Below, one piece after another: positions 1 through 64,000 of a DNA stretch of 64,000 bases. Made by a program: the position numbers and the translations under genes. The notes beneath the pieces were generated by a model. That model did not search any database. It saw only the letters and a program-made list of their open reading frames with translations, and was not told the origin of the DNA. Origin of the DNA: Pocillopora verrucosa (lineage: Eukaryota; Cnidaria; Anthozoa; Scleractinia; Pocilloporidae); the NCBI RefSeq assembly GCF_036669915.1, contig NC_089319.1, forward strand, positions 18,097,575 to 18,161,574, read 5' to 3'. Within the stretch, counting starts at the first letter, position 1. Each line of letters starts with the position of its first letter.

Positions 1-776
1 GCTGAAAGATTCTGTTTGATTGGCTGAGGAATCTGCCAAAAAATAGAAATTATTTTTTAGACAATATCATCGCTTTTACCTTAATCTTTTCCGTAAATGC
101 GCTGACAAACTTTCTCCATTTATTCATCCAAGTCGCGTCAATCCTACCACGGGACTGTATTCCTCTCAATTGAGCTCCAATATTCTAAAGTAATTTTCAC
201 TTCAGCATGGAAGGTAATCTGTAGTTGCTTTTGTTTTGCTGCATTTCGTCCTGTGATTGTTCAAGAAAATTCGCGCCTCTCTCAACCAATTAGATGCAAG
301 ACTTGAATCGATTGCGACGTGTTCGCTCCTGTTTTCCCGCGCTTTAGGCAGTTTGTTGGTTTTTAATTTGAATTCTCATTGACTCCTTGTGATATTGACC
401 CGAGAACTGACTGCTGGTAAATAATACTTTGGTTTTGGTTTTCCGTTACAAACATCAGAATTCGCTCTCACTGTTTTAGTTAGGTTTTTGTTAGAGATGA
501 TCAAGCGAAGAGATTGAATCTCGCTTCCAGACTTTATTCTCGGCAAGGGTAATCGCTATCAAATTGTTCTTAAATCACTCATGTTCCGGTTTTCGTAGAT
601 CCCAGGAATATCTAGAAGCACCTAATCCTGTGTCGTGAATCTTGTTAAAAAATGATTCTCAAAACATATAGAAACGCGAGAGAAGCATTTAGAGTCCTTC
701 CATGAGGACCATTTCGGCTTAAACTGAATAGTATATCTTGGTTCCATCAACTGAGTTGAACTTGTAAATTGGCTGC

Positions 777-816
777 CGTAAACAGTTCCTGAAGCTGACG
801 TTTCGAGCTTTGCCCC

Positions 817-847
<31 letters not shown>

Positions 848-930
848 CGAAACGTCAGCTTAAGAAACTCCTTACAGCGGCAAATTTGCATTATCAACTC
901 AGTTGATAAAACCAAATTATCTTGTTATAC
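777..930. repeat. Dispersed repeat with two opposed GACGTTTCGAGC-type hairpin units
   Basis: The unit CTGACGAAGGGCTAACGCTC-GAAACGTCAGC occurs in two opposed, degenerate versions (about 793-822 and 826-858). They are flanked by GGCTGCCGTAAA... and ...TACAGCGGCAAATT plus TCAACTCAGTTGATAA. The same arrangement is at 52,865-53,040. Part of it survives in copy 2 at 16,800-16,851, where a later insertion cuts it. I connect this family with Penelope-like retroelement terminal repeats; that is inference. Confidence 0.55.
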
Positions 931-1081
931 CGATTGTTTTTTAGTCACGCATCTGATTGGCTGGGAAAGTGGCTTGAACTGTCTAAGCTAATCAAGGAGC
1001 CCAATCAAGGAAAACCAATGTAATCCCGCATTACTTTTGACACTCAATTAAAAATTGCGCTATTATGATAACCAATCGATG

Positions 1082-4000
1082 TCACCAACCCATTGAAGCT
1101 ATCGTTTCTTGGCTTCCATTGATTTCGTTTTCCTCTGGTGGCATTGTGATAGAAACTGCGCCCGCAACCTTACGACCGTTGGAAAAAGTGCCACTCTCAG
1201 AATTTTGGACAAAAATATTTCGACCAGTCTGCGGATTGAATAACAAACAAAATTTTAAAAAAAACAGCCTCGAAGACATATTGACGCTACGTACACGACC
1301 CCGGTTCAATTACTGTAGGTTTGCTTCATGAATATTCAACAATATTCACTTATCCTATGGGAGAAAATTTGTTGAGTATAATTGTTCGGGTGACTATCAG
1401 GGGTTAAACGTAGATTTTATTCTATTTCTTCACCTCCAGTTTGTCACGCATTAAAAAGTAAGGCACAGAGTTTGGTGCTTAGAACCCGTGGTTAAAACGG
1501 TATAGTGCACATGACAGTAGCAAAACTGAACGAAACGAGATATTAATTTGTAGCGGTCGTGTCAACGTTCGTTTGCTAGAAAGTGTTAAACAGGCTTAAT
1601 ATGTCTCACAATAAGCCAATTACGACCAGTTAAATCCGAAAAGTTTATCGTTATTTCGATAACCTTCTGGCGCGGGGTGACTACAGAGAGATATAACGCA
1701 CTCCTTAGCAATTATACTGACATACCATAGGGATGCGACTGTTTTGCGATTCATCACATGTGGGCCTCGACTGACAGTTTAACGAATGGAGAACGAATTT
1801 TGTTCGACTGTGGTAGCAATGATATACAAACACAGGAAGAGTAAAATGGTTTACGACTGGGCAACTAATTTTACATGACTTGGGCACAAATTAACGTAAT
1901 TACAGGCGCACGAATGCTCAATTACTGCCGCACGAAAGTTTTATGACTTCTGTAAGATAGTGTATTTCACCTGTCGCGGTGAATACCCCGGGTAAAGATA
2001 AATTGAATACTCTGTTAAGCTGTCTTCTTGATTAAATTTAAGGTTGCAGGAAAATTCTTTCACTCCTGGACGTGCCGGTCTAACTGCAAAATCACAGGCA
2101 TCTTTGGCACGGAATCCATTGCGATATGCAGTGTCGTAGTTGTATTTCTACAAAGAAAGGTTGAAACGTATTACCTTGCATGGAAACTACTCAATTTATG
2201 GAAAAAGAAATGAACCATCCAAGTGTTTCTTTGATATCATAAATTCTTTCTCACTCTCCAAGACCTTGGTCAACTCCGCACATAACTTTATAACTGAGGT
2301 CATGGGAAAACATTCCGAAGCAATTTTTGGTAAGAATGAGTTGTCATGCTACGAAACATGACACGCTAAAGAAGCATTAGGCATTTGTTGGGGGGTAGAG
2401 GGGGGGAAAGGGAAAACGAATTTAAAGAAAATCCAAGATGACGTCATGCAATAATTTGCAGTGTCCAGCGGTCATACCACAAGATCTGTTGGAATTGCAT
2501 GTTAAATCTGCTCAATACCTGTACACTGGGAGTCTTATCCAGTTCCCAACCATCTTCAAGATCAGTGAGCTTCACGATCACATCCTTTTCGTCGTCGTAC
2601 ATCTTAAACGGTTTCTCCTTTGATGATCTCGAGCCAGGAAAAGACTCTTTCTCCTGCGCTTTCACTCGCTTGGTAAATAAAGATGTAAATCAAAGCATAA
2701 AGAGCGTCACTTAAGATGTTGTAAAATAAATCTCAACACAAATCTCAATCCAAATAAAACAGTGCAACAAGTATTACAAAGTCGACCCGACCCAGACCTC
2801 CCTCCTTTACGCGACTTGACCCAAGCCTCCCTCGTTTTTTTTCACTCCTCCGCTATTATCGTACCGTTTACAGCTACCATTTACCATTTCTCTCAGGTTT
2901 ACTAACTGAACGCCTGGAACAGGCTAGCAACAAAAAATAGTCTGAAAACACCCAGGCTCAAAAAATTGGTAGATGTACGCCCCAGGTATTGAGTTTTTAA
3001 AGGAATTACTCATTGCATAATAAGTAATTACTAAGTAACGCAGCTGGAGAGGGGGCTGGTCCGCACTCCTGTACTTCTTCCCTAAATCCGTCCTCTGAGC
3101 TTATTTGAGCTCATTATACAATACTTGACCATTTTAGCTGAGTACTCGTTTTGCGACATACCTTCCTTGAATCCTCATTATCACTGTAAATGTAGAATCG
3201 TAGGTAAATGTGATCACTTCTCGGGTTATGTCTGCTGAAGTAAACAGTCGCTCTCTTCCTCTTTGTTCCGCCACAGGCGAACACGCTCCAAATGGAAAAT
3301 TTTTTAGTCTTGATGAGGATGGAGTTCTTTTTCACTGTAAACCATGCTTTGGATTGGCAGTTTTTTTCTGATGCTGAGGGAATTTTCTCCCATTGTGGCG
3401 GCCCTTTAACATAATTAATTTGACAGCGTCTTTAGGTACCAGTTATCAACTATCGTCGTGGAGGTGGAGGGGGGGAACGACAGGGGATACGGAGGATTTT
3501 TGTGGGAATCACATGGTTTTGAGAGGGAACGGAGAGAGAATTATTCGTCGCCAAAAGAGCATAAAGGGTGACTGACTGCCGATTAACTGCCAGTGAGAAG
3601 GGGGGGGGGATAATACGAATATTACAGGGGCCTATGGGAGAATTAGGTAATTTGTATTTTGACACAACCAAAATTCCACCAGCCCAAAGTCCCCACCCAA
3701 GCCAGATGATAAATAAGGACTCGTCCCTTAGTAATTGGATGTTCCGGAATTAAAAAATGACGGTGTAGCTACCATAAATGCGAGAACGTACATTTGTGTA
3801 TACTTACAACCCGGAAAAATGCCTTCCTAAACAATACTTAGGATCGTTGTAAGCCCTGGTCTAGTAAGTTTAAACAGCCACTGGTTGTGTAAAATTTATC
3901 TTAAAACCGGCTCATTTTATTATTTTAAACCTTACCAAAACATCTCCAAAGTTGAAATTAAGAGAGTGTTCCGGTACCCAAGCTTGAATAAACTGTTTAC

Positions 4001-7000
4001 ATTCTTGGGGTGATGAGATTGTGCGACCAATCAAGTCGGCCGTCTTGGCCATATTGTTTGGTCAGTCCAGCCCAAATTCAGCGCTCTAATTGATTCCGGG
4101 CTTCATAACCCTCCTGTACCACTCCCATCTGTGCGTGAAAGCAATTGTTTTTAAAGTGCTTTTGCATAGCGATTTACAGTTACCTTTAGAAGATGGCTCC
4201 CATCTGTAAACCCTTATCAAATCCTTCCTGACCTCGTCCAAGCACAGATCATGCGGAACAGTGATTTCCACCGGCTTGAGCAAGGTAACGTTGTGAGGTC
4301 CACATTCGACAACGGGGGAAATTAGTGTTCCTTCGGGCATATCCGGGATATCCTGCAACAAAGTGGAGTCATCCTTGGGCACGCGGAAGAAAAAACGCTG
4401 TTTGGTGCCCTCTTGAACTGCTCCACTCCCTACAGTGATAAAGACATCAGAGTCCGGTGCGATAAGTTGTCCACCAGAGCTGTCGAACGTGGCCTCTGCT
4501 TCCGTTATGTATCCAGGTGACCTATAGGAAACGAGGTCGATTATCATTAAAAATGTGGTGGAAACTGTGATTTGGAGGTCCCCTTATGGGGAGAACATGT
4601 GTTTAAATCGACCTCAGTAACAAGAAAACCTAGGTAAAGAAACAAAAATTTAAATAATCTGAGCTTACACAACTCGTTTCCACACCTACCTTGAGTCAGT
4701 TCCATCAGATTGAGAGATATGATGAACATCTGCGACCACAAGATTATTTTGAAGGGGAAGCAAAGTGTGCTGAGCTGGGTTGTTGAGATTTGGTAGAGAA
4801 TCTCCTGTTTCATCCTCCTGAGTATGCTTTGATCTTGTGGGGCTCTCGGTCTATCGGTTAAATTAAGCAGTAAAAATCACTCTCTGAAATGGCAACAAAG
4901 TGTTCAAGGATGGTCAATATTGTGGACGAACCCACCATTACTATACCTGTTCTGTGTAAGCTCCTGTAGCGCTTGATATAGAAGCCCCATCACAGCAGTC
5001 CGACGATGCCACACAGCGTGAAGGGCGTCTGCAGTTTGGACGAGGACAAGCGAGGCTACACCCTGTCAGTAACAAGACATTGCAGCAAATATTTGAATAA
5101 CTTAATGGCGGAATATTGTTTAACAATCTCCGAAACGAAGTCGAGGGCATTATTCAACAATATTTTTTACGCTTGAGGCAAATAACTGTTTTAGTATAAT
5201 TCCTCAGGTGCTTTTGAATTCTGTTGTAAATTCATTCTGCTTTGCAACAAAAGGTTCAACAATATGTTTTCAATGTTTAATATGTTCAATTACGTAAAAG
5301 ATGACCTTTCCATACTAAAACAGATTCGTATTTCAACTGGATATCAAGCGCTACTGGATATCATGCTCTACGTCCTTAACATATCCCGGAGCAAGAGGAA
5401 AGGGCGTAAGTAGAAATCTTGGGGGTAAGGGGGGTCTTGGGGGTTCTGTATTACTTTCTTAGAATCGTTGGGGAGTATGCAAGGTTATTTTCATCATTAT
5501 CATTAAAAATTATAAATTTGTACTATGGATTCAGATGTCTTTTTATCCATTGCACTCAAGTGTTCATGCGCACGTCAAAAGTGACGTACCTCATGCCATG
5601 CTCTCCAAATAACCTAACATAAATAAATCCCTCAGCTGCAAGACGTCCAAATCATTTACCTTTGGTTTTCTTTTGCTGCCTCCATTGCTTGATTGCTAAA
5701 ATCGTCGCCAAAGCAACAACGGAAACTACCACCAGTATCACTAGCCAGTTTTGAGAATGTTGGAACACACCCTGGCTAGGTTCATGGTGTGAGTCTCTGA
5801 CTTTATCTTCCTTTGTTGGAGGAGGGATTTCGACTTCTAAACGTCCGCTGTTACTTGTGACCATTAATGTCGCTTTGTCATTATCAGTTCCTGTAAAAAG
5901 ATCACCGAAAGGAACTGACAAAAATGGCTGATATATCAGAGATATTTTAAAAATCTCGTTTAGAATTACACAGACACATGGTCGAGGTAGCAAACTGAGC
6001 GTTAAGCGTCACTGTAAGCACAAAAAAGCTCGCAGAAGTTCTTAACACTAGTTGTTATTCTTGTCTCAGTTTATTTGGTTTCCTGAAAACTAACGGATTA
6101 TTTCCCACAGCTTTTCACTTCTCCTTCGAACATCGAAAAGAAATGTGAGATGAATTTCTCCCCCCCCCCCTCCCCCCCCCCCGCCACCTTAGTGCTTCTC
6201 TCTCAGACTGAGGAGACAACGTCACCTTACCACCCTGGGGCGATCCAGAAATTATTGTTGGGGGGATCCAAACTTTGATAAAGAAAAGGCAATTTTTCTT
6301 TTCCACAATAGGGTCTAACAAATTAAATAAGGAAATAGAACTCTTGTAGATCATTTTATTTGATCTTTTGGGTCATTTTTTCATTATACTTCATGCTAAA
6401 TGGTAGCACGTAATCCTACCATTGCAAGGATTTTGTTGTCGGACAAGTAGTAAAAAATACCCAAACAGATCTGACTGAGATGAGATCGTGACCCTCGGAC
6501 CCTTCCCCTGGATATGTCAGGGGAGTAAGAAGGGCTAAGGTTGTGTTGCCAAGGGTAAGAGCAGCTTGGCCACTGACACGGAACAAAACCGCTGAGGAGG
6601 ACAAAGTCAGTTAAGCCTTACCCGGCCTCCACCTGGTAGTAGGATGTCGATAGGATTCTGTGCTATTTTCGTCATCCATTCCATAGTTAATGTTCTCGGC
6701 CTTGACGCTCTCTGAAGGTAAACCAGGTGATGCTATACGCGTTGTCATTGCATCTGTTTTGTTTTGACGGATGTCTCGCGGTTCACGACTTGGATAGTTT
6801 TCACCATCTCCCGGCATTTTAAAATTTGTCGGTGTTTTAAAGGAGGAAACGGATTTTTCTGTCGGGCGAGATGGAGGTCGACGTTTGGAAGGAATATCCA
6901 GTCGGAGTGTAGGGCCGATGATTTTTCCCGCGGGAGGAGTAATTGGCCTATCGACGCTCCGCGATGATGATGGTGAGCTATAAAAAGCAGAACTAACCAA

Positions 7001-10000
7001 AACTGTTCCTTGGTCTACAGCACTTGTGGGCTTTGTAGAGAAGAAAACACTTGAAGGCGTTGGATCAACAGAAGGTATCACAGATGCAAGGATGTTAGCG
7101 TTGACATGTTTCTCGAAAAATGCACGTTGATGCTGAGGCTTAGGGTTCTTTCTGCCATTTTCCCAGGGATTAACCTCCTCTCTTAAAGCAAAAATTCGTT
7201 CCTTGGGCACTTTTTTCTCCTTGATATTTTTGCGAACAGAATCAACTGCAAAATAGAAAAATGAGACGCATGATGAGATACAATTGGCATGTAGTATGTC
7301 CCAGTTTGCGTCACTCAAACTTCTCAATGTCAAATATTCAAATACTTAAGATGTATCAGAGCGCTTCGCGACCGAAAAAAAATTTTGGTTTTCGAAATTT
7401 TCACGAGTGTCTGAAGAAGCGACGACTAATACCCCCTCCATTTCCCTCAAAAGCCATGTGATCCCCCCCAAAAAATTCTTTATCCCCGGCGTTAACCCTC
7501 TACACCCTGAGAGTGATCCGCATCTAATTTCTCCTTGCTGTGTCACCCCTGAATCACACATTAAGGTCATGAGAATAAAGAAAATGATCACCAACTAAAG
7601 AAGCTCTTGAATGTTAACCAAATTCTCCTTGTCAGCACCTCAGGAAATGTGTAGAGAACAGTATGGAGAATATGCATACTGATGTTAGGGTGTAATGGGT
7701 TGATAACGACAGTTCCCAATTGTCCATCCTCCTCTGGTGGGCACCTCCCATAGGCATACACAACATAACGGCCCTAGGAAAACCCGCTCGTTTCATCTCA
7801 TGACAGAAAACACCTTTCGGGCTGAAGAGGGTACTTATTCTTGGTCTTTTGTGCACTATTTACGAGACGCTTGAGGAAAAAGAAAAGTCGCTCTGATTTT
7901 GGATAGAAATTCAGTGATTACCTTTAATTCCGCATTCAACATAACTTCTGAGCAAGCTCTCAGAAAAGTCGTTTTTATTTGGAAAGAACTCAACTATTAC
8001 CTTTAATTCCGCATTCAACTTTACCATAACTGCTGAGGAAGCTCTCAGAAACTGGACACTTAACACAACCAGTGTCTCTCGTCTTTCCACAAGGCCTGAA
8101 CACACCGAAGCCTGGAGGACATTTGCTGCATTTTACACAAATAGTATTCGATGTTGAATTACAGGTATGAAACTCGTATTCATTGTAACCACATCTGGTG
8201 CAGCGCTTGCATGTTCCTCGGCTAGAAGGCTTATCGTTGTATGTTCCTTCAGCGCACTTTACACATCGTGACTCTTCATTTAGAGAGCAGACTGTAAAAG
8301 ATCCTGCAGGGCATTCCTTGCAGGATAGACTGGACAACTTGGGAGAACTACCGCTAAGCGACTGTGAGAAGATAGAAGGGGAACAACAACAAAGAAATTA
8401 GTGTTGTCGGATTAAACTTTGTTTTCCCGAAAAAAAAACAAAAAAAACAAAAACAAAAACAAAAAGCTCTAAATGGGGGAGGGGAGGGAAGGGGGAGAGG
8501 GAGGGGAGGCTCCTTTACGTTCCTCTCTTTTCTACGCTTCAATGTTTACGCCTGCTAAGCTGGCTTTTAAGATCAAGAAAGAAAATATTAGTTTTGAATT
8601 CAGTTGGTAGCTTGGATTGTGTTATCAATTCTTATTCATTGAAAAAGTAATTTTACAACTTCAAACAATACCACTCAGGAGGTACGATCCTAAGCAAATT
8701 GTTATACTAAATAATAACAGCTTTGCGGTGAGATAAAAACAGTTTAATTATGAGAAATTTTATTTTTAGCCTACGCAAATAACGTTTTGTACCAGCGGTC
8801 TCAAGTATCATCTAGTCAAAATAACATTACACGTGATCGGCAACAACATTGTGATCTTTACCCATCCGTTTTCATCTGGTATAAAATAATTCGCTTTCAA
8901 TTTGTCTTCTAGCTTTGATCGTATGTTTGGTTGATAACTGTTTCGTATCAAGAAAAGCGGATCAGCTGAAAGTTGAGCAGGCTTTGTTTAACGATTAACA
9001 ATGACCGTATATGGCTACTTTGGAACAATGGCGGAAACAGCTTTAAAATACACGCGGGATTTTTCAAAATTTCCGATTATCATACGAGCGGCAGATTTAA
9101 ACCATCGGCAAAACTGGTGATACGACAAATCCTCCCCGTGGGGTGATTCTGGTAGATTTTTTAGGATGCAAATAGTCACGGTGGGGTGGATGGTGGGGCG
9201 ACTGTAGCTTTCGTATCTGAAGTAAAGAAATGTCACCGTTTTACATTGCTTAAAACTGGCGAAAGATATATATATATATTAGAGCATGTGTAACCTGGTG
9301 TTAACGTCCGAAGCCTACCACCGCCGTTGAATCATTTAGAAGACTATCGTCATTTGCTCGATTGTTTAATGTGCGGGTATTTAAATTTCGCGCTGCGTGA
9401 ATGGGATTTTGTTCCTGATGTGCACAAAAAGGTTCATATTCTCCTTCCTCTAATGTGTGATTTAAACCTGGTGATAACGTCCGAAGCCTCGCGCGTCGTT
9501 AATTCATGTAGTTTTACGGGTATCTTTCTCTTTCCGTATTTCAATTCAACGAAAGGAGTTAAAAAAAAACAATGGCGAGTGGAAATAGTCGCACGCGCTC
9601 GTCAATTTCTCCCATTCGACACGACTGTTCAATCCGAGTATATTTAAATTTCGCGCTTCGTAAGCAAGAAAAACTGAATAATCTCCTCCCACAATTTTTT
9701 GTGTTTACACAAACCGACATCTAATTGATACCTATTCATCCTTTTGTGTGATAGCAGGAGGTGAGATTTTTTTCGCATAGTCATGTTCTGCTAGTTTCTT
9801 TCTTTTTTTTTTTGCTCAACAGGTTATGTGTATTCAATCACATCACTGACGCTGTCAGATTCATCCACCAAATTTTAGGCCAAACGAATTTCGCGCTACG
9901 AAAGTTATCCTATTTTCTTAGTTTGCATAAAGCGCTACGCAATCGCCTCCCATAATTTGCTTACCGTAGCGTAAATGCATAAGCCCAGCAAAAACTTAAC

Positions 10001-10919
10001 ACGCAAAAAAATAAAAAAACATAAAGTCCAAACGTCCGTCAGTTTATCTTGCGATTACCACAGTAATCATGCTTCCGACTTCATAGAATATACACGTTTG
10101 ATTAAAGATAACGAAGATCTTTTGTGATAATCGTCACTAAATCGTTATGCTGATTAGAAATACAGGAAGTTGTTGTTGAACAACGACCCTTCCACTTTCA
10201 GTTTCGACTTTTTAAGAGAACAAAGTGTCTATTCATCTATCGGAATGAAAATTTGATTCTTGTTGTCAAATGCAAAAATCCAAAACGCCTCTGAAAATGT
10301 AGTAAGCAAGGAATCAACTGTCTAAGTATTGGACACTAAATATGTGCTTATCGCGTGACCTAGCGGCGCACCGCTGTAGTTTTTCTCAATCGCGTGTCTC
10401 CCCTGAAACGGTAATTTTTCTCATCGATTTCATTAAACGCTGTGGTCATTTTCACACGTGCCAAACCGGCAAAATCTAGATCCTATTGACGTGACAGCGA
10501 AGACATCCTCTCAAACATCCTCTCAAACATTAAGCTTGTCGGAAGCAATCGATTGGAATAGGATGATTTACTCCTGCAACGCATGTAAATTAGTTCTGTG
10601 ATTTCACTACTGAGTAAAAAAATTACTTGAAGTTTGCTTGTAGTCGAATCAGTTTCGTAATCAAAACGAAATAACTGGAGCTTGTGGAAAATTATGTTTA
10701 CAATAACAAATCATATATTGATAACAGTTATAGCGATTCTGCTGTTGAAAGCGCTCGTTAAAAGAATAAATTATGCAGATCATGACAAGACTAGTATTAC
10801 AAACAGTCTTAATATACACATTAAACAACAGTTACAATATATAAATATTCGGGATTACTTACACTGCCTGTGTTGATTCCTACAAATATGAAAGCGACAA
10901 AAACAATCTCGTACACCAT
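1082..10919 (-). CDS. TNFR-type receptor with cytoplasmic ZU5-UPA region, copy 1 (11 exons, 856 aa)
   Basis: Exons, in transcript order: 10919-10863, 8361-8001, 7245-6622, 5890-5660, 5062-4947, 4817-4690, 4521-4184, 3403-3162, 2668-2519, 2147-1971, 1228-1082. All junctions are GT-AG, phases match, and the total is 2,571 nt ending in TGA. Exon 1 is a 19-residue signal peptide. Residues 20-140 hold about three TNFR cysteine-rich repeats (CPAGSF, C..C and CPPGFG patterns). Residues 141-347 form a Ser/Thr/Pro-rich stalk and 396-415 the membrane helix, followed by a Lys/Arg/Gln-rich stop-transfer stretch. Residues 507-660 resemble a ZU5 domain and about 665-808 a UPA region of UNC5/PIDD/ankyrin type. 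The last 48 residues (exon 11) contain no death domain. A ligand-binding membrane receptor signalling through ZU5-UPA is inferred; ligand and partners are unknown. The start ATG is the one directly before the hydrophobic segment. Confidence 0.85.
2785..2935. repeat. Interspersed repeat with GACCCAAGCCTCCCTC (also 19,060-19,200 and 56,400-56,515)
   Basis: The shared phrases ACCCAAGCCTC.CTC, TTCACTCCTCCGCT, TAACTGAACG.CTG.AACAGGCT occur in the same order in all three places. Two belong to the segmental duplication, but the third is independent. It lies in receptor intron 8, just upstream of exon 9. Confidence 0.65.
6155..6182. repeat. Homopolymer C run in receptor intron 3 (copy 1)
   Basis: Runs of C10 and C10 separated by T. 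The copy 2 equivalent is at 22,682-22,694. Similar long G or C tracts mark many introns here: 3,600-3,610, 16,750-16,770, 23,746-23,763, 26,396-26,410. Assembly length errors are likely at these sites. Confidence 0.8.
7492..7703. mobile_element. Short TTAACCC-ended repeat (MITE-like, family B), second copy
   Basis: It starts TTAACCCTCTACACCC and ends GGGTGTAATGGGTTGA, with the same interior words as the element at 14,314-14,528. It lies in intron 2 of receptor copy 1. The matching place in copy 2 carries a different TTAACCC-ended element (23,956-24,156). Confidence 0.6.
7914..8050 (-). repeat. Short tandem duplication of the end of TNFR exon 2 with its splice donor (copy 1 only)
   Basis: About 75 bp spanning the last codons of the TNFR exon and its donor occur twice, around 7,914-7,980 and 7,992-8,050. 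Copy 2 has a single version at 24,375-24,430. The motif CTTTAATTCCGCATTCAAC marks both units. The gene model uses the donor at 8,000, because the frame and phase to exon 3 fit there. The second donor near 7,923 sits in the intron. Confidence 0.8.
9029..9118 (+). other. Short ORF inside a copy-1-specific insertion (uncertain)
   Basis: Relative to copy 2, copy 1 has about 1.1 kb of extra sequence from roughly 8,945 to 10,047, in intron 1 of the receptor gene. Within it an ATG opens a protein-like run of about 29 codons beginning MAETALKYTRDFSKF, ending at TGA. I do not recognise it. The insert also holds a diverged repeat of the phrase AACCTGGTG.TAACGTCCGAAGCC at 9,293 and 9,467. It could be a gene fragment carried by a mobile element, or chance. 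Confidence 0.2.
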
Positions 10920-12841
10920 TGTAGAAACTGCACGACGAGCAATGTGTCTTACTGAATCAGCGAACTTGGTTACTTTTATCTCTTTGCCTGTCGGCTGCGC
11001 GATCAAATACGTTCTGACGAGAGTGCAATAGAAATTCGACGCTCTCGTCAGTTTGCGTTTTGATTATTTGGGTAGATATAGAGCAAATGCGTAAACATTT
11101 CCGTGTTGTGTAAGTACCCTTTGTTTTTGATTAAACAAATTCTTCTCAAATTCTATGCCAACATATTCGGGTTTTTCCCTAAATGTGACGTATTTATTAT
11201 TTTCCTACAACGGTTGGTGATAATCGGGGGGGGGGGGGATCTATTTTGATCGACGATGAGCAACCAATGATCAACGATAAAATGAGGATGAGGAAATTCT
11301 AACAGATCAGTTTCGGAGTAGGAAAGACAGTTCACCATTCATTTTCAAGGGGGAAAGGGGAAAGGAAAGGGGTTGACCTGTAGAACTACTCATGCACAAG
11401 AATAATAGAAGAAGAAAGTCAAGCTGATCAAAACGCAAAAGAAATATATTTTTAACGAAGGAGCAAAGAAATAAAGATGAAAATGAATATTGCACCCGGA
11501 AAATTGCCCATGCCTCCTCTCCCCTATTTTCTAAACGGGACATGAATACGAAATAATGGGATGACAATAATTGATGGGAGGAAGATTAATAAAAGTATTT
11601 TACTTTTTTTATGGAGTGGTATCTTGGTTTATCTCTAGTTCCAACCACTTTTCAGTGGACTGATTTTTGCGAAGTATGCGAAAACTAAATCGTTTTCATC
11701 CTCGTAAATTTAAAGAGTTATCAGCTGAATTTAGCTGGTTGGTGAACACACCATGTGATGCACGTAACGCCTTAGTTATACAAGTCCTCTTCGCAGTCGT
11801 TATTCGTTAAGCAAAGAAAAGTACCACCTTTATTCGTCCAAAGAGGTGAGAGCACATTTGTGACCAGACCGAATGTGATAACGGCTGCGAAGGAAACCGC
11901 AGAAAGAGCTGAAATAATAAACTGAACAGAGTCTTTTTTCGGAGGGGGATCTAAAAAATCTCCATAGATAGAAAGAAGCCTGGTACCAAAGGTATAGCAA
12001 TGAAGCATAGTAAAAAAAAAATTTAAAATATAAGCAGAAAGCGGAAGTGGTAAATATTGGTATACAAGTAGGTGTGTTGAACGCTAACTAACCGCATTAC
12101 TTTCCTCATCTGTTGTAATAATTATCATTTTTTTCCCTTAGTTTTTCGGGTTGGGTTCTGTCTCTTGAAGCGTCTGAAGTCTGTTTTAAGATCGCTTCAA
12201 TGTAAGTATCGAGCATCCGCCAGACAACCTAAAGGCACCGGAAACAATATCTGACCTTATCACTTTGTACACTTGATTGAGATTGATACTGTAAGTTTTT
12301 TCTGTTGTCTCACGACAAGGTCACTAGATGTAAAACGCAACGTTTGGACTGAGATTGTTTCTAGGACTTTTTGATTGTTTGTTCGCCTTCATTCAAGGGC
12401 TTGTTGAAAAAAATTTATATTTGAGCTGTGCGCCGAAGACCCTCGATCATAATTGCCCAGGAGGGGGTACTACGGGATTATTTATACTCCATACATCTAA
12501 TCTATACGCTACCCCGTCCCCCCCCCCCCCCAACTCCAGGAGAAATGGCGGCTGGCCAGAAGAAGCTTCCTGCTGTGCGCTACTTTCATACTTCTCAAAA
12601 AAATTTCCGAGTCCATAATTTATCATTATTCCGAAAAACATGGGCCATGGTCGGAAAAAGTTACTGCACGCAAACGAAGTAAAATAATGCTGACTGAGAG
12701 CTTCTCTCGCATTTCATTCGCATTATCCTTTGTTCTGTGTACTTCCTTAAATGTCTGATCCAAACATTACAAAGACACCATCAAAGTTATTTTGGGACCG
12801 GTTGAGCAACTTTCGTGTCGGGGCGCTGAATGTGCAACACC
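10920..12841. promoter_or_regulatory. Head-to-head intergenic region, copy 1
   Basis: This is the region between the divergent starts of receptor copy 1 (minus, 10,919) and the plus-strand signal-peptide exon (12,842). Most of it aligns with 26,076-27,309 in copy 2, apart from the 700-bp extra block noted separately. A G-run lies at 11,227-11,239 and a C-run at 12,520-12,530. No clear TATA box or known operator was recognised. A shared bidirectional promoter is inferred only from gene layout. Confidence 0.5.
11775..11958 (-). pseudogene. Possible orphan terminal exon encoding a membrane segment (copy-1-specific insertion)
   Basis: This lies in a stretch of about 700 bp (11,353-12,047) present in copy 1 but missing at the matching point of copy 2 (about 26,545). 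On the minus strand an acceptor-like ATTTTTTAG precedes about 60 codons: a basic-acidic lead (PPPKKD), a hydrophobic helix (ISALSAVSFAAVITFGLV) and an acidic tail ending in a stop. I see no partner exon nearby and do not recognise the family. It may be a captured exon, or ancestral sequence deleted from copy 2. Confidence 0.3.
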
Positions 12842-12920
12842 ATGACTGCCATCAACCATTCTTCAGTCAAGCTTGACTTCTTTCGTTTACTTACACTTGT
12901 TTTAAGTGTTCTCTTTGTTG
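12842..12920 (+). pseudogene. Orphan first exon (signal peptide) of the mesothelin-like gene
   Basis: This matches exon 1 of the plus-strand gene at 27,310, including its donor (GTAAGG at 12,921) and phase. The ATG used in copy 2 reads CTT here. An upstream in-frame ATG at 12,842 could still start translation, adding ten residues before the same hydrophobic run (LTLVLSVLFV). No downstream exon of the gene follows: homology to copy 2 ends within 30 bp of the donor. It is therefore a duplicated 5' stub, possibly still transcribed from the duplicated promoter. Confidence 0.8.
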
Positions 12921-14313
12921 GTAAGGTTTTATCTTTCTTGATTTTAGTGGTAGATACTATATTTAGGTTATTTTGTACCAGATAATACCGCATGATGTAT
13001 TTTTGTACATGATTAAATGTTTTTCCTATAGCATTTGCCTGAGGCTGAACATGCATGTACAGTCCTGTATCTCTGTCATTATCTCTGTTCTTTAAAATTT
13101 GTAATTACATTTAATGCCACATAATATGTTCACATTTCTTGCTTAACCCCTACCATTTTTGCCCGATAAATTTGTTATAATGATACAAGACAGTAATTGT
13201 ATGTATGTATTTTAATCATGAGTCAGGCAGAGTTCCATGTTCCCTGCTCTGTCTGCTTCTTTAGCAGTTGACATTCCCCAAGTTAGCTCTCTGTGTCCCA
13301 TTGTTTCCAGTCCCAATTGTGTAACCGTAGCCTCAAAGTTTATATCGCCTATATCTTCAATTTTCAAATTCTTCTGTCTCAATGAAAATTTTCAATTATC
13401 ACTATTTAGGCATCATTTTTATATTTTTGTAATTTATTTTATGCAGGGCCCCACTGGAAAAAAATATTTGTGACGTAGCTCCTGTTGAAATATTTTTATT
13501 AACCATGTTTTTTATTACCACGCTATTGTTAATTTTTTTTAATAGGAAAACGTGTCCTACACTGTTCTAAGGACCAAACTATATTATTTACATCTGGCAT
13601 CAGTTTCAGTTCTGTTTTCTAACAAAACATACAATTTTTTAGTTAGTATAGGTAATCGCATGGGGCTGAGTCAAATGAAGAATTAATATCACGCGTGTTT
13701 TCAGAAGTTACAGAATTGCGCGGGCAAAGGCAATTTATTGTTAAAGGAATAATTTTTTTCCTTAACACTTCTTTTTTTTAACTTCAAATAATTAATAAAA
13801 ACTTCTAGGAGGACCAGCTACGGCACAATCAATTTCGTAAGACCATTATTACCAGTATTTATAGTTGACAGTATTACCATGTGTTAGAGGATTGTGTAAA
13901 AATTGAAATAATAAGATAATTACAATAAAAAATTAGTACCAAATTTATCATAAAAATAAGTGAACAATTTCTTGCGTGTTAGACTCTCTTAGGTTGAGAG
14001 GGACAACAGTAGACTACGTTCCTTCCATGAGCAAAAAACCGAAATAAAAAATTAATTCTTGAAAGTTCCTGTTCAACTAAAAGGGACATTTTCTTGCCTA
14101 CAAAGTAACTTCCTTCAATTTATTTACCATTTACAGAAACGACTTTCCTCCTTAAATTTCTTACCGTCATACTTCAGTTCCTGAATAACGAAAACAATAC
14201 AAGTAATAGAAATATTTTAAAGAACAGACTAGCTAAATCAGAATACAACTTTTCCTAGCCGAGTAGCTGATATAAGGTCCTAAGTTCCTAAGGGGTGTCA
14301 GTTGAGATGTCAG

Positions 14314-14528
14314 TTAACCCCTTTAATTCCTGAGAGTGACTAGCATCCTAATTGCTCTCCTTTTTCAATCATCAACCCATGAATGGAACATTAAGGTCAT
14401 GATAATAAAGGAAACGATACTCAACTGACTTTTGGTTGTTGAACAAATTCTCCTTGCCAGCACATTTTGAAATGTATAGAGAACATTAAGGAGAATGTGC
14501 ATATTGATGTTAGGGTGTAACGGGTTAA
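14314..14528. mobile_element. Short TTAACCC-ended repeat (MITE-like, family B)
   Basis: The ends read TTAACCCCTTTAATTCC... and ...TTAGGGTGTAACGGGTTAA, an imperfect inverted pair. The interior (ATTAAGGTCATGATAATAAAG, TCTCCTTGCCAGCAC) recurs at 7,492-7,703 and, in diverged or partial form, near 32,745-32,900 and 33,645-33,800. It is non-coding. Transposition by a foreign transposase is inferred from the dispersed copies and inverted ends. Confidence 0.65.
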
Positions 14529-15047
14529 AGAAATATGAATTCCATATGTAAGAAATCTAGTAGAACTAACCGAAAACGAAAGAAAATTATACTAAAATAT
14601 TTTCTAAAAAATCCAGGCAGAAACACGGACCTGGCGAAACAACTTTATGGTCTGATAGGAAAAGATTCGAATTTAACTGAACTTAAAACAGGTAACAAGC
14701 CAGCAAGTAATTATGGTAATCTGGTTCAAATAATTGCCGCCCTTTCTTAATTTGGAGTAGCAGCGTCTCTCTCTGCATCTTATAAAGGATGGTATCTTGT
14801 TTATTCATAATTACACACCAAAACTTGCATTCCGTTGCTTTGCAAAGTTCATATTTCCATGTTGGTATTACTTTAAACCACAGAACTAGAGAAAGAGGCA
14901 AATTTATTTTTCATGCCACTCTACCTTAGTCCTTACACCTTTCTCTTGCAGCATCATTTTTTTTCCACTGATTTCGGCTTTTGACTCGCACAACGGACTT
15001 CGTCGAAAACGAGAAACCGCTTGTAGACTACGTTGTCATTACAGAGT

Positions 15048-15352
15048 TTAAGAAACGACGACGGCGACGCCGTGGACAACGTCGGTTAAAAAATTACTTA
15101 TATTTTACCTACGAATCTCGTGATACTCTGAAGCCGTTTAGTTTGTTTCTCGCTGTCAAAGCTATCTCGAAACTGAATATGGAACACAGCGTTAAATTAG
15201 AAATGTAAATTTTAAAAAATCAGCCAGCTGAGGACGCAAAGCATTTACAAAATTTACAACGTGCACAGTCATTGTTCTTCCCGTGAAACTTTTTGTTTAG
15301 TGACGTTCCCGTTGCCGTTGCTGTCGTGATTTTCTTAAACTCCTTGTTAATT
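15048..15352. mobile_element. MITE-like element with GTTTAAGAAA inverted ends
   Basis: The left end reads AGTTTAAGAAACGACGACGGC. The right end is the approximate reverse complement (GCTGTCGTGATTTTCTTAAACT). The interior is non-coding. Arms rich in repeated ACG/ACGGC words are typical of small foldback elements in cnidarian genomes (my recollection). The exact borders are approximate. Confidence 0.55.
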
Positions 15353-15849
15353 GTCAGTAAAGCCAAAGCAAAGCATTCTCCACTCTCAGTGAACTATTTA
15401 AAAATATAGAAAGGTACGAATGACAAACCTAAAACTAGAAATACGAGAGACGAAGGAGAAAAGTTCGGGTGGGTTTTTTTTGTTTTTACGGCACGAGTCT
15501 TCCACATCTTACTGTCCGTGGTTGGAGGGAAATAATGGCAGAACTTAACTGACGAAAGGAAGCTAAAAAGCCGAGGATAAATGTATTATTTTCCCTTCAA
15601 TTCAAGTGACGCGACTGGCTTCAAACGCAGGAAACACGAGTAATAAAGTCGCAGCTAATAGTTTTGAACATATAAATAGTTGGAATAATAGATTGTGCAG
15701 GGTCGCTAAACCAATCACTGAACGACTTAATGTACTGTACTGAAATACCAATACCATTCCAGAGTACTCACGACAGTGAACTTAAACATTCTTGATTTTA
15801 TTTCAGACTGCAACCGTAGTCTGTAATAAATATGATAATAGTTATACAA

Positions 15850-16140
15850 TGAATATTTCAACGTCCCATACCTCAATTCTCTTAACTTTTTCAAAGCTTC
15901 CGTGCAGGCGTGCCTCACGAAGAACGTCACACAGTTTTTTGGTAGTAGCTTCCTCGCCGAAACGTCTTTTCCACCTCAGTAGACCTTGGTACAAACTCTC
16001 CTCTCTTCCACCCCATATTGTTCACTCACGCATATGATTCACGCAAATATTTTGCGGATCTCCGGCTCCTTGAGACCCATTTTCGATTCGCAGCACTTCC
16101 TTCCATTTAGCACCGATTTCCTCGCAGTATAGCAGTGGAA
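15850..16140 (-). pseudogene. Death-domain relic, frameshifted, downstream of receptor copy 2
   Basis: On the minus strand, three consecutive fragments together read as a death domain. The first is EEIGAKWKEVL (about 16,122-16,090). The next, MGLKEPEIRKIF, is in another frame (about 16,080-16,045). The last is LLRWKRRFGEEATTKKLCDVLREARL (about 15,983-15,906, given here as a pattern: W, GEEAT, LCDVLR). The order and spacing match the six-helix fold, including the conserved W and the L..W...G..AT...L...LR signature. At least two frameshifts and an in-frame TGA break it. An acceptor-like TTTCAG precedes it near 16,193. It lies 1.2 kb beyond the receptor stop at 17,397, same strand. The most likely reading is a lost C-terminal exon of the receptor; assembly error is the main alternative. 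Confidence 0.7.
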
Positions 16141-16851
16141 ATGGTCTTCTGTTGCTGGTTGTTCTGTCACTTCCCCGCGAGGCTATATCGCAGCTGAAAG
16201 ATTCTTTTTGATTGGCCCAGGAATCTGCTAAAAAAAACATTCATCGATACCCACAAATCATTGCTTTTATGTTAATCTCTTTCGTAAATGCGCAGACAAG
16301 CTTTTTCCCCCATTGTATTCACCCCAGTCGGCTCAATCCTACCACGGGATGGCATTCCTCTCAGTTTAACTCCAATACTCTAAAGTAATTTTCAGTTGAG
16401 CATCGAAGGTAATCAGATGTATTTCGCTCTGTGAGTGTTCTGGAAAATTCGCGCCTCTCGCTCACCAACTTTACTCTCGGCAAAGGAAACTCGTCCATCA
16501 AATTGTTCTTATTTACTCGAGTTTCCCGTTTTCGTACATCCCAGGAATATCCAGAAATAATCCAATCCTGTGGTCGTGAATTTTGCCCTTCAAATGATTC
16601 TTCAAACATATAGAAATGCGAGAGAAGCACGTGTAATCCTTCCATGGAGACCATTTTGGCTCACACTGTATAAGATTTGGGCCTAAGACAGAAAAACTTT
16701 TCAGTTTTTTTTACAGTTTAAAGTGATAAACTGTGGTACTACGTGGGTGGTGGGGGGGGGGGGGGGGGGAGAGGGTATAATTGGTTCTATTAACTGAGTT
16801 GTTTTGTAAATTGGCTGCCGTAAAGAGTTTCTAAAGCTGAAGTTTCGAGCT

Positions 16852-17218
16852 TTATTACACCCATTTTGAAATCACTAGTGGTCCCTGTAATCTGATTGGC
16901 TGTAATTGACGTGATTTATTCACGAATCGCACCATTTTTTTTATTTAAATCGCACCTTTTTCCCAGGCAATGAGGAGGCAACACTAAGAACGAAACGACC
17001 AATCAGATTTCAAGACTTTTTTAAAGTAACCGATCAAATTGCAGAAATATGAAAGACAAAGAGTATCATGAGGCAAATTTTGCAACTTTTGTTTCCAAAA
17101 CTCTTATTTTTTCCCCCCAAGAGATGGATGAATTTTCAGACCGGCTCAGTACGGCATCAATAAAATGTTTGAACTGACCAAGTCCTGTATTTGGGCGATT
17201 TCAAAATGGATGTAATAA
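16852..17218. mobile_element. MITE-like element with TTATTACA.CCATTTTGAAAT inverted ends
   Basis: The left end is TTATTACACCCATTTTGAAA and the right end is its near reverse complement (TTTCAAAATGGATGTAATAA). It interrupts the dispersed hairpin repeat that is whole in copy 1, so it inserted after the duplication or was lost from copy 1. A further palindromic stretch of about 140 bp (17,222-17,362) directly follows, so the element may be larger. A second copy lies at 28,018-28,383. It ends only about 35 bp from the stop codon of receptor copy 2. Confidence 0.75.
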
Positions 17219-17396
17219 AGTGGTAATTGAACCTCGTGTCGTGTAATTTTGGTCTGAAATCATACTTGTGATTTCAAATCGAACTCGCGCTGCGCGCTCA
17301 TTCGATTTTGAAATCACGCGTATGATTTTAGCCCAAATTGCACTCCACTCAGTTCAATTACCATTATTTAGCCCTTAGGATAACGAATCGATGTCA

Positions 17397-20300
17397 CTAA
17401 CCCATTGAGGTTATCGTTTCTTGGCTTTCATTGATTTCGTTCTCCTCTGATGGCATTGTGATAGAAACTGCACCCGCAAACTCACAACCGTTGGAAGATG
17501 TGCCACTCTCAGAATTTCGGACAAAATTCTTTCGACTTGTCTGTTGATTGAATAACAAACAAAATGAAACAGAATGACTTCGATGACACATTGACTCATA
17601 ACTAAGTCCTAAACCATCCCACAATTGCTACGTACGCGACTCCCGTTCGATTACTGTCGGTTTACTTCACGAATGATTAACAATATTCACTTATCCTTCA
17701 GGAGATGACCAGTTTAGTATAATTGTTAGGGTGACTATCAGAGGTAAAGAGAGGTTTGGTGCTTGGTTAATCCGTAAAGTGCACTTGACAGTAACAAAAC
17801 TGAATGAAACGAGATATTTATTTGTAATGGTCGTGTCAACGTTCGTTTGCTAGAAAGCGTTAAACAGGCTTTATATGTTTAACAATAAGCCAATTACGAC
17901 CAGTTAAATCCGAAATGTTTAGCGTTACTTCGATAACCTTCTGGTGCGGGGTGACTATAGCGAGATACAACGCACTCCTTAGCAATTATGCTGACATACC
18001 ATAGGGTGCGACTGTTTTGCGATTCATCACATGTAGGCCTCGACTGATAGTCAAACGACTGGGAAACGAATGGAGAACGATTTTTGTTGGTTTGTGAGAG
18101 CAGTAATACACTAACACAGGAGAGGTAAAATGGTTTACGACTGGGCAAATAATTTTATACGACTTGGGCACAAATTAATGTCATTACAGGAACAGGAATG
18201 CTGAATTACGCGAGTGTTTTACGACTTCTGTACAATAGTGTACTTCACCTGTCGCGGTGAATACCCTGGGTAAAGATAAATTGAATACTCTGTTGGGCTG
18301 TCCTCTTGATTAAATTTAAGGTTGCATGAAAATTCTTTCACTCCTGGACGTGCTGGTCTAACTGCAAAATCACAGGCGTCTTTGGCACGGAATCCATTGC
18401 GATATGCAGTGTCGTAGTTGTATTTCTACAAAGAAAGGTTAAAACGTATTACCTTGCGTGGAAACTACTTAACTTATGGAAAGAGAAGTGAATCATCCAA
18501 GTGTTTCTTTGTTATCATAAATTCTTTCTCACTCTCCAAGACCTTGGTCAACTCCGCGCATAACTTAATAACTGAGGTCATGGGAAAACATTCCGAAACA
18601 ATTTTTGGCGAGAATGAGTAGTCATGATACGAAACACGACACGCTAAAGTAGCATTAGGCATTTGTTGTGGGGTGGAGGGGGAAGGGAAAACGAGTTTAA
18701 AGAAAATCTAAGATGACGTCATGTAATATCTGCAGTGTCCAGCGGTTATACCATAAGATCTGTTAGAACTGCATGTTAAATCTGCTCAATACCTGTTCAC
18801 TGGGAGTCTTATCCAGTTCCCAACCGTCTTCAAGATCAGTAAGCTTCACAATCACATCCTTTTCATCGTCGTACATCTTAAACGGTTTCTCCTTTGATGA
18901 TCTCGAGCCAGGAAAAGACTCTTTCTCCTGCGCTTTCACTCGCTTGTTAAATAGGGATGTAAACCAAAGCATAAAAAGCGTCACTTAGGATGTTTTAAAA
19001 TAAATCTCTACAAAAATCTAAATCCAAATTTAACAGTGGAACAAGTTGTACAGAGTCGACTCGACCCAGACCTCCCTCCTTTTCGCGACTCGACCCAAGC
19101 CTCCCTCGTTTTTCACTCCTTCGCTATTATCGCACCGTTTACAGCTACTATTTAGCATTTCTCTCAGGTTTACTAACTGAACGCCTGGAACAGGCTAGCA
19201 ACAAAGAATCGTCTGGAAACACCCAGGCTCAAAAAATATGGTAGATGTAGGCCCCAGCTATTGAGTTTTTAAGGGGGGAGGGGGAGGAGGAGGGGGAGGG
19301 AGGTAGTTCGCACTCCTGCACCTCTTCCCTAAATCTGTCCTCTGAGCTTGATTGAGCTCATTATGCTATACTTGACCATTTTAGCTGAGTACTCGTTTTG
19401 CGACATACCTTCTTTGAATCCTCATTATCACTGTAAATGTAGAAGCGTAGGTAAATTTTATCACTTCTCTGGTTATGTCTGCTGAAGTAAACAGTCGCTC
19501 TCTTCCTCTTTGTTCCGCCACAGGCGAACACGCTCCAAATGGAAAATTTTCTAGTCTTGATGTGGATAGAGTTCTTTTTCACTGTAAACCATGCTTTGGA
19601 TTGGCAGTTTTTTTCTGACGCTGAGGGAATTTTCTCCCATTGTAGCGGCCCTTTAACATAATTAATTTGACAGCGTCCTCAGGTACCAGACATTATATAT
19701 GGGGGGGGGGAGGGGGATTAGTTGCCAGTGAAAGGGGGGGAATCATACAAATATTATAGGGGCCTATGGGAGGATTAGGTAATTTGTATCTTGACACAAC
19801 CAAAATTCCTACCCCCCTTCCCTACCTACCTAGATGATAAATAAGGACTCGTCTCTATGTAACTGATGTAGCCACCATAAATGCGAGAATATATACATAT
19901 GGATATGCTTAAAACCTGGAAAAATGCCTTCCTAAGCTATTTCTAGGATCGTTGTAACCTTTGGTCAAGTCAGTATAAACAGCCACTGATTGTCTGAAAA
20001 TGATCTTAAAACCGGATCATTGTGTCTGTTAAAACCTTACAAAAACATCACTAAAATTAAAAGAGTGTTCCGGTACCCCAAGCTCGAATAAACTGTTTAC
20101 ATTCTTGGGGTGATGAGATTGTGCGACAAATCAAGTCGGCCATAATGTCCATATTGTTTGGTCGGTTCAGCCCAAATTCAGCACTCTAATTGGTTCCGGG
20201 TTATATAACCCTCCTGTACCACTTCCATTTGTGCGTAAAAGCGATTTTTTTAAAAGTGCTTTTGCATAGCGATTTACAGTTACCTTTTGAAGATGGCTCA

Positions 20301-23300
20301 CATCTGTAAACCCTTATCGAATCCTTCCTGACCTCGTCCAAGCACAGATCATGCGGAACAGTGATTTCCACCGGCTTGAGCAAGGTAACGTTGTGAGGTC
20401 CACATTCGACAACGGGGGAAATAAGTGTTCCTTCGGGCATATCCGGAATGTCCTGCAACAAAGTGGAGTCATCCTTGGGCACGCGGAAGAAAAAACGCTG
20501 CTTGGTGCCCTCTTGAACTGCTCCACTCCCTACAGTAATAACGACATCAGAGTCCGGTGCGAAAAGCTTTCCACCAGAGCTGTCGAACGTGGCCTCCGCT
20601 TCCGTTATGTATCCAGGGGACCTATAGAAAACAGGGTCGATTATCATAGAAAATATGAGGGAAACTGTGATTTGGACGTCCCGTTATGAGGAGAAAATGT
20701 GACTAAATCGACCTCAGTGTTAAGACAACTTAGATAAAGAAAAAATAAACTTACACAACTCGTTTCCCCACTAACCCTGTGCCAGTTCCATCAAATTGAG
20801 AGGTATGATGAACATCTGCGACCACAAGATTACTTTGAAAGGTAGGCAAAGTGTCCTGAGCTGGGTTGTTGAGATTTGGTAGAGAATCTTCTGTTTCATC
20901 CTCCTGACTATACTTTGATCTTGTGGGGCTTTCAGTCTATCAGTTAAATAAGCAGTAAAAATCACTCTCTGAAATGGCAACAAAGTGTTCAAGGAAGGTC
21001 AATATTGTGGACGAACCCACCATTACTATACCTGTTCTGTGTAAGCTCCTGTAGCGCTTGATATAGAAGCCCCATCACAACAGTCCGACGATGCCACACA
21101 GCGTGGAGGGCGTATGCAGTTTGGACGAGGACAAGCGAAGCTACTCCCTGTAAGTAACAAGACATTGCGATAATTATTTGAATACCTTAATAGCCGCATT
21201 TTTGGCGGAATATTCTAAAATAATCTTCAAGACGCAGACGAGAGCATTATTCAACAATATTTTTTAGCTTCAGGCAAATGGCTGTTTGAGTGTAATTCCT
21301 CAGGTGCTTTTGAATTCTGTTGTAAATTCTTTCTGCTGTGCAACAAAAGGTTTAACAATATATTTACGATGTTCTTAAGTAAAGGATGACCTCTCCATAC
21401 TTGAACACATCCAATCTCTACTGGATATCATGCTCTACTGGATATACCTTTCCATACTTGAACACATTCGTACTTCTACTGGATATCATGCTCTACTGGA
21501 TATACCTTTCCATACATGAACACATTCGCACTTCTACTGGATATCATGCTCTACTGGATATACCTTTCCATACTTGATCACATTCGTACATCTACTGGAT
21601 ATCATGCTCTACTGGATACACCTTTCCATACATGAACACATTCGTACTTCTACTGGATATCATTTTCTACTGGATATACCTTTCCATACTTGAACACATT
21701 CGTACTTCTACTGGATATCATTTTCTACTGGATATACCTTGCCATACTTGAATACATTCGCACAGAAATACCTAGATATACCTATAAAGGGCGTGAGTAG
21801 AGGTCTCGGGGGTAAAGGGGGTCTTAGGGGGTCCTGCATTACTTTCTTAGAATCATTGGGGGGCATGCCAGGTTTCTGTTATCGTTATTATTAAAAATTA
21901 TAAATTTAAACTTTGGATTCGGTGTCTTTTTACCCATTGCACTCAAGTGCTCATGCGCACGTCAAAAGTGACGTACCCCATACCATGCTCACCAAATAAC
22001 CTAACATAACTAAATCCCTCAGCTGCAAGACAGGATCAATATCAGTATCTGGGCAACTGCCCACCTACCTCTCCCCTACGTCGGGTTAGGGGAGGGGTAG
22101 GTGGGCAGTTGCCCAGATACTGATATTGATCCGCAAGATATCCAAATCATTTACCTTTGGTTTTCTTCTGATGCCTCCATCGCTTGATTATTAAAATCAT
22201 CGCCAAAGCAGCAACGGAAACCAATATCACTACTATCACTAGCCAGTTTTGAGAATGTTGGAACACACCCTGGTCAGATTCATGGTACGGGGCTCTGACT
22301 TCATTTTCCTCTGTTGGAGGAGGGAAGTCAACTTCTATATGTCCGTTGTCACTGGTGACCATTAATGTCGCTTTGTTAATATCAGTTCCTGTAAAAAAAT
22401 TATCGAAAGGGACCGACAAAAATAGATGATATATCAGAGATATTTTGAATATCCCGTTTAGAATTACACAGACACATGGTCGAAGTAGCAACCTGAGTGT
22501 TAAGCGTCACTGTCAGCGCAAAAAAGCTCGCAGAAGTTCTTAACACTAGTTGTTGTCATCTGGTTTCCTAAAAAATTAACGGATTATTGTCCACCGGCTT
22601 TTCACTTCTCCTTTGAACATCTAAAGAAATGTGAGATGAACTTCTTTGTGAAGTTCAAATGAATTTCTGAAAATCAACAACTCCCCCCCCCCCGCGCCAC
22701 CTTTGTGCCTCCCTCGCCGACTCAGGAGACAACGCACCCAACCACCCTGGAGCGGATGCAGAAATTATTGTTGGGGGGATCCAAACTTTGATTAAGAAAA
22801 GACAATTTTTCTTTTCCGCAATAGGGTCCAACAAACTGAGGAGGACAAAGTCAGTTAAGCCTTACCTAGACTCCACCTGGTATTGCGATGTCGATAGGAT
22901 TCTGTGCTAAGTTCTTCATCCATTCTATGATTGATGTACATGGCTTTGACGCTCTTAGAAGGTGAAACAGGTGATGCTACACGCGTTGTCGTTGCATCTG
23001 TTCCGTTTTGACGGGTGTTTCGCGGTGTACGACTCGGATAGCTCCCATCATCTCCTTGAATTTCAAAATTTGTCGGTTTTTTAAAGTAGGAAACGGATTT
23101 TTCTGTCGGGCGAGATGGAGGTCGACGTTTTGAAGGAATATCCGGTCGGAGTGTAGGGTCGATGATTTCTCCCGCGGGAAAAGTAATGGATTTCTCGACG
23201 CTCCGTGATGACGATGATGAGCTATAAAAAGCAGAACTAACCAAAATTGTTCCTTGGTCTACAGCACTAGTGGGCTTCGTAGAGAAGAAAACACTTGAAG

Positions 23301-26075
23301 GCGTTGGATTAACAGAAGGTAACGCAGATACAATGATGTTAGCGTTGACATGTTTTTCGACGAATGCAAGTCGATGCTGAGACTTGGGGTTCTTCCTGCC
23401 ATTTTCCCAGGGATTAACCTCCTCTCTTAGAACAAAGAAACTATCCTTGAGCTTTTCTTTCTCCCTGATATTGTTGCGAAAAGAATCAACTGCAAAACAG
23501 AAAAATGAAACGCATGATAAGACACAACTGGCGTGTAACATATCTCAGTTGCCATCACTTAAACTTCTCATGTCAAACATTCAAATACCTAAGAAGTATC
23601 AGAGCACTTTGCAACCGAAAAAAATCTTCTAGTTTTCGAAATTTTCACGAGTGTCTGAAGAATCATGGAACAAAGATTTCTTTTGCCGATTCCTTTTTTC
23701 ACAACACAACCGTGTCTTGATATGGGACCAGTCATTTTTTATTCAGAGGGGGGGGGGGGGGGGTTTGGAAGATTCTGGTTGTGTCACTATAAAATTTACC
23801 TTTTCCCTTCTTAAGGCTCCGAAATATTTTTGTGATTCCTCCCTCAACTTTCCATAGCCCCCCCCCTTTATGCTCCGCTGTGCGACAACCAATACCCCCT
23901 TCATTTCCCCTAAAAACCATGTGATCCCCCCCAAGAGAGTTCTCCCTCCCTGGCGTTAACCCTTTAACTCCCATGAGTGATCAAGATAGAATTTCTCCTT
24001 ACAAGATCAATACAATATCAATCAGATAAGTGATGAGAGTAAAGAAAAACATCAATTTGGGGATCCAATGCTAAATTCTCTGAACTAACATTAATAAGAA
24101 TTTTATGGTTGACAGTAAGGAGAATTACAAATTTGATCTGGGAGTTAAAGGGTTAATTAACAACTGGTCCCAATAATCAATTCCATTCTGGTTGGCACCT
24201 TCCGTAGGCATACACAACATAACGGCCCTTGGGTCAACCCCCGCTCGTAACATCTCACAACAGAAAACACCTTTCAGGCTGAAGAGGGCACTTATTTTAG
24301 GTCTTTTTTGCACCGTTTATGGAACGTTTGATTGCAGGAAAAGGAAAAGTCGTTCTGACTTTGGAAAGAAATTCAACTATTACCTTTAATTCCGCATTCA
24401 ACTTTACCATAACTGCTGAGGAAGCTCTCGGGAACTGGACACTTAACACAATCAGTGTCTCTAGTCTTTTCACAAGGCCTGAACACACCGAAGCCTGGAG
24501 GACATTCCCTGCATTTTACACAAACGGTATTCGACGTTGAATTACAGGGATGGGACTTGTATTCATTGTGACCACATCTGGTGCAGCGCTTGCATGTTCC
24601 TCGGCGAGAAGGCTTATCGTTGTATGTTCCTTCAGCGCACTTTACACATCGTGACTCTTCATTTAGAGAGCAGACTGTAAAAGATCCTGCAGGGCATTTC
24701 TTGCAGGAAGGACTGGACAACTTGGGATAACTACCGCTAAGCGACTGTAAGAAGACAGAAGGGGAACAACAACAAAGAAATCAGTTTGGATTACACTTTG
24801 TTTACCGGAAAAAAAAGGAACAAAAAGCACAAAATGGGGGAGTGGGAGGAGAGGGGGGGAGAAAGATGAAGAGGGAGGGGAGGGGAGAGGGGGAGGCTCC
24901 TTTTCTACATGTCTATGTTTACGCCAGCTTAGCTAGCTTCTAAGATCAAGAAAAAGCAAACATCAGTTTTGAATTCAGTTGGTAGTTTGGATTGTTTTAT
25001 CGATTCTTATTCATTAAAAAGTGACTTTTAAAACTTCGAACAATAGCACTCAGGAGGTACGATCCTAAGCAAATTCTTATACTAAGTAATAACAGCTTTG
25101 CGGTGAGATAAAAACAGTTTAATTTGAAGAAATTTTATTTTACCTTGAGCAAATAACATTTTGTACCAGAGGTCTCAAGTATCGAGCGTCTAGTCAAAAC
25201 AACATTACATTTGCCGGCAACAATATTGTGATATTTGCCCTTACGTTTTCCTCTGGTATCAAATATTTCGCTTTCAATTAGTCTTCTAGCTTTGATGGTA
25301 TGTTTGGTTGATAACTATTTTTATCTTGCGATTACTACAGTATTCATGCTTTCGACTTCATGGAATACACGTTTGCTTACAGATAGCGAAGATCATCTTT
25401 GGTGGTAATCGTCACTAACTCATGATGACGATTACAAACAAAGGAAGCTTTTGCGTAACAACGACCCTTCCGCTTTCGGTTTCGAAGTGGACAAAGTGCC
25501 TATTCATCTCTCAGAATGAAAATTTAATTCTTGTGGACAAAGGCAAAATCCAAAACGCCTTTGAAAATGTGCCAACTAAGGAAACAACTGTTTCAGTATT
25601 GCACACAGAGACAGCAATCAGTTCAGCGAGATTATTTTTTATCGATTTCGTTAAACGCTGTGAAGAAATAAACTCACTGAAATGATTGCTGTTGCTGTGT
25701 ACAATACTGAAACAGTTGTACCCTTAATTACCACATTTTCAAAGGCGTGCCAAACCGGCAAAACCTAAGTCCAATTGACATGACAACGAAGACTTCTCTT
25801 TAACATTAAGCTTGTCGGAAGCAATCGATTGGAATAGGATGATTTACTCCTAAGTTTACAATGACAGCTCAGATTTCGAGAACCGTTATGGCGATTCCGT
25901 TCTGAGAAGCGCCAGTTAGAAATATAAAGTATGCAGGTGATGAAAGACTGATTTAACAAACAGTCCTAACATACATATCAACCAATATTTCCAATATAGA
26001 TATGTTAGAGGTACTTACACTGCTTGTGTTGATTCCTATAAATGTGAAAGCAACAAAAAGAACCTCGTACACCAT
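17397..26075 (-). CDS. TNFR-type receptor with cytoplasmic ZU5-UPA region, copy 2 (11 exons, 856 aa)
   Basis: Exons, in transcript order: 26075-26019, 24744-24384, 23489-22866, 22388-22155, 21147-21032, 20903-20776, 20621-20284, 19650-19409, 18942-18793, 18425-18249, 17540-17397. Exon lengths equal those of copy 1 except exon 4 (+3 nt, one extra membrane residue) and exon 11 (-3 nt, earlier TAG). The frame is intact over 2,571 nt. The domain order is the same: signal peptide, TNFR repeats, Ser/Thr-rich stalk, membrane helix, ZU5, UPA-like region, no death domain. The exon 6 donor has shifted to CAGG|GTTAGT but keeps phase. Two full-length frames kept open argue that both copies are functional paralogs. 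The start lies 1,234 bp head-to-head from the plus-strand gene at 27,310. Confidence 0.85.
21393..21770. repeat. 58-bp minisatellite (about 6.5 units)
   Basis: Units begin TCCATACTTGAACACATTCG at 21,393, 21,451, 21,509, 21,567, 21,625, 21,683 and 21,741, an exact 58-bp period with few substitutions. It lies in intron 4 of receptor copy 2. Copy 1 has only about one unit at the same place (5,312-5,372), so the expansion followed the duplication. Confidence 0.93.
22033..22132. mobile_element. 100-bp near-perfect foldback element with target duplication
   Basis: Arms of about 45 bp (GGATCAATATCAGTATCTGG ... CCAGATACTGATATTGATCC) flank a short loop. GCAAGACA on the left and GCAAGATA on the right look like an 8-bp target duplication. 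Receptor copy 1 shows the empty site at about 5,638-5,650. A diverged relative lies at about 54,555-54,653. The 8-bp duplication would suit hAT-type mobilisation (inference). Confidence 0.85.
23956..24156. mobile_element. MITE-like element, TTAACCCTTTAACTCCC inverted ends (family A)
   Basis: The ends TTAACCCTTTAACTCCCATG and CTGGGAGTTAAAGGGTTAA are inverted repeats. The interior includes AATTTCTCCTTAC and ATCAATTTGGGGAT. Related copies lie at 31,100-31,311, 33,801-33,999 and 42,541-42,747. It is non-coding and lies in intron 2 of receptor copy 2. Confidence 0.8.
25555..25752. repeat. Long imperfect palindrome in intron 1 of receptor copy 2
   Basis: Left arm words CTTTGAAAATGTG, ACAACTGTTTCAGTATTG, ACACAG and CAGCAATCA recur as reverse complements on the right (TGATTGCTG, CTGTGTACAATACTGAAACAGTTGT, CACATTTTCAAAGG). 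The arms are about 70 bp around a loop of about 55 bp. Copy 1 (about 10,285-10,460) has only the left-arm-like sequence and a different middle. It could be an inverted duplication or a small foldback element. Confidence 0.75.
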
Positions 26076-27309
26076 TGTAGAGACTGCACGACGCGCAATA
26101 TGTCTTAACGAATCGGCGAACTTGATCCCCGTTACGTCTTCGCCTGCCGGCTGCGCGATCGAGTGCCTTTAGACAAGACTACAATAGAAATTCGTCGCTC
26201 TCGTCAGCTTGCGTTTTGATTACTTGGGTAGATACATGAGCGAATGCGTAAAAAAAATACGTATTGTGTAACTTTAATACTTTTTTTTTTTAAATTAAAC
26301 AAACTCTTCTCAAACTTAGTGTCAATATATTCGGGTTTTTTCCCTAACGTGACGTGTTTATTATTTCCCCACAGTGGTTAGCGGAGGCAGAGGAGGGGGG
26401 GGGGGGGGGGACGACGGGAGAGGAGGAAAGCTTGATCTATTTTGATCGAGAATAAGCAACCAATGATCAACGATGAGATGAAAAAAATTCGAACAGATCA
26501 GTTTCGGAGTAGGAAAGACAGTTAACCATTCCTTTTCAAGGGGGAAAGTGATAAATATTGGCATTCAAGTAGGTTCATTGAACAATGACCAACCGCATTA
26601 TTTTCCGCATCTGTCAAAATTATTATCATTTTTTCCCTTAGTTTTTTCGGGTTGGATTCAGTCTTTAGAGGCGTCTGAAGTCTATTTTAAGATTACTGCA
26701 ATATTAAGTATCGAGCATCCACCAGACAAACCAAAGGCATCGGAAATAATATCTGACTCCATCACTTTTTATACTTGAATGAGATTGTTTCTAGGACTTT
26801 TTATTTGTTTGTTCGTCTTCATTCAAGGGCTTGTTGAAAAATTTATATTTGAGCTGTGCGTCGAGGAAGATTATTTGTACTCCATACGTCTAATTCATAC
26901 TCTAATCCATACGCTACCCCCATCCCCGCCTGCCACCGCGCTCGGTCTGTTTTGCTTTTATCGCCAGATTATCTCGCCTTCTTTCCAGGAGAAATGGCCG
27001 AAAGAAGCTTCCTACTGCGCGCAACTTCAATACTTGTCACAAATTTCCGAGTCCATCATTTATCATTATTCCTAAAAACGTGAGCCAACGTCGAAGAAAG
27101 TTACTGCACGGAAGAATGTAGTAAAAGAACGCCAACTGAGAGCAGTTTTCTTTCGCATTTCGTTCGTGACAGCTTATCCTTTGTCCTGTGTACTTCCATA
27201 TATGGCTGATTCAGACATAACACAGACATCATCATAGTTATTTTGGGACCATTTTGGCAAGCGCTGAGAGTGCAACTTCCAGACTGCTACCAACCATTCT
27301 TCAGTTAAG
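26076..27309. promoter_or_regulatory. Head-to-head intergenic region, copy 2 (putative bidirectional promoter)
   Basis: A 1,234-bp gap between the start codons of receptor copy 2 (minus) and the mesothelin-like gene (plus). Most of it is conserved with copy 1, including parts with no coding potential. A G-run at 26,396-26,410 is shared in position with the 11,227 G-run. No TATA box or named factor site is claimed. Confidence 0.5.
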
Positions 27310-30300
27310 ATGGACTTCTCTCGTTTCCTTACACTTGTTTTAAGTGTTCTTTTTGTTGGTAAGGTTTTATCTTTCTTGTAGGTAGATCAAAAAACTCAAA
27401 CATCGATAATTATATGTCTCATTTGAAAAATATCTTATTACTCTGGAGGTGGGAGGGATTCTTACAGCGTGCAATACTCGCAGCTATGTAGAAGGTATTG
27501 ATAAACTTCAACCGTCAAGGTTTCTCTCCGATTTCATAGCTCGTAAGCTAGCTATTTATATCCAAAGTGATTTAGGTAAGTTGAAACACGCATGAAAATA
27601 TCCTGGCGGAAATAAAACGCCCAAATGGCGTAATTGATTTCTTGTAAATCTAGCTGATTTTTGCCACTCACCATGTATTTAATGTGTATGCTGTAATTTA
27701 ATGTGTGTGCTATAATTGTAAAATTTCATTTAAAATCAATTTTGAGATTACTGTTTTCTATATAATGACAGTACATGTTCACTAACAATTTTTTGTTTAT
27801 ATCGCAGTGCTTCTAAGTTCCACAGCAGTTGGGGGTGAGTTAATATGCACGAATGCATGAGTAATAACTTGTACATATTATGAACTGTCTCTTACAAGAG
27901 TTATATTTTGTATTTTCTTAAAAGGATAAACTTCATGAGCACGTAATGCGAGTTCAATTTAAAATCACAAGTATGATTTCAAACCAAAATTGCATGACAT
28001 GAGGTTCAATTACCACTTTATTACATCCATTTTGAAATTACCCAAATTCAGGATTTGGTCAGTTCAAATATTTTATTGATGTAGTACTGAGCTGGTTTGA
28101 AAATAAATTCATCCATTTTTTAGGGCGAAAAATTAGAGTTTTGAAAACAAAAGTTGCGAAATTTGCCACATGATACTCTTTGTCTTTCACTTTCTTGCAA
28201 TTTGATTGGTTACTTTAAACAAGCCTTGAAATCTAATTGGCTGTTTTGTTTTTAGTGAAGCCTCATTGCCTGGGGAAAAGATGTGATTCAAGACAAAAAA
28301 TGGTGTAATTCATGAGTAAATCACACCAATTAGAGCCAATCAGATTACAGGGACCACCAATGATTTCAAAATGAGTGTAATAAAAAATTTAACACCACGT
28401 ACATACCCATAGCATTTCTTGCTTGAAGTACATGTATGTGTTGCCAATAATTTTTTATGCTGATATTGGACTGTATTTGTCCATATTTTGATGGAAACAA
28501 ATGGATTCCATGTTCTCACTCCTTCCTAGTAATGGGAATAACTGGCAATAATAAAAGAATTACTTGCAAGTGTCCTGAATTTCATTACTTTTTCGATCAG
28601 AGGAAAAAATTAACTAGACCACAGCAAAACATACTCTTAGTTGACTTTTCGGATATAATTTCTAACAACAATGAATGAAAATGAAACTAGTATTTCTGAT
28701 TCAGTGCATGACATCTTTTCTATTCATATAGATAATACCAACTGCTGTACTCAATTGAACATCCCATCGGAATGTCATTTCCTGTGCGGAGTTGGAAGCC
28801 AACCCTTCTGGTCAATAACGAGATGGAAATGTACACATAAATACTATGCCAAAGTGGCAACATGCGAAGTTCAGAATAAAATCAGTAAGTATAATTTTCC
28901 TAATAAGTGGTTATGATGGGTCCTAGGAAGGAAAAAAAAATTAATGATGGACATTTTGACAACCTGACAGGGAGACTATAAGCAACAAAACCTCAGTATC
29001 ACTCTCACAGAACAATCTCAGCACACTATAATGTATTTACTCTTACACCTGGGCTGAAATAATAAACTTTGCATTTAGAATCACTAATTTATTCTTTTTG
29101 CATCTTCTTGTAAATCAGATTACGTGAAACTGTTTGGCCAAGAACTGACTCAATCGTAAGTTTCTGCTGTACTCAATTGACAGTTGTTCATGCACACAAT
29201 ATAGTGTTTAAGATACATATTAAATAACGTGGGTGGTTTCAGTTGGGTATTGTAGTTAGTAGGGAAATGTTTCATTGATAACATTTATTTGGTTCTTTTA
29301 ATCACCTCTATCTGAAAACCAGAATAAAGAAAAGCTTTGACAAGCTCTCAGCAAGCCTGCAGGCAAAATTATCAGATGCAAAAGAATTTGCAAAAGCCAC
29401 ACTTGATGAGCTTAGGAGTGTTCCACAGGACCTGCTGTCCTCTCTGGAGGTAAATGTATTTTATGTGCTTTGCTTTCTTCACATTAAACCTGAAGACAAA
29501 AAATCTTAATGCTGATAGACTTACAACTTATCAGCTGAGGTATTTGATCAACCCAAATACTAGTCCTTTAGTAATTTGTGAAGGGGGAATAGGTTAAAAA
29601 AAAAAAAAGGTCAGCCACAGATAGCTGCTTGTCCTTACACAAACAACTGAACTATAGTATCAGACATCCCTTGCTTCTGAATGGGAAGAACTGGCAATGA
29701 TAAGACAGGCACTCTCAAGTGCTTTGAATTTCAGTACAGTTTTGTTCAGAGGAAAAAATTAACCAGACCACTGCAAAATGAAATTAAGGCTATGTTGAAC
29801 TTGACACAAAAATGACTCTCAATGTCTATTTGACATAGTAAGGTACAGTCAAATTAACCTCAGAGGCTGTTGGGGATTTACCACCCTTGACCCTGTACAA
29901 CCCTGGAGGCAACATAAAGTCTGCACTCAAGCCAAGAAGCCCATCCAGTGGGAGTTTATCTTGTTTTCCCCAGCAGGAAGGGACTATAATCATTTCCCCA
30001 TCCCTGGATAGGATGCTAGTCCCTTGCAGAAGGTAGCAGGGGGGGTGGTGCTATCATTAACCATTATAAACACAAATTTTTAGACACTTGGCATGGCACT
30101 CCAGTGGATGCCTTCCACAGGTCCTCCATGGTTACCTGCTGGGTCAGTTCTTCACTCATCTCATCTTCACTCATTGGTTGCTCATCTGATGTTGATGAGT
30201 TAAATTTCTCTTCCACCTTATTCATGCTGGGTATGGTATGATTTCAAGGCTGGTCAGAAACCATTTGCATATACCTCAGTAGTATACAGTAGGTGTAATT

Positions 30301-33300
30301 CTGAATGTTGATCAGTTCCCTAATGTTTTCTTAGATGAGATCCTCTTCTTGCTTTGCAGGATAGTCTAAGTGGCATGACAAGTTACCAGTTTGGTGGAAT
30401 TGTTGATCGTCTCACAAAGTTCACATCACAGAATTTAAAGAAGCTCATCTCGCACATGAACCCGGATGCATTTTTTGCCAATGTTGACAAAGTTGCTGTA
30501 AGTTTTACAAGGGAAATTAATGGGATTTGGTACAATTATTTAAGTGCTCCTGTGGAAATTTCATCAACCTTCATTTATGCCTTTAGAATAATTATTTTAT
30601 AGCTTTTTTAATGTAGAAGCAATCTTTGCAGTAATAAACACTATAAGCAGTTAGGGGATCTGAACCCAAGACTTCTCTGATACCAGTGCAGTGGTATTGC
30701 AGTGGTTATGGGTTCAAATTTTTTTTTTTTTTTTTTCCCTCACACAGGCCTTATTTTCACAATGTTTTAGTGTTCATTACTGCAAATATTGCTTATATAT
30801 TCATGTATGGTACTGTTTTTCTTATAGAGTAAGGAATGGGATCGCGAGCAACTGGCTGCTCTGAGCCAAGTTGCTTATCGCAAATTTGGTGATAACGTCC
30901 GTCAGTGGACTGTCAAGGCATTAGAAAACATGAAGCAATTGTTGGCTGGATTTGAACCAAGTGAACTAGCAGAGTTAGCTGGAGATGTTTTTGATCAAGG
31001 GTAAATATAATCACAGAGTTTGAACTAAATTATGATTGTGTATTGTATTGGTCACAAATTGTTAGACATTTACAATAATTATTGTAGATCTGCATTTATT
31101 TAACCCTTTACTCCCAAGATCTCACTAGTAATTCTCTTTACTGTCTGCCAAACAGTTCTTGTGATATGTTAGTTATGAGAATTTGGTGTTATTCAAGTTA
31201 TAATCCCCTAATTGATATTTTTCTTTATTCTTATCACCTGTGTGCTTGATATTGTATTGGTATTGAAAAGAGAAATTCTGTATTGCTCACTCGTGGGAGT
31301 TAAAGGGTTGACTTATTTTTTCCTACTCTGAACTTGTAAATTAATGTTTATTAATCTGAATTTGCTTGTAAAACACATGAACAGCTGCAAACTTGTATGC
31401 TACACTTGGCAATGCATGATCAAATGACCTCCTGATCCAATGCCAACAAGCAGCACAGTAGTTAAAACTCCTCAATCTATGGCTGGTACTCTATATTCTT
31501 CAGATCTATGTAGACCCTACTCTGAAAAACATTGTTTGAAAAAATTAATCATCTTGAGAGCATTTATAAAGAGATGTGAAAATTCATGAAAGAAAAAACT
31601 ATTGTACATTTTATGTTTTCTAGCTAGGCTCTTTTGGAGTTTGTTTGTATCCTGACAAAAACTAGGATTTTTTTCCTGCAGCTGTTAATCCTCATGAAGA
31701 TTGTTGATTTTGGTTTTCTGTCAGAGTAAGCTACATTTGCACAGCAAAGTTTGACAATGACCAGAAGACTGCTCTTATGATTCCTGCAAAGAAAGCCTTT
31801 GGAGAGGTGGACAGTTGGGATGACAAAGTTCTTGCAAAAATGTGTAATCTGCTGGAGGCACTTCCTGTTAGGGACATACTAAAACTAGCATCTGATGGGG
31901 TAAGTATTTTGATGTAGTGTCCTAGTGTTTAGGCAGGATTTCATAATGGGTATTGATTGCCTGGGGAATGCATGACTACAGTGCTCTGCCACATTTTAAA
32001 CACAACAGGTGAAGGACATATTCAGACTGGGAGAGCAATCCTTTTACCTGTTGAATTTTTGAGAATTCCAAGCAGTTCTAGGCAGTGGTAAGAGGTACTA
32101 CAGGCAGTAATTTTTACCGGTCACTGCCTGCAAAGGAGTAGACTATGATTGTATGTTTGTGTGAAAATTTTTTGTGGTAAAAAGTCTTAAGCAAGGTGAC
32201 TGATGATTTAAAATTGTTGTTGTTTTTGTTGTTATTTTGATTCTATAACTGTGGTGTAGAGAGACCTTGTCATTTTAATGACATTTGCATGTTTTTAGCA
32301 AATGAGTTTTCTCCACTGACATTCAAATGCTCTAATAATAAATTTTTGTTATTTAAACTAATTCATTTAAACTTGAAGCATGAGTGCACTTTTAGACACT
32401 CAGTTGCAAATTTCTCTAATGAGAATTTCCACTCTTGCTATCAAACTTATTCCTGTTCCTTTTTTTGCATTTAAATTGAACCAAATAGATAACCAAAGCT
32501 ATTGACGAACTTGTTAAACATGACTTCACCTTTCCTCAAGCCAAAGTTTTAATCAATAAGCTCAAAGAAGAGTGGAAAGACGTAAAGACTTGGAGTACAG
32601 CACAGTTACAGAAACTCGGAAAGCTGCTAGGAAACTTGAACATTCAGGATCTGAAGTCTCTGTCAAAGGAACAGTTCCAGGTACAATGGCTGATTGTTAG
32701 TGCCTTATATATTTGGTAGTTTAATTGTGATGACTGGAAAGGCACCTGCACCCTGTACACCCAAACATCAGTATACATATTCTCCATACTGTTCTCTATA
32801 CATTCCTAAGGTGCTGACAAGGAGAATTAGATTAACAATCAAGAGCTTCTTTAGTTGGTGATCATTTCCTCTATTTTTATGACCTTAATGTGTAATATTA
32901 ATAGTGGTGATGTTGTAAGGAGATGTTAGACACTAGTCAGTTTTACTTGGGCACTTGAAGAGGAAATCTGGTAATTGTGAAGAAGAGCTCCCCAAAAAAC
33001 CTGTCGGCCGACAGTCAGCCGACAGTTGGTCGTCTGTCAGCCGACAGCCGGCCGACTGTCGGCCGTTTGTCGGCCGACAGTTGGCCGACAGACGGCAGAA
33101 ATTTAAATCTAAAATCTAATCAAATTCAAATCTAATCAACCAATACATATTCCAAAAGCCAATAGTCAGAAATCAGGGCATCTTGTAAATGTTCTTGGTA
33201 GTAGAATTATGCCAGGGTATAAAAAGGAATCATCAGAATCACTGGTTAATTTCAAATTGGTACCCTTCTTTGTTGTTAATAATTAACATTCCAATTATTG

Positions 33301-36300
33301 GGGTGCAAATGACACCAGAAATGACTTCTCACAAGTTACCCTCAAACAATGTGTTCAGATATGAAAAATTCAATGTAATTACTAGATTTGGCTTGTTTTT
33401 TCCTTTTTATACCCTGTTTAACTTATAAGTTTTTAATGTATTATTTTAACAAAACATTTGTCTCAGTCTAATCAGTTCATAAAGCAAATGAATTATTTTG
33501 CAAAATTTTCTGCAAAATCCACCTACAATGATACCTTTATTGATTCAACTAGTGTGTAACTTTGATCCTTTGCAAGTCAGTAGCCAAACTGTGTAACTCC
33601 TTTAGGAAGCTACTATTTAAACACATGTACTCTCTACAGTATCATTACTAAATCAAACATTAAGATCATCAAAATGGAGAAAGCTATTGCCATTTAAGGA
33701 AGCTCTTGATTGTAAAACAAATCCTTCTAGGCAGTGCCATGGGAGGTGTCTTAGAGAACAGTATAAAGAATTTGCAGTCCGATATTAGGGTTTTTAAGGC
33801 TTATCCCTTTTACTCCCATGGGTGACCAAGACAGAATTTTCCTTACAGTATCAAGCACACAAGTGATGAGAATATCAAAAAATGTCAATTAGGGAATTAT
33901 TAGTTGATCCAATACCAAATCCTCTGAGATAAAGTCCTATGAATTGTTTAGCTAGCATTAAGGAAAATTACCAATGAGATCTTGGGTGTGAAGGGTTAAA
34001 CTCTTGTTATAGATGGTGGTGATGGACTTTAGCAGCATTACATGGTAATTAGATACATAGAGTGGATTGAATCTGTTACTTAAATATTGTGTCACAGTAA
34101 CAACATTACTATATGTGAGAGCACAACAGAACAAAAGCATGATTGTGGAATGTTGCTATGGTGCAAGTGTTTTACATGAATATATATGCAACCACAATCC
34201 TGTGACAGTATTAAATATCAGATGGTGTAGCAGTGTGCGAGTCTGTGTGCTTATATATATAGTTACTTGTTTTGTAGGCCATAAAGGACACACTTGGTAA
34301 TCTGAACCTGAATGAGGGACAACTACGGGTGTTGGCAGCTAAAGCAGTTGATGTCCTTGGCTCTCCAGAAAAGTGGAACAAAGATAATATCAAAGAACTT
34401 GGAAATATTATCACAGGACTTCTGCCCTCTGAGCTCAAGCAGATTGGAGCACAAGTTGTGAAAGACTCTCTGCAATTTTTAAAGGGGATAGAATTTGATC
34501 TCGATCAGGTATATGTGAAAATTAAAAGAAAATGTCCCCTCTCCTGGTTACTTTGAATGCTTCTGATGTTGCATTCAAGCAATATGCAGGAAGAATTTCC
34601 AGTGAAAACATGCATACTCTGTAAGTGAGGTGGAATTCACAGTAGCAAGGACACAACTGGGGAGGGTAAGGATGCCTGTTTCTCCCCCAACCCCTACCCC
34701 TCTGCCTACTCTGCCTATAGCAAGTCATCAGCATCAAAAGTTAAACGTGTAATTACTTTTTGTCCAATATGCTATTTGGTAAGGAGTTTTGTATTTATTT
34801 CCTTCAAGCATGTAATTTATCATGTGCTCTAAGCACTTACTAAGCAACAAATGAAAACTTCTGACATAATTTGTTTTTAGGCTCAAGAGATTGTGGAAAA
34901 ACTGAAAAGTTCTATTGACGTAAGTTAACTTCTCGGTATAGTCATATGGTATACCTACCAGTACTTGTGTCATATGGTATAACATTTAGTCAGATTTGTC
35001 TTCAGATATAATGGTACCATTAGTACAAAGTCATGTACAAGCATGCATTTTGAAAACATCTTGTAAGTTCAGTATTACTCATATTAACAATTATACTTGA
35101 CCTAATACTGGTAATAATTAATACAATTTTATTATAATCATGCAGGAATGAAAATTAAATCCCCTGTAAACTTTGATAATTTGCAGTTGTCCAAATTGGA
35201 CAAAGATGATGTAATAAATCTTGCCAAGGCTATTGACGGTTTCTTGTCTTCGGATGTCGGCAAAATGACACAAGCAGTTGTCTTTGCCTCTTTCCCAGAG
35301 ATGAAGGTTGCAAAAGACGTTGCCATGCCAGTTCTTAGAGAGTTCATTAAAAAGGTCAGTGGCATAATAATACATAGATTAAAATACATGGTAAATTGTG
35401 AGCTCCATCAACTAATAGAGAAAGATGAAATTTGTTATGTCACCATTTATCTTTGCGCTATTTTCATTGATATTTAAAAATTATTTTAGTTAAACCACTC
35501 TGATCCTACATGTATAGTGTAGCAGTAGGCAAGTTGCTTGTCTCATTTGAACTAAGCAATTTCCTTCACTCTTACATACCATCCAATTCTCTGTAGCTCT
35601 GAGATAGAACGACTGGGCATGAAATCCAAAGACTTGGTGTCTGATGTTTTTCAAAGCACTCGGGGTTTTTTCATGCCACACTTGTGACCAAACAAATTAA
35701 ATCTTTCTTTAAAATTGATCCAGTTGAAACCTTAGACTCCAAAATTTAATATGCCCTATGGCAGGCAATGATGCACTTTTGTTTTATCTCTTTTAAGGAG
35801 AAGTGATTTTATTTCATAATAACATCTCCCAATTTTTAACTGTGTCTTTGTGTATTACCTGTGTACTGGAAAATTTTATGATGTCATGAGCAGAAGTTAC
35901 ATGTGAATTACTTCTTAGAGTTTCAGCAGTTTATAAGCATGTTTTTATAACACTTAAGTTTGAGGAAGATCCATCAGTTGGAAAGAATATTGCACAGCTT
36001 GGAGATTTTGCTGTTGCTCTGAGTCGTGGAGAAGTTGATGTGGAAAGTGTTGATGAAGTCATTAACAATCTGGATAAACTGGGAGTTCTTCCCTGGGACA
36101 AGACAAAGGTATTTTTCAAGAGACTTAACATAATGTTTAAAAGCTTTTGCAGGATTCTGCAGGGTACACAGGGTATCCCAAGGGGGTATGCAGCATATCC
36201 CTAGGGGGTACACAGGATATCTCCAAGGGGTATGCAGGATATCCTTAGGGGGGTACACAGGGTATCCCTAAGGGATACACAGGATGTTCCCACATGTGGC

Positions 36301-39300
36301 ATACCCCCTTTCCCCTCCCTGCACCCATAATGACCTCAGAACACTAAAGAACATTGTCTGTCGCCTTATTTCTCTACTGCCAGATCCACTTATTAAGTAA
36401 TTCTAAATCACTCTAATCAAACCATGGATCAGAAGGAAGTCATGCTGGTCCTTACATGTCAGCGCTTAATTTATTCCACTTTGTATCGTTAAATTTTAAG
36501 TGCAGCAAGCTTTTACAAGAGCTAAGTGGTAAAAATTGACAGATGTATGTTTCTATTTCCTCTGTGATGAAGCAACTAGGAGTAATTTTATATCTCCTAA
36601 ATGGAGCATTTTGGAGACAGATTTCCCTGATAGTGAGCTTGTATCCAGTAAAACTCCTGAATGAAGGAAGGTGTGAGATGACAATGGGAAGGGCTTCCTT
36701 AAGAACCTGTTGTTGTGTGAGTTTGATGCACTAGCCAAGTCTAGGAAAATAGTTAAAAACTCCTTTTCTTCTTTGAATTCTTTTCTTACTATTTTGTCTT
36801 TTGATTTGGTCACTCAGACACTAACCCTTATGAAGAAAATCAGGACGAAATGGGGAGACTTCAATGGCACCGATGCAGATGATTCTGATTCACCAAACTG
36901 GGGATTTTTGAACATGAAGAGGCTTGGTCACATTGCACTTGGTATTGCTAAGGAAGAGTTGCGTGATCTGCCCATCAGGGGAATTGAAGACGTCATTGAC
37001 GTGTTGGGAAAAGAGAAGGACTGGGATCGAGGTCAGGTAAGGGATAACTTTGAAATAAATGTCAGTATTCTGTCGTTTGATTCTGAGGTAAGGGTAGGTG
37101 GAGTGCTGTTTAATATGCTGTATAAATCCACGAATGACAGTTATAAATTCCAATGAAAGCAGACGAGCAGTACTTTCTTGTGGTTTTGTTTATCACATAT
37201 ATAAATATACTGTACAAGGTGGTTCAAGTTATTCAGTTTGTCTGTTTGTGGGTCACCATTCAAATGAAAGTTTCTAAGCTTGGTTTCATGTTGTTTAGCA
37301 GGGCAAGGTAATTTTACATATGTGGCTCAAACCATTGTGTGTTTCTGGGCAAAACTTTCATGCGTTTTGTGTTGTGTGTTTTACGATGTGGTTCTTCTAA
37401 CTTAAAGCAGTCTATGTGTATGTCCATTTAAATGAAAGCTTCATTTTTGCAGCACAGTTCATCAGTCTCTAAAAGGTGGCTCCAAAGTTTTAGATTGGAA
37501 ACCTTTCTTTGATTGTGCAACTCTGAGTTTTTTTCCTTGGCCTCACTTCTTGGAATTTTCATCAAGAAGGAAAGCAAAGAAGTTATAGCTAGGTAACCTG
37601 GTTAACCCTTGGGGTAGTCAGTTTGGTTTTAAAACTTAGTAAATTACAAATTGCCAAGTTTAAAAGAACAGATGGAATAAAAGAAATTTTCCTTTGTTTT
37701 TTTTTTTTTTTGCAAGATTGTTATGGTGTTGAAACGTCTGCGTGAATACTGGGAAATGGAAGATCTTGACTTCTCGAATTTCACTGACGTTGATATCAAC
37801 TCACTTGGTACCTTCTTACGAGGCCTTGCACAAGAAGAACTAAAGAGATTACCTGAGAAAATCTTACTTACAGCCATTCGCCGGCTGGGAGAACAAACTG
37901 GATTGCCAGAAGACAAGCTCAAGGCCAGGGCTTTCTTGGCTGTGGAGCTTTTCAAGGTAAATATTTAAAAGAGAGAATATATGTTTGTGGCTTAACCCCT
38001 TCGAACCAAGGCGTGTCATTCTAGGCGCAATTACCAGCCGCTGTTCGGGAATAAGCCTGCGTTCCTCCTCAAGACCGAACACGAGAGAGCGGCGGAAATC
38101 GAGCCTATGTCATCCTCGCTGTTGCATTGCGCAACCTTACTGAACATACATGTACAGTCATGCAATTTGAGGTTAACTTTAGCGCGCATGTATTACAAAA
38201 ATGTAGGTTTTTCTTTAATGTTGGAACTCGATTATTAAGGAAGGAAATGGTCATTTATCAAAAAAAAAGTGTTACAATCATCTCGCACGGGGTGATCATA
38301 GCAAGTAAAGATAAAATTCTTGACTAATTAGTGCTTGCGCATACCTATACTTAACGGAACAATTTTCCCGCCCAATTATACCAGAAAGGGCAACGGTATG
38401 TATCCAATTTGTTGCTGTTCCTGAAATAGCATGGTAACCGCCAACGTCTTTGTACCCTGTGCCAGAATGTCGGTCAGCAGAAACGGTGGAAGAAGCAGGC
38501 GCGCGAAAAACAACCGCAGTTGTTCCCTTAACAACCACAACCGCCACTTGTCTGGAACAAAATTTACGCAGTTCTAAATTGAGTTGTCCAAAGTGTTCTT
38601 ATGTGATCGTATTTGTTGCTTTCGTCCGTTTAGAATCAGACAGGAGTGGATATACTGAACTCTTCACATATTGAAGACCTTGGATTACTCGTAGCTGGAC
38701 TGGACAGAAAAACGCTTCGAAAAATAACGAAAGATGCGTTCATTGACAACCTCTATAACATCGCTAGGGCCAAAGGATATGATGAGAAGAAGCTGAAAGA
38801 AATAGCCAAGCTAGCCAAACAACACTTCGAAAAGAGGTGCGGCTATTTTAAAAGCAGTAACCTGAGAAATTCGGTGACACGTCAAGACTCGTGATCTGAG
38901 TACGGATATCCAGGAGAAATTGACTTGTGTCCAAAACCCGTAAACGCGGCCTTACTGTGAGATATCGCGGGTAAAGTTACTTTGATACACTGACACAAGT
39001 AAATCGCAAGGCAATTTTCCCTTGTCTCAAGAAATCCTGATGTAGCCTCTGTGATATTCACCTAAGGGCAAATTAGAAGCTTATAACATACTCTTACTAA
39101 CTGAGTTCGAGGTCTGTATTGTAAGTTACGGACTGAGAAAACAAGGGTAGTAGGATATTTGATATCTCTAGATTCAAATAGAGGGGGAAGATTTCCATTC
39201 AAACAAACTTTTGAATTTAGCGGGCCGTGCAGTGGCTTACAGTCCAGTTGCATTGACTAATCATATCTCATGTCCTAACTGAGAGATATCATAAAGGTGA

Positions 39301-42300
39301 ATATTGTTGCGTTTGCTTTGTGACAGCGATGTTGCCGAGTGGATTGGTGATCAATGGCGCGATCTTGGCCCAGCTGCGGTGGGCCTGGATCCAAGCGACC
39401 TTGAGCGTATTAACCTGGATTCTTTGGAAGAAATGCTGGACGAATTGGGCAAGTTGGAGTTCAGCAAGCCCCAGGCTGAGGCTCTCGTCAAGGCGGCGAA
39501 AGAGGCATGGGACGAGAGCGGTATGGCATGGACAGTTACTTTGTCGGATCGCTTTTTAAGTGTCTTGAGACTTAGCATAAATGAAAGTAACCCCAACTGC
39601 TGAAACGGAACAACTCAAGGAGCGAATAAGATCTCAGCGTAAAAACAAGCGCAGGAAATCGGGATTGACTTAGTCGTGATTGGTTTTCGTTTTGCATATG
39701 ATTGGTTGAGTTAGTGATGCGTGATTTCTAGACTAATCACAGGGCGAAACGATGGAAAACCAAATAAACCTGGATTCGTTCCATGACTCAATTGGAAATC
39801 GCTTCCAAGATGTAAACTGTAATAATGTGGTGGTAACCATTTTATAAAAATTGTGTGATTGGTCTCAGAGTATGCGCTGATACAAGCAGAGACACCTCAA
39901 AAATCTGTAGGAGGCTTGACAATTAAAGCAACCGATCTTGTAATCTACTCCTTTCCTGTTGCTTGGGTCGCATTTTCATGAACAGTGTTAGTAATTGTTG
40001 TGGTGTAGTTAGCGGTATACGTTATGTGGCCCCCGCTTTAACTCTTAAAATCATTATTTCTTCCCAAGTTTCAAGTAGTTCTTGTGGTTTTCAAAATCAT
40101 AACACCCTCTACAAAGATTCAGTGTTCTATTATTTTTAACTTCATCGCAGATGCTGGAAAGTGGACTGGGGACAAACTACGTCGACTGGGCTCTCTTGTG
40201 AAGGGCCTGGACACCTCTGACATTAAGAACATTGGTAAAGAAGCCTTCGAAGAGGCCGTGGGGATCTGGGGAAAGTACTTCGATGTTGACATGGAAACGC
40301 TTAAGGCGTTAGCTGAAAAGGCAAAAGAAGTAAGGCTCAGTTGCTTAGTTTTCAAATGTTAAGTGAGAAACATTTGTTAATGACCAAGCGTCTGGTCAAG
40401 GCACCTTGATGTTTGCTTTGCGTTCCATTTTTTTTTTTTTTATGTTTGTAGGTTGTAACCAATGGAGACATTTCCAAGCTAACTGCTCAGCTGGCTAAGA
40501 GGTTGGGACGAGTCGTACTGGGTCTGACTCCGCAAGATCTTGAGAAACTCAATTTGGACAACATTGACATTATTGCTGCCCTGGGGAAATGGAAAGAATG
40601 GAGTGAAGATCAGGTTTATATTCTTTTGTTTGGGACTCTAATTCCCTTTCAGTTACAAAAAAAACTTGTGATCTTTTTTTCCTCATAGTATGACGTTAGT
40701 CAGACGTGATGGTGATGATGGTAAATCATGGTGTTTTTGTTTGACGAGGTTTAAGCACGTTCCTCTCCATCAATCGTTGCCCAAATTCTCCTTTAGGCTA
40801 AAAATCATGAGGTTTATGTGTTTTCTTTTTTCCTTACAGCTGAATCGTCTCAAGCCAAAAGTTCGGGAATTCTTGAAGCAAAGCAAAGACGACAATGTCT
40901 ACATGAGCCTGGGACAGTTAGCCCTCAGTCTGACCAAAGAAGACATCTCGAAAATGCCAGTGAATGCTTTTAGGTAATAACTATGGTGGTGAAACTTTGA
41001 TTGTGGAGCCATCTTAACTCTTTAGCTTCAGCTTTTTTTATGTATTTACGCTGGCTGGACTTCTTGTGAATATTTAGAGTAAAGTATGTATGTATGAGAA
41101 TAAGTATGAGTATTTAGAGTAAAGGAGCCCAAGTAAACTAATAAACGGTAATCCAAGACAAATTAATTTTCTATACTTCATATTGAACAGTGACATCCGA
41201 TCCTGTCGTTGCAAGAATTTTGGTGTCAGACAAGTGATTTTTAGAAAATTAACAATTCTGATGGTGGGGGAAGGGGGGGAGGTGCGGACCCTGCCGATCC
41301 TCCTGACCCTCCGTACCCCCCGGATCTTTCCACTGGACTAAGTTTTTTTTTTTCGCGTTTTGTAATACAATTTGAGCCGCAATTTTGTCCTTTTGGCAAA
41401 GAGAATACTAAAGTGATTTACATTATGTTTTTAAGACTGGCGCTGGGGCAGCTTAGTAAGATCGAGGGTTGGTCTGGTGATCAACTCAAAGCAATCATTG
41501 ACAGAGCTAAAACTGTGTGGACGGAGGCCGCTAATGAATGGGACAAGGACCAAGTTAGTGAACTGGGAAAAGCATTAAGTAAGTGCTGTGATCCTAAACA
41601 GTGAACAAACATTGTAGGCCTGCAACAAAGGGCGTTTACTAACAGTTAGGACAGTGCTCTCCCAAAGAGAATTCTGTTTTTGATCGGAATCTTCCGGCCA
41701 TTTGAGTTAAGTCCTTAAGCTCATCTACCATTAAATTAGTTTTCAAAGTAAACTTGGGAAATTTTTAATCAGAAGAGCTTCCTCACATTAAGCTGATCCG
41801 TCCCGTCAAAAATGCCAGTTTCTGGTATTCACGCGGATTACACGAGTTTTTCAGACAATTCACAGAGCACAGTGAAGCAACATCAACGCAAACCCAGATT
41901 ACCTAACTTTGGATACTCGATTGAAAGTCTTTCTATGTAAAAGACAGTGGAGTGACAACATCCAGACTTGCTGGTAACCTGGCAACAAACATCTCTGCAT
42001 GAAACCCCTGAACAGCGAATTCTATGGCCCTGCGTTTGCAGAGCGAAAGTCGATCTTGACTTGTATTCAGATGTGATTTAAATTTGTTTTCTGTCAGAGT
42101 AGTGATTTTTCTTGCACTACTCAGAGGCTCTGTCTAACGCTGACATCCCTAAGCTGCGAACTGAAGTGGTGGACGTCATCCCGCCAGAAGTGTTTGAGGA
42201 CATGAGTGTCTCCCAACTCCAGGTTAAGAATACTTTTCGGTGTGCAGACCATGTATAAGACTAATGTTAATTCAGGAGGGATACTGTATGAAGAAATTAG

Positions 42301-43297
42301 ATGCATGTCACTCTAAGGGGTTAAAGAACATGAGACGAGATTTACTCAGTTGTTTTAGTAATGACAAACACGTCCTTAATTTGAAACCGAGTAATTTTTC
42401 AAAACTTAATATTAGAAGCAAAGTTACATCTCACTTTTTCTTTCCAAAATCTGTCTCTCGGCAAGCTGCTGTTTATACTTGTCAGTTCTTGTTGTTCTAG
42501 TATTTTTCGGTTCTGGTGTCTTCATGAAATGTCTTCATGAACCCCCTAACTCCCAGACCAAATTTGTAATTCTCCTTACCGTCAACCATGCAATTGTTAT
42601 AATGTTTGTTCAGAGAATTTAGTATTGGATCAACTTCTTATCCCCAAATTGATATTTCTCTTTATTCTTTTCACTTGTCTGGTTGATATTGCATTGATAT
42701 TGTAATGAGAAATTCAGTCTTGGTCTCTCGTGGGAGTTTAAGGCTTAAGAAAAAGTAATGAAATTTTCGGAACGATGCCTTAGCTCATGACATTATCTTC
42801 TCCCCAGTCTTTCTCAGCTGATCAATATAAAGCAATGCAGGCTCCTCAAGTGCGAGCCATTAGCTCGGTCAAAAGAGAAAGCCTCACAATGGCCCAACAA
42901 GAGGCCATTAAGAGCGTTATAAACAGCGATCCAGATGAAGAAGATCCATGGGGACCAGACGAAGATGATGATGAATGTTCAGGTATGTTTACCCAGCTTA
43001 AGCAAAGCGCGAGAAGCGCGTGCAAGTTGCACGAGAAGCGTGTGCAAGTTGCATGAGAAGCGAGAGTCACGTGAAAGCGCGAGAAGCATGAGAAACGGAA
43101 GTCGCGCGAAGGCATATAGTGAAAGGAAACAGAAACGCGAGAGTAGGAGGTGGGGAAATAACACAAGACTTAAGAAATGACTGATTATTTCTTCTATCTC
43201 CCTTGTAGGAGCAACCTGTTCCGCTTCCAACCATGTAACTGCGACGTTTGTTTCCTTGGTGATTTCTCCTGTTGCCATGGTTTCATTAGTTCACTGA
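27310..43297 (+). CDS. Mesothelin/stereocilin-superfamily-like GPI-anchored protein (24 exons, 1,164 aa)
   Basis: Exons: 27310-27358, 27808-27834, 28732-28884, 29119-29155, 29323-29449, 30360-30497, 30828-31000, 31725-31899, 32489-32680, 34278-34508, 34881-34919, 35187-35354, 35959-36108, 36818-37036, 37717-37956, 38634-38836, 39327-39520, 40151-40329, 40452-40613, 40840-40973, 41436-41578, 42125-42222, 42808-42982, 43209-43297. Phases agree throughout; 3,495 nt ending in TGA. The first two exons give a signal peptide. Exon 3 is a small Cys-rich module (CC, then C..C, then a spaced W and C). Exons 4-22 repeat a helical pattern of about 55-60 residues: leucine heptad-like runs, W-D/S-x-D/E-Q or W-x-G-D-Q, LG.L..GL, D/S-L..I. 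This recalls mesothelin, otoancorin and stereocilin. Exon 23 is acidic (EEDPWGPDEDDD) and exon 24 ends hydrophobic without a basic tail, typical of a GPI signal. A surface adhesion or matrix role is inferred; family assignment rests on repeat style only. Confidence 0.85.
28018..28383. mobile_element. Second TTATTACA-ended MITE-like element, in intron 2 of the mesothelin-like gene
   Basis: The ends TTATTACATCCATTTTGAAAT and TTTCAAAATGAGTGTAATAA are inverted. The interior matches the element at 16,852-17,218 in reverse orientation. The adjacent 27,945-28,017 matches the flanking palindromic part next to the other copy, supporting a larger composite unit. Confidence 0.75.
29590..30060. repeat. 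Dispersed non-coding repeat in intron 5 (boundaries unclear)
   Basis: The intron between the exons ending 29,449 and starting 30,360 holds a poly-A run (about 29,597-29,609) and the phrase CCTGGATAGGATGCTAGTCCC, which I recall as a recurring phrase in invertebrate interspersed repeats. No ORF or terminal repeat is visible. Confidence 0.35.
31100..31311. mobile_element. MITE-like element, family A, intron 6 of the mesothelin-like gene
   Basis: It starts TTAACCCTTTACTCCC, ends TGGGAGTTAAAGGGTTGA, and shares interior words with the 23,956-24,156 copy in the opposite orientation. Confidence 0.75.
33000..33096. repeat. CTGTCGGCCGACAG palindromic cluster
   Basis: About 95 bp made almost wholly of variants of TGTCGGCCGACAG in direct and inverted order, so any strand can fold on itself many ways. 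It lies in the 1.6-kb intron before the exon at 34,278. The GC content stands out sharply from the AT-rich surroundings. Confidence 0.9.
33801..33999. mobile_element. MITE-like element, family A, intron of the mesothelin-like gene
   Basis: It starts TTATCCCTTTTACTCCCATG and ends TTGGGTGTGAAGGGTTAA. Its interior matches the family (TCAATTAGGGAATTAT, GATCCAATACCAAA). It is preceded by a diverged family B stretch at about 33,645-33,800. Confidence 0.7.
36155..36300. repeat. Minisatellite of about 30 bp (4-5 units)
   Basis: Units resemble GGGGGTATGCAGGATATCC / GGGGGTACACAGGATATCTCC, alternating TATGCAG and TACACAG. It lies in the intron after the exon ending 36,108. Confidence 0.85.
42541..42747. 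mobile_element. MITE-like element, family A, diverged
   Basis: It starts ACCCCCTAACTCCCAGACC, ends GTGGGAGTTTAAGGCTTAA, and has the family interior (AATTCTCCTTACCGTCAACC). It lies in the intron before the acidic exon at 42,808. Confidence 0.65.
43008..43110. repeat. GAGAAGCG-type tandem repeat in the last intron
   Basis: Repeats of GCGAGAAGCG and GTGCAAGTTGCA(C/T)GAGAAGCG follow the donor at 42,983. It is intronic, since the exon must end at 42,982 for the phase to fit the final exon at 43,209. The frame stays open in places, so ORF callers could wrongly extend the acidic exon here. Confidence 0.8.
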
Positions 43298-43571
43298 AAA
43301 GGCTCGTGTCTTTACTGTTTGATCGAGACATTGTGATCACTGTGAAAGTTCTGTGTAATCCCTTTCCAAAATTTTAATATACATAGACGGTTTCAAGCTA
43401 TCCATTGTTTTCCTGTGACAAAATGTATTCGTTTCACATCCAAAATTACGAGAAAGTATGGTACTGTTATATTAAACGTGATGACGACTTGGATATATTA
43501 ATTATTAACGATTATACAAAAACGATGAAATTGCAACGTCCATTTGGGAAGGGTTTTGTAATTAACTCGAC

Positions 43572-43597
43572 AATAAAGCTAGATTTTTTACAATAAA
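43572..43597 (+). terminator. Two AATAAA polyadenylation signals for the mesothelin-like gene
   Basis: AATAAA occurs at 43,572-43,577 and 43,592-43,597, about 275-300 bp after the stop codon at 43,297, in the right orientation. Confidence 0.6.
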
Positions 43598-43599
43598 GG

Positions 43600-45292
43600 T
43601 GGTTGTCCAAGTTTATTGCAAATTTTAAAGTTGGGATGTGTTAAGGCTACAAACGCAAACAACTGATGGCAAAAGATTTCAGTAACTTCCACTTCCCTCT
43701 CTGTGCTGGATGTCCTCTTTTTTGACGTCACCCTTTCGACAAGATTTCAATATTTCCACGATTTCTGTATTGCTAAGCACGGTGTTCCATGCGTTTTAGT
43801 CAGTTTCTCGGCACTTCCAGCGTGTGTCCTGATCATGTCCAATTATTGTAGTCACCCCTTCCAATTACTCTAAAACACCTAAAACTGCTATCTGAAATGA
43901 ATTTGGGCCTGACCCAACATCCACTCCGTGGATGTTGGAATAAATGCCCCGAGTCCCGTAGTTCCCATATGGAAGACGAAGAGAATAGACCGAGGTTTAA
44001 GTTGCTGCTTTGTTTCATTCTGGGCTGGCTTAACCGAATGCCGAATTCTCCCATAGCAGCTATTGTGGGAAATCCTGAGGAAAATTGATATCACAAGACA
44101 AGAACATGTGGACGCTGACCAAAAGGAGCGTGGTCTACGCCCAAGCTGACGTAAGCATGATGACGTGGCGGACGAGACTGAGAGCTGTGAAAGGATTTTC
44201 AAAGTTTACGCGCCTTGAAATGACTAAAATCGTTTACCTTCAAACTATGGTAAGTCACTTTATGACCTTTATTAACACGTCTATCAACTATTAATACTCT
44301 GATAAAAAAAATAAGTTAATCTCCAAAGGAAGCGTTCTGAGTTATTTTTTAACGCTGTGAAAATAACAGCGTACAAAAGCCAGCTAACTTCGGACTGAAT
44401 GTGGTGCACAATTTTGTTTTTGTCTTTTTCCTCTGTAGTTGTTGCGTAAGTTCATCTTTTTAATTTTTTTTTAATTTTAGAGCTTTCGCATGAAGTTTTT
44501 AACTACTCTCTCAGCTTTGTTGGCCAAAAAAAGTCAAAACGAAATACCCTAGCTGTTTGTGTAAGACTTACATACAACACGAATTTACAGCAGTAAATAA
44601 AGGATCGATTCCTCGCTGTTCTGGTTCGAATTTTCCCCTTAGAATAAGTATCAAAATTGAGCCCAGCTAGAAACATCAGTTTATGGTCTCTTGGTAATAT
44701 CTGAGCATTTTCAAGGCACCTTATTTGAATTTTAATCAAACGAGCCAGAGTTGGCCAAGCCACATATCCACGTCCACAACTGAAGTACAAACATATTGAC
44801 AATCGAGGTGGTTTCTTGGAGGTCTCCTCGCCCTACAGTACTGTTAAACCTGTATAAATATTATATCTTAAGTGGCTCATAAATAAAATGATGATGATAA
44901 ACTTAGAAGTTTATAGGAACTCTGGCTGAAATTTCTTTGTAGTGATAAATTTTACCCAAGTGTCGACCTAAATCTTCAGCGTGCTCATTAGCTCTCAGCA
45001 CTTTCTCTTAAACTAAGAGTGATCTCTCTACTTGTGGCCTCACATACGAATAAAGGGACAATTTTAACGGTCTTTCGATAATTAATTAAAAGGAAAATCG
45101 TTGAAATTCAAAGCAAAAAATTACTGGCAATGTAATTTTTTTAAAGGCCTTCTGGATAACATTAAGATAATATTTAGAATAAACTGATTACTGGAGTAGG
45201 TATACATATGAAAATATCTGGTACTTATAAGTCGATTATTCACTATAACCTGATCAATCTTATTTTGAAAAAAAAACTTTTTTTGTCCACAG
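43600..45292. other. Intergenic region, no supported gene
   Basis: It contains a short perfect hairpin CCAACATCCAC-TCC-GTGGATGTTGG at 43,916-43,940. Near 44,883 AATAAAATGATGATGATAA resembles the 3' end of CR1/L2-type non-LTR elements, but no reverse transcriptase is visible. The open frame at 44,085-44,294 is not supported by splice or motif evidence. Confidence 0.5.
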
Positions 45293-48200
45293 ATGGAAGA
45301 GAAGACAAGCACATCACTCATAATCGGATGGTTGTTCATTGGTATTTTCTCTGGATCGGCCTTTACTGAGGTACTTCCACCGACAACAGGTACTGGTATT
45401 GATCAATGTTTGACATTTTTTTCACCGAGTCAGCACTTTAAAAGTATTTGACCTACTTTATTTTTTTATTGTTGCTGTTGCTGTTGTGCATGGTAGATGG
45501 ATATTTCTGATACTAACTATATGAATTCGCATTGAAAGAGTTAATTTGACTGAGTTTTAGTGTTCTGCTGAAATTTGTTTTTTTGTACAGTGACTTATGA
45601 TTATGGATTGAGGAAAATCCGCTTAATTATAGTGTTAAAATCAAAACCAGTTGAGAAGGCTCCATAGGGACCGCGCGAGACCTGGGTTCGAACATAGCGC
45701 GAGCTTTAAAGTGTAAATATGCAAAACAAACATGGCGGCTCGATACGATCGCACGATTGTTGTCTGAGAAGGTGTATTATTTTGTTTATCATATAAACAC
45801 AATAGCCCTTTACTGACAAGAAAAGTCGACTTTATCGATGAATGAAAATAAAAGGATCGACACTCCGAATAAAAATCGTAAAGTGCGTGGGTGCACTCAA
45901 GATGAAAACATGTGATGAATCACTACAAAAACAAACAATGGACCTAAATTTGCCTTAAAGAAGAACTTTTTCACCAGTGTGGAAAGGCACAAAGACATCA
46001 AAGCAATTACTGGAAATCCTTATATAACACCGTAGTTTATATGAAAAAAACAGTTCAACACGACACAGTTTTTATGTGATGGAATGTGGGGTTTCCAGCA
46101 ACTGCGCCTGTAAAATTCATAGGCTTTCTACGCTTGAAAAAGAGGTCAACCGAAAAGAAAATACCGTAGGTAAGATTGCTAAAAGGCGACAGATCGCGAC
46201 AGATTCGAAAGTTTACGCATGCCCAAGTAAAGATCTTGGCGAAGTTCTATTCCATTATGTAGTGTTTTGCTACAAAGAAAATAGAGATCTTTCCAGCAAT
46301 GTTTATCGCGTTTCCTTCAGTGGAATTTCTCAAGATTTGCTGGAGCCTTAAACATACTTAAAAAAATAATTCATGAGACCAATAGCGAGGAAACTGCCTT
46401 TGCAACCCCTATTTTTTCGGATTTTAAATGATCGACTGAACAAATTTCACAAATCGTGAAAATTTTGAGAGATTTCAAGTCAGATTCGATGCTACATGGT
46501 ATTCTTTGATGCTTCAGAGATGATCTTTCGAGTTAAAATTTGTTGACATGAGAACGAAGTATTTAGTGTGAGGAATAATCGAACATGTATCGGCTTTTCT
46601 GAAACTGGAAATTTGAGCGCGCTGCCGTTTTGGATCGTAGGACGCTTTTCGGTTGCCACTATTATCTGCATGATCCCCTTGGAAGTCCTTCAAACGGAGG
46701 ATGACAATACGTAGTAACCGTGGTAGGCAATCCCTTCCTTAATGGATGGTCCCTGTGGGGTTAGCCGTAAAACGGCACAAAAAAAATCGCCGTTAGGCAT
46801 AAGAATTGACAAATTCTCACCACAAAGCCATCACCCCATTTAGACTGACCAGTATTGCTTATATTCGTTCCCACTTTTTAAAAAGTGGAGTCCTTGTTTC
46901 CCATTCCTTTTAACAAGTCTTCAAAATACAAAACATACTCCTCACACTCCATGTTCCTCCGGTGGAGGCTCCCTTTAAGAAGCTCGCTATGTTAAACCCT
47001 TGGTCCCCAGGTACAGAGTTATATTTCTCCTTTCTTTGTAGATTTTGATTATTATTTTCCTAAGAAATCTCCTGAATACGCTGTCTTTCTCCATGATCTG
47101 CCCTTGGAGCAAGACCTGACCGCGTTCACGGCCTGTGCGTGGATCAAAACAAATTATATAGGAACAATTTTCAGCTATACCGCGGTACAGGATGATGACA
47201 TAGTCATGAATGTTACTCCCAACGTGGTTTTCCTGTGGATATTGAGTGAAAGAAGGTGAGAGGTATTTGATTTGTTACAGATTACGAAAGAGCAGACAGC
47301 TATGGTAGGACTACCGTAAACTCACGGTTATAGGTCCATCTATCTGTAAACAAAAAATACATCTGATTAGAAGTTTCCCCAGATACAAGCCCCCCCCGCC
47401 CCCCTTTAGCTTTTCTTGTCTTGATAGACAGGAGCTCTCGACTACTTCAAACAGAAAATTTGACAACTTATTGCAGAACAATATTTTATTGCTTCTTTGT
47501 TATTATCAAAGATCACAATCGAGGGGAAAGTCTGAACCTCCATTTGGTTTATATTTTCCAGTTTTGTTCGAGGGTTAATTTGAATTCTGTTCCAAACGTG
47601 TTAAAATGAATTTAGTATAGTAGGACTGTTTGAAGCTTAAGTGAAAACTAGTGAATGCAAAACCTATTGTTCTCAGTACTTCTATGACTCGTTTCGGAGC
47701 GCCTTTTTTAATTCCGGCTATTAGTCCCTTGAAAATTCCCCTTTCGCATTAAAAAAAAAACATAAAACATTGATTTGTTACTCTTTCCCCTTTATTTTTC
47801 GCCTGATATTCCTAGTTTGCCTCCTTTAAAATTGCGTAAGCGTTATTTTTCAATATATCTAGGGTCAATATTGAAATTGGAATAAAAAATGCGAAACTTT
47901 AGACGGAAAGTAATATGAATTGTGAACGATTTGAAAAGGGGGATTTCGCGTGTGTAATAAAAACTCTTTTCCAAGATCATATAGCTCCCATGTGACTAAA
48001 GATACGAAAGATCCATTTTAATTTTTTTTTTTTTGTCGTTCTACGTAAGGTTTTGTCTCAAGATTTTTATTTGATGTAATAGAACCCCTATACATGTGGT
48101 TTCTTCAGATTCATAGCAGAAAGCAAGAACCAGTTTCTATGGATTTCACTCTCCTCAGGGGTGCGTCAGTGAAAATTCTAGATTACAAATGGCACCATTA

Positions 48201-48546
48201 TTGCGTCATCTGGCGAAGCTCTGATGGCTATTGGAAATTCCTCATTGATGGCAGTTATGCTAACCATGGTACTGGTTTAAAGACCGGTAAAACGATTCCT
48301 AAGACTGGCTCTCTGGTTATTGGACAAGATCAAGACTCATATGCCGGAGGTTTCACGGCATCCGACGCTTTTGGGGGCTTCATACATAACTTAAATATAT
48401 GGGACACCATGCTTAGTAGAGAAGAAATCGACGAGTTATCAAAATCTTGTAGCGCTGGCGAAGGCAATGTTTATAAGTGGTCTGATTTCCTGAATGAGGC
48501 GTACAATATCAAAGCATATGTTGCAATGCCATCTTTCTGTACATGA
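45293..48546 (+). CDS. Pentraxin-like secreted protein (3 exons, 246 aa)
   Basis: Exons: 45293-45389, 47042-47255, 48117-48546; phases 1 and 2 match and the sum is 741 nt. Residues 8-24 form a hydrophobic signal segment (SLIIGWLFIGIFSG). The rest resembles a pentraxin/LamG jelly roll: N-terminal AFTACAWIK and TIFSYTA, then HHYCVIWRS matching the pentraxin signature H-x-C-x-[ST]-W-x-[ST] except for I at the Ser/Thr position, then W.F.IDG, GSLVIGQDQDS (calcium-site-like), F.GFIHNLNIWD, L...EI..L, and C..GEGNVYKW. Pentraxins are calcium-dependent pattern-recognition lectins. The third acceptor is the AG at 48,115-48,116, because the earlier AG at 48,107-48,108 would create a stop. The ATG follows a good acceptor, so a 5' UTR exon is likely. 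Confidence 0.82.
45690..46380. other. Long intron 1 of the pentraxin-like gene, no supported feature
   Basis: The 1.65-kb intron between 45,389 and 47,042 includes an open frame at 46,076-46,351 with no recognised motif. The stretch 45,700-45,900 (ATGGCGGCTCG, GTGCGTGGGTGCACTC) may be an old repeat. Confidence 0.35.
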
Positions 48547-50101
48547 TAAGTGAGTTGAAGCACATGTCCCCTGTTCGAAGTTAATCCTGTTCAGAGGTGG
48601 CTTCTGTCGCTGTTTATAAGGGAGCTAATTTGGAAAAATTGACATGGAAATCGACCTTTCTTTTCGCAGTTTCTTCGAAATGTGTTATAGCTGCGATAAA
48701 GCTTTAGTTTAACTTCAACCTTACCGGCCCAATATTTTGTTTGGATCCGTCTCTTCATTGTCGCGATAGTTGATTCTATAGAGCAAGATCTAAGTTTGCA
48801 GTACTCTTTCTGAAGTGAAGATTAGGATAGACACATCTTCATTAAGACACTCGACATTGACAAATTATGACTCGAAAGTTCCATCTTTTTGGAGCTGTAA
48901 AGGTTTTTAGGTTTGAATATTTCAATACCACGTTGTCAAAGGAGCTGAAAGCGTCGCGACGGCTAATTAAACATTTGGCAAATGGTTATTTCAAATTAAA
49001 GATGCTTAGTAATTTTAAATCTCGTGCATTTCACCATTCTGTGAAAATAAATCATTCTCGTTGGTTTATTCGAAAGGATTAAAATACACGTCATTTTCAT
49101 TGAAATTTGCAAATGCCTCTGGCAACCTACTTCGAAATGCGTACTGATGTACAATACAAAAGCTTCAAATTTCCCGATGGAAAACAACGAAATATCGATT
49201 GACCATTTATTTTGTAAAAAAGCAGGAAATTTCTTTTTTTTGCCTAGAGTTAAGAGGGATCGTAGCCCGGTTTTAACAGAAAATTTAATCTGGATGCTTG
49301 GAATACAGACTTAACGACCGGCGACGCGACGCGAAGAGGAGAATTTGCATTTTACGTCGTTATTATCATGTATTATCATGCAACGTAAAACCATTTTCGC
49401 TCTATTTTGCTGCTTTGTTACTTAGAATTTTGAAGCAATGACGTTAATGACAAAATTTGGATGACGATTTTTACCGTGAAACCCCCCTACATATTTAAAT
49501 AATGCCAGTTTAACCGCAAAACGTGGATTTGAATATGCTCAATTTGGGGTGTCACTTGTAAACAAGGCAGTTGTAGTGGTTTCTGCATTTGGTGTGTTTG
49601 TAGCCCTGTCAAAAATTGAAAGTATTTTCTTTCTCCTGACGAGATCTTTCCGAGATTTCCCACTGTCCGTTTCATAAAATAAAAATTTTCCTTTGCAGGC
49701 CAAGATACGAACAGATGTAATGTTTAGATGTTATAAAAAATCTGTTCATTTCCCAAATTCAAGAAGCATTTTACCACAAAAGGGAAGAATTTTGCCGATT
49801 TTTAACTCGACTTTGCGTGACAAGATCGTTTTCTTACGTGGAGATGTTGTTCATTTTATGCTGATTCCGCAAGGAATTGAACAATTCGAGTGTGTGTAGA
49901 AAAAGCTAGACTTTAATGTGAAATAAAACGAGAAAAAAACACAAAGTGGAAGTCACTTCTACTTAAGGATCCTTTGTGATTGTTTCCTCGGAGGTCCGCA
50001 CAACCAGGTTAAATTCGCTACCGACACTTGCGGGGGCTAAAGGCAACACACGTAACAACAACAGGATTTAGCGAATTCGACGCGAAGAAGACAGACAGAC
50101 A
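48547..50101. other. Intergenic region between pentraxin-like gene and H1
   Basis: A possible polyadenylation signal for the pentraxin-like gene (AATAAA) lies at 49,046-49,051. An open stretch at 49,699-49,899 follows a good acceptor (TTTCCTTTGCAG) and is followed by AATAAA at 49,922, so it might be a terminal exon of an unseen gene. I find no upstream partner. Confidence 0.4.
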
Positions 50102-50647
50102 ATGTCTAAGTCTGCTGTCTCCCATCCAAAATACATCGAAATGATAGTAAACGCCATCAAAGTTCTTGGCGACAAAAGTGGATCTTCTAGACAGGCCATC
50201 AACAAGTATATTGTGAAGGAATATAAACTGACTGAAAATAATCATCACAACGCGATGCTTAAGCAAGCTCTGCAGCGGGGTTCTGGTGCCAACGGCCCCT
50301 TGGTTCACAAGAAGGGAAAGGGTGCTTCTGGGTCCTTCAAGATTAAACCTACGCCAGTAAAACCGGCCAAACCGGCTGCTAATAAGGCGCCCGCAAAGAA
50401 AAGCGCTGCTAAAAAAGCACCTGCCAAAGAGAAGGTTCCTGCCAAACCTGCTCAACCGGTGGAGCCTGCTAAGCCTCCAGTAGCACCAGTCTCGGCTCCT
50501 GGAAAACGCGCCAAACCTACTAAACCTAAGGTAACAAAGGAAAAGGGCGCGAAAAAATCAAAGGCTGCATCTCCCAAAAAGCCGAAAGTCGTCAAGGCCA
50601 AAAAGGCACCTAAAAAAGGAAAGAAGGCTGGTGTTGCAAAGAAGTAA
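50102..50647 (+). CDS. Linker histone H1 (H1.0-like), intronless, 181 aa
   Basis: Binds linker DNA at the nucleosome entry/exit and compacts chromatin. Residues about 6-78 form the winged-helix globular domain: SHPKYIEMIVNAIKVL, GSSRQAINKYI, a KQAL helix, and the G.LV..KG.GASGSFK sheet. Residues 79-181 are the Lys/Ala/Pro-rich tail with PAKK, AAKK and SPKK motifs. The short N-terminal tail (MSKSAVS) resembles replacement H1.0/H5 types. There is no intron. I see no histone stem-loop after the stop but there is an AATAAA at 51,218-51,223, so the mRNA is probably polyadenylated. No core histone gene is nearby, which also points to a solo replacement-type gene. Confidence 0.95.
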   Translation: MSKSAVSHPKYIEMIVNAIKVLGDKSGSSRQAINKYIVKEYKLTENNHHNAMLKQALQRGSGANGPLVHKKGKGASGSFKIKPTPVKPAKPAANKAPAKKSAAKKAPAKEKVPAKPAQPVEPAKPPVAPVSAPGKRAKPTKPKVTKEKGAKKSKAASPKKPKVVKAKKAPKKGKKAGVAKK

Positions 50648-51217
50648 CTTGCCTAGAAGCCTTAAACAAAAACATTCAGTGTCGGAGTCTTAACGCAGTA
50701 CCTTTGGTTGAAGCGAATTGTGATCAAAAGATGTAGCTAGTGGACGCTTGATGTAACCTTCCGTTTTGACTTTTTAGTATGAAATGCTTTTAGTATTTTG
50801 ATTCCGTACGTCTTTCGTTTAGATAATTGCTTAACTTATTTGTAGGTTTTAACTGAATCATTTAATTGTAGAACAGATTTTTTTTGTTTTTACTTAGATA
50901 TATATTTGTGGCTTGGAAGCAACAATGTTAAGTACAAAACTAGTATGAACAAACTAAGACTGAGTTTAGCCCATGTCGAAATTTCCTTTTACTGTGCCTA
51001 TTGTAATGTCTTACATCATAAGTAGTTTTCCTAAGGTATGACCTTAGTATGCGGTCTTTTCCCCATATTGGAACAAGTTTTTATCTGTTATTGCATGGTA
51101 AGACAAAGAGAAATTACAGCCATGGAAAAAGAGATTACGAATCAGGATGATTCATAACCATTCACTCTTTGCCACACTGGCTGCGTGCTCTAAGCAAGAT
51201 GTATGTACATTACTCTA

Positions 51218-51223
51218 AATAAA
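51218..51223 (+). terminator. AATAAA polyadenylation signal, probable for H1
   Basis: In the sense orientation, about 570 bp after the H1 stop codon, with no other plus-strand gene between. Confidence 0.5.
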
Positions 51224-51569
51224 CCGTTTGGCGACCTTATTTTGGTAATGAAGTTCTCACTGTGTATCACCTAAGCGTTTGTAATTATTTTATTATATGG
51301 TATACGGATTGAACCAAAGAATTGTCTACTTAATCCAGGAAACTTGTTGCCTTGCGGCAAAGTAGGGAAGAATATGGAAACCGGCTACAAGCCATTCCTA
51401 TCTTTTTCATGATCAAAGCGTTAATCTCTTACCCGCACGGGTAAGATGACGAATATTACTTTCGATCGTTAAAATAGAAAACCTCTTACATGCGCATGTG
51501 GTATATCAAGAGGCGTATTATTCGATGTAACTGTTTCATTACAACATTCTCACTGTTGACAATGACCAA

Positions 51570-52685
51570 TTAAGAAACACTTGATTCTGGTTGTGTCACA
51601 CTATATCGGGTGGCAGTGAACCGTCCAGGTAAAAATTTCGAGTACAAATTCAAAAATCCCCTTTTGAAGGCCGAATTACGCAATCCGTAGAGAACAGGAT
51701 TACACATACTGTTCAAATAACCGAGTACTAAGGAAGCCATGTCAAGTGCGCGCGGTAAAGGCTTTGGGTAATACACATCGAAGAACATGGTGATGGCAAA
51801 TGGTGCCCAGCAAATAACAAACAGGGTGACCACAAAAATAAACGTGTTGGTGATCCTGGTTTCTTCTGGTGTCACTTGAAATGCTGTGGATTTTGACTTT
51901 GTTTTCGACTTCGAATCGGCTTCGCCCAACTCATCCATCCGTGATCTTCTAACCGTGTTGTAGTCTGGTTCGATAATACCAGGGTCGCTTCGACTCTCTG
52001 CTTTACTTGCTGTTGAGGGGCTGTTGAGATTGGCTGGGTTTCTCACTTGAATACTTAGATTACTCCTGGATAAAGCTATTCGTCTCTTCAGCCGCCTGGT
52101 AAACCGAAGAATGTTGTAATACGAAAACGTCATCACTGAAAGAGGCCCGAAAAAGCAGACGGTGATCATGAAATACATGTAATACACATCTGAAGGCCAG
52201 TAGACAAAACAGTAAGACTTTCCAGGGATAAAGCGGTATTCAGCCCAGCCTAGAAGCGGAGGAGAAGCCAAAGATAAGGCGACTACCCAAACTGCAGCGG
52301 CATAGAGCAAGGCTTTTCTCCTGGAGAATATCTTCGAGTAAGTGTTCCATCTGACGATGTAGAAATATCGGTTGATGGCGATCATACCAAGAGACATCAC
52401 CGAAGCAATGAAGGATAAAATCGTGAAAAAGCCGAGCGCTACGCAAGTGGAGTCTCCAAACACCCAATCCTCTGCGATGATGGTTACAACTGTAAATGGA
52501 ATGCTTAATATCGACACCATGATGTCAGCCGCAGCCAGATTGAGAATATACAAGTTGGTAACGGTTTGAAGATCTTTGTTCCTGTAGACGATAATGTACA
52601 AACTCACGTTACCAATTAGCGCTGTTAAACCAATGAAACAGATGGCAGTCGTCTCCAAGACGGTAGTCAAGAGCCATGACGTCAT
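51570..52685 (-). CDS. Melatonin-receptor-like class A GPCR, paralog 1 (371 aa, single exon)
   Basis: Seven hydrophobic segments with class A landmarks: GN at 25-26 (TM1), NLAAAD in TM2, Cys81 and Cys169 for the extracellular disulfide, AINRYFYI at 103-110 (NRY in place of DRY, as in melatonin receptors), CWAP at 292-295 in TM6 and NPVLY at 329-333 in TM7. The opsin retinal lysine is absent, so this is not an opsin. Loop 3 (about 200-270) is Ser/Arg-rich and the tail has Ser/Thr sites. The ligand is not deducible; melatonin-receptor likeness is a family-level inference. The start is in context ATGACGTCATGG; no signal peptide. The neighbour at 58,552 is its close paralog on the same strand. 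Confidence 0.93.
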   Translation of the reverse strand: MTSWLLTTVLETTAICFIGLTALIGNVSLYIIVYRNKDLQTVTNLYILNLAAADIMVSILSIPFTVVTIIAEDWVFGDSTCVALGFFTILSFIASVMSLGMIAINRYFYIVRWNTYSKIFSRRKALLYAAAVWVVALSLASPPLLGWAEYRFIPGKSYCFVYWPSDVYYMYFMITVCFFGPLSVMTFSYYNILRFTRRLKRRIALSRSNLSIQVRNPANLNSPSTASKAESRSDPGIIEPDYNTVRRSRMDELGEADSKSKTKSKSTAFQVTPEETRITNTFIFVVTLFVICWAPFAITMFFDVYYPKPLPRALDMASLVLGYLNSMCNPVLYGLRNSAFKRGFLNLYSKFLPGRFTATRYSVTQPESSVS

Positions 52686-52864
52686 TTTAATGTGAAGGTT
52701 CCTAAAGTATCAAGAAGAACAGAGTGTTATGTCTTATAAATCATCATTACTTATTAAGTAATATATTGCCCCCTCTATATCGCTTTAAGCTTATTTAAAG
52801 TATTGAAGTACAAAGAGTTTAAGAACGAGGTCAAAAGTTGTAAACAAATATTTGTGAATTTAAA

Positions 52865-53040
52865 AGATGTGGATTGGCCACCGTATAGTGTCTAAAGTGG
52901 AGCTTTCGAGCGGCCTTTCGTCAGAGAGAAGAGCTAACGCTCGAATCGCTCTGACGAAGGGCTAACGCTCGAAATGTCAGCCTTTTAACTCTTTACGGTG
53001 GCCAATTTACGTTTTCAACTCAGTTGTTAACACTAAATTA
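52865..53040. repeat. Dispersed repeat with opposed CTGACGA...CGAAA hairpins (Penelope-terminal-like)
   Basis: The outer arms TTGGCCACCGTA and TACGGTGGCCAA are inverted, and CAACTCAGTTGTTAA follows. Inside lie an inverted unit near 52,905-52,928 and direct units near 52,930-52,945 and 52,948-52,981. This is the same arrangement as at 777-930. The nearby Penelope-like reverse transcriptase makes a terminal-repeat origin plausible. Confidence 0.6.
52948..52981 (+). ncRNA. Hammerhead-like core motif (tentative)
   Basis: GCT-CTGACGA-AGGGCTAACGCTC-GAAA-TGTC-AGC contains the hammerhead boxes CUGANGA and GAAA in order. A stem II GGGC/GCUC with loop UAAC lies between them, and a 3-bp stem I (GCU/AGC) and a GUC-type cleavage triplet are present. 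Against it: an unpaired A precedes stem II, stem III is minimal, and the ends also pair as a plain hairpin. Hammerhead motifs are known in Penelope-like elements; whether this one is active is unknown. Confidence 0.25.
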
Positions 53041-54554
53041 CCATTTACATAATTAACTCGGTTCCTTAAACCTAATTGTCTTCTGATATCCCCCACCGAT
53101 ACAGCACCACAGTTTCTTTAGAAACTCAGGCAATTTATTTGCAATGATTTTTATATGATTGATCTTGGTGTAATTCGATTACAACGTGAGATGATAAACT
53201 GTTCATAATCTCTCACCACGGCTTGCAGTTGATTACAAAGGAAAATTATTATTGCACCGGAGTCGCGTGTAAACTGGGTCTTTTACTCGGCTGATACTAA
53301 CGTTATAACGTGTAGACTTACGGTTATTTTTACGAATGGTTTTCTTGTAAAGTCAAAACAGAAACGTCTGCTTGCATGTCTCCAAATGTCGTGTAAAAGC
53401 ATGGCAACGGCATAGTAAAATGGCGGAATTTTTGGAAAATTGCCGTAACGCCAATGGACGGAATTTTACCTCCAAATTATCCACATTGAAATATTACGAT
53501 CGGTTCGTTATTGATCATTGTTTTTAAAAATTTTGGACGTGTTCTGTTTCTAAATGAACGACTTAATTTGTGATAATAACCGAATTTATTCAAGGGAAAG
53601 ATAGTCTTCTCCTAAAGGTGTTTGAAAATTATATTGAAGAACATTGATAAGATTACTATTTCAGTGACTAAACTCTAGAATCTTCGATAACTTTGTTAAC
53701 CTACAAATGAACTCAACACATTTCTTGCTCATTTAAACGATATTACGAAACTTGCTTCAAATTTGTAACCAAATTTTCTATATCATGGATCGCTGCGATA
53801 TGAATAAAAAATGTGCACAATGGTAATAAGTAAGAGTGATAGCAAGATAGCAAATCCCTACCTTAAAAATTGAAATTGGAAATTTGAATTGGTGCCATAA
53901 CGAAAAGGAATCACTCTACAGTCCACCTACGATCTAAACTTCTGCGTTGATTTGGATCTACAGCAAAGTCCTAAACATTGTGCAATACAGGAAAGAGTGT
54001 CTTTCAGAATATTTGTGATATTGCACCCAACCGCAAACAATGCCATTTCGTAGGTATGACTTAATTAATGTTTGGTCACGTAAACAAAGCGATTTTCTCT
54101 TGGAATATGTGTGACTTGTGTGTCGACATGTGGTGAGATCTTGAAGCAGTAAAAAGGCATGCCTTTTGATCATTAATCATCTGTTGCTTCTTGGTTTAAT
54201 CCTACCTTTTTTCTATATTTTATCGTTGTTCGAGCTAATATTTGGATGGTCCCATTCAAGATTTTGGTAGTATTTTATACTACGCAGAAAAAAAAAATTC
54301 GCAATATTTTGACTGATTTCAAATATCGTTAAGTACAACAAAAGCACAGAGCAAAGATATTTTACAAGCAAAGGAGAGCCACGTTTGTATATAGTACAAA
54401 GGGGTTTTCGAGCGTGAGCATTGAAATCCAGTTTCCCACACGAATATTTAATGATGTCACAGAAATACAGCTTATGTTTCCTGTGAGACTCCGCTTCAAT
54501 ATCCGCTCTGAATTAACATGTCGCGTTTGTTGTATCATGAAAATTTGGACTAAT

Positions 54555-54653
54555 GTCCGCATCTGAGCAACTGCGCGCCTACTCCTCCTCGTTAGGGTTA
54601 ATGTCGGGCAAGGGTAGGGGTAGATAAGCTATTGCTCAGATACTGACATTTAT
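54555..54653. mobile_element. Diverged foldback element related to 22,033-22,132
   Basis: The ends (TCCGCATCTGAGCAACTG / GCTCAGATACTGACATTTATCC) and inner words (CCTACTCC, GGGTAGGGGTAG) match the 100-bp foldback in receptor copy 2, with more mismatches and a partly different loop. Confidence 0.6.
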
Positions 54654-55300
54654 CCAAAATTTCAGTTAACCTTTTTGAGTTCGTTGTTTGTCATTCATGT
54701 TAAACATATTGTTTCCCCTGGCTTCATACAGCCTTATATCTGTCTGTTACACCGACTTGATATTCTAAAGGTTTGCAGGTGACATCATACATTTATGCAA
54801 ATTAAGCGTCGCCAGGTTGGTGCCCGTTTCATGCAAATATATTGCCATCTCTACAGTGCTCTCTTTAAAATACTTTGTTTTATGGATATTTCTGGTGAAA
54901 AAAATCCAGTATCATAAGAGAATATTCTCCTTAGGATACCTGTGCTTTCAAACTATGCGGAGGGCCTAGAAAGCCACGTTTGAGAACGATATTTTAAGAA
55001 AATGTCTGTGGTTGGTGTCGATCCAGTAGCCATTCTAAGCAAGCAGTTCAACTCAGAATGTTTACCCCTGATAGCAGATTCAGACCGTCTTTCTTATTTA
55101 GTTCTGGAGACAAGTTATTATACGAATAAGCAATTCAAAGCATTCAAAAGTCTTGAAGCGTAAAACCAAATGGCGTCTGTTTTCGTAACGTTGGCTCAAA
55201 GATCAGAGATTGTAAACAAGATTGTTGTTGTCGCGAAGGTGAGACATTCGCAGTGGATGAACGATCCTCTTGGAGACATTTGTATCATCGCATAAAGTGA

Positions 55301-56218
55301 TACACAAATAAACCTCAAGAAGAAGGAGCTAATGTAGTATGTGAAACATACAAAAAGTTTCACAACCATAACGCACCGATCACAACGCACTACCTCAGGG
55401 AAATACTTGGCTTAATCCTTAAAGAAAATTCGTTTTACTTCAAGGAGGAGAACTTCCTCCAAACACATGGAACCGCTATGGGTGCGAAAATGGCAGCGTC
55501 ATTTGCCGACATTTTCATGGCGGAAATTGAAACAAAATTAATCCATCAAAGCGAAACCAAGCCAAGAGAATGGAAACGTTACGTAGATGACGTTTTCTCC
55601 CATAGGGATTGCGATAAAAAAGAGGTAGATCGGTTTATTAAACGAGCTAACTATTTCCACCCTACTATCAAATTCACGGCCGAAATATCAGAGAACCAAA
55701 TCACTTTTCTCGATACCACGGTGTTTAAAGGGGAAAGATTCGCAAAATATTCCATCTTGGACATCAAAACCCATTACAAGTCGACCGAGACCTTCCAATT
55801 TACGCACTTCACCTTCTGTCACCCACCAGGTGTAAAATACGGTTTCATTAAAGGCGAAGCGATGAGATTGCTTAGAACTAACTCTTCGAAAAAAACATTT
55901 GAAGAGGGCCGTTTGAACTCAAACAACGCCTCATAGATGGAGGGTACCCAGAAAACATCATAGAAAGGTCTCTGTCAGGGGTCAACTTTGCCTCTTGACA
56001 ATTGGCCCTTAGACATGCACAAAAGCCGAAAGGTCACGAACGTTTATTGCCTTTTGTCACAACGTACCACCCGGCAGTTAAAAATTTAAAACAAATATTA
56101 ATGGAGTACCGGAGTCTGATACACAATCAGCCCTTGCTGAAAACAAATTATACAAAACCTCCGAACTCCTCTTACAAAAAGGGAAAATCCCTGTAAGACA
56201 TGGTTGTGAGAGCAATAA
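55301..56218 (+). pseudogene. Penelope-like element reverse transcriptase, 5'-truncated and broken
   Basis: The translation passes through YTNKPQEEGANVVC, YLREILGLILKENSF, HGTAMGAKMAASFADIFMAE and the catalytic YVDD in WKRYVDDVF. LPFVTTYHPAVKNLKQIL follows, an order characteristic of Penelope-like retroelement RTs. The intact part is 55,349-55,936. A frameshift near 55,915 and in-frame stops (TGA about 55,997, TAA about 56,194) break it. The N-terminal part and the GIY-YIG endonuclease expected after the RT are not seen. It lies between the two GPCR paralogs and is clearly dead. Confidence 0.85.
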
Positions 56219-58551
56219 TATAATTTGAAGGCGATAATGCGACGTAACCACGAAAGCCACATATCAAATTTCAAGGATTGATCTAGCTGCGACAGTGATA
56301 ACAGAAGGTAGAGTATGATGAAAAATACCTTTTTACAGGCGTTTAGCAGGTAAACCGGTATAAAATCCATGCAAAGCAGTAGCAGCAAAACAAAACACGA
56401 GGAGGCTTGGGTTGCGACGGACCCAAGCCTCTCTCATTTTTTCACTCCTCCGCTTCCATCACAGCGTCCACTATCGCGCTTCGTTTTAGTAACTGAACGT
56501 CTGAAACAGGCTGGATGAAAAGATTCCAGAATAACAAGGGCATACTTGCGATTATCAGTCGCGGCCTAACAAAGTTCGAACTGAAATACAATCAACAAAA
56601 ATACAGAACACTTTTAAATATAAAAGAAAATGCGCCAAAACAACAAAGTTGACGATAACTTTGATTTCATTGCGCAATTAAATTTTTTAATAGCTTCCGG
56701 CTACTTTTATTTTTCAAGTGTTAAAAGCAATTAAAAAAATTAATGAATAGAAAAAAACGGCCGCATCAGCTTTTTAGCTGCCACTGCTCCAGTCCTCGGG
56801 TATAATTAAATGCCATTGATTGATTGATTGATTAATCACTCAGACAGACAGGTTAGATTCGTAGACATGTCATTCTCTCGCCAAGAAAATATCAACAGTT
56901 GATATTCTCTTGACCTCGCAAATATCCACCACTAGACGCCGACACTGAGGTAAATAGTTGTTAACTAACAACTGACAGCACACAAGGATGCCGAGAACAT
57001 AATATCAAAGTACAGTAGTATATATTTAGAGAACTCAACTAACTGTAGTAACTTTAAACATATCTAGATGATGAAAACAGCAATTTGATAAAAATTATGG
57101 CGTGATATTATAACAACAGTTGGGCTTTGAAAACTTCGCGGCAATTGAAACTTGTAATAGAGGTTAAGATGAAAGACTTACTTTGGTAACGAGCCGCACA
57201 TAAGAAAGCCAGAAACGTTCTCAAGTGGTAGCTGATCTTATGATCGTCGCGATTCCGAGATCATTAAATACCATAGTCATAGCGAAGCTTCCATTACACA
57301 ACTTTACGTGATTATGTTTAGGGCGTTGCGAAAACGAAAGTATATTTCCAAAAGAAGAATTATTAGGTGTTGATGAAGCATGAAGCTGCCACGTTCCTTA
57401 TCAATGCGTGATGCGGTAACAAGCACGTTTTCCTAAAATAATAACTCTAATTGAGACTGGAAAATCTGATATAGGTGCGACTCAAAACTAACATGGGGGC
57501 ATTATCATGATGTTACTCTCTATCGCGTTAACATTATTTTAAAAGCTTCTCACCTCAAAAAAAGAAGGTCAATCAAAATCAGTCCCTGCTGTCACGGAAT
57601 AGACTAATACCACATGTCATAAAAGGAAGGTTTTCCCGATATTCTTCCGCAAGGAAAGATTGAAATTGAAAGTCAAAAGGCTGATGCTTTACCACCGCAA
57701 AACTTTATCGGGGAGTTTGTAAGGGCCTGTCAAAAAACTAAAAATCTCTGAGAAAGAAGCGGCTATTCCCGATTTATCCAGGTCACATATCTCCATTCCT
57801 TTCCCGATTTCTGCCTGTGTATGACCCGTCCAGTCCCGCGCGCGCATTCTTTGAGGAAACTAAAATGAAAGTCCGGACGGGTTGACATCAGTCTTTTCGG
57901 AAAAGTCGTACGGCGTTGTTGCCACAAAATAGACATTGATACGAGAAACTGAGAACATCAGTCGCGTTTTCGATGAATTGTGAGTTTTTTGCCCATAAAT
58001 CGAAAATATAGAGGAAATTGGCTTTTATTGTTGAGTCTTTTTTGTGGTTGTCACGCATGCGCCCATCCACCTCCTACTCAGGTTGAAACGAACTTTTCAA
58101 CACCTCTTTGGTTCGACCGGACGGGAAAATATTCGGAATTTGGTCATGACGCGCTGCGCTCAGTCCGTACGTCATGACCTCGAGCCCCTGCCGGCCCTCC
58201 CACTCAGTCAATAAGTACGTAACATTTGGTGTAGCAGCTTTCGAACGATCGCATCAAGACTTATAAATCTGATTTATTTCCTTTTCTAAACTAAAGTATT
58301 AAGAACAGATTATCAGGCACCTGACAATCCTACGTACAAATATCCTTAATCAAGGTCATTGAACGGAATATCAACATTTAAACGTAGGAAAAAGAAATCT
58401 TATCTTCAAAATGAAAGCGACAAACTTAGATCTTTCCGTTATATAAGAGAAAAACTTTTTCAGTCTCATTGCTTGATGGAATTACACAAAAATTAAAATT
58501 CTAAACTTCAAACGACTGATTAAGACTCGTCTCCATTAACCTCTGGTTGCA
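56219..58551. other. Intergenic region between PLE fragment and GPCR paralog 2
   Basis: 56,400-56,515 is a copy of an interspersed repeat also at about 2,785-2,935 and 19,060-19,200 (words GACCCAAGCCTC, TTTTTCACTCCTCCGCT, TAACTGAACG). A (GATT)n run lies near 56,816-56,833. Around 57,800-58,200 CCGGACGGG words occur in both directions. No supported gene. Confidence 0.5.
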
Positions 58552-59604
58552 TCACGTTTTGGCTCTAAACCGTTCAGGTAAAAACCTCGAGTACAAATTT
58601 AAAACTCCCTGTCTGATGTCGGAATTGCGCAATCCATAAAGAACAGGATTACACATACTGTTCAAATAACCGAGTATTAAGGAAGCCATGTCAAGTGCGC
58701 GCGGTAAAGGCTTTGGGTAATACACATCGAAGAACATGGTGATGGCAAATGGTGCCCAGCAAATAACAAACAGGGTGACCACAAAAATAAACGTGTTGGT
58801 GATCCTGGTTTCTTCTGGTGTCACTTGAAATCCGGGAGATCTTGACGTTGACTTCGAGTTTGAGTCGGCCTCGCGTCGCTCGCCCGTCTGCGATCTTTCA
58901 ACCGTTTGGAGATCGACTTTATTTGGTATTGTGGGAGCTGGCCTTACAAAATTATTCCTTGTTGCTGCAATTCGTCTCTTTAGATTCTTAGTAAACCTGA
59001 GCACGTTACAATACGAAAACGTCATTATTGAAAGAGGCCCGAAAAAGCAGACGGTGATCATGAAATACATGTAATACACATCTGAAGGCCAGTAGACAAA
59101 ACAGTAAGACTTTCCAGGGATAAAGCGGTATTCAGCCCAGCCTAAAAGCGGAGGTGAAGCCAAAGATAAGGCGACTACCCAAACTGCGGCGGCATAGAGC
59201 AAGGCTTTTCTCCTGGAGAATATCTTTGAGTAAGTGTTCCATCTGACGATGTAGAAATATCGGTTGATGGCGATCATGCCAAGAGACATCACCGAAGCAA
59301 TGAAGGATAAAATCGTGAAAAAGCCGAGCGCTACGCAAGCGGAGTCTCCGAACACCCAATCTTCTGTGATGATGGTTACAACTGTGAATGGAATGCTTAA
59401 TATCGACACCATAATGTCAGCCGCAGCCAGATTGAGAATATACAAGTTGGTAACGGTTTGAAGATCTTTGTCCTTGTAGACGATGATGAACAAGCTGACG
59501 TTACCAATAAACGCAGCTGAACCAATGATGCAGAGGGTGGTTGTCTCCAAAATGATTGCCAAAGGCATGGTTTGGTTGCACAACACAAAAAGAGACTTTT
59601 TCAA
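58552..59604 (-). CDS. Melatonin-receptor-like class A GPCR, paralog 2 (350 aa, single exon)
   Basis: Same architecture as the gene at 51,570: GN in TM1, NLAAAD, the two extracellular cysteines, AINRYFYI, CWAP, NPVLY. TM2-TM5 and TM6-TM7 are nearly identical in both protein and DNA, while loop 3, the N-terminus and the tail differ. The longer start includes an N-Q-T glycosylation site before TM1. An internal ATG at 59,568 (MPLAIIL) aligns better with paralog 1 and is a possible alternative start. The tail is shorter and ends KT. Same strand and about 6 kb apart, so a tandem duplication. Confidence 0.93.
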   Translation of the reverse strand: MKKSLFVLCNQTMPLAIILETTTLCIIGSAAFIGNVSLFIIVYKDKDLQTVTNLYILNLAAADIMVSILSIPFTVVTIITEDWVFGDSACVALGFFTILSFIASVMSLGMIAINRYFYIVRWNTYSKIFSRRKALLYAAAVWVVALSLASPPLLGWAEYRFIPGKSYCFVYWPSDVYYMYFMITVCFFGPLSIMTFSYCNVLRFTKNLKRRIAATRNNFVRPAPTIPNKVDLQTVERSQTGERREADSNSKSTSRSPGFQVTPEETRITNTFIFVVTLFVICWAPFAITMFFDVYYPKPLPRALDMASLILGYLNSMCNPVLYGLRNSDIRQGVLNLYSRFLPERFRAKT

Positions 59605-62252
59605 CGCTCCAATTATAGGGTTCTCTAAGAATTTCCCTTCGTAAAATTAACGCCGACAGCGATTTTTTATGCCAACAAGAAGGCCGCCACGAAATTTACA
59701 GCAGCGTCTGGTGGCTGCTTGATTTGCAATCTGTTTGTTGGAAAAAACGGTTAGCTCTGATTTTATCTTTTTAAACTATTCATTCTAATGAAAATAACTT
59801 CATTTCCGTGTTATTAGTATCCGTCGTTATGGTGAAAGCACGCATGAAACAAAGGCGGGTGTTTGCAATTAGAAGTTTGTTTGAGAGTGACCGTTAAATT
59901 AGGGAAAAAATTAAGAAAGAATGTTGGTATGTGAAGCTTGAGTTGGAAGGTACTTAAGGAACAAACCCATGACATATCTCAAAGAGGGCACAAAAGAGAA
60001 AACTTACATTAAACGCAGTCTTCATGCACTCAGTTCGTGAATAAAGGCAAAGGAGAAGCTGTCTAACAAAGGTTCTGAGGACTGATTGTATGATAACGCT
60101 AAAGAAGACAAAATTGGAAGAAGGAGATTATTTCTGACAAAAAATTACAGTTTTGCTCTTATGATTCTCTCTCAAAATAACGGCAGAAAAATTGTAACGA
60201 AGAAATGTTACTATATAGTTTATGGCACACCCAGCATAAAACGACAAACCGTTCGAATGTTGCTACATTTTCTTTGAATCCTATACAGGCACTGGAATGC
60301 AATTACCTTTAGTGAAAGAAAAACAAAAAACAGGTGTTTCGTTGAAAAAAAGTATATTTCTACTGATCAACGTACCAGTTGCATTAAATACGTATGCTTT
60401 TCATGATATCTTATTTAAATAGCTTCAACGAAAGCAGCGTTTCATGAAATCATAATTTGCCACGACAGCAAAACAGTGAAAAATGCCGCGGAAATTGCAC
60501 TGGAAAAACTAGTCCAGTGTAAATATATTACGCCCACCACATTTCCATTGTTCAAAGTGCTTCGGACACAAAAATTTTTTTGGCGTAAATATTTTGCTTA
60601 TCATATGTACAAACCAATTTCCATAGAAGAAAAAGTTCAAAAATCTTAAAACTCGGTTTTTTTGGGCTTTAAAGTGCTCTTATTTTGTCTTAAAAAGTGT
60701 CCCGTGGACTGGTAACGAATTAGCGGGTGATGACGTAGAGAACTGTGAAAACTCTCCATTGACTCCCACAAATATCTCACATCTCTTGTAATTTTGTATC
60801 AGTCAGCGAACGTCATACGTTAAACGCAATACGCTCGTTTAAACGCAATACGCTCGTCCTTTCTTCTAGATTTCTCCTTTCTCCACCATGGTTACCGAAG
60901 TGTCTTCACAGTTTTTTAAGTCACAGCGATGTAACATGATCGTTTTAGCCGAGCGCTTTATGGGGACACTTTTCGGCCGCCAATCGTACTTTCAATGCAC
61001 GAAAAAATGGTCAAGGAGAACTCGCTAGGCACTGAGGTCGATTATTTATAATTTTAAAAACAGCTATTGACCAGAAAATTAAAAAAAAAAAATCCGTGTC
61101 GTAGGCACTTTTGGGGAAAAACTTAAGTAAAAGCAGCTGTGCCCATTTTAAAATAGGAAATTACTGTCTTCGTGAAAAAAAAGCACAAGAGGAAATGACA
61201 TAAATAGAAAAGAAAGCCGTGAAACGCACAAGGGATTTTGAACGTAGCGATGAAGAAGCGCCGGACTGAAATATATGTTAGTGCTAGTTCATATTACATC
61301 TGCCCTCGCCTTTTAACAATAATTATTTTTTTATTATAGAAATAATACTGACAGGTTTGTGGGAGATTTTCTCATGAAGCTTAAAGATTGCGATAAAATA
61401 TCATGAAAGAAAGCTATGCTACAATAGAAGAGCTTTTTAAGTGATCTTGCGTAATATTAGCACCCACAAGGTTGCTGCTTATCTTCGGAAGACGAACAAA
61501 CATGTAAAATTTCAAAGCTAGCTCTAGTCCAAAGCTACCGTGCTCGTCTACAGAAAGTTTACGTCAATCACCCTTTGATCAGTCAGTAATATAAATCTTT
61601 CTTATCCACCAGTGCAGAGACATGAGAAAGAAACATTTCGTTTCCAGTCAGTTTCATCTTTGTTATGATGATGATGCATACCATCTGTAACAGGCGGAAT
61701 TCATAATTGTTACACTTTTACTTATGCTGTTTTATCGGTTCGTTTGTGCAGTTTAAAGGAAGCGTTGACCATTACAGAGCAGTTTTTCTAGAAGCAAATC
61801 ACTTTGCCGATAACCAGAACACGCCAGTTTTTAAGTTTTCTGGTGTTTTCCGGCAAACTTAAAAAACGAAACAACAACAAAAAGGAAGAGAATAAAAAAC
61901 CAGTTAAAAAATTTATTACTGTCGATTCAAAATGCACGTAACATCATAAATACAGATATGCTGGTTCCTCTATTGACAGAGATATCGAAAATCTTCATTT
62001 GGGTCTGAGCAGTACAAATAGATTCTTGGGCAAAGGTTACTCTACCAATGGGGCCTAATCCATTAGAATTCCCCTTTATTGTGGGATTTGAACGTCCATT
62101 TGAGCACTTAACAATGCAGAAGTGTCCAGCTTTGGTTGACATTCGGTTGTGTTGACACGTACCGACTTTAATCGCGCGGTCTTCGGAAGAACTCGGTAAT
62201 ACATCGGGCGATGTCGCAAAACGTTGGCACTATTGGGAGATAAGGGTTAGCC
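59605..62252. other. Intergenic region between GPCR paralog 2 and the CEP131-like gene
   Basis: No supported gene. An ATG-started minus-strand frame at 61,927-62,142 begins with a Cys-containing stretch (FCIVKCSNG) faintly like the start of a THAP-type zinc finger, but the rest does not fit. It may be part of the CEP131-like 3' UTR. A plus-strand frame at 60,086-60,277 shows nothing recognisable. Confidence 0.5.
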
Positions 62253-63707
62253 TCAAGACAGCAATTTCTTTCTTTGTTCTTGGAGTAAAAATTCCAAATG
62301 TTCCGCTCGTTTCATGGCAGCCTGTGCAAAAAGAAAAAAAAATGTGTGTAAAAAAAAAAAAAAAAACCATGGATCTAGAAAAGTATTTTCATTGGTCAAA
62401 GGCTATCACTGATCTAATTTCCCGTCAAAGTTTAACTTTTCATTAGCAAACAGAAAGAAACGAGTGTCAGACGGGTGAAAACAGCAGCTTCCGCCATGCT
62501 CAGATTGGAGCAAACTTGTGATGCGTATGACGAGATTGAAAACATGGGTTCATGAAAAACTGACTTCAGAACACTCACCTGGTGTTGTTCCCGTAGTGTT
62601 TTCATAGTTTCTTCTTTTTTAGCTATGGCCTGCCTTACTCTAGCGGTGTAAAACAGATAACAATTTTCAATAAAAAATAACGAACTAGACACGTACAAAC
62701 TCAAAACCTGTAAAATATCTGCCGGCGATCAAGGGACACCTCAGGTGATAAGGGGATTGAAAACTAAGAATAAAAATATATCTCAGCATTGTTCATATTT
62801 AAATGGAAGAAAAATGCAAAAAGAAATATTTCTAACGACCACGGATTCGTACAGCTTAAGATGCGGTCATGGATGTTTTATGGAAGCTCGTTAGTCGATC
62901 AGATCGTTTCAAAATCTTTGCGAAAATTCCAAATTACCAAAACTGTATACCAAACCGACTAGCATGGCCACGGACGTTTATCACAATTTTCTCACTACAA
63001 CCACTCTGTAAGTATCGCTCTTCCCCCGCCCCACCCCCCTCAAAATATTTTTCAGAGCTCAGGTCTCCCTCTCAGCAGAGTTTAACCCACCAACCACATG
63101 ATCTTTGCGTCTTAAGCAATTAACCAACCTTTTGTGTACTTCCTCCATTTCTTGCTCTTTCTCCCGTGTAACTCGTTCTATTTCTAATCTGTGACGGGCC
63201 TTCATTTCGCTCACTTCTGTTTTCAAACGCTTGTTGTCTTCGTCAGTGGTCACAAGCCTGGAATATGCAGGAAAGAATTGAATATCTGCTAACAACATAA
63301 CGTCATTTCCGAGTTGCAAAACTCTCCCTTTGAAAACGAGGCTAACTGAAATGGAATTTTCAATCAATTATCAAAGGCTTCGCACCGACCCTCGTCTTTA
63401 AGCAGAGGCATTCAACATCTAGCAAATAGCTTAACAAATATGTTTTTCTGGATTACAAGTGAAAAATTCAAAGTTTCTGAATCTCTTTGCATAAAGGCAT
63501 TCGAAAAGATCGTATTTTGCTTGAGCTCACCGGAACCAAACTATTTTCAAAGGCAATTCGGAATGAAGGACATCAGAAGGAATAAATGGTAACACAAATT
63601 TATAAATCTACCCAGCTTCAAGCGCGGGAAAACGCGCGTGACCAGATCGCGACTGGCTTTTAAATGTTTGCATTTAATTGGTTTGGGATAAATTCACGTG
63701 AGGGTGC

Positions 63708-63748
<41 letters not shown>

Positions 63749-63829
63749 CATCATCATCATTATTATTAGTAGTATTAGTATTATTATTATATTATTTATT
63801 ATTATCATTATCATTAGTATTATTATTGA

Positions 63830-63886
<57 letters not shown>

Positions 63887-64000
63887 GTCATTATCATTAT
63901 TATTTGTACAAACCTATCAGCGAACTCCTGCCGAATGATGTCGGCCACCTTCCCTCTCTCTTCTTGTAGCCGTTTGGCCACTTTATCAATTCCTTCTACC
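62253..64000 (-). CDS. CEP131: CEP131-like centrosomal coiled-coil protein, C-terminal exons (partial)
   Basis: Four exons in transcript order: 64000-63914 (cut by the window edge), 63257-63129, 62639-62579, 62321-62253. Phases 2, 2 and 0 fit, giving 114 residues plus TGA. The chain is a charged coiled coil: IIRQEFADRL, EVHKRVRQAIAKKEE, TLREQHQAAMKRAEHLEFLL. These are the landmarks of the CEP131/AZI1 C-terminus (VIRQEF.DRL, EVHRRVK.A.A.KEE, LR.QH.AA.KRA.HLE.LL). CEP131 localises to centriolar satellites and supports cilium formation. Upstream exons are outside the window. The intron between the first two visible exons holds a long ATT microsatellite. Confidence 0.85.
63709..63905. repeat. (ATT)n / (TTA)n microsatellite
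   Basis: Almost 200 bp of TTA/ATT with a few ATC and AGT interruptions. It lies directly beside the splice donor at 63,913 of a CEP131-like exon, on the intron side. The long Tyr/Leu-rich open frame here on the plus strand is an artefact of the repeat. Confidence 0.95.

Follow-up and report, generated by a model that had tools for sequence, protein, structure and literature searches.

The UNC5 netrin receptors have an ectodomain composed of Ig and TSP1 domains. In UNC5B, the death domain (DD) follows the ZU5-UPA block, and the ZU5-UPA-DD unit is held in a closed, autoinhibited state, which opens on activation. CRADD (RAIDD), which also carries a DD, is a soluble adaptor. A table in PMC4979521 gives 40 TNFR-type proteins for Acropora digitifera, 13 of them with a death domain, and the paper raises the role of death-less invertebrate TNFRs as a question. 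A literature search that covered few subscription journals found no tandem TNF receptors with an UNC5-like ZU5-UPA-death tail among the matches listed, and such a TNFR plus UNC5-like architecture is not described in the searched text of PMC4979521, PMC8195603, and PMC12909245. These results hint that the combination of TNFR with ZU5-UPA-death might be new.

The DD examined here belongs to copy 2 (c2) of three tandem TNF-receptor-type genes (c0, c1, and c2). Positions given without a contig refer to the window, i.e. the whole stretch of 64,000 nucleotides that was analysed (C8:18097575-18161574). Judged from the genomic sequence, the copy 2 DD is the final coding exon of a TNF-receptor-type gene with an UNC5-like ZU5-UPA-death cytoplasmic module (Table 1), and all copy 2 exons would be spliced into one transcript. 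The TNFR_c6 profile matched two stretches of the ectodomain, with values of 1.5e-17 for c2, 4.3e-17 for c1, and 3.1e-18 for a fourth, more distant homologue described below. A hydrophobic stretch, recognized by eye and not by a predictor, follows the ectodomain in c0, c1, and c2. The c2 ZU5 and UPA regions together matched residues 5-274 of 405 in UNC5B (PDB 3g5b; 2.9e-10), and this alignment continued past ZU5. Scores with the Pfam UPA profile were below the cut-off of 27 bits for both c2 (14.7 bits, profile positions 6-125 of 140) and the fourth homologue (19.4 bits, positions 4-130 of 140), and a phmmer search with the joined c2 UPA exons alone found no UPA structure. TNFR, stalk, ZU5, UPA, linker, and DD occur in this order in each of the three tandem copies. 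Consistent with this result, the ancestral TNFR-TM-ZU5-UPA-death architecture proposed in the original prediction was recovered, with the membrane span assigned by eye.

Table 1 Positions of receptor exons and neighbouring features in the window. AG/GT, splice-site dinucleotides; dN/dS values are pairwise against copy 1.
Feature	Position	Strand	Evidence or remark
Copy 1 DD exon, first bases	1..32	-	Remainder intact left of the window
Copy 1 linker exon	1090..1228	-	
Copy 1 receptor exons, TNFR to UPA exon 3	1971..8361	-	
Copy-2-specific insertion- and transversion-rich patch	15300..16720	.	Limits set post hoc
AATAAA 3' of DD exon	15797..15802	-	Found in c0, c1, and c2
Copy 2 DD exon as assembled, frame-broken	15842..16224	-	Stop of last fragment at 15842-15844
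MITE-like element, 516 bp, internal inverted repeats	16850..17365	.	Lies in copy 2 linker-DD intron
Copy 2 linker exon, phase 0 in, 1 out	17402..17540	-	Open, no indels in c0, c1, and c2
Read-through tail with stop, probably intronic	18219..18248	-	Past the UPA exon 3 donor
Copy 2 UPA exon 3, phase 0, donor CAG/GTGAAG	18249..18425	-	dN/dS 0.07
Copy 2 UPA exon 2	18793..18942	-	dN/dS 0.06
Copy 2 UPA exon 1	19409..19620	-	dN/dS 0.69 (2 synonymous, 6 nonsynonymous)
Copy 2 ZU5 exon	20284..20621	-	Pfam ZU5 1.7e-19; dN/dS 0.16
Copy 2 candidate cytoplasmic exon Y	20776..20936	-	AG/GT only
Copy 2 candidate cytoplasmic exon X	21032..21147	-	AG/GT only
Copy 2 exon with hydrophobic, membrane-span-like stretch and basic juxtamembrane run	22155..22388	-	Translation, by eye
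Copy 2 stalk exon, Ser/Thr/Pro-rich	22866..23489	-	Open in c0, c1, and c2
Copy 2 TNFR cysteine-rich-domain exon	24384..24744	-	Pfam TNFR_c6 1.5e-17; edges by AG/GT and alignment

The c1 DD, which the original prediction had expected to the left of the window, is present and intact at C8:18097284-18097529, adjoining the left edge (49.6-49.7 bits, 124-aa open frame). The c0 DD is likewise intact (C8:18084257-18084508; 47.5 bits, 116 aa). The underlying DD search covered the 353 Mb genome (52 contigs), and 150 of 292 candidates were scored. The fourth homologue (C8:19.571-19.578 Mb) comprises TNFR (62% identity), stalk, ZU5 (69%), UPA, and linker, and an intact DD (41.3 bits) ends the same domain order. 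Thus, a DD is located C-terminally to UPA and in compatible phase in c0, c1, and this homologue, with the c2 frame being broken as assembled. The shared order and phases in these three relatives support that the DD belongs to the copy 2 receptor. That it is the relic of an unrelated gene, a reading for which only its distance of about 2 kb from the UPA exon speaks, is hardly credible, being contradicted by the three intact relatives and by UNC5B, in which a DD follows the computationally matched ZU5-UPA region.

In the genome, the UPA exon 3 query detected at least eight places, namely c0, c1, c2, the fourth homologue, and four on contig C11; the ZU5 query detected at least nine, i.e. the same eight and a weak one on C3. 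As expected, no relative of the ZU5 query was found in viral and prokaryotic contig collections. The four ZU5-UPA loci on C11 (6.0-6.8 Mb) have 49-52% identical ZU5 domains. In the single one that was read, at 6.015 Mb, a stop interrupts UPA exon 2, UPA exon 1 is split between frames, and a search of its 10 kb with the copy 2 pieces as query detected no DD; this locus is a better candidate for real decay than c2. Separately, the c0 stalk exon (about 18090.9-18091.6 kb on C8) contains an in-frame extra segment of 114 nt, which repeats a Ser/Thr-rich part and is absent from c1 and c2.

A TTTCAG motif had been taken as the acceptor of the DD exon. It exists at about 16200-16195, but a better acceptor, TTTTTTTTAGCAG, ends at 16225 and is in phase with the preceding linker exon. 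At the corresponding position, c0 and c1 show an AG acceptor and the fourth homologue shows a phase-1 acceptor. From UPA exon 3 (phase 0) through the linker (0 to 1) to the DD, phases are consistent in c0, c1, c2, and the fourth homologue, and the c2 chain is phase-consistent without TTTCAG. UPA exon 3 ends in phase 0 with CAG/GTGAAG in c0 and c2 and CAG/GTGAAA in c1 (slash, exon end). In the fourth homologue, a donor-like GT occupies this place and is followed by a linker of identical phases and a phase-1 DD exon; no tail resembling that of c2 follows its UPA exon 3. The segment 16690-16517 was considered as an additional exon, since an acceptor, an open frame, and a suitable phase can be read there in copy 2. 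It was rejected, as it had no Pfam match, its copy 1 counterpart contains frame-breaking gaps, and the phase needs no such exon.

The stop at 18219, where the copy 2 receptor had been thought to end, finishes 30 nt beyond the UPA exon 3 donor, with the intron starting at 18248. Because of the phase-consistent linker and DD chain and the missing counterpart of the tail in the fourth homologue, this stop is probably intronic, and a role of the tail as the real receptor C-terminus is doubted. The nine-residue tail and its stop are kept in c0, c1, and c2, with three synonymous and one nonsynonymous difference between c1 and c2. This conservation would suit a scheme in which all copies produce two forms, a spliced long one with DD and a short, death-less decoy that reads through to 18219. 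We consider such a scheme improbable: coding constraint cannot be claimed from 30 nt beside a donor, the tail differs between c1 and c2 (13%) about as much as the rest of the intron does (14%), the fourth homologue has no similar tail, and the broken DD would be left unexplained by this scheme alone.

The broken DD itself had been predicted at 15850-16200 on the minus strand as fragments spread over two frames, together with a TGA, and all three fragments are present. Fragment 1 (EEIGAKWKE) and fragment 3 (LYQGLLRWKRRFGEEATTKKLCDVLREAR), the latter in one open frame, are located in frame 0 of the minus strand, and fragment 2 (MGLKEPEIRKIF) in frame 1 of this strand. Fragment 3 alone matched Pfam Death (PF00531) with 1.7e-5 and 25.3 bits (cut-off 22.6), whereas fragments 1 and 2, each alone, had no Pfam match. 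Fragments 1 and 2 joined to fragment 3 scored 31.6 bits. As seven of the eight shuffles made of the upstream part, likewise joined to fragment 3, reached 23.8-30.7 bits, the Pfam support for fragments 1 and 2 is thin. The sister copies, more than Pfam, support the upstream fragments as putative DD sequence: in tblastn searches, the upstream piece found the DD exons of c0 (1.5e-10) and c1 (8.7e-11), and fragment 3 found the same exons (1e-16 and 2e-16, respectively). After LREAR, the c2 frame leaves the frame common to c0, c1, and the fourth homologue, and the copy 2 DD as assembled has no continuous frame over the whole domain. Compared to c0, the c2 DD exon (15880-16224) has seven small insertions and no deletions. 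These seven insertions in 345 nt contrast with the 2512 nt of ten further exons or candidate exons of c2, which contain no frame-breaking indel.

The changes extend beyond the exon. About 1.4 kb of c2-specific changes covers intron, DD exon, and 3' flank and is unlike the rest of c2. The c2-specific indels of ≤10 bp comprised 24 insertions and 2 deletions in 15300-16720 versus 7 and 16 in 17400-25400 (p = 1.3e-5), and the copy-specific indels in the same patch were 5 insertions and 5 deletions for c1 and 0 and 4 for c0. Among the c2-specific substitutions in 15350-16720 (1258 sites) were 28 transitions and 61 transversions. This ratio differed from that in the upstream region 16850-25400 (162 transitions and 102 transversions over 6943 sites; p = 1.2e-6) and from that of c0 and c1 in the patch columns (87 transitions and 57 transversions; p = 2.5e-5). 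The counts of 24/2 indels and 28/61 substitutions were obtained with patch and upstream region in two separate alignments. In a single alignment (patch 15350-16720), c2 had 22/2 insertions/deletions in the patch versus 7/16 upstream (p = 1.7e-5) and 27/57 transitions/transversions versus 162/100 (p = 2.5e-6). No such shift was observed in this alignment for c0 (indels 0/6 versus 13/14, p = 0.06; transitions/transversions, p = 0.72) or c1 (p = 1.0 for indels and p = 0.46 for transitions/transversions). All p-values are nominal, and several tests were made.

Since the patch limits were picked after seeing the data, all 1400-nt windows were scanned with labels permuted within each copy. Windows were scored by insertions minus deletions and, separately, by transversions minus transitions; on each measure, 0 of 2000 permutations matched the best window of c2. 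The corresponding numbers of matching permutations, again out of 2000, were 1249 and 758 for c0 and 717 and 1022 for c1 (insertion and transversion measure, respectively). Transitions in the c2 patch (28/1258) were at the c2 background (162/6943), and only transversions and insertions were raised. Outside the DD exon, c2-longer indels numbered 18 at 979 patch sites versus 11 at 4247 sites of upstream introns (p = 3e-7), and c2-shorter indels 2/979 versus 18/4247 (p = 0.40), both counted for c2 against c0 and not polarised. Relaxed selection on the DD cannot explain the patch, because the upstream introns of c2, which are also unselected, differ from it. An origin of the patch from older sequence via conversion was rejected as well: c0-c2 transitions outside the DD exon (52/979) were no higher than in introns (272/4247), and the substitution spectrum differs. 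Two of the longer patch insertions are perfect tandem duplications of 4 and 5 bases, and several single-base insertions differ from the neighbouring base. When c2 was compared with c0, insertions were also enriched at 14250-14499 (5 against 1), and transversions were enriched at 14500-14899 and at 13700-14249; none of these stretches was polarised. The stretches in 13700-14899 perhaps have the same cause as the patch.

The MITE-like element inserted adjacent to the patch occurs only in c2 among the three tandem copies. The genome contains at least 40 complete or almost complete copies of its family, counting the one at 16850-17365. Relative to the family consensus, the copy at 16850-17365 has one insertion and one deletion, which is a normal indel load; the possibility that the patch runs through the element was therefore discarded. 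In 30 family copies including this one, which are the best matches and thus a biased sample, we counted 17 insertions and 38 deletions in total, with no copy exceeding three insertions. Hence, insertion noise is not a general property of this genome.

Beneath the damage, the DD exon retains signs of constraint. Transitions between c0 and c2 were found at 4 of 326 DD exon sites (1.2%), at 14 of 868 ZU5-UPA sites, and at 272 of 4247 intron sites (6.4%), corresponding to a depletion in the DD relative to introns (p = 1.7e-5) and not relative to ZU5-UPA (p = 0.79). This test is modest, since 326 sites should hold few transitions and both lineages contribute to the count. When counted a second time, over 345 codon sites, the DD had six transitions, three synonymous and three nonsynonymous, and only three DD exon transitions are c2-specific (two synonymous, one nonsynonymous). 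By comparison, 15 transversions separate c0 and c2 in this exon, 11 of which are T>G or C>A when read from c0 to c2. With transitions depleted as in ZU5-UPA, the DD would have been selected until very recently, or still is. The c2 DD thus appears to have evolved much like a constrained exon, on which another kind of change was then overlaid. In ZU5-UPA, synonymous/nonsynonymous changes per branch were 9/6 for c2, 4/5 for c0, and 12/7 for c1. The dN/dS values between c1 and c2 were 0.61 for the linker, 0.65 for TNFR, 0.79 for the stalk, and 1.42 for the membrane exon; the module is unevenly constrained, with the linker and UPA exon 1 (0.69) at higher values.

These data bear on the original prediction, in which the DD decayed and its remains are the fossil of a change from death to non-death signalling. 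Ordinary slow decay of an unneeded DD, in a receptor that ends at 18219, would account for the broken c2 frames in the assembly and for the in-frame stop after UPA exon 3 with its similar tail in all three copies. We nevertheless regard it as very unlikely. The DD is retained in two of the three tandem copies, the stop is located beyond a donor, and the fourth homologue lacks a similar tail. In addition, the damage to c2 consists of an insertion- and transversion-rich patch with indel and substitution spectra unlike those of c2's own unselected upstream introns. Instead of the neutral substitutions and mixed indels of a decayed exon, we observed depleted transitions, as in ZU5-UPA, and 24 insertions to 2 deletions.

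We conclude from the sequence comparisons that the c2 frameshifts are probably a local sequence or assembly error (rough probability 0.6) and that the real c2 would also have a DD. Local error is the most likely of the main readings, followed by a recent real burst of mutations, with slow decay being the least likely. The A<->C and G<->T classes comprised 39 of the 89 c2-specific patch substitutions versus 55 of 264 upstream (p = 5e-5). According to PMC7671305, insertions are the main error of raw PacBio reads (7.4-8.8% versus 1.1-2.1% substitutions in three table rows), and A<->C and G<->T transversions are raised. The patch resembles raw or under-polished PacBio sequence as described there in both respects, but differs from it in that the excess of ~43 transversions is larger than that of ~23 insertions and in that only about 1.4 kb is affected. 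The fit to PacBio error is imperfect because of this substitution excess over insertions and the two perfect tandem duplications. The searches with the locus as query against genome DNA retrieved only c2, c0, and c1, and no second assembly of c2. Insertion-rich patches are not general, and the MITE-like element adjoining the patch is normal, which argues against the error reading.

The main competitor of local error is a set of real, recent lesions, in which a local burst of mutation, or an event of error-prone repair, introduced numerous transversions and small insertions at the 3' end of copy 2 and broke its DD while ZU5-UPA is still constrained. Copy 2 would then be a DD-truncated receptor beside two intact sisters. 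The long contigs (353 Mb in 52), the normal MITE-like element next to the patch, and the two perfect tandem duplications are in favour of this scenario, and the 9 synonymous and 6 nonsynonymous ZU5-UPA changes on the c2 branch suggest constraint. Tandem duplications are common in real mutation. Yet ~43 transversions and ~23 insertions in excess within 1.4 kb, where neither deletions nor transitions are raised, are extreme for a single natural event, and several single-base insertions were not copied from the neighbouring base. We therefore treat a real burst as possible but clearly less likely than local error. Slightly more doubtful still is the further step that a germline burst represents the conversion of a death receptor to a decoy at its first stage, with ZU5-UPA still constrained.

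If frame-broken DDs of this kind result from errors in assembly or from wrongly modelled 3' ends, the death-less TNFR counts may in part be artefactual. Should c2 be truly and recently broken, the locus shows the states before and after side by side.

Elsewhere in the window, similar repeated segments that look helical by eye recur in several ORFs at 35118-41604 on the plus strand, and these ORFs perhaps form one large multi-exon gene. Two similar single-exon GPCR-like genes on the minus strand (51570-52709 and 58552-59646) and, between them, an RT-like ORF on the plus strand (55301-55936) were also recognized by eye.

A ligand may gather the TNFR ectodomains of these receptors, upon which the ZU5-UPA-DD block, if closed as in UNC5B, would open, and the opened DD could recruit a death-domain adaptor. 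Both c0 and c1 have an intact module, and the c2 frames are broken only inside the abnormal patch of ~1.4 kb. Among known structures, the DD of the soluble adaptor CRADD (RAIDD) was the best PDB match to the joined c2 pieces (0.024, in the part of fragment 3), a weak match that only suggests membership in the fold. With the UNC5 netrin receptors (TM-ZU5-UPA-death, with the DD of UNC5B at the same place), copy 2 shares the cytoplasmic domain order, its UPA domain being putative, but its ectodomain is of the TNFR cysteine-rich type in place of Ig and TSP1 domains. With death receptors of the TNFR1/Fas/p75NTR type, it shares the TNFR cysteine-rich ectodomain, a putative membrane span, and the C-terminal DD, and differs from them in the ZU5-UPA block between membrane and DD. 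The parts of copy 2 are thus of known kinds, those of TNFR death receptors and of the UNC5-type cytoplasmic module.
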